Of a stretch of DNA of 64,000 nucleotides, positions 1 through 64,000 are shown piece after piece. Numbering within the stretch: position 1 is the stretch's first letter; each line of letters starts with the position of its first letter. The stretch lies in the NCBI GenBank assembly GCA_017644185.1, contig JAEPMA010000007.1, forward strand, positions 186,001 through 250,000, given 5' to 3'. The position numbers and the translations under genes were made by a program. The stretch comes from Rhodospirillales bacterium (GTDB lineage Bacteria > Pseudomonadota > Alphaproteobacteria > Rhodospirillales > Casp-alpha2). A model generated the notes under the pieces. That model worked only from the letters and a program-made list of their open reading frames with translations. It was not told the DNA's origin and did no database searches.

Positions 1-369
1 GACGCCGCGTTCGATCAGGGCCTTCACTTGTTCATATTCATGCTGCAGGTCGTAGTTGGTGACGGCGAGAAGAAGGGTGTACCCGGTTCCGGCGAGGTAG
101 TTTTCGACGGCGTCGACGCCACTTGCAAAGATCGCGCTCTCGAGTGTCGGAATGACCGCGCCGATGGTGAACGAGCGTGAAGAGGCCAGCGCGCGGGCGG
201 CGCCGTGGCGGACATAACCGAGTGCGCGAATCTGCGCTTCGACCCTCTCGCGCATGGCTGGGCGAACGTCTGCGGGACTGTTGAGCACCCGGGAGACGGT
301 CGCCGTCGATACACCCGCCGCCGCGGCGATGTCTTGAAGGTTGGGTGTATTCGAGGGCTTCTCAGGCAT
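1..369 (-). CDS. LacI-family transcriptional regulator, N-terminal part (runs off the window)
   Basis: Reading from the ATG at 369 toward position 1 gives 123 residues. They start with a LacI helix-turn-helix (NLQDIAAAAGVSTATVSRVL, about residues 9-28) and hinge region (RALGYVRHGAARAL), followed by the first strand of the periplasmic-binding-protein-like effector domain (FTIGAVIPTLES). The rest lies outside the window. The gene diverges from the TRAP/HpsN operon starting at 782, and a perfect LacI-type palindrome lies 62 bp upstream of its start. It is therefore probably the local, ligand-released repressor of that operon and of itself. The ligand cannot be read from this part. Confidence 0.9.
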   Translation of the reverse strand, partial: MPEKPSNTPNLQDIAAAAGVSTATVSRVLNSPADVRPAMRERVEAQIRALGYVRHGAARALASSRSFTIGAVIPTLESAIFASGVDAVENYLAGTGYTLLLAVTNYDLQHEYEQVKALIERGV

Positions 370-430
370 GGGTAAGGGCCGGTTATTTTAAACGGCATTG
401 ACTCAAAAACAGGACGATGCGATCCTTTAT

Positions 431-450
431 AAATGTAAGCGCTTACATTT
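431..450. promoter_or_regulatory. LacI-family operator, perfect 20-bp palindrome
   Basis: The sequence AAATGTAAGCGCTTACATTT is a perfect inverted repeat with the central CG pair and TGTAAGCGCTTACA core typical of LacI/GalR-family operators. It sits between the divergent LacI gene (start 369) and the TRAP operon (start 782), so binding there could control both. The assignment of this operator to this regulator is inferred from position. Confidence 0.85.
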
Positions 451-490
451 TAGATCAAGATAAATTTTGCGCGGTGAACAGAAGCATGCA

Positions 491-515
491 ATAATGAGAT
501 ATATAGTCTCATTAT
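491..515. promoter_or_regulatory. 9-bp inverted repeat in the LacI/TRAP intergenic region
   Basis: ATAATGAGA (491-499) and TCTCATTAT (507-515) form a perfect 9-bp inverted repeat with a 7-base A/T-rich spacer. It lies 41 bp after the LacI operator. The remaining 370-781 interval shows no gene, only a long untranslated stretch (about 516-767) and a good ribosome binding site (GGAGGAG, 768-774) for the binding-protein gene. The repeat may be a second regulator site or a leader hairpin. Confidence 0.45.
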
Positions 516-781
516 TGAGATTTTAATAAAAAGAAGTGGTCAACGCTCGATCGAAATCCCCGGGAACGGGGTGAGTTGGGAGGCTCAATGTCGGGGCGTG
601 GACTCACGTACCTTTCTGATGATGGTGTCGGCGAAAGGCCGGAACTGTCTGTTGCTGCCCGCATTCGGCATTCGTTTCTCCGATCCAATCCCCTGTTTGA
701 CCAAATCCCGCGCAGGCCCGGGTCCAGCCTCTCTGCGCAATTGGCGGAACCAAAAACGACATCATTTGGAGGAGACGTTCC

Positions 782-1897
782 ATGTTTCGTGTAAGTAAAA
801 CCATTAAGGGACTGTGCGCCGCGGCCATCGCGGCGGCGTTTGTCTCGGCGCCGGGTATCGCCGACGCCAAGACCAAGATCCGAGTCCAGTCGGTGATCCC
901 GGCTAAGGCCGACGAAGTTTTCATGCTTGAAGACTTCGCCAGCGACGTGAAAGCGTTGACCAACGGTTCGGTTGAAATCGAAGTGCTGCCCGCTGGCGCC
1001 GTCGTCGGTGTGAAAGAGACGCTCGATGCCGTTGATAGCGGTTTGCTCGAGGGCGGATTCGCCTGGACCCATTACTGGTCCGGTAAGCATCCCGCGGCGA
1101 TGCTGTTCGGCTCGCCGGTTGCGGGTGCGGGTGTCGGCATCGACAACATCGCCTTTGTTTCCTGGTTCCAGTATGGCGGCGGTAAAGAACTGTACGACCA
1201 ACTCTGGAAGGAGATGGGTGTCAACGTGAAGGGCTTCATGCTGCAGCCTGTTGGCCCCGAGGCGCTGGGTTGGTTCAAAGAGCCGATCACGTCGATGGAC
1301 GACTTCCGTAAATACCGCTTCCGCACGCCGCCGGGCATCCCGGGCCAAACCTACAAAGACATCGGCGTCGCGTCGGTGGCCATGGGTGGCGGCGACATTC
1401 TGCCGGCGCTTGAAAAAGGCACGATCGACGCCGCCGAATGGTGCTGCCCGAAACCGGACAGCGTGTTCGGTTTCCAGAAAGTGCTTAAGCACTACTATCT
1501 GCAAGGCCTGCACCAGGTCGTCGTCAACGCCGACATGTACATCAATGGCGACGTCTACAACAAACTCACGGATCACGAAAAGAAAGCCCTCGAAGTTGCA
1601 GCCAACGCATCGCTCTCGAAGGCTATGTCTTATCGGATTTATGAGAACGGTAAGGCCCTCAAGGACCTGACCGAAAATCATGGCGTGATCCTGCACGATA
1701 CGCCGGCCGACTATTTCCCGGCGTACATGAACGCAGCGAAAGCCGCTCTTGAAAAGAACGCGGCTGAAAACGCGTTCTTCAAGAAGGTCTGGGACTCGCA
1801 GAAAGAGTTCGCCACGATCGCCGTGCCGTTCTGGGCCGGTGCTCAGGCGTCGAACGCCAGCCTCGGCAAGGCGTTCGCCGATACCCTGAAGAAGTAA
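782..1897 (+). CDS. TRAP transporter solute-binding protein (DctP family), probable DHPS-binding protein
   Basis: This 371-aa protein begins with a Sec signal peptide (hydrophobic stretch about residues 9-27, cleavage near ADA) and carries DctP-family landmarks. These include the acidic substrate-channel segment, the YRFRTPPGIPGQ region that normally holds the substrate-carboxylate arginine, and DAAEWCCPKPD, corresponding to the DAAEW motif of TakP-like proteins. It should bind an anionic solute in the periplasm and deliver it to the fused permease encoded at 1988. GGAGGAG precedes the ATG by 7 bases. The substrate, a C3 sulfonate or related hydroxy acid, is inferred only from the HpsN-type enzyme downstream. 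Confidence 0.88.
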   Translation: MFRVSKTIKGLCAAAIAAAFVSAPGIADAKTKIRVQSVIPAKADEVFMLEDFASDVKALTNGSVEIEVLPAGAVVGVKETLDAVDSGLLEGGFAWTHYWSGKHPAAMLFGSPVAGAGVGIDNIAFVSWFQYGGGKELYDQLWKEMGVNVKGFMLQPVGPEALGWFKEPITSMDDFRKYRFRTPPGIPGQTYKDIGVASVAMGGGDILPALEKGTIDAAEWCCPKPDSVFGFQKVLKHYYLQGLHQVVVNADMYINGDVYNKLTDHEKKALEVAANASLSKAMSYRIYENGKALKDLTENHGVILHDTPADYFPAYMNAAKAALEKNAAENAFFKKVWDSQKEFATIAVPFWAGAQASNASLGKAFADTLKK

Positions 1898-1905
1898 GAC
1901 CAATT

Positions 1906-1945
1906 GGAAGGCGGCGCCGATGAGGCACCGCCTTCCTCTTAATTT
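1906..1945 (+). terminator. Hairpin after the TRAP binding-protein gene (attenuating terminator)
   Basis: GGAAGGCGG-C-GCC pairs with GGC-A-CCGCCTTCC (1906-1918 with 1924-1936; one C-A mismatch, 5-base loop), followed by a T-rich stretch. It lies between binding-protein and permease genes on the same strand, so partial termination here would give excess binding protein relative to permease. Confidence 0.65.
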
Positions 1946-1987
1946 ATTTCGTGAAGAAAGTGCCGATTTAATCGGGTGGGGGGCGTT

Positions 1988-4306
1988 ATGGCCGACGAAG
2001 TCGAGATGGATAAACTTGATACGACGGACGAATTGATCGCCGAGGCGCGCACCGAAGCGCCAGGCGAAACGCCCGAAGACATGACCGCTTGGCAGCGCCC
2101 GATCACGGCCTTCATTGATGTGCTTAATCTGTGGGCAGGACGCATCATCTGCGTTCTTCTCGTCCCGCTGATTTTGGCCATTGTGTACGAAGTTTTCTCG
2201 CGCAACATGTTCGCGATATTGACAGAGATGGACATGAACGACGTGGCCATTTCGTGGGGATTTGGCCCGACTTTATGGGTTTACGATATCAGTCGAATGC
2301 TGGGCGGCGTTCTGTTCATGGCCGCGGCCGGTTATGCATTGATGCGTGGTGTTCATATTCGCGCTGACTTCATCTATAGAAATTGGTCCCCCAAAACACA
2401 GGCGACCGTCGACGCCTCGCTTTACTTGGCGCTCTATATCCCGGCCATGTTGTTCTTCACCTGGATCTCGGCGGAATACTGGTACAAGGCATTTGCCATC
2501 GGCGAACAAGCAAGCGACTCGACCTGGGCGCCGATCTTGTGGCCTGCGCGCCTCGCCATGCCGGTTGGCGGTTTGCTGCTCCTTTTGCAAGGTTTTCCGG
2601 AATTGTTCCGCGCATTCCATCAGATGGGCAAGGAGCGCGAACAGACCTTCATCCGGATACTCCCGTTTTATGCCGTCGCGTTGCTGGTGTTGGTCGGCGC
2701 CGTTTTCTTCCCCGACGTTGTGCCGCTCGGAGAGTGGTGGACCGAAACGGTCGGCCGCGGGGGATTGTTCGACATTTCAAAACCGGTGATCGGCTTGATC
2801 ATGCTGGCCGTGATGCTGTTCGCGATCTTCATCGGTTTTCCGATCTCCTTTACCCTCATTTTCCTCGGTTTCGTTTTCGGTACCTGGGGGGGCAACTTCA
2901 AACTCGCCACATTCCTCATGGCCCTTCAAACCAACTCCGTCATGCTGGACGACCAATTGGTTGCCGTTCCGCTTTTCATCTTGATGGGGATCGTGATGGA
3001 AAAGGCCGGATTGATGGAGCGGCTGTTCCAGGCCGTTCAAATGATGATGAGCCGGACGCGGGGTGCGCTTTTTATCGCAATCCTGTTCGTGTCGACCATC
3101 TTCGCGGCTGCAACCGGTATCGTCGGCGCGTCGGTCACGATCCTTGGGATCATGGCGGCACGTACGATGAATAAATCCGGTTACGACGTGAAACTCGCTG
3201 CAGGGACGATCACGGCCGGCGGAACGCTTGGCATTCTGATCCCGCCTTCGATTATGCTGATCGTGATGGGGCCGGTTCTCGAAGTGCCAGTGACGGACTT
3301 GTTCCGCGCGGCGATCATCCCCGGCATCATGCTGGCAGGGCTTTACCTGCTGTATGCGCTCGGACGGTGCCTCATCAACCCCAAACTTGGACCCATTCTG
3401 CCGCCGGACGAGCAGCCTGAAACGTCCAGCTTCTATTTGCTCGAAGTGGCGATGGTGATGGGCGCGCTTATCTTCCTCATCTGGCTGATCACGCACGGGA
3501 TTACAAACGGTTTTGGTTTCCCGTTGGGCGCGTTGATTGTTCCGCTCGCCTGGGTCGCCGCAATGTGGAGCGTTTATAAATGGCTCGGGAAAACACGCCC
3601 TGGGGGCTTCTATTTCTCGGACTTGTGGTACGAGTTTTTCATGGGCCTCGTGCCGCCGACGGTGCTGATCGCGTTCGCGTTGGGATCGATCCTTGCGGGT
3701 TGGGCAACGCCTGCCGAGGCTTCGGCCTGCGGCGCATTCGGTGCAGTGCTTCTATCCGTGCTTTATCGCAAGTTCACGATTGCAGGTTTCTATAGCGCCC
3801 TGATCAAAAGCCTGGAAATAACAGTTCTGATCATGTTCCTGGTGGCGGCCTCGAACTTCTTCGGGGCGGTGTTCTCAAATCTGGGGACACCAACGATGCT
3901 GACAGAGCTTCTGCTTTCGCTGGATATGTCACCTATCCTTGTTCTGATCCTGATCATGGCGTTGATCTTTCTGCTCGGATGGCCGCTGGAATGGGTGCCG
4001 ATCGTCCTGATTATCGTCCCAATCCTGATACCGACGGTCCTGTCGCTTGATCTCGGATTTGCAAATCAGAACGACATGTTGATCTGGTTCGCGATACTTG
4101 TCGCCGTCAATTTGCAGACGGCGTGGCTCAGTCCACCTGTTGCGCTATCCGCATACTTCCTGAAGGGCGTCGTTCCGGAATGGGATCTGCGTGATATCTA
4201 TCTGGGGATGATGCAATTCATGGTTATTCAGCTGATCGGCCTCGCTCTGATCTTCGTGTTTCCACAAATTGTCTTGTGGCTGCCGAACTACATTTACGGA
4301 AATTAA
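1988..4306 (+). CDS. Fused TRAP transporter permease (DctQ-DctM, small and large subunits in one protein)
   Basis: The protein has 772 aa from the ATG at 1988; a GTG at 1976 would add four residues, but the G-rich ribosome binding stretch at about 1976-1983 favours 1988. A charged N-terminus (1-35) leads into a DctQ-type domain of about four helices (40-225, including RGVHIRADF). A linker helix and the DctM domain follow (about 265-770, with ATGIVGASV and GTLGILIPPS, the typical DctM scaffold motifs). It imports the ligand of the upstream binding protein using a sodium gradient. Fusion of Q and M is a known variant of TRAP permeases. Confidence 0.9.
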   Translation: MADEVEMDKLDTTDELIAEARTEAPGETPEDMTAWQRPITAFIDVLNLWAGRIICVLLVPLILAIVYEVFSRNMFAILTEMDMNDVAISWGFGPTLWVYDISRMLGGVLFMAAAGYALMRGVHIRADFIYRNWSPKTQATVDASLYLALYIPAMLFFTWISAEYWYKAFAIGEQASDSTWAPILWPARLAMPVGGLLLLLQGFPELFRAFHQMGKEREQTFIRILPFYAVALLVLVGAVFFPDVVPLGEWWTETVGRGGLFDISKPVIGLIMLAVMLFAIFIGFPISFTLIFLGFVFGTWGGNFKLATFLMALQTNSVMLDDQLVAVPLFILMGIVMEKAGLMERLFQAVQMMMSRTRGALFIAILFVSTIFAAATGIVGASVTILGIMAARTMNKSGYDVKLAAGTITAGGTLGILIPPSIMLIVMGPVLEVPVTDLFRAAIIPGIMLAGLYLLYALGRCLINPKLGPILPPDEQPETSSFYLLEVAMVMGALIFLIWLITHGITNGFGFPLGALIVPLAWVAAMWSVYKWLGKTRPGGFYFSDLWYEFFMGLVPPTVLIAFALGSILAGWATPAEASACGAFGAVLLSVLYRKFTIAGFYSALIKSLEITVLIMFLVAASNFFGAVFSNLGTPTMLTELLLSLDMSPILVLILIMALIFLLGWPLEWVPIVLIIVPILIPTVLSLDLGFANQNDMLIWFAILVAVNLQTAWLSPPVALSAYFLKGVVPEWDLRDIYLGMMQFMVIQLIGLALIFVFPQIVLWLPNYIYGN

Positions 4307-4380
4307 GGGGCCTGAGTGACGCATACCGTTCGATCAGGTGAGTTTCACGTCTGTGGGCACTGATAAGAGGACCAAGAAGA

Positions 4381-5688
4381 ATGACCCGCGAGTACCTTAA
4401 GAAAGCCACGTTGACATCCCGCTCGGATTCAAGCGAAACGGCGGAAATTGTCTCAAATATCCTTGCTGAGATTGAAGCGGGAGGTGAAGAAAAAGCGCTC
4501 GAGTATGCGGCGAAATTCGATAAATACGAGGGCAACATCGTACTCACGACAGAAGAAATCGAAGCCGCGGGCGCAAAGCTTCCGCAAAAGCTCAAAGACG
4601 ATATCCTCTTTGCTTACGATAACGTTCGCCGGTTCGCAGAAGCCCAAAAGAACACGGTTGCGGATTTCGAGTACGAGATAAACGAGGGGCTGATTGCCGG
4701 GCAAAAAGCCATACCGGTATCAGCCGCCGGCTGTTACGTGCCGGCGGGGCGGTACCGCCATATCGCCAGCGCCATCATGACGGTGACGACGGCTGCTGTC
4801 GCCGGGTGTAAACATATTTCGGTTTGTTCCGCCCCTCAGCCCGAGACGGGCGTCGATCCGGGGGTTGCTTATGCGGCGCATGTTTGCGGCGCGGATACGA
4901 TCATGGCCATCGGTGGTGTGCAGGCGGTCGCGTCCATGGCGTTCGGCTTGTTTGGGCAGCCTAAGGCGAACATCATTGTCGGCCCGGGCAATCAGTTTGT
5001 CGCTGAGGCAAAGCGCATGCTGTACGGCCGTGTCGGCATCGACATGATCGCCGGTCCGACGGACAGCTTGATCCTGGCCGACAAAGATGCCGATGCCCAT
5101 ATCGTTGCCACCGATCTCGTGAGCCAGGCGGAGCACGGTTACAACTCACCTGTTTGGCTGGTTACCGACCATCGGCCGTTGGCTGAAGATGTCATGGCCC
5201 GTGTGCCGGACCTCATCGCCGACCTGCCGGAACTCAATCGTGGAAATGCAGAAGCGGCATGGCGCGATTATGCCGAGGTGATTGTCTGTTCAGACCGCGA
5301 GGAAATGGCCAAGACGTCAGACGAATATGCGCCGGAGCATCTGACCGTCCAGGCGGATGATCTGGATTGGTGGCTGGGTCGGCTGCAATGCTATGGATCG
5401 CTGTTCCTTGGCGAAGAAACCACCGTCTCTTATGGGGACAAGGCTTCCGGGACCAATCATGTGCTGCCAACCTCGGGCGCGGCCACGTATACAGGCGGTC
5501 TGAGTGTTCACAAGTACATGAAGATCGTGACCTGGCAACGGGCCACCCGCGAAGGCGCCAAGAAAGTTGCCGAAGCGACCGCGCGGATTTCGAGACTGGA
5601 AGGGATGGAAGGCCATGCACGGGCTGCGGATGTCAGGCTTGCCAAGTACTTCCCAGGTGAAAACTTCGACCTTACGGCCAAAGGATAG
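4381..5688 (+). CDS. hpsN: Sulfopropanediol 3-dehydrogenase (HisD-family, HpsN type)
   Basis: This 435-aa HisD-fold NAD-dependent dehydrogenase keeps the HisD zinc ligands and catalytic residues: Q249 and H252 (SQAEH), E319/H320 (APEHL), D353 (GDKASGTNH) and H412 (EGMEGH). The GCYVPAGRYRHIAS segment and VSQAEHGYNSPVWLV are, from memory, characteristic of HpsN rather than histidine-biosynthetic HisD. No his genes are nearby. HpsN oxidises (R)-2,3-dihydroxypropane-1-sulfonate to sulfolactate with two NAD+ in the cytoplasm. The neighbours (TRAP, UspA, SDR, zinc alcohol dehydrogenase) match known DHPS clusters. Genes for sulfolactate desulfonation are absent from this window, so the final steps would be elsewhere. 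Confidence 0.8.
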   Translation: MTREYLKKATLTSRSDSSETAEIVSNILAEIEAGGEEKALEYAAKFDKYEGNIVLTTEEIEAAGAKLPQKLKDDILFAYDNVRRFAEAQKNTVADFEYEINEGLIAGQKAIPVSAAGCYVPAGRYRHIASAIMTVTTAAVAGCKHISVCSAPQPETGVDPGVAYAAHVCGADTIMAIGGVQAVASMAFGLFGQPKANIIVGPGNQFVAEAKRMLYGRVGIDMIAGPTDSLILADKDADAHIVATDLVSQAEHGYNSPVWLVTDHRPLAEDVMARVPDLIADLPELNRGNAEAAWRDYAEVIVCSDREEMAKTSDEYAPEHLTVQADDLDWWLGRLQCYGSLFLGEETTVSYGDKASGTNHVLPTSGAATYTGGLSVHKYMKIVTWQRATREGAKKVAEATARISRLEGMEGHARAADVRLAKYFPGENFDLTAKG

Positions 5689-5724
5689 TTTGGCGTAGGG
5701 CACGGAAAATCAGAGGGGCTGACT

Positions 5725-6135
5725 ATGTATCAAAAGGTACTTGTACCCATGGCATTGGACCATGGTATCTCGCCGCAGACTTTAGAGATCGCCCGGGCAC
5801 TTTTGTCGCCGGGAGGTTCGATCGTCGCCCTGCATGTATTCGAGGTGCCGAAGGGCTCCGTCTCCGCCTATGTTGGTGAAGATGTCATCCAAAAGGGTCT
5901 TGATAGGGCTGCCGAGGTCTTGCGGGAGAAAGCATCTCATCTTGACGGTGTCTCCACAGATCTCGTTCGTGGCGAAGCCCATCGCAAGATAATCGACTAC
6001 GCCAACGAACATGGTTTTGATTGTATCGTCATCGGCTCTCATAAACCGGGTATCGTTGATTATCTGATCGGCTCGACCGCCGCGCGCGTGGTAAGGCACG
6101 CGCCCTGCGCCGTTCATGTTCATCGCGACTCTTGA
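5725..6135 (+). CDS. Universal stress protein, UspA family
   Basis: A single Usp domain of 136 aa, with the N-terminal KVLVPMALDHG strand and the C-terminal nucleotide-loop segment (IGSHKPGIVDYLIGSTAARVV). The loop is one residue shorter than the G-2x-G-9x-GS motif of ATP-binding Usps and resembles the UspF/G style, so nucleotide binding is likely but not certain. It follows hpsN by 36 bp. Usp proteins are often co-encoded with TRAP transporters, where a regulatory role on transport has been proposed. Confidence 0.88.
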   Translation: MYQKVLVPMALDHGISPQTLEIARALLSPGGSIVALHVFEVPKGSVSAYVGEDVIQKGLDRAAEVLREKASHLDGVSTDLVRGEAHRKIIDYANEHGFDCIVIGSHKPGIVDYLIGSTAARVVRHAPCAVHVHRDS

Positions 6136-6210
6136 ACGCGTGGCAAGATCGGCAATTTCACTTAGCTGGGGCGTTTCTGGCTGAAATAGTCTTACGTCAT
6201 TCTTGAATGG

Positions 6211-6993
6211 ATGGGATTGGAAAAACGACCTATGCCGTCGCAATTTGATCTTACGGGTTCCGTGGCGCTGGTGACCGGCGGATCGTCCGGTATCGGCCGG
6301 CGCATGGCGGGGGCTTTGGCCACCGCCGGCGCCAAGGTGGTACTGGTCGCAAGGCGTGCCGACAAACTCGCCGACACCCAGTCTGAAATCGAGGCCGCAG
6401 GCGGTGTGGTCGCTAGCGTCACCGCGGATCTCATGGACAAGACCGTCATCGACGATCTTTACAAACGCGCCGCCGAACCGTTCGGCGCGCCGACGATCCT
6501 CGTCAACGGGGCGGGGGTGAACCTGCGTGAGCCCTGGCAGGACGTGACCCTTGAAAGCTGGGACCACCAGATTCACTTGAATTTAAGCGTGCCGTTCTTT
6601 TTATCCCGCGCCTGCGTGCCGGGGATGATCGACAAGGGATACGGCCGGATCATCAACATCGCGTCTTTGCAGAGCTACCGTGCGTTCGCGAACTCGATGC
6701 CGTACGGCGCGTCTAAGGGGGGTGTCTTGCAACTGACCCGCGCCATGGCGGAAGCCTGGTCGAAAGACAAGATCAACGCCAACGCCATTGCGCCGGGGTT
6801 CTTCCACACGGAATTGTCGGCAGCCGTTTTCGCCAACAAGGAGTTAGCCGAACATAACGCGCGCATGACGGCGATCGGGCGAAACGGGGAACTCGAAGAC
6901 CTGGATGGGGTGACCGTGTTTCTCGCTTCGCCTGCATCCGCATACATCACCGGCGCGACCATTCCGGTCGACGGCGGCTTCACCGCGAAATAG
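6211..6993 (+). CDS. SDR-family NAD(P)-dependent oxidoreductase (candidate DHPS 2-dehydrogenase)
   Basis: A classical SDR of 260 aa: the TGGSSGIG cofactor motif near residue 22, NGAG, and a catalytic Ser/Tyr/Lys arrangement with Ser in IASLQS and YGASK about 13 residues later. A second start at 6232 would remove seven residues; neither start has a strong ribosome binding site. It lies 75 bp after the UspA gene and 9 bp before the zinc alcohol dehydrogenase. In known DHPS clusters two 2-dehydrogenases interconvert the R and S enantiomers through the ketone, and this gene with the next could fill that role. That is inference from context. Confidence 0.85.
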   Translation: MGLEKRPMPSQFDLTGSVALVTGGSSGIGRRMAGALATAGAKVVLVARRADKLADTQSEIEAAGGVVASVTADLMDKTVIDDLYKRAAEPFGAPTILVNGAGVNLREPWQDVTLESWDHQIHLNLSVPFFLSRACVPGMIDKGYGRIINIASLQSYRAFANSMPYGASKGGVLQLTRAMAEAWSKDKINANAIAPGFFHTELSAAVFANKELAEHNARMTAIGRNGELEDLDGVTVFLASPASAYITGATIPVDGGFTAK

Positions 6994-7002
6994 GAGGGGG
7001 CG

Positions 7003-8007
7003 ATGCGCGCGCTCGTCTATACAGGCCCGAAACAGATCGTCCTTGAGGATACGCCCGATCCGGTCGCTGATCGTGATGACGTGCTGATCGAGGTCGGTGC
7101 GGTCGGCATCTGCGGCTCCGACATGCACGCTTTTCTGGGGCATGACGAACGCCGCCCAGCGCCGTTGATTTTGGGACATGAGGCGGCGGGCATCGTGCGC
7201 GGCGGGCCTTTGGATGGGAAGCGTGTCGTCGTCAATCCGCTCGTCACATGTGGGGTCTGCCGGGACTGCCTTTCCGGGCGCGAGAACTTGTGTGCGACGC
7301 GCGAGATCATCTCCATGCCGCCGCGTCAGGGGGCGTTCGCGGAAAAGATCGCGGTGCCGATGCGGAACGTGATCGAAGTGCCGGAGAAACTGGATATGAC
7401 CAAGGCGGCGCTGGCAGAACCGCTGGCGACGTCCTGGCACGGGGTAACGCTCGCCGACCGGCATGCGGCCCGTCCGCTCGCCGAGGCGCGTGCCTTGGTG
7501 ATGGGCGCAGGCGCGGTTGGTCTCGGGGCGGCGCTCTCGCTCCGCGCTTTCGGGTGTCATGACGTGACGGTCGCCGAGACGAATGCGCTCCGCCGCGATA
7601 CGGCGTTGTCGCAAGGTTTTAATAATGTCGTCGACCCGACTGTCGATGGTGCGTTGGAGCCCAGTTTCGCGGACGTGGTGATCGACGCGGTGGGGAACAA
7701 GCACACCCGCGGGGCTTCGGTCAGATCGGCCAGACCCGGATCGGTGATCGTGCATATCGGCTTGGGTGATGGGATCGACGGCTTCGATGCCAGGCGCGTG
7801 ACCCTGCAGGAGATCACCTTCGTCGGTGCTTATACCTACACCATGATCGATTTCCGGGGCGCGTTGGCGGCGATGGCGTCGGGTGCGCTGGGCAACCTCG
7901 ACTGGATCGAAGCGAGAAAGCTCGAAGACGGCATTCAGGCGTTCGACGATCTTCTGGAGGGGCGTACCGGCGCTGCCAAGATCGTCCTCAATCCCGTCAC
8001 CCTCTAA
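7003..8007 (+). CDS. Zinc-dependent alcohol dehydrogenase (MDR family)
   Basis: This 334-aa medium-chain dehydrogenase has catalytic zinc ligands C37 (GICGSD) and H59/E60 (GHE), and the structural zinc lobe cysteines C83, C86, C89 and C97. The Rossmann motif GAGAVGLG lies near residue 168. It resembles sorbitol/threonine-dehydrogenase-type polyol oxidoreductases. It follows the SDR by 9 bp with a GGAGGGGG ribosome binding site, so it is translated as part of the same operon. A partner role with the SDR in oxidising a polyol sulfonate is plausible; the substrate is not determined by the sequence. Confidence 0.88.
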   Translation: MRALVYTGPKQIVLEDTPDPVADRDDVLIEVGAVGICGSDMHAFLGHDERRPAPLILGHEAAGIVRGGPLDGKRVVVNPLVTCGVCRDCLSGRENLCATREIISMPPRQGAFAEKIAVPMRNVIEVPEKLDMTKAALAEPLATSWHGVTLADRHAARPLAEARALVMGAGAVGLGAALSLRAFGCHDVTVAETNALRRDTALSQGFNNVVDPTVDGALEPSFADVVIDAVGNKHTRGASVRSARPGSVIVHIGLGDGIDGFDARRVTLQEITFVGAYTYTMIDFRGALAAMASGALGNLDWIEARKLEDGIQAFDDLLEGRTGAAKIVLNPVTL

Positions 8008-8834
8008 TCCGGATCGAAGTTCTTAAACTGCTCATCATAACCACCGTGCCAGCGCGATAAGGGTGGCCTGTTATCGGTGATGTCGTGGGCGCTCCATAGA
8101 ATGCGCGTCCGATCCATATCGCGGGTCACTTCCCCGTCCGGGCAGACGATATAGAAATCGCCGTTTTCGATCCGGGGGAGTATCTCATCGATGACTTGTT
8201 CGGGCAGCCATGCGCCGGGTTTGTGTTCCCTGTGTCCGCCCGTGGTCCAGCCGGGGATCACAAGGTGCGCCGTTAATTCTGGGTTGTCCCCTGTGCGTAG
8301 ATGATGCTGCAGGCTTTCGGTGAACGATTTGATGGCGGCTTTGGTCAGATTATAAACCGTGTTCCCGGGCGGGTTCGTGATCCCCTGTTTTGAGCCCATG
8401 TTGATGATATGTCCCGGTTTGCCGCTTGCGATCATGTCCGGGGCAAAGGCCCGCACCCCGTGAACGACACCCCATAGATTGACGTCCACGGCGCGCTGCC
8501 AGTCTTTAAGGTCGTCCCAGAACCCGGCACCCACACGCGTCACCGCGTTGTTCATCAGGACATCGACCGGGCCGAAGCGCGAGGTGACGGTTTCCTTCAA
8601 CTTTCGCATCTGCCCCATATCGGCGACGTCGGAAGCGACGGCCATGACGTCATCGGGGTTGGCGGCGGCGTTTTGAACGTATGTCAAAGCCTCGTCCAGA
8701 TCGTCGGACCCGATATCGACGATGCAGACCCGCATCCCCAGGCGCGCGAACCGGTGCGCCGCCGCGCGGCCGATCCCCAGCGCCGCCCCGGTGACGACGG
8801 CGGTGTTGCCGGTTTTGAAAACGCTATCTGTCAT
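8004..8834 (-). CDS. SDR-family oxidoreductase
   Basis: A 276-aa classical SDR: TGAALGIG cofactor loop at about residue 15, D61-type DVAD segment, NNA near residue 92, Ser in INMGSKQG and YNLTK. The C-terminal tail after residue 200 is longer than usual and contains PDGEVTRDMDRTRI, typical of SDRs annotated near FMO or steroid genes. It converges on the zinc alcohol dehydrogenase, overlapping its stop region by 4 bp, and diverges from the next SDR. The substrate is unknown. Confidence 0.85.
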   Translation of the reverse strand: MTDSVFKTGNTAVVTGAALGIGRAAAHRFARLGMRVCIVDIGSDDLDEALTYVQNAAANPDDVMAVASDVADMGQMRKLKETVTSRFGPVDVLMNNAVTRVGAGFWDDLKDWQRAVDVNLWGVVHGVRAFAPDMIASGKPGHIINMGSKQGITNPPGNTVYNLTKAAIKSFTESLQHHLRTGDNPELTAHLVIPGWTTGGHREHKPGAWLPEQVIDEILPRIENGDFYIVCPDGEVTRDMDRTRILWSAHDITDNRPPLSRWHGGYDEQFKNFDPD

Positions 8835-8967
8835 GCTGGATTCCTCCCGTAATCGTCAGCATGCCATGCGCCCGGCGATGGTCAAAGGGGATCGCTGCGC
8901 GTTACACTCTTGAAAGCGGCCGGCTCCGGCAGCACCTATCAAAAATCCACTTGGGGAGGAGATCACA

Positions 8968-9750
8968 ATGGAAGTACGCATGGATGGCCGCAATGCCGTC
9001 ATTACGGGCGGTAGCGCCGGTCTTGGTAAAGCGATGGCACGTGAGTTCGTCGCGTCCGGTGCCAACGTCGCCATCGTCGCGCGCCGGCAGGATGTGCTGG
9101 ATCAGGCGAAGTCGGAAATCGAAAAAGCGGGGAGCGGCAAGATCATCGCGATTTCCGCCGATATCCGTCAGGCGGACGAATGCACGCGCGCTTTTAATGA
9201 AGCCGTCCAGGCCTTCGGTCAGGTCGATATCCTGATCAACAACGCGGGCACGTCCAGACGCGGGCCGTTTATGGATATCACCGATGAGGTCTGGCAGGAG
9301 GATTTCGATCTCAAGGTTTTCTCCGCGATCCGCTTTGCGCGCCTCGCCATTCCGGGCATGCGCGAACGGAACTGGGGCCGGATCATCAACGTCCTCAATT
9401 CAGGTGCCAAGACGCCGCCTGCCGAGGGCGCGCCGACGGCGGTCTCCCGCGCCGCGGGGATGGCGATCATGAAGGTCCTGGCGAACGAGAACGCCAAGTA
9501 CAACGTCATGGTCAATTCGCTTCACGTCGGGAAAATCCGCAGCGAGCAGTGGGAAAAGCGCCACGAGAAGGACGAGCGCGGCCTGACCCTCGATCAATGG
9601 TACGACGAAGAGGGCAAGTCGCAACCAATGGGCCGGCTCGGCACACCGGAAGAGTTCGCGGCGATCGCGTGTCTTCTGTGCTCGGACCGGGGGTCCTACA
9701 TTACCGGCGCCGCGATTAACGTCGACGGTGGGCTGTCGAACGCCGTCTGA
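8968..9750 (+). CDS. SDR-fold protein with non-canonical active site
   Basis: This 260-aa protein has a normal cofactor motif (TGGSAGLG, residues 13-20), NNAG (91-94), catalytic-type S145, and the C-terminal GSYITGAAINVDGG. At the Tyr-x-x-x-Lys position it reads T157-AVS-R161, and the usual active-site Asn is K116 (FDLKVF). The same APTAVSRAA pattern occurs in a recognisable SDR subfamily, so this is a subfamily trait rather than a random mutation. Classical carbonyl reduction chemistry is doubtful. It has an AGGAG-like ribosome binding site and is transcribed alone, away from the SDR at 8834. Confidence 0.85.
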   Translation: MEVRMDGRNAVITGGSAGLGKAMAREFVASGANVAIVARRQDVLDQAKSEIEKAGSGKIIAISADIRQADECTRAFNEAVQAFGQVDILINNAGTSRRGPFMDITDEVWQEDFDLKVFSAIRFARLAIPGMRERNWGRIINVLNSGAKTPPAEGAPTAVSRAAGMAIMKVLANENAKYNVMVNSLHVGKIRSEQWEKRHEKDERGLTLDQWYDEEGKSQPMGRLGTPEEFAAIACLLCSDRGSYITGAAINVDGGLSNAV

Positions 9751-9766
9751 TCAGGGCGCGCGCGCT

Positions 9767-11536
9767 TTATGTGTCGTGCGTGATCAGGCCCTCCTCGAGG
9801 GCCTTGATCTGCAACGCCAGGAAGCGCGAGAAGATGCGGCACTGCGCCAGCGAGCCGGCGGTGAACCATAGCCCCGGCTGCGGCGTGCGGCACCACATGT
9901 TGTTCAACTCGCCGACATCGTTGAAGCCCCACACCGGGCCTACCTTGTCGGCGACGTCGTCACCCATGAACTGACGCACGGTTTCTTGCTGCATCTTGTA
10001 ACCTGTCGCCATGACGATCAGGTCAGCCTCGACGACGCTGCCATCTTTCAGTTTTGCACCCTCGGCGCAGAACGTGTCGATGTCGTCGTATTGCAGGATG
10101 TTGATATCCCCGTTGGCGATCAGGTCCGAGCAACCGACGTTGAAATAATATCCGCCGCCGCGTTGCAGGTAGCTCATCTGGAAGCCGCAATCCTCGACCC
10201 CGTCGTTGAGTTTAAAGCCACGCGCGGAAAGTTTATCCAAAAGGGGTTTGTCGATCTCTTTCGACATCGCCGTCGCCATTTTGTACGACTTCTTTAATAC
10301 CGGAAACGGCATCGACGTGGCGATCAGATCGCAATCCCGGACCGGTGGACCTTCGGCGTAGATCAGGTAAACCCGCTGAGCTTCCTTCAGGCTGACAATG
10401 TGCGTCGAAGAACGCTGCACCATCGTCGTCTCAACGCCGCACGCATGCAGATCCTGCGCCACGTCGTGGGCGCTGTTGCCGGTGCCGATGACCAGCGCTT
10501 TCTTGCCTTCCCATTTATGGCCCGTTTCGTACCAGCCGGAATGCATGACCTCTCCCTTGAAGTCCTTCATTCCCGGCAGCTCGGGCATGATAGGAATGCC
10601 ACTGGCGCCGGTTGCCATGATGACATGACGGGGGCGGACGATGCGCTCTGTCCCGTCCGATTTCTTGAGGGTGACGGTCCACTCGCCTTTTGCGTCGTCG
10701 TAGCTTGCTTCCGTCATCTCGGTGCCGGCCCAGTAGTTGAGCTCCAGCGCCTCGACATAGTGTTCGAACCAGTTGGCCAGCATGTCCTTGGGAATGTAGA
10801 CCGGCCAGGTCGACGGAAACGGCATGTAGGGCATGTGGTTGACGTACACTTCGTTGTGCAGCGTCAGGGAATGGTAGCGCGTGCGCCAGTTGTCGCCGAT
10901 GCGCGGGTATTTATCGACGATCAGTGTGTCGACGCCCAGGTGGGTCAGGCGGGCGGCAACGCCAAGTCCGGCCTGACCCCCGCCGACGACCAGTACGGCC
11001 GGATCGTGATCTTTGTAGGCGCGCTGCCGGTTCCGGAAGTCGAGCCAGTTTTCACCGCCCCATTCGCGGCTGAAGGCATCGACGCCGGCGCGAATGGCGC
11101 TGGTGGTTTCCGGATAACCGTCAAGCGCCTGAAGCGTCGTCGAGAACGTCCAGGCCCGCCAATCACCCTCATCGGTGTCACGAAGCCTGACGATGCCGCT
11201 GCCCGTTCCAATGCCGGTCTTGAAATCGAACATCACCTCGATCACGTCGGTCCCGGCGCGTTTGACGCTGCGGGGCGGCGTGCGGGTATCTGGAATATGA
11301 AAGTTGGATGCCTTGGCGTCGGCTTGCGCGCTGCAGATCTTTTCGGCGATGGCTTCCGGCCCGCTCACGGAATAGAGGTCCCAACTGAACGCGAGGATGT
11401 CACGCCAGTGGCCGTCATCCAGGAATAGCGCCGCAATCGCTTCCTGATCGTTGCCGGTCAGCGCGTTTTCAAAATCTGATAACCATGCGTTTGCGATATC
11501 TGCGAGCGGTTGCTCGTTGTCTGAATCTTTTGGCAT
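9767..11536 (-). CDS. Flavin-dependent monooxygenase with N-terminal NTF2/SnoaL-like domain
   Basis: The protein has 589 aa from the ATG at 11536. An in-frame ATG at 11620 with AAGGA three bases upstream would add 28 low-complexity residues, so the start is uncertain. Residues about 10-140 look like an NTF2/SnoaL-like alpha-beta cone. The rest is a class B flavoprotein monooxygenase, with the FAD motif VVGGGQAGLGVAARL, the NADPH motif VIGTGNSAHDVAQDL and the late ATGY motif. Such enzymes hydroxylate N- or S-containing compounds or act as Baeyer-Villiger oxidases. Its stop is 17 bp from the end of the convergent SDR. The substrate is unknown. Confidence 0.87.
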   Translation of the reverse strand: MPKDSDNEQPLADIANAWLSDFENALTGNDQEAIAALFLDDGHWRDILAFSWDLYSVSGPEAIAEKICSAQADAKASNFHIPDTRTPPRSVKRAGTDVIEVMFDFKTGIGTGSGIVRLRDTDEGDWRAWTFSTTLQALDGYPETTSAIRAGVDAFSREWGGENWLDFRNRQRAYKDHDPAVLVVGGGQAGLGVAARLTHLGVDTLIVDKYPRIGDNWRTRYHSLTLHNEVYVNHMPYMPFPSTWPVYIPKDMLANWFEHYVEALELNYWAGTEMTEASYDDAKGEWTVTLKKSDGTERIVRPRHVIMATGASGIPIMPELPGMKDFKGEVMHSGWYETGHKWEGKKALVIGTGNSAHDVAQDLHACGVETTMVQRSSTHIVSLKEAQRVYLIYAEGPPVRDCDLIATSMPFPVLKKSYKMATAMSKEIDKPLLDKLSARGFKLNDGVEDCGFQMSYLQRGGGYYFNVGCSDLIANGDINILQYDDIDTFCAEGAKLKDGSVVEADLIVMATGYKMQQETVRQFMGDDVADKVGPVWGFNDVGELNNMWCRTPQPGLWFTAGSLAQCRIFSRFLALQIKALEEGLITHDT

Positions 11537-11698
11537 TTTTCTCGTTGTCCATTTGCTTCCCTGGTTGAATGCTAATGCGTCAGCGGCCGAGTTCCAAGGG
11601 GGTGGCGACCCACCGGACATATTTCCTTGATTACGAAACCGGACGTATTACGTCTAAAATCAGACCAACAACAAAGGCTGCATTCAGGGGGGAATATC

Positions 11699-12673
11699 AT
11701 GGAATTCAAGACGCTCGGCGCGACCGGTCTGCAAGTCTCGGCACTCTGCTACGGGACCATGTCCTTCGGTGGTGACGCAGACGAGGCGGAATCGAAAAAG
11801 ATGTTCGCTGCCTGTCGCGACAAGGGTATTAATTTCTTCGACTGCGCGAATGCGTATTCACGCGGCAAGGCGGAGAGTATTCTCGGTAAGCTGATGGCGT
11901 CAGAGCGGGATGACCTGATCATCACCACCAAGTGCTTCAATGCCATGAGCGACGACATCAATTCCAAGGGGGCGAGCCGCCGCAACATTCTGTCCGCCGT
12001 GGAGGCGAGCCTGAAGCGTCTCAACACCGACCGGGTCGAGGTGCTGTTCATGCACCGCTGGGATCCGGTGGTGCCGTTGGAGGAAACACTCCGGGCACTC
12101 GAGAAGCTGGTCGCTGATGGTAAGGTTCTCTATCTCGGCGCCAGCAATTATGCCGCGTGGCAGGTGGCCAAGGGGCTCGGTATTTCCGAAAAGATGGGGT
12201 GGCCGCGCTTCGATGTCATTCAGCCGATGTATTCGATGGTCAAGCGCCAGGCAGAAAGTGAAATCTTCCCGCAGGCGATGGCTGAAAATCTTGGGGTAAT
12301 GACATACAGCCCTGTCGGCGGCGGTTTGCTGAGTGGAAAGTACGGTCCCGACAAACGTCCGGATCAGGGGCGGTTAATGTCGAACAAGGAATACACCGCG
12401 CGTTACGGCGAGGACTGGGTGTTCGAAACGGCGGGTAAATTCACCGAACTCGCGAAAGCGAAGAACGTCCATCCGGTCAGTCTCGCGGTTGCCTGGGCGG
12501 CGGCGCATCCGGCGGTGACCTGCCCGATCATCGGCGCGCGCAGCCTAGAACAACTGCAGCCGTCGCTGGATTCAACGGAAATTGACATGACGCCTGAACT
12601 GCATGCGGAGATCGCCGCGCTCGGTCGCACGCCGCCCCCCGCGACCGACCGCCTTGAAGAGCAGAAAAAGTGA
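11699..12673 (+). CDS. Aldo/keto reductase
   Basis: This 324-aa (beta/alpha)8 NADPH oxidoreductase has the AKR tetrad in view: D and Y in FFDCANAYS, K in ITTKCF, and H in FMHRWDP. The NADPH-binding end reads CPIIGARSLEQLQPS. The ATG at 11699 is preceded by AGGGGGG; upstream in-frame codons lack an initiation site. It is closest in style to the YajO/YhdN group (AKR11-15) acting on aldehydes or keto sugars. It diverges from the monooxygenase and is followed by a second AKR 19 bp later. Confidence 0.88.
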   Translation: MEFKTLGATGLQVSALCYGTMSFGGDADEAESKKMFAACRDKGINFFDCANAYSRGKAESILGKLMASERDDLIITTKCFNAMSDDINSKGASRRNILSAVEASLKRLNTDRVEVLFMHRWDPVVPLEETLRALEKLVADGKVLYLGASNYAAWQVAKGLGISEKMGWPRFDVIQPMYSMVKRQAESEIFPQAMAENLGVMTYSPVGGGLLSGKYGPDKRPDQGRLMSNKEYTARYGEDWVFETAGKFTELAKAKNVHPVSLAVAWAAAHPAVTCPIIGARSLEQLQPSLDSTEIDMTPELHAEIAALGRTPPPATDRLEEQKK

Positions 12674-12692
12674 CCCATTTGGGGATTTTCCC

Positions 12693-13706
12693 ATGAACTA
12701 CAACCGGCTCGGGACCAGCGGTCTCAAAGTGTCGCCGATCTGCCTGGGTGCGATGACGTTCGGGAAGGAAACCAGCGCCGACGTCGCCCAGAAAATGGTC
12801 AATCACGCCCGCGATAAGGGGATCAACTTCATCGACACGGCGGAATCCTACGTCATGGGCGAGTCCGAAAAAATCGTCGGTAAGTTGATCAAGAAAGACC
12901 GGCATGACTGGGTTGTCGCAACCAAACTAGGCTCAAAGCCGGTCGGTGACGGCCCTAATCAGAGAGGCCTCAGCCGGGCGTGGATGATCGATGGCCTGAA
13001 CGGCAGCTTGAAGCGTCTTGGTACAGATTACGTCGATATCTATTATCTCCACCGGGCCGACCCGACGACACCGCTCATCGAAACGATCGAGACGATGGGC
13101 GATCTGATCCGCGCCGGTAAGGTCCGTTACTGGGGATTCTCAAACTTCCGCGCCTGGAAGATCGCGGAGATGGTTCATCTGGCTGACAAGCTCGGTGTTC
13201 CCAAACCCGTCATCGCCCAGCCGTATTACAGCGTGCTGCACCGGTTGCCGGAGATGGAGTACCTTCCCGCGTGCCACGAATATGGGATTGGCGTTGCGCC
13301 TTACAGCCCACTGGCGCGCGGCGTGCTAACCGGGAAGTACGGGATGGATATCACGAAAGCCAAGGACACGAAGCGCGGCGCCGGCGAGACCGGCACATAC
13401 GGGGATGTCTATACCCGCGACTGTTTGCGTATCGCATCGAAGATCAAGGCGCGTGCCGAGAAGCAAGGGATGACGGCGGTCGACCTTGCGATCAACTGGT
13501 TGCTGAACAGTTCGGTCGTCGGTTCAATCGTCTCCGGTCCCAGAACGCTTCCGCATTGGAAAGCGTATGTCGCCGCTCTCGATCACCACTTCACCGCGGC
13601 GGACGAAGCCTTTATCGAGAAGCTGGCGCCGACGTGTTACCCGCATCGGCTCAGTTATACCGAACTCAAGGACCCGCCGCGCGGTCGCTTCGCGATCAAA
13701 GCCTGA
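12693..13706 (+). CDS. Aldo/keto reductase
   Basis: A 337-aa AKR with D and Y in FIDTAESY, K in VATKLG, H in YLHRADP and a C-terminal VSGPRTLPHW cofactor segment. It shares fold and motif order with the gene before it, but the two are clearly diverged, so this looks like an old duplication or two separate recruitments rather than a recent copy. The start at 12693 has GGGGAT upstream. It ends adjacent to the convergent phnE stop with no space for a terminator. Confidence 0.87.
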   Translation: MNYNRLGTSGLKVSPICLGAMTFGKETSADVAQKMVNHARDKGINFIDTAESYVMGESEKIVGKLIKKDRHDWVVATKLGSKPVGDGPNQRGLSRAWMIDGLNGSLKRLGTDYVDIYYLHRADPTTPLIETIETMGDLIRAGKVRYWGFSNFRAWKIAEMVHLADKLGVPKPVIAQPYYSVLHRLPEMEYLPACHEYGIGVAPYSPLARGVLTGKYGMDITKAKDTKRGAGETGTYGDVYTRDCLRIASKIKARAEKQGMTAVDLAINWLLNSSVVGSIVSGPRTLPHWKAYVAALDHHFTAADEAFIEKLAPTCYPHRLSYTELKDPPRGRFAIKA

Positions 13707-14528
13707 TCAGATCAGGCGCTTCCTGAGCTGCGACGAAATGATGTCGATGATCGACACCGAAATGACGACGACGATGATCACCGCCGACGCCCGGTCGTAT
13801 TGGAACGACCGGAACGACTCGTAAAAGATGAAGCCGATCCCCCCGGCGCCGACGATGCCGAGCACCGTGGCCGAGCGTACCAGCGTTTCAAACCGGTAAA
13901 GGGAGAAGCTCGTCCAGAGGGGCAAGACCTGCGGGATCACGCCGAAGATGATCTGCTGCAGCCTTGAGGCGCCTGTCGCGGCGATGCCCTCGACCGGGCG
14001 CGGGTCGATGGCTTCGACCGCTTCCGAGAACAATTTCGCGATGATCCCAAGATTATGCACGAACAGCGCCATGACGCCGGCGAACGGGCCTAACCCGACG
14101 GCGGCGACGAACAGGATCGCGAAAACCAGTTCGTTGATGGCGCGGGCGGCATCCATCAGGCGACGCATCGGCTGTACGATCCAGGTCGGTGCGATGTTGT
14201 TGGAACACAGAAGCCCGGCGGGGATGCCGAAGATAATAGAGAGAACGGTGCCCCAGAGCGCGATCTGAATGGTCTCGATCATCTTGAGGACGATATCCTC
14301 GAGATCGACGAAATTCGGATGGAGGAAATCCTTGATGAACGTCGCCATGTTGGCCGCGTCCGTATACAGCATGGTCCAGTTATGTACTTCGGCCGGATGA
14401 TAGGACACGCCCAGAAGAATGACGATGACGAGGGCGGTGACGGCGGCGCCGGCATGTCGCGTCCAACGCGGTTTCAGCTGTTCTGCGACAGCGGGAGATA
14501 TGTTCTGTGACAGCGCGATCTCGCTCAT
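13707..14528 (-). CDS. phnE: Phosphonate ABC transporter permease PhnE
   Basis: This 273-aa inner-membrane permease has about six helices and the EAA-type loop (EGIAATGASRLQQIIFGVIPQ, shortened here to its key G and P positions) that contacts the ATPase. The start MSEIALSQ at 14528 is chosen because the family begins shortly before the first helix (about residues 25-45); upstream in-frame sequence overlaps the phnD terminator. It forms the channel for the PhnD ligand, with PhnC as ATPase. The separate terminator before it suggests lower expression than phnD. Confidence 0.9.
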   Translation of the reverse strand: MSEIALSQNISPAVAEQLKPRWTRHAGAAVTALVIVILLGVSYHPAEVHNWTMLYTDAANMATFIKDFLHPNFVDLEDIVLKMIETIQIALWGTVLSIIFGIPAGLLCSNNIAPTWIVQPMRRLMDAARAINELVFAILFVAAVGLGPFAGVMALFVHNLGIIAKLFSEAVEAIDPRPVEGIAATGASRLQQIIFGVIPQVLPLWTSFSLYRFETLVRSATVLGIVGAGGIGFIFYESFRSFQYDRASAVIIVVVISVSIIDIISSQLRKRLI

Positions 14529-14554
14529 GACGGGCCAACCTTGAATATGAATTT

Positions 14555-14591
14555 GAAAAAGAAACGGGGTGATAGACGCTCTATCACCCCG
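14555..14591 (-). terminator. Rho-independent terminator between phnD and phnE
   Basis: On the minus strand CGGGGTGATAG (complement of 14581-14591) pairs perfectly with CTATCACCCCG (complement of 14565-14575), an 11-bp stem with a 5-base loop. It is followed by TTTCTTTTTC. It lies between the phnD stop (14608) and the phnE start (14528), so only read-through transcripts would include phnE. Confidence 0.85.
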
Positions 14592-14607
14592 CTCGTAATG
14601 TATTGGC

Positions 14608-15600
14608 TTAGTAGCCGGCTTTGCCGACAATACCCGCCATTTCCTTGAGCTTCTTGAGTTCGGCTTCGGCTTCGGCAACGGCGGCCTTGTCGCCGGCCTG
14701 TTCGGCTTTCAGCTTCTTCTTGAACGCTTCGATCTGGCGGACGTCGAGAAGCTGGGCGTTCGAGGACGCCAGGAACGGCCCCCAACCGTCAGAGAGGTTG
14801 GCGAGAACTTCACGTTCGTGCTTCACCTTCTCCATCGGACCGAAGCGGCCGTACTGCATGATGAAGTAGTAGATCTTCTGCTTGGCATCGCTATCCAGCT
14901 CCTTGCGCCAGACCATCGGGTCGGACGGGATCAGCGGCGAGCGCCAGATTTCCTTGATGTTCTTGAACGCGTCCATGTTGTTCTTCTGGAGGCGCGCATA
15001 GATCGATTCGGTGTTGTTGGTGGCGACATCGACCTTGCCGTTGGCAACCGCGAGCGCGTTGCCTTCGTGGTTCGAACGCGTGACGCGCTTGAAGCAGTCT
15101 TCCGGGGTCTTGTTGTTCAGCGCCCAGACGTAATAACCCGGGATCGCGAAACCGGAAGTCGAGTTCGGATCGCCGTTGCCGAACGTCTTGGTCTTGTCGC
15201 ACTTGAGCACGTCATCGAGCGAGTTGATGCCGGAATCCTTATGCGTGATCAGCAGGGAGTGATAACCCTCCGAGCCGTCGTCTTTAATCGTTTGCGCGAA
15301 GACTTCGCCACCGGCACGGTCAACGGCGACGATGGCCGATTTGTTGCCGAACCAGGCGAGATCGACCTTGCCGAAGCGCATGCCCTCGATGACACCCGCA
15401 TAATCGGATGCGAAGAACGGCTTCACCGGCACGCCGAGGCTTTTCTCCATGTCTTCGAGAAACGGCGTGAAGGATTTTTCGAGCGCGGATGCGGACTCGG
15501 TCGAGATGATGCCGAAATTGATCTGCTTCGGCATTTCGGCATGGGCAGCCCCCACACCGATCAAAGATACCGCGACGGCGGCAGCAATTTTTTTGAACAT
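14608..15600 (-). CDS. phnD: Phosphonate ABC transporter substrate-binding protein PhnD
   Basis: A 330-aa protein with a signal peptide (about 1-21, cleavage after AHA) and strong PhnD hallmarks: NFGIISTES, DYAGVIEGMRFGKVD, FGNGDPNSTSGF (the phosphonate-binding loop), DVATNNTES and SPLIPSDPMVWRK. These closely match my memory of Escherichia coli PhnD. It binds 2-aminoethylphosphonate or similar phosphonates in the periplasm. The C-terminus is Lys/Ala/Glu-rich (about 285-318) and probably helical. It sits between phnC (28 bp upstream) and a terminator. Confidence 0.94.
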   Translation of the reverse strand: MFKKIAAAVAVSLIGVGAAHAEMPKQINFGIISTESASALEKSFTPFLEDMEKSLGVPVKPFFASDYAGVIEGMRFGKVDLAWFGNKSAIVAVDRAGGEVFAQTIKDDGSEGYHSLLITHKDSGINSLDDVLKCDKTKTFGNGDPNSTSGFAIPGYYVWALNNKTPEDCFKRVTRSNHEGNALAVANGKVDVATNNTESIYARLQKNNMDAFKNIKEIWRSPLIPSDPMVWRKELDSDAKQKIYYFIMQYGRFGPMEKVKHEREVLANLSDGWGPFLASSNAQLLDVRQIEAFKKKLKAEQAGDKAAVAEAEAELKKLKEMAGIVGKAGY

Positions 15601-15628
15601 TTGATCGCTCCTGTGACTTATTGGGTTC

Positions 15629-16525
15629 TTACGCGTCCAGGGCGGACGCGGCAGCTAGTTGCGGGTTCGGGTCTCGCCCGTTCCCGTAAACGGGGCGCTT
15701 CTCGGCCTTTTTGCCGGGCTTCTTGGTGCCGGCTCCCCGAATTTCGTGGTTATCCTCGTCGGCGAGTGCGACGCCGTAGAGGTCTTCAAGGTCTTCCTTG
15801 GTGATCTGTTCGACGTTGCCGTCGTGAATGATCTTGCCGTCCTTCAGCGCGATGATGCGGTCGCAGTGTTTGAAGGCGTGATCGATTTGGTGAAGCGACA
15901 CGATGACCGTCACCTTGTCCTGCTGGTTGATGGACCGGAGGATCGTCATGACGCGCTCCGCCGACGCCGGGTCGAGGGACGCGATGGGTTCATCGGCGAG
16001 GATCAATTTTGCTTCCTGGGTCAGGGCGCGTGCGATGGCGGCACGCTGTTGCTGGCCACCCGACAACGTCGAGGCGCGCTGATAGGCCATGTCGACGATG
16101 CCAACGCGTTCCAGCGCCTGCAGGGCTTTGATCCTGTCTTCTTGAGGGAACAGCCCGAACGTGCCGCGGAGCCGGCTGATTCTTCCGAGGCGGCCGACCA
16201 GAACGTTCAGAAGAAGCGTCAGGCGGCCGATGAGATTGAACTGTTGAAAGATGATGCCGACGTCGTGGCGCAATTCGCGGATGGCCCCGGTGCGGCGGCC
16301 GGCGACCTGGCATTCCTTGCCGAAAAGCCGGACGTTGCCCTGACCCTTGTCGATGGTTTCGAAACCCGCGATCACGCGGATCAACGTCGACTTCCCGGAG
16401 CCCGAGGCGCCGATGAGGCCGACCATTTCACCTTGTTTGACGTTCAGGTCGATCCCGTTCAGGACCGGCTGATTAGCTTTAAAAGATTTGTTGATGCCTT
16501 CAATTGCAACGGCTGGCGCTTGCAT
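15629..16525 (-). CDS. phnC: Phosphonate ABC transporter ATP-binding protein PhnC
   Basis: This 298-aa ATPase has Walker A GASGSGKST, signature LSGGQQQRAAIARAL, Walker B LILADEPIASLD and the switch histidine in VIVSLHQIDHA. After the normal end of the family (about residue 255) there is a charged tail (GTKKPGKKAEKRP) with no recognisable domain. It is first in the phnCDE order on the minus strand. Its ribosome binding site is partly inside a hairpin (16533-16560). No phosphonate-degrading enzyme gene was seen in this window, so the imported compound must be processed by genes elsewhere. Confidence 0.93.
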   Translation of the reverse strand: MQAPAVAIEGINKSFKANQPVLNGIDLNVKQGEMVGLIGASGSGKSTLIRVIAGFETIDKGQGNVRLFGKECQVAGRRTGAIRELRHDVGIIFQQFNLIGRLTLLLNVLVGRLGRISRLRGTFGLFPQEDRIKALQALERVGIVDMAYQRASTLSGGQQQRAAIARALTQEAKLILADEPIASLDPASAERVMTILRSINQQDKVTVIVSLHQIDHAFKHCDRIIALKDGKIIHDGNVEQITKEDLEDLYGVALADEDNHEIRGAGTKKPGKKAEKRPVYGNGRDPNPQLAAASALDA

Positions 16526-16532
16526 TGCAGCT

Positions 16533-16560
16533 CCTTCCCCCGGCTTGTCTGGGGGGAAGG
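16533..16560 (-). promoter_or_regulatory. phnC leader hairpin overlapping the ribosome binding site
   Basis: In the minus-strand transcript CCTTCCCCC (complement of 16552-16560) pairs perfectly with GGGGGAAGG (complement of 16533-16541) across a 10-base loop. The AAGG of the AAGGAG ribosome binding site, about five bases before the phnC ATG at 16525, lies in the 3' arm. Folding would hide most of the site. The remaining 16561-16806 interval shows no gene and no other clear signal. Confidence 0.6.
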
Positions 16561-16806
16561 TGCCGACGCCTCGTTACATTAATATGTCGGAAAGATGAAC
16601 CTTTGTTTCGGTCAAAGGCCGTTATCCACAACCCGAGGGAAAACGACCGGTTCCACCTCGTTTTTTGCAGGGCAACACCGGTGCATAAGTCTATTCGATA
16701 CGGGTTCGAGGTTACTTCGCGGCGCGTGTATGATGCATTGCAACCGGCACATTCGTCCCATGCACCCGTTTAAACTTCCGGATTCTCGAAGACGCTGTTG
16801 CTGAAA

Positions 16807-17241
16807 CTAGATCGACGACCAGACCTGTTTTTCGAACTCGATCTCTTTCTCGAAGCTCGACAGCTCGGTGAGGGCGAAATCACGGATCGATACGATACCG
16901 TAGCCGCCGCCCGGCAATCCGGTCACGACCACGTGCCGGATCGACAGTTCGATCATCAGGGCGACAGCTTCGAAGCCGAGTTGTTCTGCATTCAGCGCGA
17001 CGACCGACGACGTCATCACATCACGGATCAGCGTGTCCGTCGGATTGCGTCCTTCGGCGACGACGCGGCGTAACAGGTCGCGTTCGGTGAAGATGCCGGA
17101 AAGATTGCCATCATCGATGATAAGGACGGCAGCGACGTTTTTATCAGCCATCAATTTGGCGACGGAATCGACGTAACTCGTTCCCTCCACGTGGACGAGT
17201 TTCTGGTCTGCGACGATCTCTTTCAGTTTTCTATGATGCAT
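16807..17241 (-). CDS. CBS-domain-pair protein
   Basis: This 144-aa protein consists of two CBS motifs (about residues 15-70 and 80-135) and nothing else. Typical elements are AAVLIIDDGNLSGIFTERDLLRRV and the DVMTSSVVALN linker. Stand-alone CBS pairs bind adenine nucleotides and usually modulate partner enzymes or transporters. It lies upstream of phnC on the same strand, but about 280 bp away, so a link to phosphonate transport is not established. The 148 bp between it and the next gene (17242-17389) show no signal. Confidence 0.9.
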   Translation of the reverse strand: MHHRKLKEIVADQKLVHVEGTSYVDSVAKLMADKNVAAVLIIDDGNLSGIFTERDLLRRVVAEGRNPTDTLIRDVMTSSVVALNAEQLGFEAVALMIELSIRHVVVTGLPGGGYGIVSIRDFALTELSSFEKEIEFEKQVWSSI

Positions 17242-17389
17242 GGGTGCCTCCCAATCTCGCCCGCGTTCAGCGCCGGGCGGTTAAGGACATTAAGTAACAG
17301 TATATCGCAATCGATGTCGGGCGGGGAGACAATTCAGGACGTGCGCCGCTCCCGTCATGCGGGGCTTGGCTGTTCGAAAATGGTCTGAG

Positions 17390-17686
17390 TTAGTAAATCT
17401 TGAGCACGCACGCGGCGCCGAACCGGCGGCGCAGATCTTCAAGCCCCTGATCGACCTGGCGGCGGATGCGCGACGCTTCGGCGGGGTCGATGCCGTTTCC
17501 CATAGACGCCATGAAATGGCGCATCGCCAACTTGTTCCAACGGTCGTTGAGGACGGTTTCTTCGGCCGGGCTGAGCTTGCAGGACGTGACCCGGGCGTGC
17601 CGCTCGACATTGGGATCGATGGCTGCATGCGCGGTGCCGGTCGCGAGGAGGACGGAAACCGCAATAAGTGCACATTTCAGTCTCAT
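17390..17686 (-). CDS. Small exported protein of unknown function
   Basis: The 98-aa protein starts at the ATG at 17686, which gives a standard Sec signal peptide (MRLKCALIAV, cleavage after AHA near residue 21); an upstream ATG at 17713 would spoil it. The mature part (about 77 aa) is charged and probably helical, with two cysteines (one near the start, one close to the C-terminus) that could form a disulfide in the periplasm. No family was recognised. It diverges from the hybrid histidine kinase across about 286 bp. Confidence 0.65.
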   Translation of the reverse strand: MRLKCALIAVSVLLATGTAHAAIDPNVERHARVTSCKLSPAEETVLNDRWNKLAMRHFMASMGNGIDPAEASRIRRQVDQGLEDLRRRFGAACVLKIY

Positions 17687-17972
17687 AACCGAAGTATTGC
17701 AGAATCTTTTCAAATCTCAAAACGGGATAAAAAATTGTCTCAAAATCAAGAGGTTAAATCCCATTAGATATATGGGGGTATGCAAAAAGTGCGCATTCTG
17801 ATGATTCGTCATCAGTAAGCCATGGGGAGATGTGGTTTTCCCCAATTCAATCGTTAAACGATTGCGCGTAACGAAAGCCCAGAGCGTTGGCCGGAGCCGA
17901 CCTCGTTGCATCACGGCTGGTCTCGGAGGACACTCCGGGACGTGTCCGATCCCAGGATCGAAGGTTCTGAGA

Positions 17973-20900
17973 ATGAACGGTTTGTTCGGGCCAATACTGA
18001 CGGGACTGAAGTCCCCGATCGCGCGCCGCGTTACGCTGAGCGTGTTCCTGGCCATTGTGTTCATTGAGATGATCATTCTGGTCCCATCGTACCTGAAACG
18101 CGAAGGCGAGTTGTTGGTCGAGGTGGTGGAACTCACCCACAACCTGGTCAACATGGAATTCGACGCGGACCCGGCGAACCCGATCGATCAGCCGGTCGAG
18201 GAATTGAAGGATAAGGCGGGCGAGTTGCTAAACGGAAAGTATATCCGTGGTGCCATCATCCTGGACGGAAATACTGTTCTGGCGGGCGATGGAGATCAGG
18301 CCGTTTCCACGGGTGACGCGGCTTTTCGGTATGCTGCGGATTATCAGGGCATCCATTATCGGCGCCTCGAGAACGACAAGCTTGTGATGTACTTCGAGAA
18401 GACAGGCCTTGGACTGACCCACGACCTCATCATTGTCGCCGATGTCAGTCACGTCCCCGGTGAAATGGTCGAGTTCGTGTGGCGGATTGCCGAACTCGTA
18501 CTTCTGATTTCGCTGTTCGTTACGGCGGTGACGATGGTCGTATTGTGGATGCTTCTGCTGAAGCCGATCGTCGAGCTCAGGAACCGGATGGAGAACGCCG
18601 GACTGGCCGTTGGGGGAGACTTGCTTAGCGCCGAATGGGCAGAGGCGGAAACCGAAATCGGCGACCTTTACCGTGCTTTCGACAAGATGCTCTCGACGAT
18701 TAACGCGCACATGCGCGCGACCGAGGATCTGGCCCGATTTCCCGCCGAGAACCCGAGCCCGATAATCCGTTGTACCCCGATGGGGGCGATCATCTACGCC
18801 AATGAGGCTGCGAAGAAATACAAGGACCTGTTTGCGACAGGGTTTAGTGTATACATTTCAGAGAAATTGAAAGGCAACGTTCGCGAGGCAGTGGCGTTCG
18901 CCGCCAACAGGGAGTTTGAATTAATCTGCGGGGAGACCGTTTTCACTTTTATCGCTGTACCGATCGTCGCACAGGGCTATGTGAACTTATATGCCCGCGA
19001 CGTGACCGAATTGAAACGGGTCGAGCGGGAATTGAAACGGAAGTCAGCCGACGTTGAAAGCACCAACCAGAAACTCAAGGAAACCCTCGCCGGGTTGGAA
19101 GTCGAGGTTGCTAACCGTACCAACGACCTGACCCGGGTGAACCGCGAACTTAAAAAGCAGATGGAGATTATCGCCGAAGCGGAGAACCGTTTTCGTGCCT
19201 TCGCGGCGAGCGCGGCGGAATATTACTGGGAGATGGACGAAGATTTGCGTTTCTCCTATTTCTCAGATGAGTTTGAAGAAGCGACCGGCGTCAATCCCGA
19301 CAAGCTGCTTGGGAAGACCCGGGCGGAGAGCGGCATCCGGGATGTCGAGGCCGAGATCTGGGAACAACACTTCGAGGATCTGCAAAGTCACCGTCCGTTC
19401 CGAAATTTCGTCTATCCCCGCACCCGTGATGACGGCACGACGATGTACCTTTCGATCAACGGGGTGCCGATCTTCGATGGTGACGGCGCGTTCAGGGGAT
19501 ACCGCGGTACCGGGTCCGACGTCACCGTGATCCGCACCGCCGAGGACGAGTTGAAGCGCGCCAAGGATATGGCGGAACGCGCGGCGCGTGCCAAGCAGGA
19601 CTTTCTGGCGACAATGAGTCACGAAATCCGCACGCCAATGAACGGCATCATCGGTATGGTCGAGTTGCTTCTGGAAACAGACCAGAGCGAGGAACAGCGG
19701 ATATTTACCGAGACTGTGGCGTCGTCCGCAAAGAGCCTTCTGACGATCGTCAACGACGTGCTCGACCTCGCGAAGTTCGAAGCCGACAACTTCGCACTCG
19801 ACATTGAGCCGTTTTCGGTCAGCGAGGTCATCGAGAGCGTGCTCGAGCCGCTTTCCTATCTGGCCGAACAGAAGCACGTCGAACTTGGCGCGATCGTCGA
19901 TCCCATGCTGCCGGGGCGATTGTTCGGAGACCCCGGGCGGCTCCGGCAGATTCTGACGAACCTCGTTGGGAATGCGCTCAAGTTCACAGACGCGGGCGAG
20001 GTGACCGTCGAGGTGATGATGCAGTCGCGCGACGACCGGCACGTCACGGTTATGTTTCAGGTTCGCGATACCGGGATCGGTATTGCGGCGGAAAGTCAGG
20101 ATCGCCTATTCAAGGATTTCTCGCAGGTCGATTCCTCGATCACCCGCAAACACGCCGGTACCGGGCTCGGGCTCAGTATTTCCAAACGTCTTGTCGATAT
20201 GATGGGGGGCAGTATTGGTGTTGAGAGTGAGGCCGGTGTCGGCAGTACTTTTCGCTTCACCATCAATTTCGAGGTCGCCGAACGCCGTCGCCGCGACCGG
20301 GACGGCATGTTCCTGAAAGACAAACGCGTTTTGATCGTCGACGACAGCGACACCAATATTCGCGTTCTGTCAGGATATATGAGGGGCTTCGGCGCTAGCT
20401 ACGATACCGCGTCCGGCGCAGATCCGGGACTTCAACGAATGCTCGACGCCGCGCGGCATGGCGCGCCCTATGATCTCTTACTGTTGGATTACAGCATGCC
20501 TGAAAAGGACGGTTACTCGCTCGCCAAGGAGATCCGGGACGAACACCCAGAACTCGCCGCGACCAGGCTGGTGCTGGTATCTTCGATCCGTGGCGCTGTC
20601 GCGGAATCAGGGTTCGACGCCAGTGTCTTCGATGCGCGTCTGATGAAGCCGATCACGCGAAAGGCCGTGTTGAACGCGCTCAGGACGGTCTTCGAATATA
20701 CACCGGATCGTCAGGCGGAGGGCGCGGAACCGAAGACCCAGTCGACGGAGCCGCTGGACCTGAGGTTGCTTGTCGCCGAGGACAACCCGGTCAACCGCCG
20801 CATCGCTCTCAAGATGCTGCAAGGGATGGGATGCAGTGTCGATCTTGCCGAGGATGGGGAAGAGGCGGAGGAAGCCGCGTTGCTGATGCCCTATGACGTG

Positions 20901-21518
20901 ATTTTGATGGATATTCATATGCCGAAAAAGGACGGGGTCGAGGCTGCGGCTTCGATCAGCGCGTCCGGACCCAATGTCGAAACGCCGATTGTAGCGGTAA
21001 CGGCGGACGTGATGTTGAACCTTTCCGCTGAGCCGTATCATGGTCTGTTTTCGGGGATGGTGACGAAGCCCTATACCGCGGAAACGCTTCGGGCCGGTCT
21101 TCTGCGGGCGGTGTCGGGCGAAAAAGTCGCTGTTGCTGCCGGTCCACCGCATCTCCAATCGGCAAGCGATGGAATGGTGCAGCGCGGCATCGTCGACGAT
21201 CTCGCACGCCAGGTCGGCAACCTTGAGGCCGGCGCCATTCTCGCGGATATCGAGGAAGAGCTTGATGGCCTGGGCGCCACGCTCGCCGACGCCGCAACCG
21301 ACAATACGCGTCTTGCCAAAGCCGCGCACAAAGCTGCGGGCTCGATGGGCGCGGCGGGGCTGGTTGCAATTGCGACCACGCTCCGTAAGATCGAACAAAG
21401 TGCCCGTGCCGGTGAGGAGGAGAGATTGGCGGTACTGGTTTCGGAAATCGCTGACATGACGGGGCCCGCGAAAAGCGAACTCACGGATCTGATCGAAGAG
21501 TTCCGGGCTCATGAGTAG
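17973..21518 (+). CDS. Hybrid sensor histidine kinase with two receiver domains and HPt
   Basis: The protein has 1181 aa from the ATG at 17973; upstream in-frame codons encode an unlikely Arg-rich stretch. Order: TM1 (21-39), periplasmic sensor of about 125 residues (41-168), TM2 (171-196), HAMP-like segment (197-250), a PAS-like domain (255-345), coiled coil (350-405), PAS (405-520), HisKA with H550 (MSHEIRTP), HATPase with N-box and GTGLGLSIS, REC1 (D839), REC2 (D980) and HPt (H1119 in AHKAAGSMGAAG). This is a complete internal phosphorelay in one inner-membrane protein. The response-regulator gene overlaps its end by 8 bp, and a globin gene follows. Confidence 0.92.
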   Translation: MNGLFGPILTGLKSPIARRVTLSVFLAIVFIEMIILVPSYLKREGELLVEVVELTHNLVNMEFDADPANPIDQPVEELKDKAGELLNGKYIRGAIILDGNTVLAGDGDQAVSTGDAAFRYAADYQGIHYRRLENDKLVMYFEKTGLGLTHDLIIVADVSHVPGEMVEFVWRIAELVLLISLFVTAVTMVVLWMLLLKPIVELRNRMENAGLAVGGDLLSAEWAEAETEIGDLYRAFDKMLSTINAHMRATEDLARFPAENPSPIIRCTPMGAIIYANEAAKKYKDLFATGFSVYISEKLKGNVREAVAFAANREFELICGETVFTFIAVPIVAQGYVNLYARDVTELKRVERELKRKSADVESTNQKLKETLAGLEVEVANRTNDLTRVNRELKKQMEIIAEAENRFRAFAASAAEYYWEMDEDLRFSYFSDEFEEATGVNPDKLLGKTRAESGIRDVEAEIWEQHFEDLQSHRPFRNFVYPRTRDDGTTMYLSINGVPIFDGDGAFRGYRGTGSDVTVIRTAEDELKRAKDMAERAARAKQDFLATMSHEIRTPMNGIIGMVELLLETDQSEEQRIFTETVASSAKSLLTIVNDVLDLAKFEADNFALDIEPFSVSEVIESVLEPLSYLAEQKHVELGAIVDPMLPGRLFGDPGRLRQILTNLVGNALKFTDAGEVTVEVMMQSRDDRHVTVMFQVRDTGIGIAAESQDRLFKDFSQVDSSITRKHAGTGLGLSISKRLVDMMGGSIGVESEAGVGSTFRFTINFEVAERRRRDRDGMFLKDKRVLIVDDSDTNIRVLSGYMRGFGASYDTASGADPGLQRMLDAARHGAPYDLLLLDYSMPEKDGYSLAKEIRDEHPELAATRLVLVSSIRGAVAESGFDASVFDARLMKPITRKAVLNALRTVFEYTPDRQAEGAEPKTQSTEPLDLRLLVAEDNPVNRRIALKMLQGMGCSVDLAEDGEEAEEAALLMPYDVILMDIHMPKKDGVEAAASISASGPNVETPIVAVTADVMLNLSAEPYHGLFSGMVTKPYTAETLRAGLLRAVSGEKVAVAAGPPHLQSASDGMVQRGIVDDLARQVGNLEAGAILADIEEELDGLGATLADAATDNTRLAKAAHKAAGSMGAAGLVAIATTLRKIEQSARAGEEERLAVLVSEIADMTGPAKSELTDLIEEFRAHE

Positions 21519-22344
21519 CGCTCCCTCTAAAGGTCTGGTCATCGTCGTCGAAGACGATGCAACGGTACGCCGGATGTATACGTCGAGCCTCAAGCAGCTC
21601 GGATACACGGTGCTTGCAGCGGAATCCGGCGAAGACGGTTTGGCGTTGCTGAGCCAGCATCAGGCGCGCGTCGTGATCCTCGATATCGACTTGCCGGGGA
21701 TCAGCGGCATCGAGGTCTGCCGCCGCTCCCGATCGCTGGCGACGGCCAAGGCGCCGGTCATTTTCATTACCGGGAACGACACCGTCGACATTCTTCAGGA
21801 GTGCATTGAGGCCGGCGGCGACGACTTCATCGTCAAGGGCGGGCCAATGTCGGCGCTGCTGGAGCGTGTTAATTACTGGGCGCGTGGGTCATCCAGAAAA
21901 GTCAGTGAGCGGCAGCGTCGCCTTATCCTCGACAAGACCGGTGCGATGATCGAGGCGCTCGAAGCCAAACCGGAACCCAAAGCCTTGGCGACGGCCGCCG
22001 CCGATCCATCGCAACTCGTTGAGCATCCGGATGTACTAAGAGTTCGGGATGCGTTCCTGTCCCTGAAAGAGAAGTGGCCCGATCTGAGTGATCATTCAGT
22101 CAAGGCGCGGATTCGCCGGTTCGGTTATCTGACCGGGCTCGTCAATGCCGCGGCGAAAAGCAGTCTGGAAATGAAGGTGCGCTTCATGGACTTTCTGCGC
22201 GCGAGCATGATGGAGTGTGGCGTTGCGAAAGAGAACGAACTCGCGACCATGTTCGAAAACTGGCATCAGCTCTACACGAACCCGAATTTCTCGGACGCCT
22301 GCGCGGCGGCTGAGAAAGATTTCGCCGACGTCAGTCCGGATTGA
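21511..22344 (+). CDS. Response regulator with an unrecognised helical output domain
   Basis: This 277-aa protein has an N-terminal receiver (about 8-125) with the acidic pair ED near 14-16, phospho-acceptor D58 and a lysine in FIVKGG. After a linker (130-180) comes a helical region (about 180-270) with no DNA-binding, GGDEF, EAL or HisKA signature that I can see. The gene overlaps the hybrid kinase, so it is very likely the target of that kinase's HPt. Output could be protein-protein contact. The globin gene starts 33 bp after its stop. Confidence 0.87.
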   Translation: MSSAPSKGLVIVVEDDATVRRMYTSSLKQLGYTVLAAESGEDGLALLSQHQARVVILDIDLPGISGIEVCRRSRSLATAKAPVIFITGNDTVDILQECIEAGGDDFIVKGGPMSALLERVNYWARGSSRKVSERQRRLILDKTGAMIEALEAKPEPKALATAAADPSQLVEHPDVLRVRDAFLSLKEKWPDLSDHSVKARIRRFGYLTGLVNAAAKSSLEMKVRFMDFLRASMMECGVAKENELATMFENWHQLYTNPNFSDACAAAEKDFADVSPD

Positions 22345-22376
22345 GGCGATATACCGGTGGAGCATCAGGCAAACAC

Positions 22377-22799
22377 ATGACGGGGTTACACGAAGAACAG
22401 GCTGCGCTAGTCAAGAAGTCCTTCATCAGGATTTTGCCGCACCGTGATGCATTCTCGAAATCGCTCTATGATCGGCTGTTCACGGTCGCGCCGGAAGCGC
22501 GCTCGTTGTTCACCAGTGATATCGAACGCCAGCGCGAGAAACTGGTCGCGACCCTCGCCTTCGTCGTTAACGGGGCCAGCGATCTGGACAAACTGTCGGG
22601 CGAGGTGCGCGCCCTCGGCCGTCGACATAAAGATTACGGCGTTGAGTTCGGGCACTATGCCATCCTCAGAAACGTGTTGGTCGATACGCTTGCGGAGTAT
22701 CTGGGTGACGATTTCACGCCTGACGTCCAGGCCGCATGGGCCAGTCTGTATGATGAACTTGCGGAAGCGATGACGAACCCCGACAATCCCTCGCGTTGA
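22377..22799 (+). CDS. Single-domain globin, Vitreoscilla haemoglobin type
   Basis: A 140-aa globin without reductase domain. Expected haem-pocket residues are in place: Y31 (B10, SLYDRLF), F45 (CD1), Q52 (E7) and proximal H84 (F8, in RRHKDYGV). The Tyr B10/Gln E7 pair is typical of bacterial haemoglobins and flavohaemoglobins that bind O2 or NO tightly. It follows the response regulator in the same direction after 33 bp. A role as oxygen or NO sensor or scavenger linked to the two-component system is inferred. Confidence 0.88.
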   Translation: MTGLHEEQAALVKKSFIRILPHRDAFSKSLYDRLFTVAPEARSLFTSDIERQREKLVATLAFVVNGASDLDKLSGEVRALGRRHKDYGVEFGHYAILRNVLVDTLAEYLGDDFTPDVQAAWASLYDELAEAMTNPDNPSR

Positions 22800-22840
22800 C
22801 CCTTGCCGCTGACGGCGTAACCTGGATTCCCGAGTTCGAT

Positions 22841-23506
22841 ATGAGCCGTGCTTCACCCCGTATATCGCTTGTGCACGCGACCCCGGTCGCCGTCGAGCCT
22901 GTCGTCGGCGCGTTCCGCCGCCTATGGCCGGAAGCGGATGTCTATAACCTTCTTGAAGACTCGTTGGCACCGGATCTCGACCGTGCCGGTGCCCTTGATG
23001 ATGCGATGACGGATCGCTTCATGCGGCTTGGCCGCTACGCCGCCGACTGTGGCGCTGATGGTATCCTGTTTACCTGCTCGGCGTTCGGCGCGTGTATCGA
23101 AGCGGTCGCTGACGCTTTAAAACCGATGCCTGTCTTGAAACCGAACGAAGCGATGTTCGCTGAAGCGCTTGATGCCGGAACGAAGGTCGGGATGCTTGCG
23201 ACGTTTCAGCCGAGCGTGCCGTCGATGGAGCGTGAGTTCAAAGAGATGGCGGCCGCCGCCGGCTCCAGCGCCGAACTGACGGCGGTCTTCGTGCCGGGCG
23301 CGATGCAGGCGCTTCTGTCGGGCGATGCCGTAACCCACAACGCGCTTATCGCCGATGCCGTCGATGGGCTTGGCGAGGTGGATGTCCTCCTGTTGGCGCA
23401 GTTTTCGATGGCGCAGGCGCGCGATCAGGTTCAGGCGAAGACCTCGGCGCCGATCCTGACCAGTCCGGAAAGCGCGGTCCGCGCGTTGCAGGTGGCGCTG
23501 GTTTAG
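22841..23506 (+). CDS. Asp/Glu racemase-fold protein (maleate isomerase / arylmalonate decarboxylase superfamily)
   Basis: The 221-aa protein starts at the ATG at 22841; a TTG at 22796 overlaps the globin stop and is less likely. The superfamily fold is suggested by ISLVHATPVAVEPV, GADGILFTCSAFGACIEAV (first catalytic-Cys region) and ILTSPESAVRAL at the end. At the second catalytic-Cys position the sequence reads VDVLLLAQFSMAQ, with no cysteine. It therefore lacks the two-base pair of true racemases and may be an isomerase, decarboxylase or binding protein. It converges on tctA by 4 bp overlap. Confidence 0.75.
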   Translation: MSRASPRISLVHATPVAVEPVVGAFRRLWPEADVYNLLEDSLAPDLDRAGALDDAMTDRFMRLGRYAADCGADGILFTCSAFGACIEAVADALKPMPVLKPNEAMFAEALDAGTKVGMLATFQPSVPSMEREFKEMAAAAGSSAELTAVFVPGAMQALLSGDAVTHNALIADAVDGLGEVDVLLLAQFSMAQARDQVQAKTSAPILTSPESAVRALQVALV

Positions 23507-25083
23507 CCTGCCTTCTTGGTGGCGAAGTAGATGATGAAACCGGACGCCAGCAGGAAGGCGAGGGCGATCGGCGATTTCAACAGGAACAGCGGATCGCCAC
23601 CGGACGCGGAATAGCCGCCGCGCACCAGTTCTTCCAGCCTGGGCGACAGCAGGAAACCGATGACGAACGGCAGGATAGAAATATCCAACCGTTTCAGCAC
23701 GTAGCCGATCAGTCCGAACACCATCACCACCCAAATCGCGATGAAGCCGCCGTCCTGCGCGTAAACAGCCGTCAGGGTGATCAATAACACGACAGGCAGC
23801 ATGATCGACTTCGGCACGCGCGCCAGCACACCCAGCGAGCGCATCACGACGCCACCGAGTGTCCAGTTGAAGACGTTCGCGATAACCATCAACGTGAACA
23901 TCGCGAAGGCGATCACGAGATCTTTGTTGATGATGGTGCCATATCCCTCGATCACCTTGATCTCGGTGAAGCGGAACACGTGCGGGCCAAGCGTGAAGTC
24001 GCCGACGCTCTCGACGGCAAGGATGATGAACACGGCGGCGAAGTTGCCAGGTATACCTAGGCTCATCACCGGGATCAGGTTTGCCCCTGAAACCGAAGAA
24101 TTGGCGGCCTCGGTGGCGGCGACGCCTTCGGGGATGCCGGTGCCGTATTTTTCGGGTGTTTTCGAGGTCCGTTTCGCGAAGTCGTAACCGAGTGTCGCCG
24201 CCAGGGTCGTGCCGATCCCGGGGAGCGCGCCGATGGCGGTGCCGATCACCGACGACGACAGAATGTTCGGCATGATCCTTTTGATATCAGAGAGCCTGAG
24301 ACGGTTGTCGCCCAGCGCCGGCGCTTCCTTCGGGCCGTCTCTCGATAATCGCTCGCGCGCGGCTTCTTCAATCCCGATAAACACCTCGCCGACGATCAGC
24401 ACGCCGAGAATCGCGGATGACAGCGGCAACCCGTTACCCAGTTCCGCGATGCCGAACGTCATGCGCGGCCCGTTGCCGGACAGCGTGGTACCCATCAGCG
24501 CCAAGAGCATGCCCAGCACGCCGACCATCAGGCCCTTGATCGGTGAGTTGCCGGCGACGGCGGCCATGAACGAGAGCGAGAGAATGATCAGCGCCGCCTT
24601 TTCGGGGAGATCGAGGACGCTCTCAATCAGAACCGCCAGCACGGGGGCGGTCAGGAACAGGCACATGTCGCTGAACGTATCGCCGCACACCGAAGAAAAA
24701 TGTGCGACCTTCAATGCCTTCGGCCCTTCGCCTTTCATCGCCATCGGATGGCCGTCGAGCGTGGTCAGATAGGCATCGGGCGTGCCGGGTGTGTTGAACA
24801 ATATCGCAGGCACCGCCCCGCCGACGGTCGCCCCCTTCATCAATCCGATCAGGAAACCCAGGATCGGAAGTAGCGCGTCGTCGCTGACGCCGAATACCCA
24901 GATCAGCACAGGGAGCGAAAGCGCCATCGCGAACGGGCCGTTGAGGCCGGGGGTCGCGCCGACGATGATGCCGACGAAAAGCCCGGCGACCACCATCACC
25001 AGCGGCATCCAGTCGAAAGCACCGCTCGACGTGGTGAAGACATCCGCAACGCCGCGGATCACATATTCAAGAACCAGTTCCAT
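23503..25083 (-). CDS. Tripartite tricarboxylate transporter large permease, TctA family
   Basis: A 526-aa integral membrane protein with about 12 helices and TctA motifs GATPGLNGPFAMALSLPV near residue 42, GALPGIGTTLAATLGYDFAKR near 285 and SVSGANLIPVMSLGIPGN near 330. It forms the sodium- or proton-coupled channel with the TctB subunit encoded 12 bp upstream, and receives substrate from the TctC protein at 25713. Substrates of this class range from citrate to other carboxylates. The specificity here is unknown. Confidence 0.92.
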   Translation of the reverse strand: MELVLEYVIRGVADVFTTSSGAFDWMPLVMVVAGLFVGIIVGATPGLNGPFAMALSLPVLIWVFGVSDDALLPILGFLIGLMKGATVGGAVPAILFNTPGTPDAYLTTLDGHPMAMKGEGPKALKVAHFSSVCGDTFSDMCLFLTAPVLAVLIESVLDLPEKAALIILSLSFMAAVAGNSPIKGLMVGVLGMLLALMGTTLSGNGPRMTFGIAELGNGLPLSSAILGVLIVGEVFIGIEEAARERLSRDGPKEAPALGDNRLRLSDIKRIMPNILSSSVIGTAIGALPGIGTTLAATLGYDFAKRTSKTPEKYGTGIPEGVAATEAANSSVSGANLIPVMSLGIPGNFAAVFIILAVESVGDFTLGPHVFRFTEIKVIEGYGTIINKDLVIAFAMFTLMVIANVFNWTLGGVVMRSLGVLARVPKSIMLPVVLLITLTAVYAQDGGFIAIWVVMVFGLIGYVLKRLDISILPFVIGFLLSPRLEELVRGGYSASGGDPLFLLKSPIALAFLLASGFIIYFATKKAG

Positions 25084-25095
25084 CGATCGCGGCTT

Positions 25096-25710
25096 CTAAA
25101 ACTCTGCGTTGGGCGGCAGCAGCACATTCGTCAACAATACGTCGAAAACGACGATGGCGACTACCAGTACCGAAAGTACCGCGATAATCCCGGCGGGGCG
25201 AACGCGCCCCTCGGTCCAGGCGATCAGGGTGACGGTCATCAGAAATCCGCCGACGACATATCCGATATATTTATAAGGGGCGGTGTCCGTCAGATAGCGA
25301 TATTCGGCATCCGTCAGGCCGAGTTCGCGCATAACCCAGACGACCGTCGGGCCGAGCACGAACATGATAAGTAGACCTGTGGCGCAGATGCTCAAAAAGA
25401 TAATGAGAAAACGAATATTGTGGGGGGTCAGTTTGCCGAGACTGCCGGGACTCGGGCTGGGAGATCCCTTGATCAGTGAAATTGCGACCTGTAGCGCACT
25501 CAGAAATCCGAGCGTCGCCGCGAGTAGTATGGGAAAGAACGCATCGCCGGGTTCGATCCGGCCGAGTGGCGTCGTGTTGAAGAAACCGCCTTTGATGTCG
25601 GCTGGGAACCAGACGAAGATCGCCAGCAGGGATCCCGCGAGAACAAGGACGCCGAACCCGATATCCCACGGGTCCGGCGCCTTCGAAGTGGTTGCTTTGG
25701 GCGTGTCCAC
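25096..25710 (-). CDS. Tripartite tricarboxylate transporter small membrane subunit, TctB family
   Basis: This 204-aa protein has four predicted helices (about 17-35, 58-80, 95-120, 145-190). The charged N-terminus and the GDAFFPILLAATLG segment are typical of TctB. It is longer than many TctB proteins because of an extra loop between helices 3 and 4 (about 122-142). The gene lies between tctC (2 bp gap) and tctA (12 bp gap), so the three are translationally coupled. Confidence 0.87.
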   Translation of the reverse strand: MDTPKATTSKAPDPWDIGFGVLVLAGSLLAIFVWFPADIKGGFFNTTPLGRIEPGDAFFPILLAATLGFLSALQVAISLIKGSPSPSPGSLGKLTPHNIRFLIIFLSICATGLLIMFVLGPTVVWVMRELGLTDAEYRYLTDTAPYKYIGYVVGGFLMTVTLIAWTEGRVRPAGIIAVLSVLVVAIVVFDVLLTNVLLPPNAEF

Positions 25711-25712
25711 GC

Positions 25713-26651
25713 TTACTTGACCAGCTTGACCAGCTCTTTGTTGGCTTCAAGGTTCTTCTTGAGCTGGGCCGTCAGCGCATCACCGGACGTCATCAGCGGG
25801 CCCGGAGGATACTGTTTGGTGATGAACTTTGCGGTTTTCGTTTCCGGGTTCTTCAGAACCTCGTGGATCGCCGCCGCGATGGTGTCGCGCGCGTCATCGC
25901 TCAGACCTTTCGGGGCCGCCAGCAGGAACTGGAAGCCAAGACCGGTTTTCATGACGCCGAGATCGATCAGGGTCGGCTGCTTCGGTGCCTGCACCAGCGG
26001 CTGCGGTTCAGCCGAGGCGAGGATCACCAGTTCGCCGGCCGCAACCAGCGGACCCTGGACACCGCCGCCCCAACCGACGTTCGCATCCTTGGCGACCAGC
26101 GCGTTGATGGCGGATTTGCCACCTTTGCCGCGCAGGTGGTTGACCTCGATGCCATAGTGCCGCGCGACCATTTCGGCGCCGGCCTGAACCTGATTGCCCC
26201 AGTTCGCCCAGACGATCTTAGTGCCGCTTTTGGCAGCGTTGACCATGTCGTCGAGCGACTTCCAACCGCTGTCGGCGCGGGCCAGGACAGCCATTTGCGA
26301 ACCGGCGGTCATGGTGATGTAGGTGAAATCGTCGATCGAGATGTTTTCATTGCCGATCGTGGCGAAATCAAAAGTGGTGTTGATGGCGAGACCAAGGGTC
26401 TGACCATCGGCCGGCTCGTTCTTAAGCTGCGCTGCCATGACGGCGCCGCCACCACCCGCTTTATTCTCGGGAATGATGCGCCAGCCCTTGAGGGCTTCGA
26501 GTTCCTCGGCAAGGGCGCGGGCCTGGGTATCGGTGCCGCCGCCGGCGCCGAATCCGATCCAGAACTTGATCGGGCCTTTCGGCGCCCATTCGGCTTGCGC
26601 CGGTCCGGCCAACAGCGCGAGCGCTGCGATGATGGGAATAAATAGCCTCAT
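25713..26651 (-). CDS. Tripartite tricarboxylate transporter substrate-binding protein, TctC/Bug family
   Basis: A 312-aa protein with a signal peptide (1-20, cleavage after AQA) and the Bug-family fold: IKFWIGFGAGGGTDTQAR ligand loop near residue 28, ENKAGGGGAVMAAQL near 60, and ending in the usual helical lobe. It captures a carboxylate in the periplasm. It is the first gene of a tctCBA operon, 73 bp after the stop of the GntR/UTRA regulator on the same strand. Confidence 0.92.
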   Translation of the reverse strand: MRLFIPIIAALALLAGPAQAEWAPKGPIKFWIGFGAGGGTDTQARALAEELEALKGWRIIPENKAGGGGAVMAAQLKNEPADGQTLGLAINTTFDFATIGNENISIDDFTYITMTAGSQMAVLARADSGWKSLDDMVNAAKSGTKIVWANWGNQVQAGAEMVARHYGIEVNHLRGKGGKSAINALVAKDANVGWGGGVQGPLVAAGELVILASAEPQPLVQAPKQPTLIDLGVMKTGLGFQFLLAAPKGLSDDARDTIAAAIHEVLKNPETKTAKFITKQYPPGPLMTSGDALTAQLKKNLEANKELVKLVK

Positions 26652-26724
26652 TGACTTTCTCTCCTCTGGTGAGTGGATCCCTCAATAGTGTTGTTGTCGG
26701 TTACTCTTCTTCAGGCCCACGGAT

Positions 26725-27516
26725 TCATTGCACGCCGTAGGTTTCCGTGATCTCGACAGGCAAATGTCCCGGCGGCAGCTGGTAACGCTGAAACAGCAAC
26801 GGCACGTCCTGGATCGAGAAATCCTTGATGTCCCAAACCATGCCCATAGTGCCTTCAGGTAACATTAGGTGTCGGCACGCCGTGGCGTCGAGTGTGCGGC
26901 AGCCAATGGCGTGTTCCATGCGCAATGTCGGGAGATTGAAACGTTCGATCAGCATCCGGTGGAGCGAAGAGCCGTTGAGATCCTCGATATTCTCGTCGAG
27001 GTACATTTCACCGTGCTCATACTTGAAATAGACGCTGGAAAACGCGGGCGGCTGTTGGTCGAACCAGACCAAACGATCGACGCGGACGCATTGATCGACA
27101 TCCAGCGCGCTTTGCCACGGGCCCGTACTGTCATCGACATTTACGGCCAGCGTGCGCACGAACGGCATCTTGAGCTTGCCGGTGTCGGGGTCCTTGTAGC
27201 GATAAACGAACACTTCGTTTACCTGCGATAGACGGTCGGCGATGAATGTGCCGGTGCGCCGGTGGCGCACGACGAGCCCGTTGGCAACCAAGCGGGCGAG
27301 GGCCTTTTGCACCGTACCGACACTGACCGGCAGTTGCTCGGCGAGCGTGGTTTCGGTTGGGACCCGTTGACCGGGCTTGAAGCGACCCGAAATGACGCAT
27401 TCGGAAAAGGCTTCGACAAGTTGCTGATATTTGGGCGCGCCGCTGCCGGACGACCCGTCGCCGACGGATTCCACCAACACATCCATTGCAATCATCTGAG
27501 CCGACATTGAAGCCAT
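26725..27516 (-). CDS. GntR-family regulator, HutC/UTRA subfamily
   Basis: This 263-aa protein has a winged HTH (about 29-95; KYQQLVEAFSECVISGRFKPGQ, PTETTLAEQLPVSVGTVQKAL) and a UTRA ligand-binding domain (about 105-260). Four in-frame ATGs lie in the first 11 codons and none has a clear ribosome binding site, so the exact start is uncertain. The gene sits between tctCBA (same strand) and the divergent MBL/gamma-glutamyltransferase/GAF operon. It probably senses an intermediate of the shared pathway. The 93-bp divergent region is strongly A/T rich (27517-27565) and should hold both promoters. Confidence 0.9.
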   Translation of the reverse strand: MASMSAQMIAMDVLVESVGDGSSGSGAPKYQQLVEAFSECVISGRFKPGQRVPTETTLAEQLPVSVGTVQKALARLVANGLVVRHRRTGTFIADRLSQVNEVFVYRYKDPDTGKLKMPFVRTLAVNVDDSTGPWQSALDVDQCVRVDRLVWFDQQPPAFSSVYFKYEHGEMYLDENIEDLNGSSLHRMLIERFNLPTLRMEHAIGCRTLDATACRHLMLPEGTMGMVWDIKDFSIQDVPLLFQRYQLPPGHLPVEITETYGVQ

Positions 27517-27609
27517 ATACTTATTAGTTTTAAGTTGTATACTCTATAGTATATAAAAACAGATACCCGTCAACGTGCGATCCGCAAAGATATCCCGGGA
27601 GGCAACAAA

Positions 27610-28497
27610 TTGAAGATCACACTGCTTGGGACCGGGACACCGGCACCGTCTCTGGCGCGTCAGAGCTCCGGTTATCTGCTTGAAATCGGCGACGACGTCA
27701 TCGTTATGGATCATGGCCCCGGTGCTGCGCACCGTCTTTTGGAGGCTGGCTGCCATCCGACCAAGGTGACGCACGCCTTTATCAGCCATCTGCACTACGA
27801 CCACATGATGGATTATCCGCGCCTGATTCTGCAGCGTTGGGATTTAGGGGCGAACAAGATTCCCGAACTCAAGGTTTACGGCCCCAAACCGATCGCAGAA
27901 CTGACCGACAAGGCCGTGGGTCCTGACGGCCTGTTTGGGCTGGATATCGAATCAAGAGTTAGCCATCAGGCAAGCCTCGACGTTTATACGTCGCGGGGCG
28001 GCGTGCTGCCGCGACCGAAACCGAAACCCGACGTAACCGAGGTCGCCGCCGGCGATGTCATCGAAGGCAACGGCTGGCGTGTCGTCGTCGGCGAGGCGCA
28101 GCATTTCCAGCCGATCCTCGAATGCGTCGGGTATCGTTGGGAAACGCCGGAAGGTGTCCTGGTCTATTCAGGCGACAGCGGCGGCGTGCCCGAGAGCATG
28201 ATCGAACTTGCCAGGGATGCGGATGTGCTGATCCATATGTGCCACTTCTCGAGTGGCATGGAACCGACGCAGGCTTATCGGGATGCGAGCGGCAGCCACA
28301 TGGATATCGCCGAAATTGCCAGGCGTGCGAACGTCAAGACCGTGGTGCTGACCCACTTCATCCATCTGTTGGATCGTCCCGGAGTTTTGGAACAACTCGT
28401 CGGTGAGATGAAGGCCGTATTCGACGGAAACATCGTTATCGGACGCGACCTGATGACGATGTCGCTCAATATAGAATTACCGCACCGGGTCGATTGA
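27610..28497 (+). CDS. MBL-fold metallo-hydrolase, RNase Z/arylsulfatase-like group
   Basis: The 295-aa protein starts at a TTG at 27610 that has GGGAGG seven bases upstream; no ATG is near. The zinc-binding H60-x-H62-x-D64-H65 (SHLHYDH) is intact, with later metal ligands in EAQHFQP, YSGDSGG and the LTHFIH end. It resembles cytoplasmic tRNase Z-like hydrolases recruited to small-molecule catabolism, such as lactone or cyclic-ester hydrolases. It is followed by gamma-glutamyltransferase after 10 bp. The substrate is unknown. Confidence 0.87.
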   Translation: MKITLLGTGTPAPSLARQSSGYLLEIGDDVIVMDHGPGAAHRLLEAGCHPTKVTHAFISHLHYDHMMDYPRLILQRWDLGANKIPELKVYGPKPIAELTDKAVGPDGLFGLDIESRVSHQASLDVYTSRGGVLPRPKPKPDVTEVAAGDVIEGNGWRVVVGEAQHFQPILECVGYRWETPEGVLVYSGDSGGVPESMIELARDADVLIHMCHFSSGMEPTQAYRDASGSHMDIAEIARRANVKTVVLTHFIHLLDRPGVLEQLVGEMKAVFDGNIVIGRDLMTMSLNIELPHRVD

Positions 28498-28507
28498 GGA
28501 GGAACGG

Positions 28508-30274
28508 ATGATCGAAACCCGCGACGTCATAAGGGCCGAACGTTACGCGGTCTCAGCGGGTCACGAACTCGCCACCCGCGCCGGGATGGAAATCCTCGAG
28601 AACGGCGGCAATGCGGTCGACGCCGGAGTTGCGGCGGGCATGGCGCTTGGTGTGCTGCACTGTGATTTGGTAAATTTCGCCGGCGTCGCACCGATCATGA
28701 TCCGGATGGCCGAGATGGGAGAAACGATCACCATCGACGGCCTCGGTCACTGGCCGAAACTTGCATCCGTCGAGTTCTTCGAAAAGGAATTCGGCGGTGC
28801 GATCCCGCAGGGAATTCTCAGGACCGTGGTGCCGGCGGCGCCGGCAGCATGGATCACCGCGCTTCGGAAGTTCGGCACGATGACGTTCAAGGATGTGGCG
28901 AAGTACGCGTTAAGCTATGCCCGTGACGGTTTCCCAGCCTATCCGGTGTTCGCGCGCTTCATCGCCGACAACGAAAACGCGTACCGGCGCAGCCCGGCGA
29001 CGGAACAGATTTATCTGCCCGGCGGTCGGCCACCGGCAGTAGGCGATGTGTTCGTCCAAAGTGATCTCGGGAAGACGATACAGTACATGATCGACTGTTC
29101 CGAGGCAGCCGGCGGGGATCGCGATACGGGGCTGCAAGCTGCCTACGACGCTTTCTACAAGGGCGATATCGCGAAAACCATCACAGATTATCACATCGCG
29201 CATGGTGGGTTCATGCGTATGGAGGATATGAACGAATACCAGCCTCGTTTCGAGAAACCGATCAGCGTCATGTATAAAGGCGCCGAACTTCTCGCCTGTG
29301 GGGCGTGGTGCCAGGGTATATCGCTAGCGCAGGCATTCCGTATGCTGGACGGCATCGATACTGTCGGTCTTCAGCACAACTCGGCCGACTACATCCACTA
29401 TTTGAGTGCCGTGTTCGACCTGGTGTTTGCGGACCGTGACGAATACGTCGCCGATCCGGCTTTTGTGGATGTGCCGGTCGCTGAAATGTTGAATGACGAC
29501 TATCTGGCGGCCCGGCGCGCCCTGATCGATCCCAATCGGGCTTTCCGTGAAATGCCGCCCGCCGGTGATCCTTGGAATGGACTGGGGATGCTGGGTGAGG
29601 TTGCGGCGCATGGTAAGCGTAGTGATGCAGGCAACAACGATCCTCATGACACGGACCCGCGCAATCCAGGTGATCTGAAAGATACCTCATCGGCGGACAC
29701 AACCTACGTCAGCGTGATCGATGCGGCGGGAAATATGTTCTCGGCGACGCCGAGCGATACCTCGGCGGATACCGAGGTCGTTCCCGGGACTGGTCTTTGT
29801 CCCTCGTCCAGAGGGTCGCAATCCAGGGGCGAAGCGTCTTCGATCAATGCGCTGGCACCCGGCAAACGGCCGCGCCTGACACCCAATCCGGCGATCGCCT
29901 TGAAAGACGGCAAGCCTTTGCTGACGTTCGGCACGCCGGGCGGCGACGTGCAGATACAGGCGATGATACAGGTCTTCATCAACACCTTCGGTTTCGGGAT
30001 GGACATCCAGAAGGCGGTCGAGGCGCCGAGGTTCGCGACCTACAACTTCCCGTCTTCGTTCGCCCCTCATGCCTACCACCCCGGTCTCGTGATGCTGGAA
30101 GAGAGTATTTCCGGGGATGCCGCTGAAACCCTGTCGGTGCGCGGGCGCAATGTCGAACGTTGGGCCGACGGCACGTGGAAGGCCGGGGGCGTACTTGCAG
30201 TGAAACGCGAAGAGGACGGCACGCTCACGGCGGGCGCCGACCCGCGCCGTGCCGGCTTCGCGGCGGGAGTTTAA
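28508..30274 (+). CDS. Gamma-glutamyltransferase family protein (Ntn hydrolase)
   Basis: This 588-aa proenzyme has the autocatalytic nucleophile at T398 (SADTTYVSVIDAAGN), the GTG/PSSRGSQ-type substrate loop around 425-440, and the LTPNPAIAL and FGTPGGDVQIQA segments of the small subunit. No signal peptide is visible, unlike the periplasmic Escherichia coli enzyme, so it may act in the cytoplasm on an imported gamma-glutamyl or related amide. GAGGAGG precedes the start. It is the central enzyme of the operon divergent from GntR/tctCBA. Confidence 0.88.
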   Translation: MIETRDVIRAERYAVSAGHELATRAGMEILENGGNAVDAGVAAGMALGVLHCDLVNFAGVAPIMIRMAEMGETITIDGLGHWPKLASVEFFEKEFGGAIPQGILRTVVPAAPAAWITALRKFGTMTFKDVAKYALSYARDGFPAYPVFARFIADNENAYRRSPATEQIYLPGGRPPAVGDVFVQSDLGKTIQYMIDCSEAAGGDRDTGLQAAYDAFYKGDIAKTITDYHIAHGGFMRMEDMNEYQPRFEKPISVMYKGAELLACGAWCQGISLAQAFRMLDGIDTVGLQHNSADYIHYLSAVFDLVFADRDEYVADPAFVDVPVAEMLNDDYLAARRALIDPNRAFREMPPAGDPWNGLGMLGEVAAHGKRSDAGNNDPHDTDPRNPGDLKDTSSADTTYVSVIDAAGNMFSATPSDTSADTEVVPGTGLCPSSRGSQSRGEASSINALAPGKRPRLTPNPAIALKDGKPLLTFGTPGGDVQIQAMIQVFINTFGFGMDIQKAVEAPRFATYNFPSSFAPHAYHPGLVMLEESISGDAAETLSVRGRNVERWADGTWKAGGVLAVKREEDGTLTAGADPRRAGFAAGV

Positions 30275-30276
30275 GA

Positions 30277-30795
30277 ATGAACGAGATCAAGAGTGATAGC
30301 GCGGTGGTCAAAGCGCTCGGGCAGTATGCGGACAATGTCTCGACGGCGCCGGATGCGGGTGTTGCATTCCGGTATGCCGAGGAAGCAACGCGGGAATTGA
30401 TCGGCCACAGGTTGTTCACGATCATGCAGTTCGACCCCGATGCGATGCAGGTGAAACGCTGCTATTCGTCAAACCCGGAGAATTATCCGCCGGGCGGGCG
30501 GAAGGAAAAGCGTGACACCCAGTGGGGCCGGCATGTTCTGGAGCAGGGCCGTTATTATCTGGGGAGCGATGCCGAAGACATCCGTGACAACTTCGATGAT
30601 CACGAAGTGATCGCCAAGCTCGGCCTTGAATCGATCCTGAACATGCCGATCCGTCATCTCGGGCAGACTATCGGTACCATGAACCTTCTCGACGTCGCGG
30701 GGTATTACCGTCAGGAGCATGTGACAGTTGCGTCGGTGATTGCGTCTGGGTTGGCGTCCGTGCTGTTGCATCTCAATTTCCGTAATAAGTGCTGA
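30277..30795 (+). CDS. Stand-alone GAF-domain protein
   Basis: A 172-aa protein formed by one GAF domain (about 20-165): FRYAEEATRELIGHRLFTIMQF, then YSSNPENYPPGGRKEKRDTQWG, then the conserved SILNMPIRHLGQTIGTMNLLD core. It starts 2 bp after the gamma-glutamyltransferase stop and is therefore co-translated. The few cysteines are not placed as in free methionine sulfoxide reductases, so ligand sensing is more likely than catalysis. No output domain is present. Confidence 0.85.
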   Translation: MNEIKSDSAVVKALGQYADNVSTAPDAGVAFRYAEEATRELIGHRLFTIMQFDPDAMQVKRCYSSNPENYPPGGRKEKRDTQWGRHVLEQGRYYLGSDAEDIRDNFDDHEVIAKLGLESILNMPIRHLGQTIGTMNLLDVAGYYRQEHVTVASVIASGLASVLLHLNFRNKC

Positions 30796-30916
30796 CCGCG
30801 GTCGTCTTTTTCTGTCCAAACCACAATAAAGAGAACAATCCGCGGTTCTTTGGTTGCCGACGGCTTTCAACGCCGTGACACTTTATCCAGGTCATCCCTA
30901 AAAGAAGGGGGAGGAA

Positions 30917-31885
30917 ATGGGAAACAAAGTGAAATTCGGTATCCGTTTGACGGTGCAGGGGGAGATGGGCGCGACGTCGTCCGGCTTCGACTACGCGCTG
31001 GAGATGGCGCGCATTGCGGAGGATCTTGGTTTCGATTCTGTCTGGATCCCGGATCACGTCGAGAATGCGCATCTCGACCGTTCCAAGCCGATCCTTGAGT
31101 ACTGGACGGCGATGACCGCGATCGGCGCTTTAACCAAACGCGTCCGGTTGGGTGGCCATTCCATCAACAACACGTTCCGCCATCCGGGTCTGACGACAAA
31201 AATTGCCTGTACGCTGGACGAGATCACCGGCGGGCGTGTCATTCTGGCGCCGGGATCCGGTTGGTTCGCGGCGGAAGCGAAAGCCTATGGCTTTCACGAA
31301 TGGTTTGACGACGGATTGAAGCGGATTAAACGGCTCGACGAATGCCTCGAGATTTACCGTGGCCTGATCGAGAACGATAGCGAAGACGGCTATAGTTTCA
31401 ACGGCGAGTTCTATACGCTGGAAAACGCGTTCTGTAATCCGAAGCCGCCGCAAAAACCGTATCCGCCGATCTGGATCGCAGGCGACTCGCCGCCGACCCA
31501 GGAATTGATGATGAAGCACGGCGACGTGTGGTTCATGTATTCGAAAGCGCCGGCGGTTGTGAAGGAACTGGTCGACGGCATGAAGAAGAAGCTCACCGAC
31601 CGCCCGTGGGAGACGGCGATCTCGACGGTTGGGTTGTCAGGCACGACGGAAGCGGAGACGATGAAATGGGCGACCATGTATGCGGAGGAGCGTAAACACC
31701 GCTTTCCGATTCCGCCGACGGTCGACGACATTCTGGAGTCCAACCTGCTTGGAGATGAGGCGCGCGTCTGTGATCGCATCGACGAATGGATTGATGCCGG
31801 GGTCACCAATATCGTCGTCCAGCCGATGCCGCCGATGGAGGGGATGCGCTTCATCGGCGAAAAGATACTGCACCGCTATAGCTAG
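30917..31885 (+). CDS. LLM-class flavin-dependent oxidoreductase
   Basis: A 322-aa luciferase-like (beta/alpha)8 protein with the typical segments ARIAEDLGFDSVWIPDHV, RVRLGGHSINNTFRHPG, DEITGGRVILAPGSGWF and PPIWIAGDSP. Members use FMNH2 or F420 to oxidise or cleave organic substrates. The start has GGGGGAGG upstream. It ends 4 bp inside the end of the convergent DadA-like gene. It stands 121 bp after the GAF gene and may have its own promoter. No partner flavin reductase gene is adjacent. Confidence 0.87.
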   Translation: MGNKVKFGIRLTVQGEMGATSSGFDYALEMARIAEDLGFDSVWIPDHVENAHLDRSKPILEYWTAMTAIGALTKRVRLGGHSINNTFRHPGLTTKIACTLDEITGGRVILAPGSGWFAAEAKAYGFHEWFDDGLKRIKRLDECLEIYRGLIENDSEDGYSFNGEFYTLENAFCNPKPPQKPYPPIWIAGDSPPTQELMMKHGDVWFMYSKAPAVVKELVDGMKKKLTDRPWETAISTVGLSGTTEAETMKWATMYAEERKHRFPIPPTVDDILESNLLGDEARVCDRIDEWIDAGVTNIVVQPMPPMEGMRFIGEKILHRYS

Positions 31886-33084
31886 GTTTCGTCGACAATC
31901 TCGGCAATGGCTTCGGCAGTGCCCGCCGATAATGTCCAACCCAAATGACCGTGACCGGTGTTGTAGAAGACACCCTTCTTCCGTCCCGGGCCGACGGTGG
32001 GGGTCATGCTCGGCATCATCGGGCGGAGACCGGTCCATGTGGTGGTGTGCTCGCTGACCAGGCGCGGAAAGTGGTTCTTGGCCCAGCGTTCGAGCACCGC
32101 AGCGCGGGCGGGATCGATGGAAAGGTCGGCGCCCCGGAACTCTGCCAGACCGGCAATCCTCACCCGTTGACCAAGTCGGCTGGTGACGATTTTGGCCGCG
32201 TCGTCGAGCAACGCCACGTTCGGTACATCTTCCTTTGCGGTGTCAGGAGCGATGTCGAGGGTGAGGGAATAACCTTTCACCGGGTAGACGTTCACCCGAT
32301 CGCCGAGCATCGCCGCCAATCGCCGCGAGCCGACACCCGCGCAGATAACGACGTTGTCGAAGGTCATGTCTTCGCCGGTGTCGAGTGATATCCGGATGGT
32401 GCCGCCCACGGAACTGATGTCGATGACCCCGACGCCGAAGCGGGTTTCAACCCTTTCGTCACGGCAGATGGCGAGAAGGCCTTGTGTGAATTTGTGGACG
32501 TCACCGGAAAAATCGCCGGGCGTATAAAAGCCGCCGTAGTAGTCTCCCGCCAGCGCCGGTTCGAGGGCCCGGATTTCGTCAGGTGTCACGGCGCGCCGTT
32601 CGAGCCCGGAGGCGTTGAACACTTTGTTGGCGCGGGCTGCGGTCTCGAACTGTGTCTTCGTTCTGTGGACATGCATCAACCCGCTTTCGCGCATGTCGAA
32701 GTCGATTTGTTCCAGCCGGGCGATATCGCGCAGGCGTTCTCTCGAACGGAGCGCCATCCTCACCAAGCGTTCGGTATTCTTCGCCTGACGCAGGCCCTCG
32801 TACGCGAATTCGGTGAACCAGCTTAGTTTGTGCCTGTCCGGCTTTGCGCCGATCTTTAACGGGGCATCGGGGCCGAACATGGATTTGAACGCGGAACGAA
32901 CCGTATGCCAGTTATTCCAAACCTCGGCGTTCGAGGCCGAGATCTGTCCGCCGTTGGCGAACGAGGTTTCCATTGCCGCTTGTTCGTTCTTGTCGAAAAG
33001 ACAGACCTGGTGCCGGTGCCGGTCAAGGTGGTAAGCGGTGAGAACGCCTGTGACGCCGGCGCCGATGATTGCGGTTCGGGACAT
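31882..33084 (-). CDS. D-amino-acid dehydrogenase-like FAD oxidoreductase (DadA family)
   Basis: This 400-aa protein starts at MSRTAIIGAGVTGV (33084), which places the FAD Rossmann motif at the N-terminus as in DadA; the longer reading frame upstream lacks a start signal. Further DAO-fold marks are ETSFANGGQIS, GDVHKFTQGL, the second FAD strand VVICAGVGSRRLA, and the closing GLRPMMPSMTPTVGP and GHGHLGWTLSAGTA. It would deaminate D-amino or secondary amino acids and pass electrons to the quinone pool. It diverges from the HAD protein and may be regulated from the 33085-33274 region. Confidence 0.9.
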   Translation of the reverse strand: MSRTAIIGAGVTGVLTAYHLDRHRHQVCLFDKNEQAAMETSFANGGQISASNAEVWNNWHTVRSAFKSMFGPDAPLKIGAKPDRHKLSWFTEFAYEGLRQAKNTERLVRMALRSRERLRDIARLEQIDFDMRESGLMHVHRTKTQFETAARANKVFNASGLERRAVTPDEIRALEPALAGDYYGGFYTPGDFSGDVHKFTQGLLAICRDERVETRFGVGVIDISSVGGTIRISLDTGEDMTFDNVVICAGVGSRRLAAMLGDRVNVYPVKGYSLTLDIAPDTAKEDVPNVALLDDAAKIVTSRLGQRVRIAGLAEFRGADLSIDPARAAVLERWAKNHFPRLVSEHTTTWTGLRPMMPSMTPTVGPGRKKGVFYNTGHGHLGWTLSAGTAEAIAEIVDET

Positions 33085-33186
33085 GTTGCTCTGCTTGCCA
33101 TATGGGCAGGGCCGGGTCACGCGGAACCGTACATTCTGCGGGTAAATCGCGGCGCCCCTGCCGAAACGGGGTCTGTAGCGCATTTT

Positions 33187-33201
33187 ATCAATTTCATTGA
33201 T
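33187..33201. promoter_or_regulatory. Short inverted repeat in the dadA-like/HAD divergent region
   Basis: ATCAAT-TTC-ATTGAT (33187-33201) is a 6-bp inverted repeat in an A/T-rich stretch (33183-33240) between divergent genes. It could be a regulator half-site pair. The LysR regulator downstream of the HAD gene is a candidate binder. Evidence is weak because A/T-rich DNA gives such repeats by chance. Confidence 0.3.
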
Positions 33202-33274
33202 TGATGAATTCTATATATTTATTAGAATGATGATGCGAGATCGGATATCGATTTAATTCATCCGAGCAACGCAA

Positions 33275-34006
33275 ATGAATGGGAGCACACACGTGGAGGA
33301 TAATTCCGCACTCGCCCGCGAAATCGGGATGCTGGTATTCGATCAATACGGCACCGTCGTCGACATGCAGAAAGGGCTGACCGAGATCGCAACGCCGTTT
33401 CTGAAGGAAAAAGGTTGGGACGGCGAGGCGCACCGCTTCGTCACCTGGTGGCGGCGCACGCATTTTGAAAACTCGATGATCGACGCGCTTTGCGACCGGG
33501 GCCACACCCCATACCGCCAGATCGGTCACCGTGCCGTATCTTTCGTGATGGACCGCTGCGGCATCGAATATACGCAGGACGAGGTGCGTTGGCTGGTCGG
33601 CGAGATCGAAAACCTTAAACCGTTTCCGGACGTGCTCGATGCGCTCGCGAAACTCCGCAAGGCGGGCTACAAACTGGCGATCCTGTCGAACGGCGATCGG
33701 GATATGCTGGAAGCCGCCAAGCCGCATATCGGCTTCGAGATGGACTATACCATATCGGTGCAGGAATCCGGTTATTTCAAACCCGCATGGCAGACGTATG
33801 CGTCGGTCGAAGATATTACCGGCGAGGAGCGTTCAAGCTGTCTGTTCGTCGCGAACCACGCGTTCGACTGTATCGGCGCCAAGGCATTCGGCATGCGGAC
33901 GGCGTTTATCGACCGCCGCAAGCGACCCTTCGGTGAGACGCCGCATCAGCCGGACATGATTGTCGAGGATTTCAAAAGTCTCGCCGCCGCGCTGACGAAC
34001 GGATGA
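33275..34006 (+). CDS. HAD-superfamily hydrolase, haloacid dehalogenase (type II) like
   Basis: A 243-aa HAD protein with nucleophile D23 in VFDQYGTVVD; tyrosine two residues later in place of aspartate is the pattern of L-2-haloacid dehalogenases rather than phosphatases. Also present are SNGDRDM (Ser/Asn motif II), a lysine in YFKPAWQTY and FVANHAFDCIGAKAFGM (motif IV region). A GTG at 33293 is an alternative start. It is followed by a LysR gene after 18 bp. Substrate could be a 2-halo acid or another small acid. Confidence 0.83.
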   Translation: MNGSTHVEDNSALAREIGMLVFDQYGTVVDMQKGLTEIATPFLKEKGWDGEAHRFVTWWRRTHFENSMIDALCDRGHTPYRQIGHRAVSFVMDRCGIEYTQDEVRWLVGEIENLKPFPDVLDALAKLRKAGYKLAILSNGDRDMLEAAKPHIGFEMDYTISVQESGYFKPAWQTYASVEDITGEERSSCLFVANHAFDCIGAKAFGMRTAFIDRRKRPFGETPHQPDMIVEDFKSLAAALTNG

Positions 34007-34024
34007 TATCATGACGGGGGCGCC

Positions 34025-34954
34025 ATGAACCTTCGAAGAATCGACCTCAACCTGCTGGTCTATTTCGACGTGCTGATGCAGATGCGGCACGTATCTCGGG
34101 CGGCCGCGTACCTTGGGGTGGGACAACCGGCGATGAGCGCGGCGCTTGGCCGCCTTCGCGAGCTTTTCGAAGATCCGTTGTTGGTTCGCCAGGGTCACGA
34201 GATGGTGCCGACCCAGCGTGCCCTCAATCTTGAGGCCGAGGTCAAGAAAGTGCTGCGCGGAATCGAGGACGTGATTGAGCCGCCGGGCGACTTCGATCCC
34301 GCCGCGAGCACACGCGCGTTTCGGCTTCGTATGTCCGATCTGCTGACGTTTCTGGCACTACAGGATTTCGCCCGGATGCTTGAGGAGTCGGCGCCCGGGA
34401 TCACCCTTACGGTCGACCATTTCGCGCCTGACGAAACGGCGGATGCATTGACCGGCGACAAGATCGACGTTGCGATCAGTACAGGTTTGGATGTCACCAA
34501 GTCGATCCGCAAAGCCGACCTTTACGAGGATACGGTTGTCTGTATTGCCCACCGGGACTTCGATGTGTCCGGTGCTCTGAAATCCGCCGAGGCGTTCGCT
34601 CGCGCATCACAGGTACGCGTTTCACAGAGCCCCCTCGACGACCGCTTCGCCGACCATAACCTGCAGGCGATGGGCTTGGATAGAAACGTCAGAATCACCG
34701 TGCCGCACTGGCTGTCGCTCCCTGAGATTCTGTGTGCGACGCCGTTGATTGCGACCGTGCCGGCGACGTTCGCCCGCCGAATCGCGGATCGCCATCCGAT
34801 TGGCATCCATCCTATCGACATCTTCGACACCGCTTTTTCGTGGTCGATATACTGGCATCATCGCTACGACGGTGATCCGGCGCATCGCTGGCTCAGGGAC
34901 AGTCTTGGTGACAGTTGCATGCGTCAGCTAAGACAAGCGGGTGGAGCCGGATAG
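34025..34954 (+). CDS. LysR-family transcriptional regulator
   Basis: This 309-aa protein has an N-terminal winged HTH (MNLRRIDLNLL, then RAAAYLGVGQPAMSAALGRLR) and a two-lobed effector domain (about 95-300). NodD/LinR-style LysR proteins share the NLLVYFDVLMQMRHVSRAA opening. It follows the HAD gene by 18 bp in the same direction, which is unusual for LysR proteins that commonly diverge from their targets; it may regulate the HAD/DadA-like pair. The next 259 bp to 35213 contain no gene. Confidence 0.9.
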   Translation: MNLRRIDLNLLVYFDVLMQMRHVSRAAAYLGVGQPAMSAALGRLRELFEDPLLVRQGHEMVPTQRALNLEAEVKKVLRGIEDVIEPPGDFDPAASTRAFRLRMSDLLTFLALQDFARMLEESAPGITLTVDHFAPDETADALTGDKIDVAISTGLDVTKSIRKADLYEDTVVCIAHRDFDVSGALKSAEAFARASQVRVSQSPLDDRFADHNLQAMGLDRNVRITVPHWLSLPEILCATPLIATVPATFARRIADRHPIGIHPIDIFDTAFSWSIYWHHRYDGDPAHRWLRDSLGDSCMRQLRQAGGAG

Positions 34955-35145
34955 AGGGCGGATTCGCTTGGGCTTCCCTAGTGTATTTCAGCGCCTTGCC
35001 CAGATTTGCGACCATGGCGGGAAACTGTTGAATTCGGCCAGTTTCGGAAGTTACTTATATAAATTCCCGATGATTTGCAGGACATTCCGCAGCAAGTTCA
35101 TGCGGCTTTGTTTTGGCCGATGCGGGGCATGAGCGAGCGATACCA

Positions 35146-35172
35146 ACGCGCAGCCGAAGCTTCGGTGCGCGT
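35146..35172 (+). other. Leader hairpin upstream of the MHYT histidine kinase
   Basis: ACGCGCA (35146-35152) pairs with TGCGCGT (35166-35172), and inside it CCGA (35154-35157) pairs with TCGG (35162-35165), with one bulged G and an AGCT loop. It lies about 40 bases before the ATG at 35214 and has no T-tract, so it is not a terminator. It may be a leader structure or a binding site. The rest of the 34955-35213 interval shows no gene or other clear signal. Confidence 0.4.
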
Positions 35173-35213
35173 GATTCCCGTGCCGCACTTCGAGGTGCGT
35201 TGAAGGACGTTTG

Positions 35214-36962
35214 ATGAACGAGTTTTTGCACAGCATCGAAAATTTCATCCGGTTCGTCGGGCCCGAGCAAAATGCCGGCCAAGCGCTGCCGGTTTCGTAC
35301 GACCCTTACCTTGTTGGGCTGTCCATCGCGATTGCTGTGTTCGCGTCTTATGCGGCGTTCGCGCTGGCCATGCAGATGCGCGCCAGTACCCGGCAATGGG
35401 AACGCGTGACTTGGCTCGGGTGTGGGGCGCTCGCACTTGGTGGCGGCACATGGACGATGCATTTTCTCGGTATGCTCGCCTGGCAGCTCTCAATGCCAGT
35501 GAGTTACGACACTGCCATTACCGCCCTTTCCGTGGTGCCGGCGATGGCGGCGGGTGCCATCTCGCTTTACGTGATCGGGTATCTGAGCGCCGGCCGGTTT
35601 ATCGACAGCCTGATCGGCGGGACGCTGATGGGGGCTGGTATCGGTGTTATGCACTATTCCGGTATGGCGGCGCTCAGGATGGAGGCGCAGGTTTTCTACG
35701 ATCCCGGGATATTCGCCGTTTCGATTGCTGTTGCCGTCGGCTTTTCAACGGGCGCCCTGCATTTGGCGGCGCTCGTCATCAGCAAATACGATGGCCGGAA
35801 AATCCATGCCGGAATCGTTGGGGCGGCGGTTCTGATGGGGGTGGCGATATCCATCATGCACTACACCGGCATGGCGGCGTCCTTCTGCTTTGCCCAACCG
35901 ACCGTCGAAGTGAGCGGCGTCGATGTTCACGGGTTGGCGTTCATTGTCGGCTTCGCCGCATTGTTGCTGCTGACATTGGCGATCATCGCCAGTCAGGTCG
36001 TGCAGCGTCTACGTGTGATTCCGATGCTGGAGCGGGAAATCGCCAAGCGCCGCGAAATCGAGGAGGAGCTGCGGATTAATCGCGAGGCGCTCAGGCGAAG
36101 TCATGACGAGCTCGAGGAGCGTGTTCAGCAGCGTACGCAAGAGCTGTCCCAGGAGATTAGTGAGCGCAAGCGGGTCGAGGCCGAGCTTGTGCTGGCGATG
36201 CGCGATGCCGAAAAAGCGAACAGGATGAAGTCGGCGTTCCTGTCCCACATGAGCCACGAGTTCCGCACACCCTTGAACGGGATTATCGGGTATCTCGAGT
36301 TGCTTTCGACCGATGCCAGCAAGAAGTACACGCACGAGAAAGTCCAGTCGATCGTGGTCGAAATCCACAAGGCGAGCATGCACCTTGCCACCCTGATCAA
36401 CGACGTGCTCGATTTGTCCCGTATCGAGGCTGGGATGGAGGACGTGCGCGAGGAGAACTTCGATCTGACCGCGGCCGTCAGCAAATGCTTCGATCTGGTG
36501 CATATCGTTGCCGACAAGAAGGATATCAGGATTCGGTTGACCGAGCATGTAACCCCGATCAACGTCAGCTGCGATTCCAAGCACTTCCGGCAAATCCTGA
36601 TCAATATTCTGTCGAACGCGATTAACTACACGGCGCCAGGCGGTGATGTGCATGTCGACACCGACATCGACCAAGACGGCTTCGCGGTTATCACTGTCAC
36701 CGACACCGGATGCGGTATTCAACCGAGCGAGATCGAACGTGTCTTCAGGGAGTTTGAGCGTTCCGAGAACGCCTTGCTTAGCACCAGCAGCGGCACCGGA
36801 CTCGGTCTGCCGCTGACCAAGCGTCTGGTCGAGATGAATGGTGGGTCCATCGATCTCACCAGTGAGGTCGGCGTGGGAACGACAGTGACGATCCGTTGCC
36901 GCCCGAGCCTCAGTCAGGACGTCCTCAACGCGGGGGCGGTTCGGGAACGGGCGAGCGCATAA
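35214..36962 (+). CDS. MHYT-domain sensor histidine kinase
   Basis: A 582-aa protein. The first 270 residues hold seven predicted helices with three MHYT-type motifs (TMHFLGM, MHYSGM, MHYTGM), a membrane sensor domain proposed to bind copper and so sense O2, CO or NO. A coiled coil (about 275-340), HisKA (FLSHMSHEFRTPLNG) and HATPase (GTGLGLPLTKRL) follow. There is no receiver and no adjacent response-regulator gene, so it is an orphan kinase. The start at 35214 has AAGGA seven bases upstream. It converges on the LysR gene with only 4 bp between stops. Confidence 0.92.
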   Translation: MNEFLHSIENFIRFVGPEQNAGQALPVSYDPYLVGLSIAIAVFASYAAFALAMQMRASTRQWERVTWLGCGALALGGGTWTMHFLGMLAWQLSMPVSYDTAITALSVVPAMAAGAISLYVIGYLSAGRFIDSLIGGTLMGAGIGVMHYSGMAALRMEAQVFYDPGIFAVSIAVAVGFSTGALHLAALVISKYDGRKIHAGIVGAAVLMGVAISIMHYTGMAASFCFAQPTVEVSGVDVHGLAFIVGFAALLLLTLAIIASQVVQRLRVIPMLEREIAKRREIEEELRINREALRRSHDELEERVQQRTQELSQEISERKRVEAELVLAMRDAEKANRMKSAFLSHMSHEFRTPLNGIIGYLELLSTDASKKYTHEKVQSIVVEIHKASMHLATLINDVLDLSRIEAGMEDVREENFDLTAAVSKCFDLVHIVADKKDIRIRLTEHVTPINVSCDSKHFRQILINILSNAINYTAPGGDVHVDTDIDQDGFAVITVTDTGCGIQPSEIERVFREFERSENALLSTSSGTGLGLPLTKRLVEMNGGSIDLTSEVGVGTTVTIRCRPSLSQDVLNAGAVRERASA

Positions 36963-36966
36963 GAAC

Positions 36967-37872
36967 CTAGCGCGAACCGGTTACGGGTGGTGCGGTGTCC
37001 GCCGCGCCGACGAACTCGCTCAACACCCGCGACCTGTTTAACCGGTTCCAGACCAGTACCGTCTCCACTTTGAAGTCGTCGTGCGCAATCTTGTTGATCG
37101 TGACCGGTCCGGAGAGCGTTTCCGCTAGGCTTTCCGGACAGACCGTGATGCCCAGGCCGGCCGCGACAAGGCCGCTTAGCGCCAATGTGTTGGATGCTTC
37201 TTGTTTGATTTTGAACTGCAGCCCTCTTGCGTGGAACAACTCCGTCAGGCGCCAGCGGTAAAACTCCCACTCGCTCAGGTCGCCGAGGACGAGGTCGTGT
37301 TGGCAGACGTCCTCGGGGGTGATTTCGAACTTTCGGGAAAGCGGGTGGTTGTGCGGCATCACAGCATACAATGGTTCGGATTTGACCAGCCGGGTTGCGA
37401 AATCGGAATGATCGAAGGGGCCGATCATGTAACCGACATCGATTTCGCCATGTGAGATCGCCACCTTTTGTCGCTGCGTGCCGATATACTGGAGAGAGAC
37501 ATCGACGTCCGGGTGCTGGCGCTGAAACCGGGCGACGGCAAGAGGCATTAATTTCGGTGCGGCGAACGCCATATAGGCGATCCTCAGCCTGCCCGATTTG
37601 CCCTCGGAGATTCGCCGGGCGGCTTCGGTCGCGCGGGTATAGTCTCGCAGCAGATCGATACTGCTGTCGTATAGCTCGCGGCCCGCCGGTGTCAGCAGCA
37701 CCTCGCGGGTGGTGCGCTCGAAAAGTGGAAATCCGTTGATTTCCTCCAGCTTTTTGATGCGACGGGTCAGGGCCGAGCGATCGACATTCAGGATTTCGGC
37801 GCTTCGGCGGAAACTTAGTTCCTGTGCCACAATCACGAAGCTATGCAGCAGTTCGATCCCATCATCACGCAT
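36967..37872 (-). CDS. LysR-family transcriptional regulator
   Basis: This 301-aa protein has an HTH at about 18-40 (LSFRRSAEILNVDRSALTRRIKKLE) and a LysR effector domain (about 90-290). It diverges from the isochorismatase-fold amidase gene at 38046, the standard layout for a LysR regulator and its target. A perfect 12-bp inverted repeat at 37907-37935 lies between them and is a candidate binding site. The effector is unknown. Confidence 0.9.
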   Translation of the reverse strand: MRDDGIELLHSFVIVAQELSFRRSAEILNVDRSALTRRIKKLEEINGFPLFERTTREVLLTPAGRELYDSSIDLLRDYTRATEAARRISEGKSGRLRIAYMAFAAPKLMPLAVARFQRQHPDVDVSLQYIGTQRQKVAISHGEIDVGYMIGPFDHSDFATRLVKSEPLYAVMPHNHPLSRKFEITPEDVCQHDLVLGDLSEWEFYRWRLTELFHARGLQFKIKQEASNTLALSGLVAAGLGITVCPESLAETLSGPVTINKIAHDDFKVETVLVWNRLNRSRVLSEFVGAADTAPPVTGSR

Positions 37873-37906
37873 ATTATTTCCCTAACTTATTGAAATATAA
37901 CAATTC

Positions 37907-37935
37907 AATATTGTTGATAAAAAATCAACAATATT
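37907..37935. promoter_or_regulatory. Perfect 12-bp inverted repeat between LysR gene and amidase gene
   Basis: AATATTGTTGAT (37907-37918) and ATCAACAATATT (37924-37935) form a perfect 12-bp inverted repeat with a 5-base A spacer. It lies 35 bp upstream of the LysR start (37872) and 111 bp before the amidase start. The size and location fit a LysR-type or other dimeric regulator site controlling both genes. A hairpin in a transcript is also possible, but neither flanking gene ends here. Confidence 0.7.
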
Positions 37936-38045
37936 TGCGCAATCGCCAATTCTCATACGTGCTGCAGTGCGGCATCGTTGCCGTCAGCGCCGAGACAGGC
38001 GCGTAACACATGGAATCCGGCTGGGCCGGTTGATGGAGGACACTC

Positions 38046-38765
38046 ATGGACGGGATCGATACCAAAGAACTGGACCGGATGCTGAAACAGGCATTCGACG
38101 CCTCGACCAAGATTTACCAGGAAAGGGGGTTTCAGCGCCGTATCGGCTTCGGTAAGAAGCCGGCACTGATCAGCGTCGATCTCGCCAACGCCTGGACGCG
38201 ACCCGGCAATCCGTTCACCTGCGATCAGGATGCGATGGACAACGAGATCATCCCCGGCATGCAGAAGCTTTTGGAAGCGTGTCGCGCTAACGGTCATCCC
38301 GTCATCCACATCACGACGGCTTATGAAATCACCGACCGCGACGCGCCTTTCACTGATATGGGGTTGTGGCACTGCAAGATTCCGATCGACGTCGTTAATT
38401 TGAAAGATAAGGAGCTGTGGGCAATCGATTCCCGGATCGCACCGGTCGCGGGGGAGCACACACTGATGAAAAAGCGCGCCAGTGCGTTCCACGGCACTGG
38501 CCTCGGGGGGCTGTTACGCGCTGCCGGCGTCGACACGATCCTGGTCACGGGGGTGACGGCGACGGCGTGCGTGCGCACGACGATTTGCGACGGCCTCGCC
38601 GATGGTTTCCGCACCATCGCGGTGAAGGAATGCATCGGGGATCGGGTGCCGGGAGCGGTAGCCTGGAATCTTTACGACATCGACGCCAAGTTCGCTGACG
38701 TCGAGGGGGTCGATGATTGCGTCGCCTATTTGAACGCCGTGAACCGGCGCAACGCGGTGGAATGA
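38046..38765 (+). CDS. Isochorismatase-fold cysteine hydrolase, N-carbamoylsarcosine amidase-like
   Basis: This 239-aa hydrolase has the D45-K143-C175 triad expected for the family: D in SVDLANAW, K in MKKRASAF and C in TGVTATACVRTT. The N-terminal extension (1-38) and the cis-peptide region before the cysteine resemble N-carbamoylsarcosine amidase, which cuts a carbamoyl or amide group to release ammonia. The gene has GGAGG upstream and diverges from a LysR regulator. A TetR gene and a Liv importer follow, which suggests catabolism of an imported nitrogen compound. Confidence 0.85.
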   Translation: MDGIDTKELDRMLKQAFDASTKIYQERGFQRRIGFGKKPALISVDLANAWTRPGNPFTCDQDAMDNEIIPGMQKLLEACRANGHPVIHITTAYEITDRDAPFTDMGLWHCKIPIDVVNLKDKELWAIDSRIAPVAGEHTLMKKRASAFHGTGLGGLLRAAGVDTILVTGVTATACVRTTICDGLADGFRTIAVKECIGDRVPGAVAWNLYDIDAKFADVEGVDDCVAYLNAVNRRNAVE

Positions 38766-38857
38766 GAGAGGCGTGATCGCTGATTGCTCCCTGAACGCCG
38801 GATCACCGGCACCATGCGTCACCCTCGAAGCGCCGGGGGTGGCGAATATGGATATTT

Positions 38858-38875
38858 ACAAACAAGTTGGTTTGT
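38858..38875. promoter_or_regulatory. TetR-type operator upstream of the TetR gene
   Basis: ACAAAC-AAGTTG-GTTTGT (38858-38875) is an inverted repeat with 6-bp arms. It lies 45 bp before the chosen TetR start at 38920 and would fall inside the coding region if the upstream ATG at 38848 were used. It is a likely autoregulatory operator. This is positional inference. Confidence 0.5.
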
Positions 38876-38919
38876 TTTTAGATATCCGTAACAGGGAAAA
38901 AAACGGGGGCGCAGTCACG

Positions 38920-39588
38920 ATGCAGGCGGAGCGCAGAACGCATGAAGAGCGGAGCACGGAAACGCGGCTCCGCATGATGAATGCAACGCTCGATTGTCTG
39001 ATCGAGGAAGGTTACCTGAACACCACCATGAATCGTATCTCGGCCAGGGCCGGGATGTCGCGGGGGGCGCAGACCCATCACTTCCCGGTTAAGATCGACC
39101 TGATCGTCGCAGCGACCGAACATCTATTCAACGAATTCGCGGAAAACGTCGACGAGATTGCTCGCAAGTCGCGCGGCGGTAGCACGCTGGACGAGTTCAT
39201 CGACGAAGTCTGGGCGCGCTTTTTCGGCGGCAAGTTCATGTATGCGTCGTTGGAGTTGATCGTGGCATCGCGCTCCGATCCGGAATTGAATGCGCGTCTC
39301 GTGCCCCTCATCCGGAATCTGCACGCCTCGCTCGACAGGACCTGGCTGACGTTTTTCAAGGGCCACAATGCGGCGGTCGGGCGCCCGGATGTGTTGCTCA
39401 ACCTGACGCTCTGTCTTTTCAGGGGCATGGTCGTGCAAAGCGTGTTGCGCAAGGATCCACAGTATTACGACGATCTGCTTTCGGCCTGGAAGCAGATCAT
39501 ACCGATGTTTGTTTCGGAACCGGCAGAACTGCCGGTGACGATGGCGCTGGGTCAAGGCGCCGTAACGGAAGATAGAAATCTTGAATAG
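38920..39588 (+). CDS. TetR-family transcriptional regulator
   Basis: The 222-aa protein starts at MQAERRTHEERSTETRLRM (38920). Upstream in-frame ATGs (38773, 38848) add residues with no family similarity and would overlap the operator-like repeat. TetR HTH at about 15-60 (LDCLIEEGYLNTTMNRISARAGMSRGAQTHHF, given here only for its position), then a helical effector domain. It sits directly upstream of the Liv operon, 59 bp away in the same direction, so it may control it. Confidence 0.87.
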   Translation: MQAERRTHEERSTETRLRMMNATLDCLIEEGYLNTTMNRISARAGMSRGAQTHHFPVKIDLIVAATEHLFNEFAENVDEIARKSRGGSTLDEFIDEVWARFFGGKFMYASLELIVASRSDPELNARLVPLIRNLHASLDRTWLTFFKGHNAAVGRPDVLLNLTLCLFRGMVVQSVLRKDPQYYDDLLSAWKQIIPMFVSEPAELPVTMALGQGAVTEDRNLE

Positions 39589-39647
39589 GACCGCGAACGA
39601 ACCGCGGCTCAGGGGAAACGAAAATCAACCAACCAGGAGGCATTGAA

Positions 39648-40832
39648 ATGAAGACGACGTCTAAATGGAAACTCCCGCTCGGCGTGCTGGCGGCCATGGG
39701 GATCATGGCCGGCACCGCAGTCGCCGACGATACGACCGGTCTGACCGATACCACGATCAAGGTCGGCGTGATGGGGCCGTTTTCCGGGAATGCGTCAAGC
39801 TACAGCAAGGCGCAGATCGGTGAAATGGCCTACTACAAAATGATCAACGATCAGGGCGGCGTTCACGGACGCAAGTTTGAGTTGATCGAGGAAGATACCG
39901 CCTGCCAACCGGCCAAGGGCATTGCTGCGGCCAAGAAACTGGTCTCGCAGGACAAGGTGTTCATGATGCACGGTAACTCGTGCAGTGGCGTCGCAATGGC
40001 AGTTAAGGACATCGTCGTCGAGTCCGGCACGCCTTGGATCGTTGCACACGCCGTCAACCCGAACATCTCGATGCCGCCGACCCCGAACGTGTTCCACGGC
40101 GTGCCTGCCGGTCCGGCATATGGCTACACCATGGGCAAGTTCGTCATGTCCAAGCCGGGCACGAAGAATGTCGTGATGGTCGAGCACTCGAACGACTGGG
40201 CGAAAAGTTACGCCGACCCGACGCGCGACTACATGAAGACCAAGGGCGTCGAGCCGACCATGGTTCTCGCCATGGAACGTGGCCAGACCGACGCGACCGC
40301 GCAGGTCCTGAAAATCCGCCAGGCGAAGCCCGACTTCATCGTCGCCTCGCTTTATGAAGCGGAAACCGTGATTTTCCTGAAAGATCTCAAGAAGTACGGT
40401 ATCACCGACATTCCGGTGATGGGTGCTGCCGGGACCGACCTCGAGAACACGCTGGCGCGTATTGGCGATATCGATACGGTCAAGAACTACTACGTGCCGC
40501 ACGCCTTCATCGACACCGTCGACGGGCCGGGCATGAAGAAGTGGAACGACATGATCCTGAAGTACTATCCGGGTGAGACCATCACCGGCTTCAGCTACGT
40601 CTCGATCGGTTCCGCCGTCGCCGCCGTTCAGGCGCTGAAGAACGCCGGGCCGGACTTGACCCGCGAGAAGTTCATCGCCGAACTCGACAAGATCAAAGAC
40701 TTCGACACCGGCATCTTCGCGACCAACATCACGTGGTCGGCCGACGACCGGCACGGCGTCAAGGAATCAGCTGTGGCCGGCTTCGTTGACGGCAAGCCGA
40801 CCGTTATGAAAAGCTGGAACCAGCCGATGTAA
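39648..40832 (+). CDS. Branched-chain amino acid-type ABC transporter substrate-binding protein
   Basis: A 394-aa type I periplasmic-binding protein with a signal peptide (about 1-26, cleavage after AVA). Typical segments: IKVGVMGPFSGNASSYSKAQ, NDQGGVHGRKFELIEEDTAC, and the SNDWAKSYAD and GAAGTDLEN loops. AGGAGG precedes the ATG. Proteins of this group carry amino acids, amides, urea and aromatic acids, so the ligand is not fixed. It starts a five-gene liv-type operon. Confidence 0.9.
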   Translation: MKTTSKWKLPLGVLAAMGIMAGTAVADDTTGLTDTTIKVGVMGPFSGNASSYSKAQIGEMAYYKMINDQGGVHGRKFELIEEDTACQPAKGIAAAKKLVSQDKVFMMHGNSCSGVAMAVKDIVVESGTPWIVAHAVNPNISMPPTPNVFHGVPAGPAYGYTMGKFVMSKPGTKNVVMVEHSNDWAKSYADPTRDYMKTKGVEPTMVLAMERGQTDATAQVLKIRQAKPDFIVASLYEAETVIFLKDLKKYGITDIPVMGAAGTDLENTLARIGDIDTVKNYYVPHAFIDTVDGPGMKKWNDMILKYYPGETITGFSYVSIGSAVAAVQALKNAGPDLTREKFIAELDKIKDFDTGIFATNITWSADDRHGVKESAVAGFVDGKPTVMKSWNQPM

Positions 40833-40849
40833 TTCGGCCGAGAAAACAA

Positions 40850-40899
40850 GGGGCGCCGGTGACCCGGCTCAGGTTGAACCGGTGCCCCCTTTTTCTTTT
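40850..40899 (+). terminator. Rho-independent terminator after the Liv binding-protein gene
   Basis: GGGGCGCCGGT (40850-40860) pairs with ACCGGTGCCCC (40878-40888), eleven pairs including one G-T, with a 17-base loop. It is followed by CTTTTTCTTTT. It lies between the binding-protein gene and the first permease gene, so downstream genes depend on read-through. Confidence 0.8.
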
Positions 40900-40914
40900 A
40901 TGGGTTAATACAAA

Positions 40915-41784
40915 ATGTTGATGCAACTTACCGTAAGCGGTCTTTCGCAAGGGGCGATCTATGCGCTGATCGCACTCTCGCTGACGGTCGTTTTCCGTGC
41001 GACGACGGTGGTCAACTTCGGACACGGTGACTTCGTGCTGGGTGGGGCCTTTGGCGTCTATGTGCTGGTGGTGATGCTCGGATTGCCGTTTCTGCCGTCC
41101 GCGATCGCCGCGATCGCTCTGATGTTCGCTTGCGGCATATTGATTTCAAGAGGGTTCATCGATCCCATCAAAGCCGGGCCGCATATCGGCTTCGCAATGA
41201 TGAGTATCTCTCTCGGATATATTTTCCGCGGCACGACACGTTCGATCTGGGGGCGTGAAGTATTGCCGATGCCGCGTGTGTTCGACATTCCGCCGATCTT
41301 TGTCGGCGATCTCGTCATCACGGGCGATGCGATGATCATCAGCGGCACGGTCGCCATCCTTCTGGCGGGATTTTTTGTCGTCTTTTACAAGACGTCGATC
41401 GGCAAGGTGATCCAGGCCGTTTATCAGTCCGAACGTGGGGCCACGCTTATCGGCATCAACGTCAAACGCTTCCATGACATGATGTGGGGCGCGGGGCTCG
41501 CCATGGGGGCGGTCGCCGGTATCCTGATTGCGCCGATCTCTCTGTTGCATCCCGATCTCGGGGCCGGGTTCCTGATCCGCGGTTTCGCGGCCATGACTTT
41601 GGGCGGGTTCGGCTCGCTTGGCGGCGCGGTCGCCGGTGGTCTGATCCTGGGTGTCACCGAACAGTACGCCGGCGCCTACATCAACACCGCGCTGATCGAT
41701 ATCACCAGTTATCTCGTGATCCTCGTGGTGCTCGTCGTCCGCCCGTCGGGGCTGTTCGGCAAGCGCGCCGTGGTTCGTGTGTGA
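40915..41784 (+). CDS. livH: Branched-chain amino acid-type ABC transporter permease LivH
   Basis: A 289-aa permease with about eight helices and LivH motifs QGAIYALIALSLTVVFRATTVVNFGHGDFV at the start, FHDMMWGAGLAMGAVAGIL for the ATPase contact, and GFGSLGGAVAGGLILG. It forms the channel with LivM. The symbol names the family role; substrate may differ from branched-chain amino acids. Confidence 0.88.
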   Translation: MLMQLTVSGLSQGAIYALIALSLTVVFRATTVVNFGHGDFVLGGAFGVYVLVVMLGLPFLPSAIAAIALMFACGILISRGFIDPIKAGPHIGFAMMSISLGYIFRGTTRSIWGREVLPMPRVFDIPPIFVGDLVITGDAMIISGTVAILLAGFFVVFYKTSIGKVIQAVYQSERGATLIGINVKRFHDMMWGAGLAMGAVAGILIAPISLLHPDLGAGFLIRGFAAMTLGGFGSLGGAVAGGLILGVTEQYAGAYINTALIDITSYLVILVVLVVRPSGLFGKRAVVRV

Positions 41785-41794
41785 GGCGCCGAAC

Positions 41795-42775
41795 ATGAAT
41801 CAAGAAACGCCACAGAAAAAGCGTCCGCTCTCGCAGAACGGCCGGATCTTCTATCTGGTGCCGCTGGCGGCCGCGCTGATCCCGTTCTTCGCCAACGACT
41901 ATCTTCAGTTCATTGTCAACATGATCATGGTCTATGTGCTGGTGACGGTCGGCTTCAATCTTGTCATCGGCAACCTCGGTCAGCTCGCGTTCGCGAACAC
42001 CGCGTTTTTCGGGATCGGCGCCTACATGACAGCGATCCTGATGACCTATGCCGGGTTCACATACGAACTCGCCTTGGTCGGCGCCGCGATCTCGGGGGGG
42101 CTCGCCGGATTGCTGGCGAGCGTCACCGCGCTTCGTGGGATACGCCTTTATTATTTGGCGATCATCACCCTCGCGTTCGGCGAGTTGATGCGGTGGGTGT
42201 ATATCCACGCCGAACCCGTGACCATGGGGACAGACGGTCTGCCGCTACCCGATGTCACCGTTTTCGGGATGTCGATGCATTCCGAAACGGCGAAGTTCTA
42301 CGTGTTTCTTCTGATCACGGTGCTGGTGGTGAAGGGCACGTCCAATCTCCTCAAATCCCGCGTCGGGCGTGCGATCCTGGCGATCCGGGACAACGAACTG
42401 ACGACGGCGTCGCTTGGGATTTCGACGGCCAACTACATCATCCTGACCTTCGTCTGGAGTGGTTCGGTCGTCGGTATCGCGGGGGCGATGTTCGCCGCCT
42501 CGACCGAGCGCGTATTCCCGGAATCGTTTGGCCTGACCGAAGTCATCGTGCACTTCGCGATGGTGATGGTGGGCGGTGCCGGGAGCCTGATCGGCAGTGT
42601 CATCGGCGGGGTCGTGTTGACGGCGTTGCCGGAATACTTCCGGCAGTTCCCGGGGATGGAAGAGTTGTTCTTCGGCGCCATCATCATCGCCGTGCTGCTG
42701 TTCCTGCCGAAGGGCTTGGTGAGCCTGCTTGCAAAGGTCTCACCATTGTTCCGCGAACGGTATTTCAGGGAGTAG
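41795..42775 (+). CDS. livM: Branched-chain amino acid-type ABC transporter permease LivM
   Basis: A 326-aa permease starting at MNQETPQ (41795), with GAGG upstream; an ATG at 41777 overlaps the livH stop. LivM marks are FNLVIGNLGQLAFANTAFFGIGAY, the cytoplasmic SRVGRAILAIRDNELTTASLGI coupling loop, and GGAGSLIGSVIGGVVLTALPE. It pairs with LivH in the inner membrane. The livG gene starts 4 bp after its stop. Confidence 0.88.
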   Translation: MNQETPQKKRPLSQNGRIFYLVPLAAALIPFFANDYLQFIVNMIMVYVLVTVGFNLVIGNLGQLAFANTAFFGIGAYMTAILMTYAGFTYELALVGAAISGGLAGLLASVTALRGIRLYYLAIITLAFGELMRWVYIHAEPVTMGTDGLPLPDVTVFGMSMHSETAKFYVFLLITVLVVKGTSNLLKSRVGRAILAIRDNELTTASLGISTANYIILTFVWSGSVVGIAGAMFAASTERVFPESFGLTEVIVHFAMVMVGGAGSLIGSVIGGVVLTALPEYFRQFPGMEELFFGAIIIAVLLFLPKGLVSLLAKVSPLFRERYFRE

Positions 42776-42779
42776 GGCG

Positions 42780-43544
42780 ATGAGCGGACTTCTTAATCTC
42801 TCGGGCGTATCCGTCCACTTCTCCGGCCTCAAAGCGCTAACCGACGTCTCTTTCAGTGCGAACGCGGGCGAAGTCACCGCTTTGATCGGACCGAACGGCG
42901 CCGGCAAGACGACATTGTTCAACGTGGTATCCGGCTACGTGCAGCCGACGGCGGGTGAAATTCATTTCAAGGGCGAAGCGATCCAGGGGCTGACACCACA
43001 CGAAGTGTCCGAAAAGGGCGTGCGCCGGACGTTCCAGAACGGCGGTCTGTTCGGTGATATGACGGTGCTGGAAAACATCCTCACCGGTCTGCACGTGCAG
43101 ATTAACAGCAACTTCTGGGGACTGTTGTTCGGGACCAGAAAAGCCGACGAGGCCGAGCGCGCGGCCGCCGCGCGTGCACGGCGGCTGCTGGCCTTGATGG
43201 ATATGGACGGCTTTGCCGATCAACAGGTCAAAAGCCTGTCCGGCGGCCAACAGCGTATGGTCGAGATCGTACGCACCATCGCGACCGAGCCGCCGTTGCT
43301 GTTGCTCGACGAACCGGCGGTCGGCCTTTCACCTCCGATGCGCGCGCGCATGATGGAAGTGATCAAGCGACTTGCCGGAGAGGAGGGGATATCGATCCTC
43401 CTCATCGAACATGCCATCGATCTTGTCATGGCGGGGTCGGATCGAATCATCGTCCTGAACTCCGGACAGAAGATCGCCGAAGGTAAACCCGCTGAAATCA
43501 GAGAGAACCGCGAGGTTCTGGAGGCGTACCTTGGATACGCATAA
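42780..43544 (+). CDS. livG: Branched-chain amino acid-type ABC transporter ATPase LivG
   Basis: A 254-aa ATPase with Walker A GPNGAGKTT, the LivG-specific VRRTFQNGGLFGDMTVLENI, signature LSGGQQRMVEIVR, Walker B LLLLDEPAVGLS and switch region LLIEHAIDLVM. It energises LivHM together with LivF. The LivF frame starts within its last 14 bp. Confidence 0.9.
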   Translation: MSGLLNLSGVSVHFSGLKALTDVSFSANAGEVTALIGPNGAGKTTLFNVVSGYVQPTAGEIHFKGEAIQGLTPHEVSEKGVRRTFQNGGLFGDMTVLENILTGLHVQINSNFWGLLFGTRKADEAERAAAARARRLLALMDMDGFADQQVKSLSGGQQRMVEIVRTIATEPPLLLLDEPAVGLSPPMRARMMEVIKRLAGEEGISILLIEHAIDLVMAGSDRIIVLNSGQKIAEGKPAEIRENREVLEAYLGYA

Positions 43545-44250
43545 GCCCATATTGAAGGTCGACGGCATTCGCGTGTCGTACGGCAAAAAGGAAATCCTGC
43601 AGGGTGTCGACTTCGAGGTTGCACCCGGTGAAACGCTCTGCCTGCTCGGTGCCAACGGCAGCGGCAAGTCGACGGCGATGAACGCCATTTCGGGTTTTGT
43701 CGGTTGTACGCATGGGAAAATCGAGCTCGACGGGGAAGAAATTCAGAACCTCCCCGCGCACAAGACGTTTCGTCTCGGGATGGTGCAGGTGTCGCAGGCC
43801 CGTGACCTTTTCCCGCAACTGACGGTCGAGGATAATCTCAAGCTTGGGGCTCAGGTCCGCTCCAAATCGACGATGCTTGAGGAGTTGGAGCGGGTTTACG
43901 ACTACTTCCCCCGACTTCGTGAGCGCAGACTTCAGCGGGTGATGACGCTCTCGGGCGGCGAGCAGCAAATGGTCGCCATTGGACGCGCCGTCATGGCGCG
44001 CCCGCGCGTGCTTTTGCTGGACGAACCGTCAGGTGGTCTGTCGCCGCAGTTCGTCAATGAAATCGGCACCATTATTTCCGCGCTCAAAGAAGACGGCGCG
44101 ACGATGATGATGATCGAGCAAAACCTCGGCCTCGCGTTCAAGGTTGCGGACCGGTTCATCATTCTTCGCGACGGGGTCGTGGTCGATGGCGGCACCGTCG
44201 CCGACTATGCCGACGACCACGAGCAGGTCGTGAAATCCATCTACCTATAG
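43531..44250 (+). CDS. livF: Branched-chain amino acid-type ABC transporter ATPase LivF
   Basis: A 239-aa ATPase starting at a TTG at 43531 with GGAGG six bases upstream; it overlaps livG by 14 bp. Motifs: Walker A GANGSGKST, LRLGMVQVSQARDLFPQLTVEDNL region, signature LSGGEQQMVAIGRA, Walker B LLLDEPSGGLSP, and MMMIEQNLGLAF. It completes the Liv importer. The M19 peptidase-family gene starts 28 bp later. Confidence 0.9.
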   Translation: MDTHKPILKVDGIRVSYGKKEILQGVDFEVAPGETLCLLGANGSGKSTAMNAISGFVGCTHGKIELDGEEIQNLPAHKTFRLGMVQVSQARDLFPQLTVEDNLKLGAQVRSKSTMLEELERVYDYFPRLRERRLQRVMTLSGGEQQMVAIGRAVMARPRVLLLDEPSGGLSPQFVNEIGTIISALKEDGATMMMIEQNLGLAFKVADRFIILRDGVVVDGGTVADYADDHEQVVKSIYL

Positions 44251-44278
44251 AAATCGACTCAAAATAATCGGAGCATCC

Positions 44279-45259
44279 ATGTCTCAATCTTCACTTCACG
44301 ACGACGCCATCGTCTTTGATGGCCTGATTATCTCGAACTGGGACGGAGACATTTTCGCCGACATGCGGAAGGGCGGTCTGACCGGCGCCAACTGCACGTG
44401 TTCGATCTGGGAAGGGTTCCGCGACACGATGGTCAACATCGGCAGCTGGAACCGCTGGTTCGACGAACACGGCGATAAAATCGTCAAGGCGCGCACGGCC
44501 GCCGACATCCGTCAGGCGAAAAAGGATGGTAAGACCGCCATCGTGCTGGGCTTCCAGAACACCAGCGCGTTCGAGGACCGGATCGAGTTCATCAAGATTT
44601 TCAAGGACTGCGGCGTCGGTATCGTGCAGATGACCTACAACACCCAGAACCTGGTCGGGAGCGGGTGCTATGAATCGACCGACAGCGGGCTTTCCGATTT
44701 CGGCCACGAGGTGGTCGCGGAAATGAACCGCGTCGGGATATTGTGCGATCTCAGTCATGTCGGATCTAAAACGTCGAACGACGTCATCAAGGCGTCGAAG
44801 ATGCCAGTTGCCTACAGCCACTGCCTGCCGCGCGGCCTCAAGGACCATCCGCGCAACAAGACGGATGAAGAACTGAAATTCATCGCCGACAAGGGTGGCT
44901 TCATCGGCGTCACCATGTTCACACCCTTCCTCAAGCGCGGGCCGGAATCGGGGATTCAGGACTACGTCGAAGCAATGGAATACGTGATCAACATCGCGGG
45001 CGAAGACTGTGTCGGTATCGGCACCGACTTCACCCAGGGGTATGGCGATGAGTTCATGGAGTGGATCACCCGCGACAAGGGTTATGCCCGCCGCCTGACC
45101 GAGTTCGGGCCGGTAAAGTTTCCGGACGGGTTCTCGACGATCGGTGATTTCCCGAACCTGACCCAAGGGATGGAGAAGGCGGGCTGGTCGGAAACCCGTA
45201 TCCGAAAAGTGATGGGTGAGAACTGGCTTTCGCTGCTCGAGAACGTATGGGGCGGGTGA
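44279..45259 (+). CDS. Membrane-dipeptidase family (peptidase M19) protein lacking the HxD metal motif
   Basis: This 326-aa protein matches the renal-dipeptidase fold: VGIVQMTYNTQNLVGSGC, GLSDFGHEVVAEMNRVGILCDLSHVG and PVAYSHCLP keep the later metal-ligand histidines. The N-terminal His-x-Asp pair (DGHND in active dipeptidases) is replaced by DGLIIS. A similar N-terminus occurs, from memory, in the dipeptidase encoded next to dgcA in Pseudomonas betaine catabolism. It follows the Liv operon by 28 bp and overlaps the AraC gene, so it belongs to that pathway. Its reaction may differ from dipeptide hydrolysis. Confidence 0.83.
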   Translation: MSQSSLHDDAIVFDGLIISNWDGDIFADMRKGGLTGANCTCSIWEGFRDTMVNIGSWNRWFDEHGDKIVKARTAADIRQAKKDGKTAIVLGFQNTSAFEDRIEFIKIFKDCGVGIVQMTYNTQNLVGSGCYESTDSGLSDFGHEVVAEMNRVGILCDLSHVGSKTSNDVIKASKMPVAYSHCLPRGLKDHPRNKTDEELKFIADKGGFIGVTMFTPFLKRGPESGIQDYVEAMEYVINIAGEDCVGIGTDFTQGYGDEFMEWITRDKGYARRLTEFGPVKFPDGFSTIGDFPNLTQGMEKAGWSETRIRKVMGENWLSLLENVWGG

Positions 45260-46263
45260 GCGCGCCCGTAAGAAACGATTCGGCGGGCCGCTCGGGGTCG
45301 AACGGTGAGGCCCCGTTGAGGCTGGCCGTTCTTCTTCTGCCGCAGTTCACGCTTTCCGCTTTCTCGCTTTTTCTCGATCCGGTTCGATTGGCTTCCGACG
45401 AACGTGACGGCAGTCGTCAGATCCGCTGCAACTGGCGTGTGATGACTTTGAACGGTTTGCCGGTGCGTTCGAGTTGTGGCGTCGAGATGTATCCGACGGC
45501 AAACAAGTTCGAATACAAGGATATCGATTGGTTGGTGGTGGTCGGGGGGCTCACGCAAACCCCCGTTCACGACGACGACCGGGTGCTCGACATCATTCGG
45601 GACGCGGCGGCGCACGATGTCCGCATCATCGGGCTTTGCACAGGCGTCTTCAGCATGGCGGCAGCGGGGATTCTCGGAGGCGAGGCATGTTGCGTGAGCT
45701 GGTTTCACCGCGACGAGTTCGTGTCGCGTTACGATGTCGCCGATGTCGACACGACCCGATTGTTCCGGTTCGGTAAACGCCATGTCACATGCGCCGGCGG
45801 CGTTGGCGCGGCGCATGTTTCGCTTGAAATCATCCGCCAGAAATTCGGCGACGACGCGGCGGAAAAATGCTCCGGCATCATGCTAATGCCGCAGTACTGG
45901 GCGCACGATATGGAACAGCCGATGGCGCAGTTGCTCGGCGTGCGTTCGACCAAGGTGCGCGATGCTCTTAGATATATGGAAGCCAGGATCGACGAACCGC
46001 TCCGAATGCCGGACGTGGCCGATGTCGCCGGGGTATCGGTGCGTCAGCTCGAACGGCTTTTCAGCGCGCATCTCGGGCGCTCGCCCCGGAACGCGATGAC
46101 GCTTTTAAGGATGAAGAAGGCCTGCAATTACCTCGCCGAGACGGACCTTCCTATCATCGAGATCGCGTTGGCGTGCGGTTTTCCCTCGCCATCGCATTTC
46201 GCGGTGACATTCAAGGACGCGTTCGGTATGCCGCCGTCCGAATACCGCCGCCAGCGTTGCTGA
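45247..46263 (+). CDS. GlxA-type AraC-family regulator (DJ-1/PfpI-like plus AraC HTH)
   Basis: A 338-aa protein with an N-terminal class I glutamine amidotransferase-like domain (about 20-185, with GLCTGVFSMAAAGIL at the nucleophile-elbow position) and a C-terminal pair of AraC HTH motifs (about 235-335; MPDVADVAGVSVRQLERLF, FPSPSHFAVTFKDAFGMPPSEYRR). GTG at 45256 overlaps the previous stop in a GTGA junction and is a good alternative start. This architecture includes GbdR, the betaine regulator. It is co-transcribed with the Liv/dipeptidase genes and probably activates them. Confidence 0.88.
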   Translation: MGRVSAPVRNDSAGRSGSNGEAPLRLAVLLLPQFTLSAFSLFLDPVRLASDERDGSRQIRCNWRVMTLNGLPVRSSCGVEMYPTANKFEYKDIDWLVVVGGLTQTPVHDDDRVLDIIRDAAAHDVRIIGLCTGVFSMAAAGILGGEACCVSWFHRDEFVSRYDVADVDTTRLFRFGKRHVTCAGGVGAAHVSLEIIRQKFGDDAAEKCSGIMLMPQYWAHDMEQPMAQLLGVRSTKVRDALRYMEARIDEPLRMPDVADVAGVSVRQLERLFSAHLGRSPRNAMTLLRMKKACNYLAETDLPIIEIALACGFPSPSHFAVTFKDAFGMPPSEYRRQRC

Positions 46264-46280
46264 CGACGCGACCTTTAGAC

Positions 46281-47759
46281 TTAGCCGTGCCCCGCCTCCA
46301 GATTGACTGTGACGCTCTTTTTCTGGGTGAAGCTGTCGAGCATGCTCTCTAGAGAGAACTCGCGGCCGATCCCGCTCTGCTTGTTGCCGCCATAGGACTG
46401 GCCGAGGATCTGGCCGCCGCCCTGGTTGACCTGTACCCAACCCGACTCAATGGCGTGCGCCGTGCGCAAACCTTTGCCGATGTCGTGGGTCCAGACAAAG
46501 GCGGCCAGACCGTAGTGGCTGTCGTTGGCCATGCGGATGACTTCTTCCTCATCCGACCAGCGGATCGCAACCAATACGGGCCCAAAGATTTCTTCCCGCG
46601 CGAGGCGCCAGTCGTTGGTGGCGTCCGCGAAGATCGTCGGGATCGCGAAATTCCCCTTGCTAAGTGGCCCGTCAGACGGCGGCATGCCGCCGGTGACGAG
46701 GCGGGTCGATTTGGTTTCCAAACCTTCCTCGACAAAGCCGCAAACGCGATTGAACTGTTTTTCGTTGATGATCGCGCCCATGTCGGTGGCTTCGTCGAGC
46801 GGGTCTCCGAGCTTCAATGCGTCGGTCTTGGCGACCAGCTTTTCAAGGAACGAGTCGAAGATAGAATCGTGCAGGAACAGCCTTGATCCCGCCGTACATG
46901 ACTGACTCTGGCGCGTGAAGCGCATCGCCATGGACACGCCCTCCGCGACCCAGTCCTCGTCCGCATCGGGGAATACGATGTTCGGGCTCTTGCCGCCGAG
47001 CTCCAACGATACCGGCACGATCCGGTCCGCCGCCGTCCGCATGATTTCCTTGCCCACGTTGGTCGAGCCGGTGAACGACAGCTTCCCGATCCCCGGATGC
47101 CGGGACAGTGCGGCGCCGCACTCGTGGCCGTAGCCGGTGAGAATGTTGAGGACCGAAGGCGGCAGTTCGTTCTGACAGATTTCGGCCAATTTCAGGATGC
47201 ATAAAGGCGCGTCTTCCGCCGTCTTGAGAACGATGGTGTTTCCGGCGCAGAGCGCGGGCGCGATCTTCAACGCGGCCAACATCAGGGGCGCGTTCCAAGG
47301 CACGATGGCGCCGACGACGCCGATCGGCTCACGCCGGGAATAACTGAGGAGATGCTCGCCCAGTGGTACGGTCTCGCCCTTCAATTCGCTCGCCAGCCCG
47401 CCGAAATAGCGGAAGATATCCGCTGTCATGATCGCCTCGGGCCGCGCCTGGGTCCGGATCGCATTGCCGGTTTCCTGGGCGATAATCTGGGCCAACTCTT
47501 CGGCGTGTTCCTCGAGTTTCTCGGCGATCTTCAAAAGCATGCGGCCGCGGGCGCGCGGTTGTTCCTTGCGCCAGGGTTCGAATGCCTTGGTTGCGGCGGT
47601 CACGGCAACGTCCACGTCCTCGGCATCGCCCCGGGGAACGGATGCAAAAATCGTTCGGTTGGCAGGGTTCTGAACTGCGATCGTCTCGCCGTTGGCACTG
47701 TTGGTCCAGTTACCGGCAACCAGCATCTTGTAATGCGCGATCTCGTTGTCTTTGGGCAT
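46281..47759 (-). CDS. NAD(P)-dependent aldehyde dehydrogenase
   Basis: This 492-aa ALDH has the catalytic set N156 (VPWNAP), E253 (LELGGKSPN) and C288 (RQSQSCTAGSR), plus the FTGSTNVGKEI cofactor loop. It is soluble and cytoplasmic and would oxidise an aldehyde to the acid. It lies downstream of the IlvD/Edd-type dehydratase on the same strand, 126 bp away, which suggests that it works on the semialdehyde formed after sugar-acid dehydration. Exact substrate unknown. It converges on the GlxA-type regulator with 17 bp between stops. Confidence 0.9.
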   Translation of the reverse strand: MPKDNEIAHYKMLVAGNWTNSANGETIAVQNPANRTIFASVPRGDAEDVDVAVTAATKAFEPWRKEQPRARGRMLLKIAEKLEEHAEELAQIIAQETGNAIRTQARPEAIMTADIFRYFGGLASELKGETVPLGEHLLSYSRREPIGVVGAIVPWNAPLMLAALKIAPALCAGNTIVLKTAEDAPLCILKLAEICQNELPPSVLNILTGYGHECGAALSRHPGIGKLSFTGSTNVGKEIMRTAADRIVPVSLELGGKSPNIVFPDADEDWVAEGVSMAMRFTRQSQSCTAGSRLFLHDSIFDSFLEKLVAKTDALKLGDPLDEATDMGAIINEKQFNRVCGFVEEGLETKSTRLVTGGMPPSDGPLSKGNFAIPTIFADATNDWRLAREEIFGPVLVAIRWSDEEEVIRMANDSHYGLAAFVWTHDIGKGLRTAHAIESGWVQVNQGGGQILGQSYGGNKQSGIGREFSLESMLDSFTQKKSVTVNLEAGHG

Positions 47760-47885
47760 CCAATCAATCCTTCAACTTAAAACCGAACGGTCGATAACCG
47801 GGTAAATACATGAGCCACGGACGGGCGTACGACTGACATGAGCATCCCGGGGCCCGATGTCAATCAAGCGTGCGAGGATGCGGGC

Positions 47886-49604
47886 TCAGGGCGTCTTCGC
47901 CGTGTAGGGGCGTTTCGCGAGGAATGCGAAATCGGCGCCTTCGTCCGCCTGCGTCACTTGATCCATGTACAACTTCGCGTAGCCCCTCTCTGCGTGCGTG
48001 GTTGCGGGTGCCGACCACGCGGCACGCCGGCGTTCCAGCTCTTCATCCGTGACGTCGAATTCAAGCAATCGTTTCGGCACGTCAAGCCGGACAGTGTCGC
48101 CGGTCTCGACGAACGCCAGGGGGCCGCCCACGGCCGCTTCGGGGGTTGCGTGCAAGACAATGGTGCCGAACGCGGTGCCACTCATCCGGCAGTCCGAAAT
48201 CCGGACCATGTCCTTGACGCCCTGGGCGGCCAGCTTCTTCGGGATCGGTATATAACCGGCCTCGGGCATGCCGGGCGCGCCCTTCGGGCCGGCATTGCGG
48301 AGGATCAATACGTCATCTTTTGAGACGTCGAGATCCGGGGCGTCGATCCGCTCAGCTAGATCTTCAAGAGAGTCGAAAACAACTGCGCGGCCTTCGTGTG
48401 TCAGCAGATCGCCCGAACAGGCCGACTGTTTGATGATGGCGCCGTCGCCGGCCAGATTGCCCTTGAGAAACGCAATGCCACCACCCTTGTGAATCGGATC
48501 GGAAAGCGGTCGGACGATGTTTTGCGTGTGGCCGGGCGGCATAGCTTCGATCTCCTCACCAAGGGTCCGGCCCGTGATGGTCATGCAGTCCAGGTGAAGG
48601 AGCGGTTTGAGTTCGCGCAGGATGGCTGCGGTGCCGCCGGCGCGGTGCAGATCGTCCATATAAAACTGTCCGGTCGGTTTCAGGTCGACCAGCACGGGTG
48701 TCTCCTCGCCCATCCGGTCGAAGGCCTCCATGTCGAGTTCGATCCCGAGCCGTCCGGCGATCGCGGCCAGGTGCACAACCCCATTGGTCGATCCGCCGAT
48801 GGCGAGCAGCATACGAAGGCCGTTCGCAAAGCTTTCCGGGGTGAGAATCTTTGACGGACACAGTCCTTCTTCCGCCATCTTCATCGCCCTCGCCCCTGCA
48901 GCCTCGCCATGACGCAGACGGTCGGCGTGAACGGTCGGAATGGTGGCGCCACCCGGTAACATCATCCCCATGGCTTCCGTCATGAGGGCCATCGTCGACG
49001 CGGTCCCCATCACCCCGCACGTGCCGGCTGTCGGGACAAGGCGGCCTTCGACGCGGTTGATTTCGTCGGCGTCAATGTCGCCCGCTCTATACGAGCCCCA
49101 GAAGCGGCGGCAGTCCGTACAGGCGCCAACCCGTTCCTCACCGTGGGTGCCGGACAACATTGGCCCGGTGGCGACCTGAATGGCCGGGATGTCGGCGCTG
49201 GCAGCGGCCATCAGCTGGGCCGGGACGGTTTTGTCGCAGCCGCCGATCAGCACGCAGGCATCCATTGGGAGCGCGCGCATCATCTCTTCTGTGTCCATGG
49301 ACATCAGGTTGCGCAGGTACATGCTGGTCGGGAACGAGAACGATTCGTGTAATGAGATCGTCGGGAATTCCATCGGAAGCCCGCCCGCCAACATAACGCC
49401 GCGCTTGACCGCTTCGACAATCTTTGGGGCGTTGGCGTGGCAGGCATTGTATTCGGAGAAGGTGTTGGCGATCCCGATGACCGGGCGCGACAGGGCATCG
49501 TCCGAGTAACCCATCGCTTTGATGAAGGCCTTGCGCAGATAGAGGGCGAAACCCTCGTCGCCGTAGTGGGTCAGTCCACGGCGCATGCCGATCTGTTTTT
49601 TCAA
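47886..49604 (-). CDS. IlvD/Edd-family dehydratase, probable sugar-acid dehydratase
   Basis: A 572-aa Fe-S dehydratase. Cluster cysteines are C55 (NACHAN), C123 (GGCDKT) and C196 (TAGTCGVMG); K125 would carry the carbamylated-lysine metal ligand, and DCRMSG holds the active-site serine. The N-terminal RRGLTHYGDEGFALYLRKAF is the style of L-arabinonate and D-xylonate dehydratases rather than IlvD of branched-chain synthesis. With the ALDH downstream it could feed a non-phosphorylating sugar-acid route. It diverges from the GntR/FCD gene, with a 354-bp intergenic region. Confidence 0.87.
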   Translation of the reverse strand: MKKQIGMRRGLTHYGDEGFALYLRKAFIKAMGYSDDALSRPVIGIANTFSEYNACHANAPKIVEAVKRGVMLAGGLPMEFPTISLHESFSFPTSMYLRNLMSMDTEEMMRALPMDACVLIGGCDKTVPAQLMAAASADIPAIQVATGPMLSGTHGEERVGACTDCRRFWGSYRAGDIDADEINRVEGRLVPTAGTCGVMGTASTMALMTEAMGMMLPGGATIPTVHADRLRHGEAAGARAMKMAEEGLCPSKILTPESFANGLRMLLAIGGSTNGVVHLAAIAGRLGIELDMEAFDRMGEETPVLVDLKPTGQFYMDDLHRAGGTAAILRELKPLLHLDCMTITGRTLGEEIEAMPPGHTQNIVRPLSDPIHKGGGIAFLKGNLAGDGAIIKQSACSGDLLTHEGRAVVFDSLEDLAERIDAPDLDVSKDDVLILRNAGPKGAPGMPEAGYIPIPKKLAAQGVKDMVRISDCRMSGTAFGTIVLHATPEAAVGGPLAFVETGDTVRLDVPKRLLEFDVTDEELERRRAAWSAPATTHAERGYAKLYMDQVTQADEGADFAFLAKRPYTAKTP

Positions 49605-49634
49605 CTCGAGTTCCTCCCCATAGAGCCCGGTTTA

Positions 49635-49700
49635 TGTCTGTTCATGACGTCAACAGACACCAGACCCGAACTTGTCCGTTTGTTTGAGAGACAAAACAAA
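49635..49700. promoter_or_regulatory. Two inverted repeats upstream of the dehydratase gene
   Basis: TGTCTGTT (49635-49642) and AACAGACA (49652-49659) form an 8-bp inverted repeat with a 9-base spacer. TTTGTTT (49679-49685) and AAACAAA (49694-49700) form a second repeat of 7 bp. Both lie within 100 bp of the dehydratase start (49604). They may be binding sites for a regulator of the dehydratase/ALDH pair. The rest of 49605-49958 has no gene; its other signal is the repeat at 49879. Confidence 0.45.
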
Positions 49701-49878
49701 TAGGGAGGGGGAAATTAGTCAACAAAATAACGGAATCCATTACTTCTTCACCGCCGGGGATAAGGGTGTGCGGCGCGCGTTATGAAGCGATCCATGTGCG
49801 TTCTGAGGTGCAGTGGTGCGAGGCGCACCAACGTTTCGCGTAGCTATGAAGGTTATATGTAAGTTATATTGTAGGAAT

Positions 49879-49890
49879 ATTGTTGACAAT
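49879..49890. promoter_or_regulatory. GntR/FCD-type operator overlapping a -35-like element
   Basis: ATTGT-TG-ACAAT (49879-49890) is a 12-bp dyad of the type bound by FCD-class GntR regulators. It overlaps TTGACA (49883-49888), a possible -35 element for the gntR gene starting at 49959. No convincing -10 box at 17-bp spacing was found. Autorepression is inferred. Confidence 0.45.
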
Positions 49891-49958
49891 TTTACGGACG
49901 ATTTTAAAGTGCCCATCGCACATTCGGTGAAAAGTCGAAGTGCGTATGGGAGCGTTCG

Positions 49959-50669
49959 ATGTCCAAGAGGCCTAAAACGGCGGCGGCTTCGTCGTCGGCA
50001 AAATCAGCGACAAGAAAAAAGGCCGATGACAATCCGCCTGAATTTCTGATCAACGTGCTGCGGGATCGCATCGCGAACCATGATCTGCCGCCCGGCAGCA
50101 AGCTCCGCGAAAACAGCATTTCCGAAGAGTTCGGTGTCTCCCGGGCGCGCGTCCGCGAAGCCTTCGGCGGTTTGGAGGAGCGCGGCCTGATCGAGCGTAT
50201 TCCGAACAGAGGGGCCGTCGTTACGCGGCTGGAAGCGCCTCAAGTGTTCGAATTGTTCGCCGTGCGTGAAGTTCTGGAAGGGCTCGCCGTTCGCCTTGCG
50301 ACCGAAAATCAGCCGCCCGAGAGCTGGCAGGATTTGGTCGATCTGTTCGATAAGCCGCTGGAGCAAGCCGTCAACGAGAACGATCTTGAATTTTATATCG
50401 AGGCACTCGCGACTCTTCGCACGCGAATGGTGATCGGGGCGGAATCGCAAACCCTCGAAAGTCTGCTCGACAGTATTTACGACCGCACGCGGGTGCTCAT
50501 TCGCCGCCTGGTCATTCTGCCAGGCCGCGCGCGCCAGGGCCTAAAAGAGCACCGCGCCATGCTTGCAGCGATGCGCGCCGGCGACGCCGAAAAAGCGGAG
50601 CAATTGAAACGCGCAAATATCCGCGGCTCCCGCGCGACCTTCGACAAGTTTCAGAAATTCATCCTTTAG
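49959..50669 (+). CDS. GntR-family regulator, FadR/FCD subfamily
   Basis: This 236-aa protein has a Lys/Ala-rich N-terminal tail (1-28), a winged HTH (about 30-95; LPPGSKLRENSISEEFGVSRARVREAF) and an all-helical FCD-like effector domain (about 105-225) with a weak metal-ligand pattern. It is the first gene before the biotin-dependent carboxylase operon, 21 bp upstream, and is probably its ligand-responsive repressor. It diverges from the dehydratase gene, so it might also control that. Confidence 0.88.
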   Translation: MSKRPKTAAASSSAKSATRKKADDNPPEFLINVLRDRIANHDLPPGSKLRENSISEEFGVSRARVREAFGGLEERGLIERIPNRGAVVTRLEAPQVFELFAVREVLEGLAVRLATENQPPESWQDLVDLFDKPLEQAVNENDLEFYIEALATLRTRMVIGAESQTLESLLDSIYDRTRVLIRRLVILPGRARQGLKEHRAMLAAMRAGDAEKAEQLKRANIRGSRATFDKFQKFIL

Positions 50670-50690
50670 TACGACCCAGCAGGAAAAAGC

Positions 50691-52040
50691 ATGTTCAAGA
50701 AAGTTCTCATCGCAAACAGGGGGGTGGTAGCGGTCCGCCTCAGCCGGACATTCCGAAAACTGGGTATCCCTTATGTCGTCGTGTATTCGGAAGCCGACGC
50801 CGACCACCCGTACGTGAAGGAAGCCGACGAAGCGCGTCCCGTCGGTCCCGCGCCGGCGAGGGAGAGTTATCTCAATCGCGCGTTGATGGTCGAGATCGCA
50901 AAGGAAACCGGCTGCGATGGGGTGCATCCCGGCTACGGCTTCATGGCGGAAGATCCGATCTTCGCGCAGATGGTCGAGGATGCGGGCATCCGTTTTATCG
51001 GGCCGAGCGCATCGCACATCGAAGCCATGGGCAATAAGGTCAAGGCACGGGAATTGATGGCGGGTGCCGATGTGCCGGTCCTCCCCGCAAGTGGTCCCGT
51101 TGGCGAGGAGGTCAGCGACTTCTCGGCGTATATCGACAAAATCGGCCTGCCGATGTTGATCAAGGCGGCCGCGGGTGGTGGCGGGATCGGCATGCAGCGA
51201 ATATTCGAAGCAGACAAGCTGGCCGGCACCATCGACAAGACCCGTCAGCTTGCGGCACGCGCCTTTGGGGATGGGACGGTTTATCTCGAGCGTTATCTGC
51301 AGGAACCCCGCCACATCGAGTTCCAGATGATCGGCGATGGGAAGGGGAACGTTCGCAACATCTTCGAACGCGACTGTTCGATTCAGCGCCGCCATCAAAA
51401 AGTGATAGAGGAATCGCCGGCCCCGTCCATCGATGCCGAAGTGGTTGGGAAGATGTCGGATATTCTCGTCAACGCGCTCGCGGGATGGAACTACGACAGC
51501 CTCGGTACCGTCGAGATGTTGTTGGATCATGACAGCAACCTCTACTTCCTGGAGACCAACACGCGACTGCAGGTCGAGCATGGTGTGACGGAAGCGGTGA
51601 CCGGTCTCGACCTGGTCGAAGCGCAACTCGGTATTGCGGCCGGAAAGACATTGGACCAGGTGCTACCCACAGATATCTCGACCAGCGGCCACGCCATCGA
51701 GCTTCGGATTTACGCCGAAGACCCGGTGAAGTTCTTCCCGTCGACGGGCACGCTGAACACGTTCAGTGTTCCGGATGTATCGGGCGTGATGACCGAAACC
51801 CACCTGGCCGAGGGCGGCGTGGTGACGCCGCACTACGATCCGATGTTGGCGCTGGTGATCGCCAAGGGTGAAACCCGCGACGACGCGATCGCGCGTTCGA
51901 TTGCGGCGCTCGAAGATTTCGCCGTCGAGGGAGTCAAAACCAACATTCCGTTCCTTCTGAATATGCTGCGTGCCGACGTGTTCCGTGATGTGCGCCATCA
52001 CACGACGTTGGCCGAACAGTTCAGCAAGACGGCCGCATAA
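50691..52040 (+). CDS. Biotin carboxylase subunit
   Basis: A 449-aa ATP-grasp biotin carboxylase without BCCP domain. Motifs: IANRGVVAVRL start, HPGYGFMAE, the glycine-rich ATP loop AAAGGGGIGM, ERDCSIQRRHQK, and LETNTRLQVEHGVTE, where G replaces the usual P. It carboxylates the biotin of a separate carrier, most likely the 73-aa protein at 54892. The gene is followed by a CoA-transferase and two carboxyltransferases, so it serves an acyl-CoA carboxylase. Essential AccC of fatty-acid synthesis is normally next to accB, so this is a separate catabolic copy. Confidence 0.92.
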   Translation: MFKKVLIANRGVVAVRLSRTFRKLGIPYVVVYSEADADHPYVKEADEARPVGPAPARESYLNRALMVEIAKETGCDGVHPGYGFMAEDPIFAQMVEDAGIRFIGPSASHIEAMGNKVKARELMAGADVPVLPASGPVGEEVSDFSAYIDKIGLPMLIKAAAGGGGIGMQRIFEADKLAGTIDKTRQLAARAFGDGTVYLERYLQEPRHIEFQMIGDGKGNVRNIFERDCSIQRRHQKVIEESPAPSIDAEVVGKMSDILVNALAGWNYDSLGTVEMLLDHDSNLYFLETNTRLQVEHGVTEAVTGLDLVEAQLGIAAGKTLDQVLPTDISTSGHAIELRIYAEDPVKFFPSTGTLNTFSVPDVSGVMTETHLAEGGVVTPHYDPMLALVIAKGETRDDAIARSIAALEDFAVEGVKTNIPFLLNMLRADVFRDVRHHTTLAEQFSKTAA

Positions 52041-52093
52041 TAAAAAAGAAGGTTTGGGACGAGGGGGAACAACAAGATGAAAAGGCAAATCAG

Positions 52094-53335
52094 GTGAGCG
52101 ACGCCGAAAATAAACGTAGCGGGCCGCTCAGCGGCTACACGGTCCTCGAGATGGGATCGACCGTCGCCGGGCCGTTCTGTGGGCGTCTGCTTGCGGATTT
52201 CGGTGCCGAGGTCATCAAGGTAGAGCCGGAAACCGGCGATGCCGTCCGGGCGATGGGGATGCGCGACGAAGAGACGTCGCTCTACGCGTCCAGCATTTTC
52301 CGGAATAAGAAGCTTATCTCCGTCGATCTCAGGACCGAAGAGGGGCGCGCGGTCGTGCGCCGGATCGCGACGCGTGTCGACATCATCGTTGAGAACTTCC
52401 GCCCCGGTACGCTCGAGAAGTGGGGCCTCGGATACGACGATCTGAAAGAAGAGAATCCCGGCCTCGTCATGGTGCGGATCAGTGGATACGGCCAGGATGG
52501 TCCTTACAGTGATCGCGCCGGGTACGGGATTGTTTGCGAGTCTGTTAGTGGGTTGCGTGAACTCAACGGTGATCCGGACCGGCCCCCGCCGCGCATCGCG
52601 ATATCGTTGACCGACTACATCACCGGCCTTTACGCCGCGTTCGGTGCGGTGATGGCGATCAACGAGCGAAACTTCACGAAAAAAGGCCAGGTCGTCGACG
52701 CAGCGCTATATGAATCCGCATTCAGCTTCAACGAGCCTCACGTGCCCGCCTTCTCGCGTCTGGGGTTTGTCGCGACCAGAACGGGTTCGCGGCTCGCCAA
52801 CAACACGCCCAACAATCTCTATTGCGCCAAGGACGGCCGCTATATCCACATCGCAGCGGGTGCTCAGTCCGTGTTCACGCGTCTCGTCAACATCATGGGT
52901 CAGCCTGAACTGCTCGACGATCCCCGGTTCTCGACGGCGCTGGCACGCAATGAAAACCACGAAGCCATCGACGAGATCGTCGGGGCCTGGACGGCGACGT
53001 TGCCGCTCGAGGAATGCGAACAACTGCTGATCGACAACAAAGTGCCGGGTGCGCGCATCTACAACATGCGCGACATCTTCAGCGATCCCCAATACATCGC
53101 CCGCGACATGCTGGTGGAGACAGACGGCGAGGACGGCAAACCGGTCACTCTCGCCGGGATTGTCCCACGTATGTCCGTCAATCCGGGGCGTATCCGCTGG
53201 GGCGGGCGCAAGGTCGGTGCGGATACGAACGATGTCTTGCGTGATGTCGCAGGCCTCGAAGACAGCGAAATCGAAGAATTGAAGGGCAAGGGCGTGGTCT
53301 ACGCGGCCATGCCGAAAGACGGAGCGGCCGAATGA
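52094..53335 (+). CDS. Class III CoA-transferase (CaiB/BaiF family)
   Basis: A 413-aa protein starting at a GTG at 52094. Family marks are GSTVAGPFCGRLLADFGAEVIKVEP (shortened to its opening here), NFRPGTLEKWGLGY and the catalytic aspartate D174 in ISLTDYITGLYAAF. It moves CoA between carboxylic acids in the cytoplasm. Its stop overlaps the start of the first carboxyltransferase gene (ATGA at 53332-53335), so the CoA-activated acid is very likely the substrate of the carboxylase. Confidence 0.9.
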   Translation: MSDAENKRSGPLSGYTVLEMGSTVAGPFCGRLLADFGAEVIKVEPETGDAVRAMGMRDEETSLYASSIFRNKKLISVDLRTEEGRAVVRRIATRVDIIVENFRPGTLEKWGLGYDDLKEENPGLVMVRISGYGQDGPYSDRAGYGIVCESVSGLRELNGDPDRPPPRIAISLTDYITGLYAAFGAVMAINERNFTKKGQVVDAALYESAFSFNEPHVPAFSRLGFVATRTGSRLANNTPNNLYCAKDGRYIHIAAGAQSVFTRLVNIMGQPELLDDPRFSTALARNENHEAIDEIVGAWTATLPLEECEQLLIDNKVPGARIYNMRDIFSDPQYIARDMLVETDGEDGKPVTLAGIVPRMSVNPGRIRWGGRKVGADTNDVLRDVAGLEDSEIEELKGKGVVYAAMPKDGAAE

Positions 53336-54867
53336 ACGACGACGACACGAAGGATGAACTCCAGCGCCGCGAAGAGCATGCCCTCGGCATGGGTGGCCCC
53401 GAAAAGCTGGCGCGCCGTCGCGAGCAGGGGCTTTTGAATGCCCGCGAACGTGTCGACTACATCCTGGATAAAGACAGTTTCCTTGAAGTCGGGTTGCTCG
53501 GGACGTCATCCGTCGTTCCAGAAGACCGTGACAAGACGCCCGCCGACGGCAAGGTCTCGGGGTACGGGAACCTGGACGGCCGACCGGTCGGTATCGTCTC
53601 CAATGATTTCACGGTCAAGGGGGCGTCCAGCAGCCTCACCAATATGAAGAAGATCGGCCATGTGAAGCGGGTCGCGACCGAGCGGGGCATGCCGCTGATC
53701 TTTTTAGGGGAATCGTCCGGCGCCCGCATGCCCGACAATATGGGTTCCAAGGGGATGGGCGCGATGCTCGGCAATGACCCCAGTCAGTATGTGCGGTTCC
53801 GCGAAACGCCCTGGGCATCGGCCGTGCTCGGCCCGTGTTACGGGTCATCGGCCTGGTACACGTGTCTGGCCGATTTCACCGTCATGCGCCGCGGCGCCGT
53901 CCTTGCAGTCGCTAGTCCGCAACTGGCCTCCATGGCAATCGGTGAAACGGTGGACCCGCAGGAGCTGGGCGGTTGGGAACTGCATGCCGAAACCACCGGT
54001 CTGATCGATACCTTCGCCGATACCGACGAAGAAGCTTTGGACCTGATCAAGCGCTTCATGAGCTATATGCCGTCTCACCACAACGAAGCCCCGCCGATGG
54101 GACCTGCCGTCGAGAAATCCTGCGATGCGTTGACCAAGATCGTGCCCGAGAGCCGCAAGCGCGTTTATGACGTGCACCGGGTTCTGCAGCAGGTTCTGGA
54201 CGACGACAGCATTTTCGAGCTGAAAGCGAAGTTCGGGCGGGTCGCCGTGACCGCGCTGGCGCGTCTTAACGGGCGTGTTGTCGGGGTGGTCGCGAATAAT
54301 CCCATGATCAAGGGCGGTGCGTTGGATGCGCACGCCTGCGAAAAGATCACGCGGTTTCTGGTAATGTGCGACTCGTTCAACATTCCGCTTCTGATGTTCG
54401 TCGACACGCCGGGGTTCATTATCGGCAAGGAAGGTGAGCGTCAGCGCGCCGCTTCCAAGATCATGAACTTCATGACGGCGCTACAGATGTTCTCGATGCC
54501 GAAGCTGTCGGTGATCATGCGCAAGAGCTACGGCCAAGCGTATCTGAACATGGGCGGCGGACGGAATTCGGACGAAGTGCTGGCGTGGCCGTCGGCGGAA
54601 GTCAGCTTCATGGACCCGGCATACGCGACAAAGGTCGTTATGTGGGGGCGGTCCGAAGAAGAACACCCGGAAGAATATGAGAAAGTCCGCGAGCAGATGT
54701 CGAAGGACAATGCGGTCTGGGACATGGCGTCAAGCTTTGCCGTTCAGCATGTTATCCGCCCGCAGGACACCCGCCAGCAGCTAATCCGGCTGATGGAATT
54801 TCACGAAGACCGGCGCCACGGCGGCATCGGCAAACACACGCTATCCAACTGGCCTACGGGCTACTGA
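53332..54867 (+). CDS. Acyl-CoA carboxylase carboxyltransferase subunit (first of two)
   Basis: This 511-aa protein has both crotonase-like halves of an AccD/PccB-type subunit. The N-half has LGESSGARMPDNMGSKGMG and GPCYGSSAWYTCLADFTVM; the C-half has FGRVAVTALARLNGRVVGVVANNP, FVDTPGFIIGKEGER and MRKSYGQAYLNMGGG. It transfers the carboxyl group between carboxybiotin and an acyl-CoA. A second, clearly different carboxyltransferase follows the biotin carrier gene. The start is fixed by the ATGA overlap with the CoA-transferase. Confidence 0.9.
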   Translation: MNDDDTKDELQRREEHALGMGGPEKLARRREQGLLNARERVDYILDKDSFLEVGLLGTSSVVPEDRDKTPADGKVSGYGNLDGRPVGIVSNDFTVKGASSSLTNMKKIGHVKRVATERGMPLIFLGESSGARMPDNMGSKGMGAMLGNDPSQYVRFRETPWASAVLGPCYGSSAWYTCLADFTVMRRGAVLAVASPQLASMAIGETVDPQELGGWELHAETTGLIDTFADTDEEALDLIKRFMSYMPSHHNEAPPMGPAVEKSCDALTKIVPESRKRVYDVHRVLQQVLDDDSIFELKAKFGRVAVTALARLNGRVVGVVANNPMIKGGALDAHACEKITRFLVMCDSFNIPLLMFVDTPGFIIGKEGERQRAASKIMNFMTALQMFSMPKLSVIMRKSYGQAYLNMGGGRNSDEVLAWPSAEVSFMDPAYATKVVMWGRSEEEHPEEYEKVREQMSKDNAVWDMASSFAVQHVIRPQDTRQQLIRLMEFHEDRRHGGIGKHTLSNWPTGY

Positions 54868-54891
54868 TCAATCTGAAGAGGGGGAGTTCCC

Positions 54892-55113
54892 ATGGCACGC
54901 CTAGAGGTTAAATCCGAAGTTACCGGTACTGTTTGGAAGATCGAGAAGTCGGTCGGCGACAGTGTCGCGGAATTTGACGACATCATGATCCTGGAATCCA
55001 TGAAGATGGAAATTCCGGCGCCGTCTCCCGCCGACGGCAAGGTCGTCGAGATCCTGGTCGAAGAAGGTGTCGCGGTCGAAGAAGGCCAGGTCCTGGCGAT
55101 CGTGGAATCCTGA
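54892..55113 (+). CDS. Biotin carrier protein (biotinyl domain only)
   Basis: At 73 aa this is a minimal biotinyl domain: beta hammerhead with the biotinylation motif ESMKME, modified lysine K38, and the mirrored second half ending GQVLAIVES. There is no Ala/Pro-rich N-terminal arm as in AccB. GGGGG precedes the ATG. It links biotin carboxylase (50691) with the flanking carboxyltransferases. The next gene starts 1 bp after its stop. Confidence 0.93.
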   Translation: MARLEVKSEVTGTVWKIEKSVGDSVAEFDDIMILESMKMEIPAPSPADGKVVEILVEEGVAVEEGQVLAIVES

Positions 55114-55114
55114 T

Positions 55115-56704
55115 ATGTCGGACGCCCCGGAAACAAAATCGGCAGCTGAAGAGCGCCTCGAAGAACTTAAAAACCGCCGCGCCTGGGCGGAAGAGCTGGG
55201 TGGTGCGGACGCGGTCGAGCGGCATCATGCACGCGGGCGGCTGACGATCCGCGAGCGGATCGGCCATTTGATCGACAAGGGCTCGTTTCACGAAGTCGGC
55301 AAGCTGACCGGCAACGGGAAATACGACGAAAACAACGAAGTCACAGGTGTCACGCCGGCCCCTTACGTCATGGGCCTGGCCGAAATCGACGGCCGCCCAA
55401 TCGCCGTCGGTGGTGAGGATTTCACCGTGCGCGGCGGCACCAGTTGGGGCGCACGCCGCCGCAAAGGTGGGCAGGGCGGCTTCGTCGAGGACTTGGCCCA
55501 TGAATACAGAATTCCGCTGGTCAACCTGATCGATGGTGCGGGCGGCACGGTCACCTCGCTGAAAAGCCGGGGCCATTCGGTTTTCCCGGGTATCTTTGGG
55601 TTCGAACGCTCTGTCGAACTGCTGGGTGAAGTCCCCGTTGTCGCCGCCGTGATGGGCACCGCCGCCGGCGGCCCTGCCGGGCGCGCGATCCTGTCGCATT
55701 TCTCGATCATGGTCGAAGGGACCAGTCAGGTGTTCGCCGCCGGTCCGCCGGTGGTCAAGCGGTCGCTTGGTCAAGAGATCGACAAGGACGACCTGGGCGG
55801 TGTTCAGGTCGCTGTCGAGACATCGGGTACGATCCACAATGCCGCCAAGGACGAGGACGACGCATTTCGGCAGATCAGACAATTTCTGAGCTATATGCCG
55901 CAGAACGTTTGGGAACTGCCGCCACGCGGCGCTACCGACGATCCTGTCGACCGTTGCGAGGAAGGGCTACGCAAGATCATCCCCGAAAAACGTACTCGCG
56001 CCTACGACATGCGCAAGTTGATCGAGATGGTGGTCGACCGCGACAGCATGTTCGAAATCCAGCCGGGTTATGGGAAGGCGGTGATCGTCACCATGGCGCG
56101 GTTGAACGGCTATCCGGTCGGGGTCATCGCCAACAATCCGATGATCTACGGCGGCGCAATGGACGCCAAAGCGGCGCGCAAACAGATCCACTTCATGGAG
56201 CTTTGCGACAACTTCCACATTCCGGTGATCTTCCTGGTCGACGTGCCCGGTTTCATGGTCGGACTCGCGGCGGAGAAGGAGGGCGCGCTGCGCGAAGGTA
56301 TGCGTGCGGTTTATACGGCCGGCAAGATGCGTGTCCCAACGTTCACGTTGGTCATTCGCAAATGTTACGGCATGGCCGGAATGGCGACCTGTAACAAGAA
56401 CGGCGTCGACATGAAGGTCGCGTGGCCGAGCGCGGAGTGGGGTTCGTTGCCCATCGAGGGTGGCGTTGCTGCTGCGTTCCGCCGCGAGATCGAAGCCGCC
56501 GAAGATCCGGCCGCGAAGGAAAAAGAGATCGAAGCCGAGCTTCGGCCTTTCGCTTCGCCTTTCCGGACCGCCGAGGCGTTCGAGGTCGAGGACATCATCG
56601 ACCCGATCGAGACCCGGCCGTTTTTCTGCAAATTCGTCGAGCTCGCTTACGCGCGCTTGAAACACTCCCTCGGGCCGCAATCGCGGGCCGGGGTTCAACC
56701 CTGA
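55115..56704 (+). CDS. Acyl-CoA carboxylase carboxyltransferase subunit (second of two)
   Basis: A 529-aa PccB/MccB-type protein starting at the ATG at 55115, immediately after the biotin carrier stop. Marks: the N-half has RGGTSWGARRRKG, NLIDGAGGTVTS and GTAAGGPAGRAILSHF; the C-half has YGKAVIVTMARLNGYPVGVIANNP, FLVDVPGFMVGLAAEKEG and VIRKCYGMAGMA. The N-terminal AEERLEELKNRRAWAEELGGADAVERHHARGRLTIRERI opening (only its style is cited) is typical of MccB-like subunits. Both subunits look intact, so a mixed complex or two substrates are possible. Confidence 0.9.
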   Translation: MSDAPETKSAAEERLEELKNRRAWAEELGGADAVERHHARGRLTIRERIGHLIDKGSFHEVGKLTGNGKYDENNEVTGVTPAPYVMGLAEIDGRPIAVGGEDFTVRGGTSWGARRRKGGQGGFVEDLAHEYRIPLVNLIDGAGGTVTSLKSRGHSVFPGIFGFERSVELLGEVPVVAAVMGTAAGGPAGRAILSHFSIMVEGTSQVFAAGPPVVKRSLGQEIDKDDLGGVQVAVETSGTIHNAAKDEDDAFRQIRQFLSYMPQNVWELPPRGATDDPVDRCEEGLRKIIPEKRTRAYDMRKLIEMVVDRDSMFEIQPGYGKAVIVTMARLNGYPVGVIANNPMIYGGAMDAKAARKQIHFMELCDNFHIPVIFLVDVPGFMVGLAAEKEGALREGMRAVYTAGKMRVPTFTLVIRKCYGMAGMATCNKNGVDMKVAWPSAEWGSLPIEGGVAAAFRREIEAAEDPAAKEKEIEAELRPFASPFRTAEAFEVEDIIDPIETRPFFCKFVELAYARLKHSLGPQSRAGVQP

Positions 56705-56777
56705 ATGAGCTGATCTTATCGATCCAAGAGCAAAAGCCGGATAACGGCAGGACCCACATCAAGGAGGATGAAACAAG

Positions 56778-57758
56778 ATGAAGACCCTTAAAGTTGCGGC
56801 CGTCGGCCTTGTGCTGGCTGCTAGCACGTTCAGCGCCAATGCGGCAGACAGGTTGTCCTTCGGAACGACCGCGCTCAAGTCCGTCCACTACACCTATGCG
56901 GTCTCGGCCGCCAAGGCGATCAACCAGGTTTCCGGTGACAAGGTCGACGTGACCGTGATTTCGACGGGCGGTGCGGTCGACAACCTGTCGCGTATCGATC
57001 GTGGTCAAATTCACATGGGCCTCGGCACCTACGCCACCATCTATCAGGCCTATACCGGTATCGGGAAATTCGACGGCAAGCCGCAGAAAAAACTGCGCGG
57101 TCTTTGGGTGCATGCCCCGGCCATTCAGGCATGGGTCGTCCGTGCCGATTCCGGTGTCGAGAAACTGAGCGACCTTGTCGGCAAGAAGTTCACGCCGGGC
57201 CAGCGCGGTTCGGCCACCGAACAGCTGGCGATTCAGATGCTCGAAGCAATCGACATCAAGCCTGATCTTTACCGTGCAAGCCTCTCCGACGCCGTTGCCG
57301 CGGTGAAGGACAATCGCGCCGTCGGTTACGTGAAGGCGGGTGGCGTCAAATCGTTGGACGGCACGACCCTCGAACTTCGGGCGTTCACCCCGATCCGCCT
57401 GCTGGGTTTCAGCCAGGATCAGGTTAAGTCGGTGAAGGCTAAGTTCCCGTTCATCAACTTCATGGACATCAAGGACGGCGAGATCGAAGGCGTCGGCGCG
57501 ATGACCACGCCGGTACAGGTGATCGGTCAATTCGCTTACACCGACAGCCTGAGCGACGATCAGGTGCATGCTATCCTGACCGGTATCGTCGACGGCAAGA
57601 AAACCCAGGAAGCGGCTTTCCCGGGCATCAAGAGCCTCGACATCATCAACGACTCGCTGGCGTTGATCACCATTCCGCTGCACAGCGGTGCGGTGAAGTT
57701 CTATCGTGAACGCGGCGCCACCGTGCCGGATCGTCTGATCCCGCCGGAAATGAAATAA
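56778..57758 (+). CDS. TAXI-family TRAP transporter solute-binding protein
   Basis: A 326-aa protein with a signal peptide (1-22, cleavage after ANA) and the TAXI-family fold: LSFGTTALKSVHYTYAVSAAKAIN, VISTGGAVDNLSRIDRGQIHMGL, VRADSGVEKLSDLVGKKFTPGQRGSATE. AAGGAGGA precedes the ATG. It delivers an organic acid to the fused permease at 57836. It directly follows the carboxylase genes and so probably supplies their substrate. Confidence 0.9.
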   Translation: MKTLKVAAVGLVLAASTFSANAADRLSFGTTALKSVHYTYAVSAAKAINQVSGDKVDVTVISTGGAVDNLSRIDRGQIHMGLGTYATIYQAYTGIGKFDGKPQKKLRGLWVHAPAIQAWVVRADSGVEKLSDLVGKKFTPGQRGSATEQLAIQMLEAIDIKPDLYRASLSDAVAAVKDNRAVGYVKAGGVKSLDGTTLELRAFTPIRLLGFSQDQVKSVKAKFPFINFMDIKDGEIEGVGAMTTPVQVIGQFAYTDSLSDDQVHAILTGIVDGKKTQEAAFPGIKSLDIINDSLALITIPLHSGAVKFYRERGATVPDRLIPPEMK

Positions 57759-57770
57759 CGAACCCGACCG

Positions 57771-57798
57771 CCGGGCGGGGCCGTTGTGCTCCGCCCGG
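57771..57798 (+). terminator. Hairpin after the TAXI binding-protein gene
   Basis: CCGGGCGG (57771-57778) pairs with CCGCCCGG (57791-57798) with a 12-base loop. Only a weak T stretch follows (tcaatcgtttt), so termination would be partial. It lies between binding-protein and permease genes, like the hairpins at 1906 and 40850. Confidence 0.55.
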
Positions 57799-57835
57799 TC
57801 AATCGTTTTGAACATGATGATGTAAGAGGTTTGTT

Positions 57836-59767
57836 ATGGCAGGTCAGGCGGCAGCGGCCGGGAATAAAAGTTCGTTCCAAAAGTTTTTGGACGGGCTTGT
57901 TCTGGTCATGGGGTTCTGTCTCGTCGGCTATCATTTATGGACGGCCGGGTTCGGTCAGTTCCAGCCGCTGATCCAGCGTTCCGCGCATCTCGCGCTCGGG
58001 CTTGGGATCGCTTATCTGCAGTTCTGCCGCTTCGACAGCGAAGAAACCCTTCTCACAAAACTCGCTCGACTACTTAATATCGCGATCGCGCTGATCGCCG
58101 TCGCCGCATGCGTCTACATCATGTTTGTCGAAGAGCGGCTTTCGAACAGTTTCTCGATCATCGCAAAGCCGGAAGAAATCGTTCTTGGGGTTTTTCTCAG
58201 CTTCGCGATCCTCGAAGGCGCGCGGCGGACGACCGGACCGTTCCTGCCGATCCTCGCCATCACGTTGATCGCATACACGCTCTTCGGCCAGCTTATTCCG
58301 GGCCGTTGGGGGCATCCGGGTTTCGGCGGCTCGTACGTTCTTGAATATCTCTATCTCGGGACCGAGGGAATCTGGGGCACCGTCACCGGGCTTTCGGCCA
58401 ACCTTGTCTCGATCTTCATTATCTTCGGGGCATTCCTTTTGGCGACCGGTGCGGGTGAGAGCTTCATGAGCATCGCCATGGTTGCCGCCGGACGGTTCCC
58501 GGGCGGCGCGGCCAAGGTCGCGACCGTCGCCAGTGCTCTTTTCGGGATGTTGAACGGCGCCGCCGTCGCCAACGTGGCAACAACCGGTAACTTTACGATC
58601 CCGGCGATGAAACGCCTCGGCTACCGTCCGGCGTTCGCCGGCGCGGTCGAGGCGACGGCTTCCTCGGGCGGGCAGATCACGCCGCCGATCATGGGCGCGG
58701 GTGCGTTCGTGATGGCGGAACTGCTCAGCACGTCATATCTGAATGTTGTTCAGGCGGCGATCATTCCGGCATTCCTGTTCTTCGCGTGCATCTGGATGAG
58801 CATTGGCGTTGAAGCGCGCCGCGAAGACATGCGGACCTTCGCGAAAGAAGATATACCGCCGCTGCGCGACGTCTTGAAATGGCGCAAGATCGGGCCGCTG
58901 GTGCTCACCATCGCGGTGATGATGATCAGTATGTTTGCGGGCAACACGCCTGCGCTGGCGGCGTTCTATGGGATATGCACCAACATCGTGCTGTTCATGA
59001 TTTCGGGCGCTTTCACGTGGGAAGCGATCCGCGCGCGCCTCGGCAAACTCGCCGAAGGTGTCAAGCTGGCTTCGACCGGGATCGTGACGATCATCGCGCT
59101 TCTGGTCAGTGCGCAGATCGCGCTCTCGTTAATTGGACTGAGCGGCGTCGGGATTAAGCTGAGCGAGCAGATCATTACCGTTGGGGCCGGTGGCGGGATG
59201 CTGTTGAGCCTTATCCTCGCGCTTGTCGTTGCCCTTGTCCTCGGTATGGGGATGCCGACCACGGCGGCGTACTTGTTGGCGGCTGCCGTCACCGTGCCGG
59301 CGTTGATCGAACTCGATATCTTGCCGATGGCGGCACATTTCTTCGTCTTTTACGGTGCACTTCTTTCGGCGCTGACCCCGCCGGTGTGTACTGCCGTCTT
59401 CACGGCCGCCGTGATTGCCAACACGCACTGGTGGCCGATCGCACTCACCAGCATGCGTCTGGCGGTGATGAAATACGTGCTGCCGTTCTTCTTTATCTAT
59501 CGTCCGGAAGTGCTGATGAAGGGAACGGTAGAAGATATCCTCTGGGTCGTCGTCGCGGGATTGTTCTCGTCTTGGCTGTTTGCCGTGTCGATCGGTGGGT
59601 ACTACGTTAACCGCTTGCCGGGGGTGGTGCGCATCGTGGCACTCGCCGTCGGTGTGGGGATGATTTCCGGTGAGTTTACGCTCGATATTCTTGGCGTCGC
59701 CGTCGCATTGGCGCTCGCGGTCTGGGACCGCCGGAGAAGCACGCCGGAACCGGCTATGTCTGCATGA
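57836..59767 (+). CDS. TAXI-TRAP fused permease (4TM/12TM)
   Basis: A 643-aa membrane protein of the TRAP 4TM/12TM fusion family. About five helices come first (20-150), then the DctM-like part with GTVTGLSANLVSIFIIFGAFLLATGAGE, NGAAVANVATTGNFTIPAMKRLGY, ASSGGQITPPIMGAGAF, GMGMPTTAAYLLAAA and SALTPPVCTAVFTAA. It imports the ligand of the TAXI protein. The bioY gene starts 46 bp later in the same direction. Confidence 0.92.
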   Translation: MAGQAAAAGNKSSFQKFLDGLVLVMGFCLVGYHLWTAGFGQFQPLIQRSAHLALGLGIAYLQFCRFDSEETLLTKLARLLNIAIALIAVAACVYIMFVEERLSNSFSIIAKPEEIVLGVFLSFAILEGARRTTGPFLPILAITLIAYTLFGQLIPGRWGHPGFGGSYVLEYLYLGTEGIWGTVTGLSANLVSIFIIFGAFLLATGAGESFMSIAMVAAGRFPGGAAKVATVASALFGMLNGAAVANVATTGNFTIPAMKRLGYRPAFAGAVEATASSGGQITPPIMGAGAFVMAELLSTSYLNVVQAAIIPAFLFFACIWMSIGVEARREDMRTFAKEDIPPLRDVLKWRKIGPLVLTIAVMMISMFAGNTPALAAFYGICTNIVLFMISGAFTWEAIRARLGKLAEGVKLASTGIVTIIALLVSAQIALSLIGLSGVGIKLSEQIITVGAGGGMLLSLILALVVALVLGMGMPTTAAYLLAAAVTVPALIELDILPMAAHFFVFYGALLSALTPPVCTAVFTAAVIANTHWWPIALTSMRLAVMKYVLPFFFIYRPEVLMKGTVEDILWVVVAGLFSSWLFAVSIGGYYVNRLPGVVRIVALAVGVGMISGEFTLDILGVAVALALAVWDRRRSTPEPAMSA

Positions 59768-59813
59768 CGCATGAGTGAATACGAATAATCAATATCTTGA
59801 TAGGAAAGGATAT

Positions 59814-60401
59814 ATGAACATGAACAACACACTTGTCGCCGGCCTTTGGGCGGCTTCGACGGAGTCGAAGATGCGACAGATTGGATTGGCATTCGCCGGT
59901 TCGATGCTGATGGCGATTTCGTCGAAATTTCAGATTCCGTTTTATCCCGTTCCCCTGACCATGCAGACCTTCGTGGCCATCGCTCTCGGTATGACGTTGG
60001 GCTGGAAGCTTGGTATGGCGACGATCCTGCTGTATCTGGCCGAGGGCGCCGCCGGGCTGCCGGTATTCGCGGGGACGCCTGAAAAGGGCATCGGCATCAC
60101 GTACTTACTGGGCAGCACGGGCGGTTACCTGTTGGGTTATGCATTTGCTGCGGCGGCTGCCGGGTACCTGGCGGAAAAAGGCTGGACGCGGTCGCTCTTG
60201 AAAACGGCGGCGGCGGCATTCGTCGGGATGGTATTGATTTATGCGCCGGGTGTGCTCTGGCTCGGTAGCCTGTTCGGCTGGGATAAACCGATTCTCGAGT
60301 GGGGTCTGTATCCGTTCGTTTACGGCGACCTCCTGAAAATCGCCCTGCTTACGGCGACATTCCCGTTGATGTGGAAGTTCATGGACAGGAAACAGCGCTG
60401 A
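59814..60401 (+). CDS. bioY: BioY biotin transporter (ECF S-component)
   Basis: A 195-aa membrane protein with six helices and BioY signatures PFYPVPLTMQTFVAIALGMTLGWKLG (its key part VPLTMQT), LAEGAAGLPVF and GYLLGYAFAAAAAGYLAEKGW. AGGAAAGGA sits three bases before the ATG at 59814. BioY takes up biotin alone or with BioMN. No bioMN is seen here. Its place after the biotin-dependent carboxylase operon suggests co-regulation of cofactor uptake with demand. A terminator follows. Confidence 0.92.
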   Translation: MNMNNTLVAGLWAASTESKMRQIGLAFAGSMLMAISSKFQIPFYPVPLTMQTFVAIALGMTLGWKLGMATILLYLAEGAAGLPVFAGTPEKGIGITYLLGSTGGYLLGYAFAAAAAGYLAEKGWTRSLLKTAAAAFVGMVLIYAPGVLWLGSLFGWDKPILEWGLYPFVYGDLLKIALLTATFPLMWKFMDRKQR

Positions 60402-60424
60402 TCCGGAACTCGCTCCCCCTCACG

Positions 60425-60457
60425 AAAAGACCCGGTGGAATTGCCGCCGGGTCTTTT
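60425..60457 (+). terminator. Rho-independent terminator after bioY
   Basis: AAAAGACCCGG (60425-60435) pairs with CCGGGTCTTTT (60447-60457); three further inner pairs including one G-T extend the stem around a 5-base loop. The 3' arm ends in TTTT. This closes the transport/bioY transcription unit and separates it from the oxidoreductase genes at 60502. Confidence 0.8.
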
Positions 60458-60501
60458 CCGGGGGGCGAGATCGTGACGGAATGCCGACATCCAGCATGTA
60501 A

Positions 60502-61326
60502 ATGAATAAGCAGAGCCCCAGCGACACTGATGCTGCGTTTTCGTCCCGCGCGGTCCTCGGCAATGCCACGTTGAGATGGTTGGGCATCGGTACAGCCGCC
60601 TTTATCACCGCGTACTTTCTCCTCCTATTTCCTTTGTTGCCTGCGCCGTGGCGAACGGCGGGCAGTCCCGAACTGTACCTGACTGGTGTTGCGGGCGCTT
60701 GTTTGCTGTTGGTGGCGATGGTGTTTTCCGCGATTAAACGCGGTGGCGGCGGCGATCTGGCCCCTAAATTCTACGTCGCCCATGTCCTTTGCGCTTATGC
60801 GGGCACCATCCTGGTCGCGGTCCATGGGGCGGGGAACCTGGGCCGGCCACCGGCAATGATGTATCTCGCGATCCTCGGATTGGTGCTGCTGGGTATGTAT
60901 GCGCGGTTACACGTTTCGCGCCGCATGGAGCGGACATTCGCCGAAAAACACGCAAGTTACGCCGTGACGATGAGCGAACCGAAACGCGAACGGTTAAGGG
61001 AACTCATTCAGAAAAAGAAGACGCTTTTGGCCGAGCTCGACCCCAAAGCGAACGAGGGCACGTTCTCATTGCAACCCAAACATTGGCGCGCGTGTCCTCT
61101 GCGATCCTTGCGTTATGCCAAGCTGGTCCGTGAAGAGCAGGAGGTTATGGGCACGCGCCGAATGGTGCCCTTCGCGCAAGCCTATTGGTGGATGGCGCAC
61201 CGTGCGCTCGCTCACCTGTTCGTTCTTGGTATCGTGATCCACGTGATCACGGTGACGTTTTTTGCCGGTTACGTTGCCGATTACGATTTCTCCAAGATCA
61301 CCTGGTGGCATATCGCAAAGTGGTAA
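60502..61326 (+). CDS. Histidine-rich membrane protein, probable haem-binding anchor of the next enzyme
   Basis: This 274-aa protein has about five helices (25-47, 58-78, 88-110, 117-136, 230-256) and a soluble charged segment (140-225). Histidines lie in or next to helices at H94 and H108 (helix 3), H137, and H233, H238, H247 (last helix), a pattern suited to b-type haem. I do not recognise a named family; it is not NrfD- or DmsC-like. It lies 4 bp upstream of the Fe-S/molybdopterin fusion gene, so it is probably its quinone-linked membrane subunit. No strong ribosome binding site is seen at 60502, so the start is provisional. Confidence 0.7.
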   Translation: MNKQSPSDTDAAFSSRAVLGNATLRWLGIGTAAFITAYFLLLFPLLPAPWRTAGSPELYLTGVAGACLLLVAMVFSAIKRGGGGDLAPKFYVAHVLCAYAGTILVAVHGAGNLGRPPAMMYLAILGLVLLGMYARLHVSRRMERTFAEKHASYAVTMSEPKRERLRELIQKKKTLLAELDPKANEGTFSLQPKHWRACPLRSLRYAKLVREEQEVMGTRRMVPFAQAYWWMAHRALAHLFVLGIVIHVITVTFFAGYVADYDFSKITWWHIAKW

Positions 61327-61330
61327 TCCG

Positions 61331-64000
61331 ATGAACGAAACGTCTGATAAGCGCCTGGCGCTGATGATCGATCTTGAACGCTGCATCGGCTGTAAAAGCT
61401 GCGAGGCGGCGTGTAAGTCCGAACACGGCCTTGGGCCGGGCGAGTATCGCAACCGGGTGACATGGCTCGGCGATCCCGATGGGGGCGCTTTCGATTTCCT
61501 GACCGTGACCTGCCAGCACTGCGAACGGCCCGCATGCCTGCGGGCATGTCCGGTCAATCCCAAGGCGATCGAGAAAGATCCGGAAACCGGCGTCGTGCGG
61601 GTGATCGAGAGCCGATGTACCGGGTGCGGTGAGTGTGTCGTCGCATGCCCGTACGGTGCCATGGGGTTCGATGCCGTTGATCACCATTCGGTCAAATGCG
61701 ACCTCTGTCACGACCGCCGACAGAACGACCAGAAGCCGGCGTGCGCCACCGTCTGTCCGGGATCAGCGATTTCGTTCGGCGAAAGAACCGAGCATGTTGC
61801 TTATGCGGAACGTGAAAACCGAACGATACGCGACCACGATCACTTCTTGCTGGAGCCCGCGACCATTTATCTGGACGCGCTTCCCCGCGAGAATCGAATC
61901 AATGATTTGCGCCCCGTCGACAAGGCGAACGCACGCCGCCCGAAGTTTATGGACAATCCGGCGGCACAGGCGACGCTTAGGGAAAAGAAGGCGGAATATC
62001 CTTATCGTACGTCCCGCGCGGAACGCGAGGTAGACAGCGTTCGTCCCGGTGGGTGCAATATCTGCTTTAACTGCTGCAGCACGAACTTTCATTTCAAGGG
62101 CGACAAGCTTGTGCGCGTTACCGGCAACGAGGAAGACCCGCTTCTCAAGGGGAAGGTCTGTCCGAAGTCGCAGATGACCGTGCAGATGTACAACAACGAC
62201 GAACGGTTGATGCATCCGCTAAAACGTGTCGGCGCGCGCGGGGAAGGCAAGTTCGAGCGGATTTCCTGGGATCAGGCGCTGGACGAAATCGCCGAAAAAC
62301 TCAAATCCGTGCGCGACGAGGTGGGCAGCGAGGCGTTGGCCATGTTTATCGGGACGCGCACAGGCATCATCACGAAAAGCGGTTACGTCCGGATGTTCGC
62401 GCAGATGTACGGCACCCCGAACGTCGAAAGTACCGATGCGTTCTGCGCGACGAGCAAGGCCATCGCCTATCAATTGACCCACGGGACGATCGGCGCCGGC
62501 AACAGTTATACCGAAACCGACCTGGGTGCCGCTGAACTCTACGTTTATATCGGGGATAACCAGGCCGAAACCCGGCCGGTCTATTTTGGAATGATCAATG
62601 ATTGGCGTATCAAGAACGGCGCCAAGATGGTTGCGATCGACCCGCGCCTCACCCCCACCGCCTCGAAAGCGGACCGGTGGTTCGGTATTCGGCCGGGGAC
62701 CGACATGGCGCTGGCGCTGGCGCTCGCCTATTCCATCCTTGAGCGCAATCTTCACGACGAGGCGTTCTGTGAAGAGTGGATCGTCGGTTGGGAGATCTGG
62801 CGCGACTATATATTAGATAATGCTTATACGCCTGAGTGGGCGGCGCCCATAACCGATATTTCAGCTGAAGATATTCGTTGGCTGGCCGAACAGATCGCCA
62901 CCGCCGACGGTTGTGTGATGTTCGGCTCACGGGGGATTAACCAGCATACCAACTCCACCCAGACCAACCGTGTGTTGATGTACGTTTGCGCAATCACGGG
63001 GAACTGGGGCCGAAAGGGGGGCACGTATTTGAATATGTCGGCGGGCCCGCCGGTCGGACCGAACGTGCCGGAGTCACGAATGGCGCCGATCTCGCGCCCG
63101 AAAATCCGGAAAAGCCCATCCGGCTGGACGGAAGCGATGCGCAGCGGCAGCCCCTATCCGATCAAGGCGATGATCGCGTGCAACAACCCGTTCAGTCAGT
63201 GGCCGGACCAGAACGCCATTCGCGAAGCGTTCGAATCTTTGGAGCTTCTTGTACATATCGAACTCTTCGCCAATGCGACATCGGCGTTTGCGGACTATGT
63301 CCTGCCGGCCGCGGCGGGGATTGAGAAGGGCGAGATCGGACGAGCAAATGATGATCGGCGGATCGTTTGGATCGACCGCATGATCGACCCGCCGGGTGAT
63401 GCGAAGCCGGATGCCTGGATCTGGGTCGAACTGGGTAAGCGGCTTGGCTTCGACGACGTCCTTCAGGAGAAATACAAAGACACCGCACTTTTCTGGGATG
63501 AAGTCTGCATCAAGGGGAACCCGCACCTTCAAGGGATTACACAGAAACGCCTGCACAGCAGACCCTATCGCTGGGTCCGCTTCCCCGTTGCGTCGGAGGA
63601 TGCGCCGGAAATCGAAACGCTTTATCTAGAGGGGACGACCGCCGTCGGTCAGCCCGAGGGCAAACGCTTTGCGACCCCATCCGGGAAGCTGGAGTTTTAT
63701 ACCGAGGCGATCGAGACCAAGTTCAACGCGCTCGGAATGTCGTCGTTGCCGGAGTTCTATTCCGAACGCGAGCAACGGATCGATCTCCCCTATGTCGAAC
63801 TTCAGCACGACGACAGCGAAGCCGGCGTCCCCAATCCGTTCCATGGGAACAATACGTCAGGATCGATGGGGCGCCTGGTGCGCGCGGGCAACAATACGCC
63901 GGGGCAGCAGCTTCGCGCGAAAGGCTTCGAATTGGAACTCGTGACCGGCCGTGCATCGGCCGCGCACTTCCACAGTTGGACTCACTATTTCTGGCAGGCG
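61331..64000 (+). CDS. Fusion of four-cluster ferredoxin module and molybdopterin oxidoreductase (incomplete at the window end)
   Basis: One open frame of 890 codons runs from the ATG at 61331 to the window edge. Residues 10-150 form a DmsB/PsrB-like ferredoxin with 16 cysteines in four clusters: C18/21/24/28, C61/64/69/73, C96/99/102/106 and C123/126/138/142. After a linker (150-238) comes a DMSO-reductase-family catalytic domain with its own Fe-S site C242, C245, C248 or C249 and C277 (GGCNICFNC, KVCPKS), and typical segments ERISWDQALDEIA and MVAIDPRLTPTASKAD. C-terminal pterin-binding part begins near 860. There is no Tat signal, so it should be cytoplasmic. The substrate is unknown. Confidence 0.9.
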   Translation, partial: MNETSDKRLALMIDLERCIGCKSCEAACKSEHGLGPGEYRNRVTWLGDPDGGAFDFLTVTCQHCERPACLRACPVNPKAIEKDPETGVVRVIESRCTGCGECVVACPYGAMGFDAVDHHSVKCDLCHDRRQNDQKPACATVCPGSAISFGERTEHVAYAERENRTIRDHDHFLLEPATIYLDALPRENRINDLRPVDKANARRPKFMDNPAAQATLREKKAEYPYRTSRAEREVDSVRPGGCNICFNCCSTNFHFKGDKLVRVTGNEEDPLLKGKVCPKSQMTVQMYNNDERLMHPLKRVGARGEGKFERISWDQALDEIAEKLKSVRDEVGSEALAMFIGTRTGIITKSGYVRMFAQMYGTPNVESTDAFCATSKAIAYQLTHGTIGAGNSYTETDLGAAELYVYIGDNQAETRPVYFGMINDWRIKNGAKMVAIDPRLTPTASKADRWFGIRPGTDMALALALAYSILERNLHDEAFCEEWIVGWEIWRDYILDNAYTPEWAAPITDISAEDIRWLAEQIATADGCVMFGSRGINQHTNSTQTNRVLMYVCAITGNWGRKGGTYLNMSAGPPVGPNVPESRMAPISRPKIRKSPSGWTEAMRSGSPYPIKAMIACNNPFSQWPDQNAIREAFESLELLVHIELFANATSAFADYVLPAAAGIEKGEIGRANDDRRIVWIDRMIDPPGDAKPDAWIWVELGKRLGFDDVLQEKYKDTALFWDEVCIKGNPHLQGITQKRLHSRPYRWVRFPVASEDAPEIETLYLEGTTAVGQPEGKRFATPSGKLEFYTEAIETKFNALGMSSLPEFYSEREQRIDLPYVELQHDDSEAGVPNPFHGNNTSGSMGRLVRAGNNTPGQQLRAKGFELELVTGRASAAHFHSWTHYFWQA

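Follow-up and report, generated by a model that had tools for sequence, protein, structure and literature searches.

In the window, the stretch of 64,000 nucleotides analysed here, we found a gene set that spans 49959-60401 on the plus strand and encodes, in this order, a GntR/FCD regulator, a biotin carboxylase (BC), a CoA-transferase (CoAT), a carboxyltransferase (CT1), a biotin carboxyl carrier protein (BCCP), a second carboxyltransferase (CT2), a TAXI-family solute-binding protein, a TRAP permease, and BioY. The set is headed by the transcriptional regulator (236 aa, 49959..50669; Pfam FCD 1.2e-19, GntR 5e-15), and 5' of its gene lies a weak sigma-70-like promoter match (TTGACA-16-TAAAGT, 49883..49910, plus strand), promoter-like sites as a whole being not enriched (3 found vs. 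3.1 expected from shuffles). There follow, all on the plus strand, a free BC of 449 aa (50691..52040; Pfam Biotin_carb_N, CPSase_L_D2, and Biotin_carb_C), a class III (CaiB/BaiF) CoAT of 413 aa with a GTG start (52094..53335; Pfam CoA_transf_3 3.6e-112), a full-length PCC-type CT1 of 511 aa (53332..54867; Pfam Carboxyl_trans 1.6e-96), a mini BCCP of 73 aa (54892..55113; Pfam Biotin_lipoyl 8.5e-17), and a full-length PCC/ACC-type CT2 of 529 aa (55115..56704; Pfam Carboxyl_trans 1.2e-103). The TAXI protein (326 aa, 56778..57758; TIGR02122, 155.4 bits against a cut-off of 84.35) and the fused permease (643 aa, 57836..59767; TIGR02123, 529.3 bits against 320.65) both score above curated cut-offs, which marks them as a TAXI-type TRAP importer, and the gap between their genes holds an intercistronic hairpin with a 12-bp stem (57770..57799, plus strand; -26.4 kcal/mol, z -3.98). 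The gene for BioY, a biotin importer subunit (59814..60401; Pfam BioY 1.5e-35), has an open frame from 59775, and ATG at 59814, which stands after GGAAAGG, seems a more likely start than GTG at 59775. A terminator-like hairpin (60424..60458, plus strand; -28 kcal/mol, z -4.26, equalled by 0 of 200 shuffles) lies at the operon end. The CoAT and CT1 genes share 4 bp, a single base pair separates BCCP from CT2, and the remaining gaps are 7-77 bp. The gene positions given in the first-pass annotation are borne out, with Pfam E-values far beyond chance; its gene list holds from BC to BioY but had missed the GntR/FCD regulator at 49959-50669 and both hairpins. No Rfam family reached the gathering threshold in 49000-61500, and, in an empty-site comparison, the right flank was not found in 7 congeners, so that no insertion boundary emerged.

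Pfam domains cover residues 1-441 of the 449 of BC, with BT and BCCP domains absent, and BC and BCCP are separate proteins, unlike the PCC/MCC-type alpha subunit, a BC-BT-BCCP fusion. BC matches structure 2vpq at 2.9e-118. Its ATP-grasp active site is intact at the examined positions, a selection, with catalytic residues tabulated in part, drawn from the active-site residues of E. coli BC, and these positions are kept in all 42 of 42 BC homologues. BCCP carries the motif ESMKME, as expected of a biotinylatable carrier (MKM motif), and the closest solved relative of CoAT is 4ed9 (3e-63).

Both CTs have the two-domain crotonase fold of carboxyltransferases according to Pfam, AF2 models, and Foldseek, the CT1 model (pLDDT 83.2, pTM 0.86) matching best to 1vrg (1.1e-48) and the CT2 model (pLDDT 82.3, pTM 0.85) to 7w5u (3.9e-49). 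In sequence comparisons, CT1 scores 1.2e-83 to 1vrg vs. 1.5e-48 to the MCC structure 3u9r, and CT2 scores 5.8e-91 to 7w5u vs. 8.1e-57 to 3u9r. Because of these better scores, both proteins are assigned by sequence to the alpha-carbon PCC/ACC lineage and are PCC-like rather than MCC-like; the MCC segment RQDEVFPD (PMC4347857), a mark of the gamma-carbon MCC/geranyl-CoA lineage, is absent from both. The main catalytic loops are kept in CT1 (R397-K398-x-Y-G and D-x-P-G-F) and in CT2 (R415-K416-x-Y-G and D-x-P-G-F). The earlier description of the two CTs as diverged and full-length stands, and the search for a loss of catalytic residues in either of them showed no loop loss. Relative to a PCC-like CT of the host (L001), CT1 has Ser172-Ser173 in place of Gly-Ala in an N-domain loop and Ser129 in place of Gly, and a C-domain loop Gly is replaced in both proteins (Gln402 in CT1, Met420 in CT2). 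Such differences could mean that catalysis falls to a single CT, its partner serving a structural or regulatory role. This is very unlikely, however, considering that RK-x-Y-G, D-x-P-G-F, and the other loop glycines are highly conserved across CT1s and CT2s, in a comparison that counts some genomes twice and, like that of RQDEVFPD, excludes L088-L090 (31-34% identity to CT1) from the CT1 sets, and that CT1 proteins standing without CT2 share this CT1 loop.

The gene set is a recurrent system with a conserved core. Among 45 public loci with a CT1 of at least 57% identity (fetched stretches, several on short contigs; in the locus collection, L022/L115 and L040/L116 are, judging by length, the same contigs), CT2 (at least 60% identity) is present in 43, CoAT (at least 50%) in 41, BCCP in 39, BC in 32, and a GntR homologue (at least 45%) in 31, BC being absent from 13 of the fetched stretches. 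The CT pair shared by 43 of the 45 loci with the same core agrees with the view that these genes form one module. Orthologous TAXI-TRAP genes are found in 15 of the 45 loci, and other loci have distant TAXI, NMT1-type ABC, TctC, DctM/DctQ, or MFS transporters, a variation to be expected of the uptake step. The module is present in alpha-, beta-, and gammaproteobacteria, as judged from a taxonomic scan seeded by exact CT1 peptide patterns and thus biased to close relatives; 385 class genomes were searched, with up to three candidates scored per genome. Carriers include the cultivated Sneathiella chungangensis (L032).

CT1 and CT2 are 32% identical and fall into separate clades. Their genes usually lie together, starting within 2.4 kb of each other in 41 of 51 one-to-one pairs, and this extends to distant pairs, in which CT2 types at 44-45% adjoin CT1 types at 53-55% (L061, L063, L065, L118). 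However, some fetched stretches contain a CT1 type and lack CT2 (e.g. L072-L074, L094, L129, L132, L138). Conversely, G023 and G034 have a CT2 (67% identity) next to CoAT, and a search at E 1e-100 turned up no CT1 there. Therefore, neither CT requires the other in every genome. Furthermore, CoAT stands alone with CT2 in G023, G034, and G037, the order in Cupriavidus is CoAT-BCCP-CT2 and then CT1-BC, with CoAT apart from CT1, and at some loci a MaoC or aconitase (L057) gene lies between the CT genes. All of these fit two separate homohexameric CTs which would share a common BC and BCCP and act on two acyl-CoAs in sequence or in parallel, a rival that deserves serious consideration although we regard it as rather doubtful. 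Both CTs are present, mostly close together, in nearly all loci, with no recurring enzyme to link two separate reactions, and their inheritance also argues against this rival.

On 31 loci, those with all five genes (the others being left out), the CT1 and CT2 trees match with r 0.95 and with a partial r of 0.76 given BC, CoAT, and BCCP; on 24 deduplicated loci, with near-identical CT1s removed, the values are 0.94 and 0.74. CT1-CT2 was the best-matching pair tested on the 31 loci, the next partials being 0.49 for BC-BCCP and 0.44 for CT1-CoAT, and over 500 bootstraps it came out above CT1-BC in 99.8% and above CT1-CoAT in 98%. CoAT tracks CT1 and not CT2 (partial 0.06), which does not suit separate CTs. 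For comparison, TAXI and TRAP, known partners, gave r 0.93 on 22 loci. In a wider set, CT1-CT2 (r 0.82, all 54 pairs) is not above CT1-CoAT (0.85, 45 pairs). When the trees were split by domain (54 loci), the N-to-C' pairs that a mixed dimer should favour did not stand out, with partials of 0.11 for N1-C2, -0.17 for C1-N2, 0.28 for N1-N2, and 0.10 for C1-C2. Neighbouring genes may agree in such tree matches merely by moving together.

The first-pass annotation assumed that an acyl-CoA carboxylase has one CT or an A/D pair, a premise that has to be corrected in light of the mycobacterial long-chain acyl-CoA carboxylase (LCC; AccA3-AccD4-AccD5-AccE). Like the operon here, LCC has two different full-length PCC-type CTs and one BC, and the joint inheritance of two distinct full-length CTs is in keeping with this type. 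In AccA3 of LCC, BC and BCCP are fused. In contrast to the operon here, LCC has an epsilon subunit, AccE, and has neither CoA-transferase nor importer. Neither an epsilon subunit nor a fused AccA-type alpha subunit was found here, and, since the gaps are at most 77 bp, there is no room for a further gene such as that for epsilon. CT1 is ~30% identical to the LCC CT chains, of which solved long-chain acyl-CoA carboxylase complexes contain 12 labelled D4 and 24 labelled D5 over 6 entries (9t97, 9yx1, and others). AccD4 and AccD5 are reported to interact by pull-down (PMC4347857), and LCC is described as a biosynthetic enzyme for mycolic acids (PMC5311964). PCC and acetyl-CoA carboxylases (PccB and AccB type, e.g. 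1vrg and 7w5u) share the CT fold, the loops, and the alpha-carbon lineage with our proteins, but have one CT gene, and PCC alpha fuses BC, BT, and BCCP, whereas the operon has a free BC, a free BCCP, and a pair of CTs.

Other biotin enzymes and decarboxylases resemble the operon in part. Malonate decarboxylases also activate an imported acid as a thioester and have two CT-type proteins (MdcD-MdcE), and the Mad enzyme is biotin-dependent. However, MdcD has 287 aa (5vip), about half a CT, whereas both CTs here are full length and BC is present; no ACP-like carrier, half-size CT, or membrane subunit is encoded among the operon proteins. The Mdc enzyme is described as biotin-independent (PMC5534430). 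TIGR01117, from sodium-pumping decarboxylases (methylmalonyl-CoA, glutaconyl-CoA), gave the top score for both CTs, but the 330.5 and 358.5 bits are far below its cut-off of 998.8. The genome, 99.87% complete, gave no PF03977 (OAD_beta) hit at E 0.001, and there was none among the operon proteins, in agreement with the earlier remark that a membrane decarboxylase subunit is lacking, and a sodium-pump decarboxylase was therefore rejected.

Taken by protein family, the operon very probably joins acid import, CoA activation, and biotin carboxyl transfer, much as first proposed. We prefer, if tentatively, to read it as an acyl-CoA carboxylase for catabolism in which both CTs act together as a single unit, perhaps as a mixed ring. 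The TAXI-TRAP system would import an organic acid, to which CoAT, judging from its family, would shift CoA from another CoA ester. BC, with its kept residues, would draw on ATP and bicarbonate to load a carboxyl group onto the biotin of BCCP, the small carrier, the cofactor coming from BioY or, at other loci, from biotin-synthesis genes. CT1 and CT2 would then operate as a single unit, for which a mixed CT core offering two types of acyl pocket, like that of AccD4 and AccD5 in LCC, is the likeliest form. That the two sit in a single physical complex is conceivable but uncertain: the mixed ring suggested by the first-pass annotation fits the co-inheritance, but gains no support from the domain-level test, and each CT is able to occur alone.

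The net direction is probably carboxylation. Alternatively, a biotin-coupled transcarboxylase or decarboxylase could be at work, in which one CT removes CO2 from a malonate-type acyl-CoA and the other passes it on to a further acyl-CoA, or BC could run in reverse to yield ATP; two CTs around one small carrier and CoAT activation of an imported acid, which suits a malonate-type substrate, are compatible with this. In a few relatives, propionyl-CoA is hinted at by 2-methylcitrate-type enzymes, namely PrpD (L043), a PrpB-like protein (L093), and citrate synthase (L134, L137), but 4 of the 6 methylcitrate-type loci (L043, L093, L133, L134, L136, L137) have CT1 without CT2. The predicted CT1 and CT2 models have the 12S subunit of the Propionibacterium methylmalonyl-CoA:pyruvate transcarboxylase (1on3) among their nearest structural matches. 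That enzyme, however, pairs 12S with a 5S keto-acid subunit and lacks BC, whereas here BC is present and no 5S-like gene was found among the operon proteins. Since BC keeps its examined active-site positions, an ATP-linked carboxylase is favoured over the transcarboxylation raised earlier, and with no membrane decarboxylase either, we consider this alternative unlikely. Similarly improbable, if anything slightly more so, is a mixed CT1-CT2 ring, with differing acyl pockets grouped about the lone 73-aa carrier, that passes carboxybiotin between two acyl-CoAs, an ATP-primed transcarboxylation at the core of an undescribed catabolism of a single class of organic acids, possibly sulfonated or otherwise unusual ones, in many Proteobacteria.

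Neighbouring genes, most of them named by BLAST similarity to a handful of Pfam- or record-annotated examples rather than scanned singly, offer some leads on the substrate. A few loci carry genes for aconitase (L046, L057), aconitase X (L044, L045), MaoC, or CitE, which might suggest that an unsaturated C5 dicarboxyl-CoA is carboxylated at its gamma carbon (mesaconyl- or citraconyl-CoA giving aconityl-CoA) to feed aconitase. We hold this highly improbable because both CTs are of the alpha-carbon type, without RQDEVFPD, and supporting neighbours are few, with none among the operon-side window proteins scanned; 'aconityl-CoA' had no literature match. A sulfonate-type substrate is hinted at by a minority of relatives. 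In L049, L055, and L056, CT1 is followed by a TauE-type gene (cluster c23, with a member also in L038; Pfam on L049 only), five group-B loci encode a SoxC/SorA-like enzyme (profile run on L062 only, below curated cut-offs), and L094 has, ~6 kb from CT1, a gene annotated as a putative sulfate exporter. A sulfolactate set (UxaA, Ldh, and hydroxyacid dehydrogenase beside CT2 in Variovorax, L098) was rejected, its scores being far below curated cut-offs. As for the cofactor, the host genome has two BioY genes and no bioB above cut-off, and BioB or bio genes are present at other loci, in line with biotin supply as a theme of the module. Isoprene induces a cluster that contains carboxylase and biotin-synthesis genes and is described as a propionyl-CoA carboxylase (PMC9804861); it can be set beside the operon by that description only.

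In summary, we have described a conserved module in which an importer and a CoA-transferase accompany a biotin enzyme with two CTs, and identity with an already characterised enzyme of the same gene set was looked for and not found at the level of titles and abstract openings. The four-subunit carboxylase is small enough for rebuilding in E. coli, and naming the acid would give the substrate of this TAXI transporter branch. If the mixed ring is true, two-CT carboxylases would be a wider design rather than a mycobacterial speciality, here put to catabolic use.

The operon lies on the plus strand and comprises nine genes in the order GntR/FCD regulator, biotin carboxylase (BC), class III CoA-transferase (CoAT), the 511-aa carboxyltransferase CT1, the 73-aa biotin carrier (BCCP), the 529-aa carboxyltransferase CT2, TAXI protein, fused TRAP permease, and BioY. 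The first-pass annotation had named eight of these nine, missing the GntR/FCD regulator. The CoAT and CT1 genes share 4 bp, a single bp separates BCCP from CT2, and all other neighbours have 7-77 bp between them. At its end the operon has a hairpin at 60424-60458 (-28 kcal/mol, z -4.26), and a second one (-26.4 kcal/mol) separates the TAXI gene from the permease gene. GC content is level (0.57-0.63) across 44-64 kb of the window. Upstream, on the opposite strand, genes for an aldehyde dehydrogenase and an IlvD/Edd-type dehydratase do not look like operon members. Past the operon, at 60502-64000, four scanned open frames gave no Pfam match, and this DNA was not found in seven congeners.

The window belongs to contig C30 (186001-250000) of a 4.16-Mb host genome that is 99.87% complete. 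Of the four full-length CT matches in this genome, two are CT1 and CT2 (324 and 348 bits to the Pfam family), and the others, on contig C3, score much higher (674 and 527 bits). Two further partial matches are presumably AccA and AccD. Given these other, better-scoring and partial matches, CT1 and CT2 are extra CTs of the host. No BioB was found in the host genome at the curated cut-off (best 33.8 bits vs 225), which makes biotin auxotrophy of the host probable; of its two BioY genes, one lies within the operon. Biotin supply recurs by differing means: BioY in the window and in 5 of the 45 loci with CT1 of at least 57% identity, BioB adjoining CT2 in L052 (by Pfam) and L081 (71% identity to the L052 BioB), bioAFDB at the Cupriavidus P-10 locus, and bioF at the Cupriavidus EM10 locus.

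With a threshold of E 1e-100, CT1 matched 10 of 100 genomes (its own and nine relatives), the seven congeners not being among them; with a threshold of 1e-140, it matched 15 of 385 genomes within the class, its own included. One pattern-seeded scan of GTDB species genomes yielded 69 loci, with records from genera including Halomonas, Billgrantia, Azoarcus, Sneathiella, Ferrovibrio, Roseovarius, Parapusillimonas, and Ottowia. Of these 69 loci, 45 have a CT1 of at least 57% identity. Their fetched stretches contain CT2 (at least 60%) in 43 cases, the exceptions being L046 (contig of 6.5 kb) and L049 (contig of 18.4 kb), CoAT (at least 50%) in 41, BCCP in 39, BC in 32, GntR in 31, and orthologues of the TAXI and TRAP genes in 15 each. 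On plasmids, identity drops in a single step from 52% to about 35% for CT1 (among 40 matches listed of 326) and from 67% to 50% for CT2 (40 listed of 227). Because chromosomal CT1 relatives fill the range of 45-57%, however, the family has no sharp boundary. The MAG records for five contigs (L060, L069, L070, L071, and L077) bear the name Bordetella parapertussis, a species label that seems doubtful.

CT1 and CT2 share 32% identity, and in a tree built from 95 CT1 and 64 CT2 sequences plus a few further CTs they form two clades (support 0.63 and 1.0, respectively). AF2 models show a complete two-domain fold for both (pLDDT 83.2 and 82.3), the loops of the acyl pocket (133-142 of CT1; 145-150 and 157-160 of CT2) being modelled at low confidence, and their nearest structures include Thermotoga PCC beta, 12S transcarboxylase, and AccB. 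In sets of 59 paired CT1 and 59 CT2 sequences, in which some genomes are present twice, the catalytic loops are fully conserved at D358, P360, G361, F362, R397, K398, Y400, and G401 of CT1 and at D376, P378, G379, R415, and G419 of CT2, with K416, Y418, and F380 of CT2 at 89%, 91%, and 88%. Compared with the PCC-like CT of the host, CT1 differs at Ser129, Ser172, Ser173, and Gln402, and CT2 at Met420. The acyl-pocket segment carries family signatures, R132, P134, M137, R155, and R157 in CT1 (all 100%) and V146, P158, G159 (100%), and R190 (94%) in CT2. In geranyl-CoA carboxylase, as described in its report (PMC4673880), the pocket is formed mainly by N-domain helices, and alpha-carbon enzymes are set apart from gamma-carbon enzymes. 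Judged by sequence, CT1 and CT2 both fall on the alpha-carbon side. As family-specific charged residues sit in the acyl-pocket segment, we infer that the acyl groups may be polar and different from each other.

Exactly one CT1 and one CT2 were present in 51 of 101 loci examined (more in L067, L068, and L093); in these 51, the two are co-stranded in 47, with starts at most 2.4 kb apart in 41. Distant pairs also occur, with CT2 types at 44-45% adjoining CT1 types at 53-55% (L061, L063, L065, and L118). Across the 31 loci holding all five genes, the CT1-CT2 tree distances correlate with r 0.95, and with a partial r of 0.76 after removal of the BC, CoAT, and BCCP contributions (0.94 and 0.74 in 24 deduplicated loci), as compared to r 0.93 for the known partners TAXI and TRAP permease (22 loci). 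Next in the 31 loci come partials of 0.49 for BC-BCCP, which act together in every carboxylase, and 0.44 for CT1-CoAT, with 0.13 for CT1-BC, 0.15 for CT2-BC, and 0.06 for CT2-CoAT. By these tree distances, the operon divides into a core of CT1-CT2(-CoAT) and a BC-BCCP pair that is exchanged more readily. The window BC shares 59% identity with that of L022 and 41-51% with the other BCs listed, and BC stands at the front of the gene set in the window and at the end in many relatives.

A design in which two CTs are mixed in one complex exists in the mycobacterial long-chain acyl-CoA carboxylase (LCC), for which one study (PMC4347857) reports AccD4-AccD5 interaction by pull-down, and six solved entries contain 12 D4-labelled and 24 D5-labelled chains. 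That CT1 and CT2 likewise share one physical complex is a tentative reading, to which we give slightly less than an even chance. Against a fixed complex, r falls to 0.82 across all 54 CT1-CT2 pairs vs 0.85 for CT1-CoAT on 45, and a domain-split tree test does not favour mixed-dimer N-to-C' pairs. Moreover, CT2 is absent from the stretch in 15 of 66 loci with CT1 of at least 50% (13 of the 15 below 57%), and the draft genomes G023 and G034 (93% and 75% complete) hold CoAT-CT2 with neither CT1 nor a close BCCP relative found.

CoAT-CT2 pairs with no CT1 beside them occur in identical gene order in three genomes (L141, L142, and L143 of G023, G034, and G037), followed by a TauD/TfdA-type dioxygenase (by Pfam in L141) and alcohol dehydrogenase-, SDR-, and aldo-keto reductase-like genes. 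On Cupriavidus sp. P-10 plasmid pMTS3 (L099), CoAT, BCCP, CT2, and BC lie together with an annotated 67-aa hypothetical gene between CT2 and BC in place of CT1, and the sole match to CT1 on this plasmid is the CT2 gene itself. Conversely, CT1 relatives in L094, L129, L132, and L138, with no CT2 in the stretch, have an ADP-forming acyl-CoA ligase-like gene replacing CoAT, some also with CitE, MaoC, enolase-superfamily, or Tct genes. In five betaproteobacterial loci (L062, L071, L075, L076, and L079), CT1 adjoins BC, ETF genes, a FadB-like gene, and a sulfite-dehydrogenase-like molybdenum enzyme, with CT2 also present in L062 and L071; this seemingly is a different pathway using CT1 relatives.

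The gene content, its conservation, and the checked residues are observed; from these, the substrate would be taken up and receive CoA by transfer, biotin would be carboxylated at the expense of ATP, and the carboxyl group would pass to the alpha carbon, with the product entering central metabolism. The BC positions checked, picked from E. coli BC residues, are intact in all 42 sequences, so that an ATP-driven carboxylation is more probable than a pure transcarboxylase. The window BC (50691-52040) reads NRGVV, where the first V position is Glu in 27, Ala in 12, and Val in 3 of 42 homologues; Ile166 of its glycine loop is common to 40 of the 42.

The transporter is swapped between loci, being a same-kind or distant TAXI-TRAP, NMT1-type ABC, TctC-type receptors, DctM/DctQ, or MFS, and a TAXI protein reported to be glutamate-specific (PMC11574862) is among those characterised to date. 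A ~450-aa hydrophobic, apparently many-helix membrane protein adjoins CT2, transporter, or BC in eight loci (L023:16486-17883, L025, L026, L028, L029, L034, L035, and L083); the scanned L023 copy has no Pfam match, and it is perhaps an alternative importer or exporter. Partner enzymes are few and inconsistent: a MaoC-type gene in Cupriavidus, Sulfitobacter, L048, and L049, aconitase in L046 and L057 (in the latter flanked by its two CT genes), aconitase X in L044 and L045, and MmgE/PrpD in L043. In small subsets of the loci, each a minority, a TauE-type gene immediately following CT1 (L049, L055, and L056), a SoxC/SorA-like enzyme (five group-B loci), and a putative sulfate exporter (the Sulfitobacter locus) hint at a sulfur substrate, and methylcitrate-type genes at six loci, four of them beside CT1 without CT2, hint at propionyl-CoA.

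No description of this gene set was found in the titles and abstract openings of the open-licence papers that the searches listed. The operon is a real, conserved, and apparently undescribed variant of biotin-dependent acyl-CoA carboxylase and, since no further neighbour recurs across CT1-CT2 loci, its core by itself appears to feed into central metabolism.
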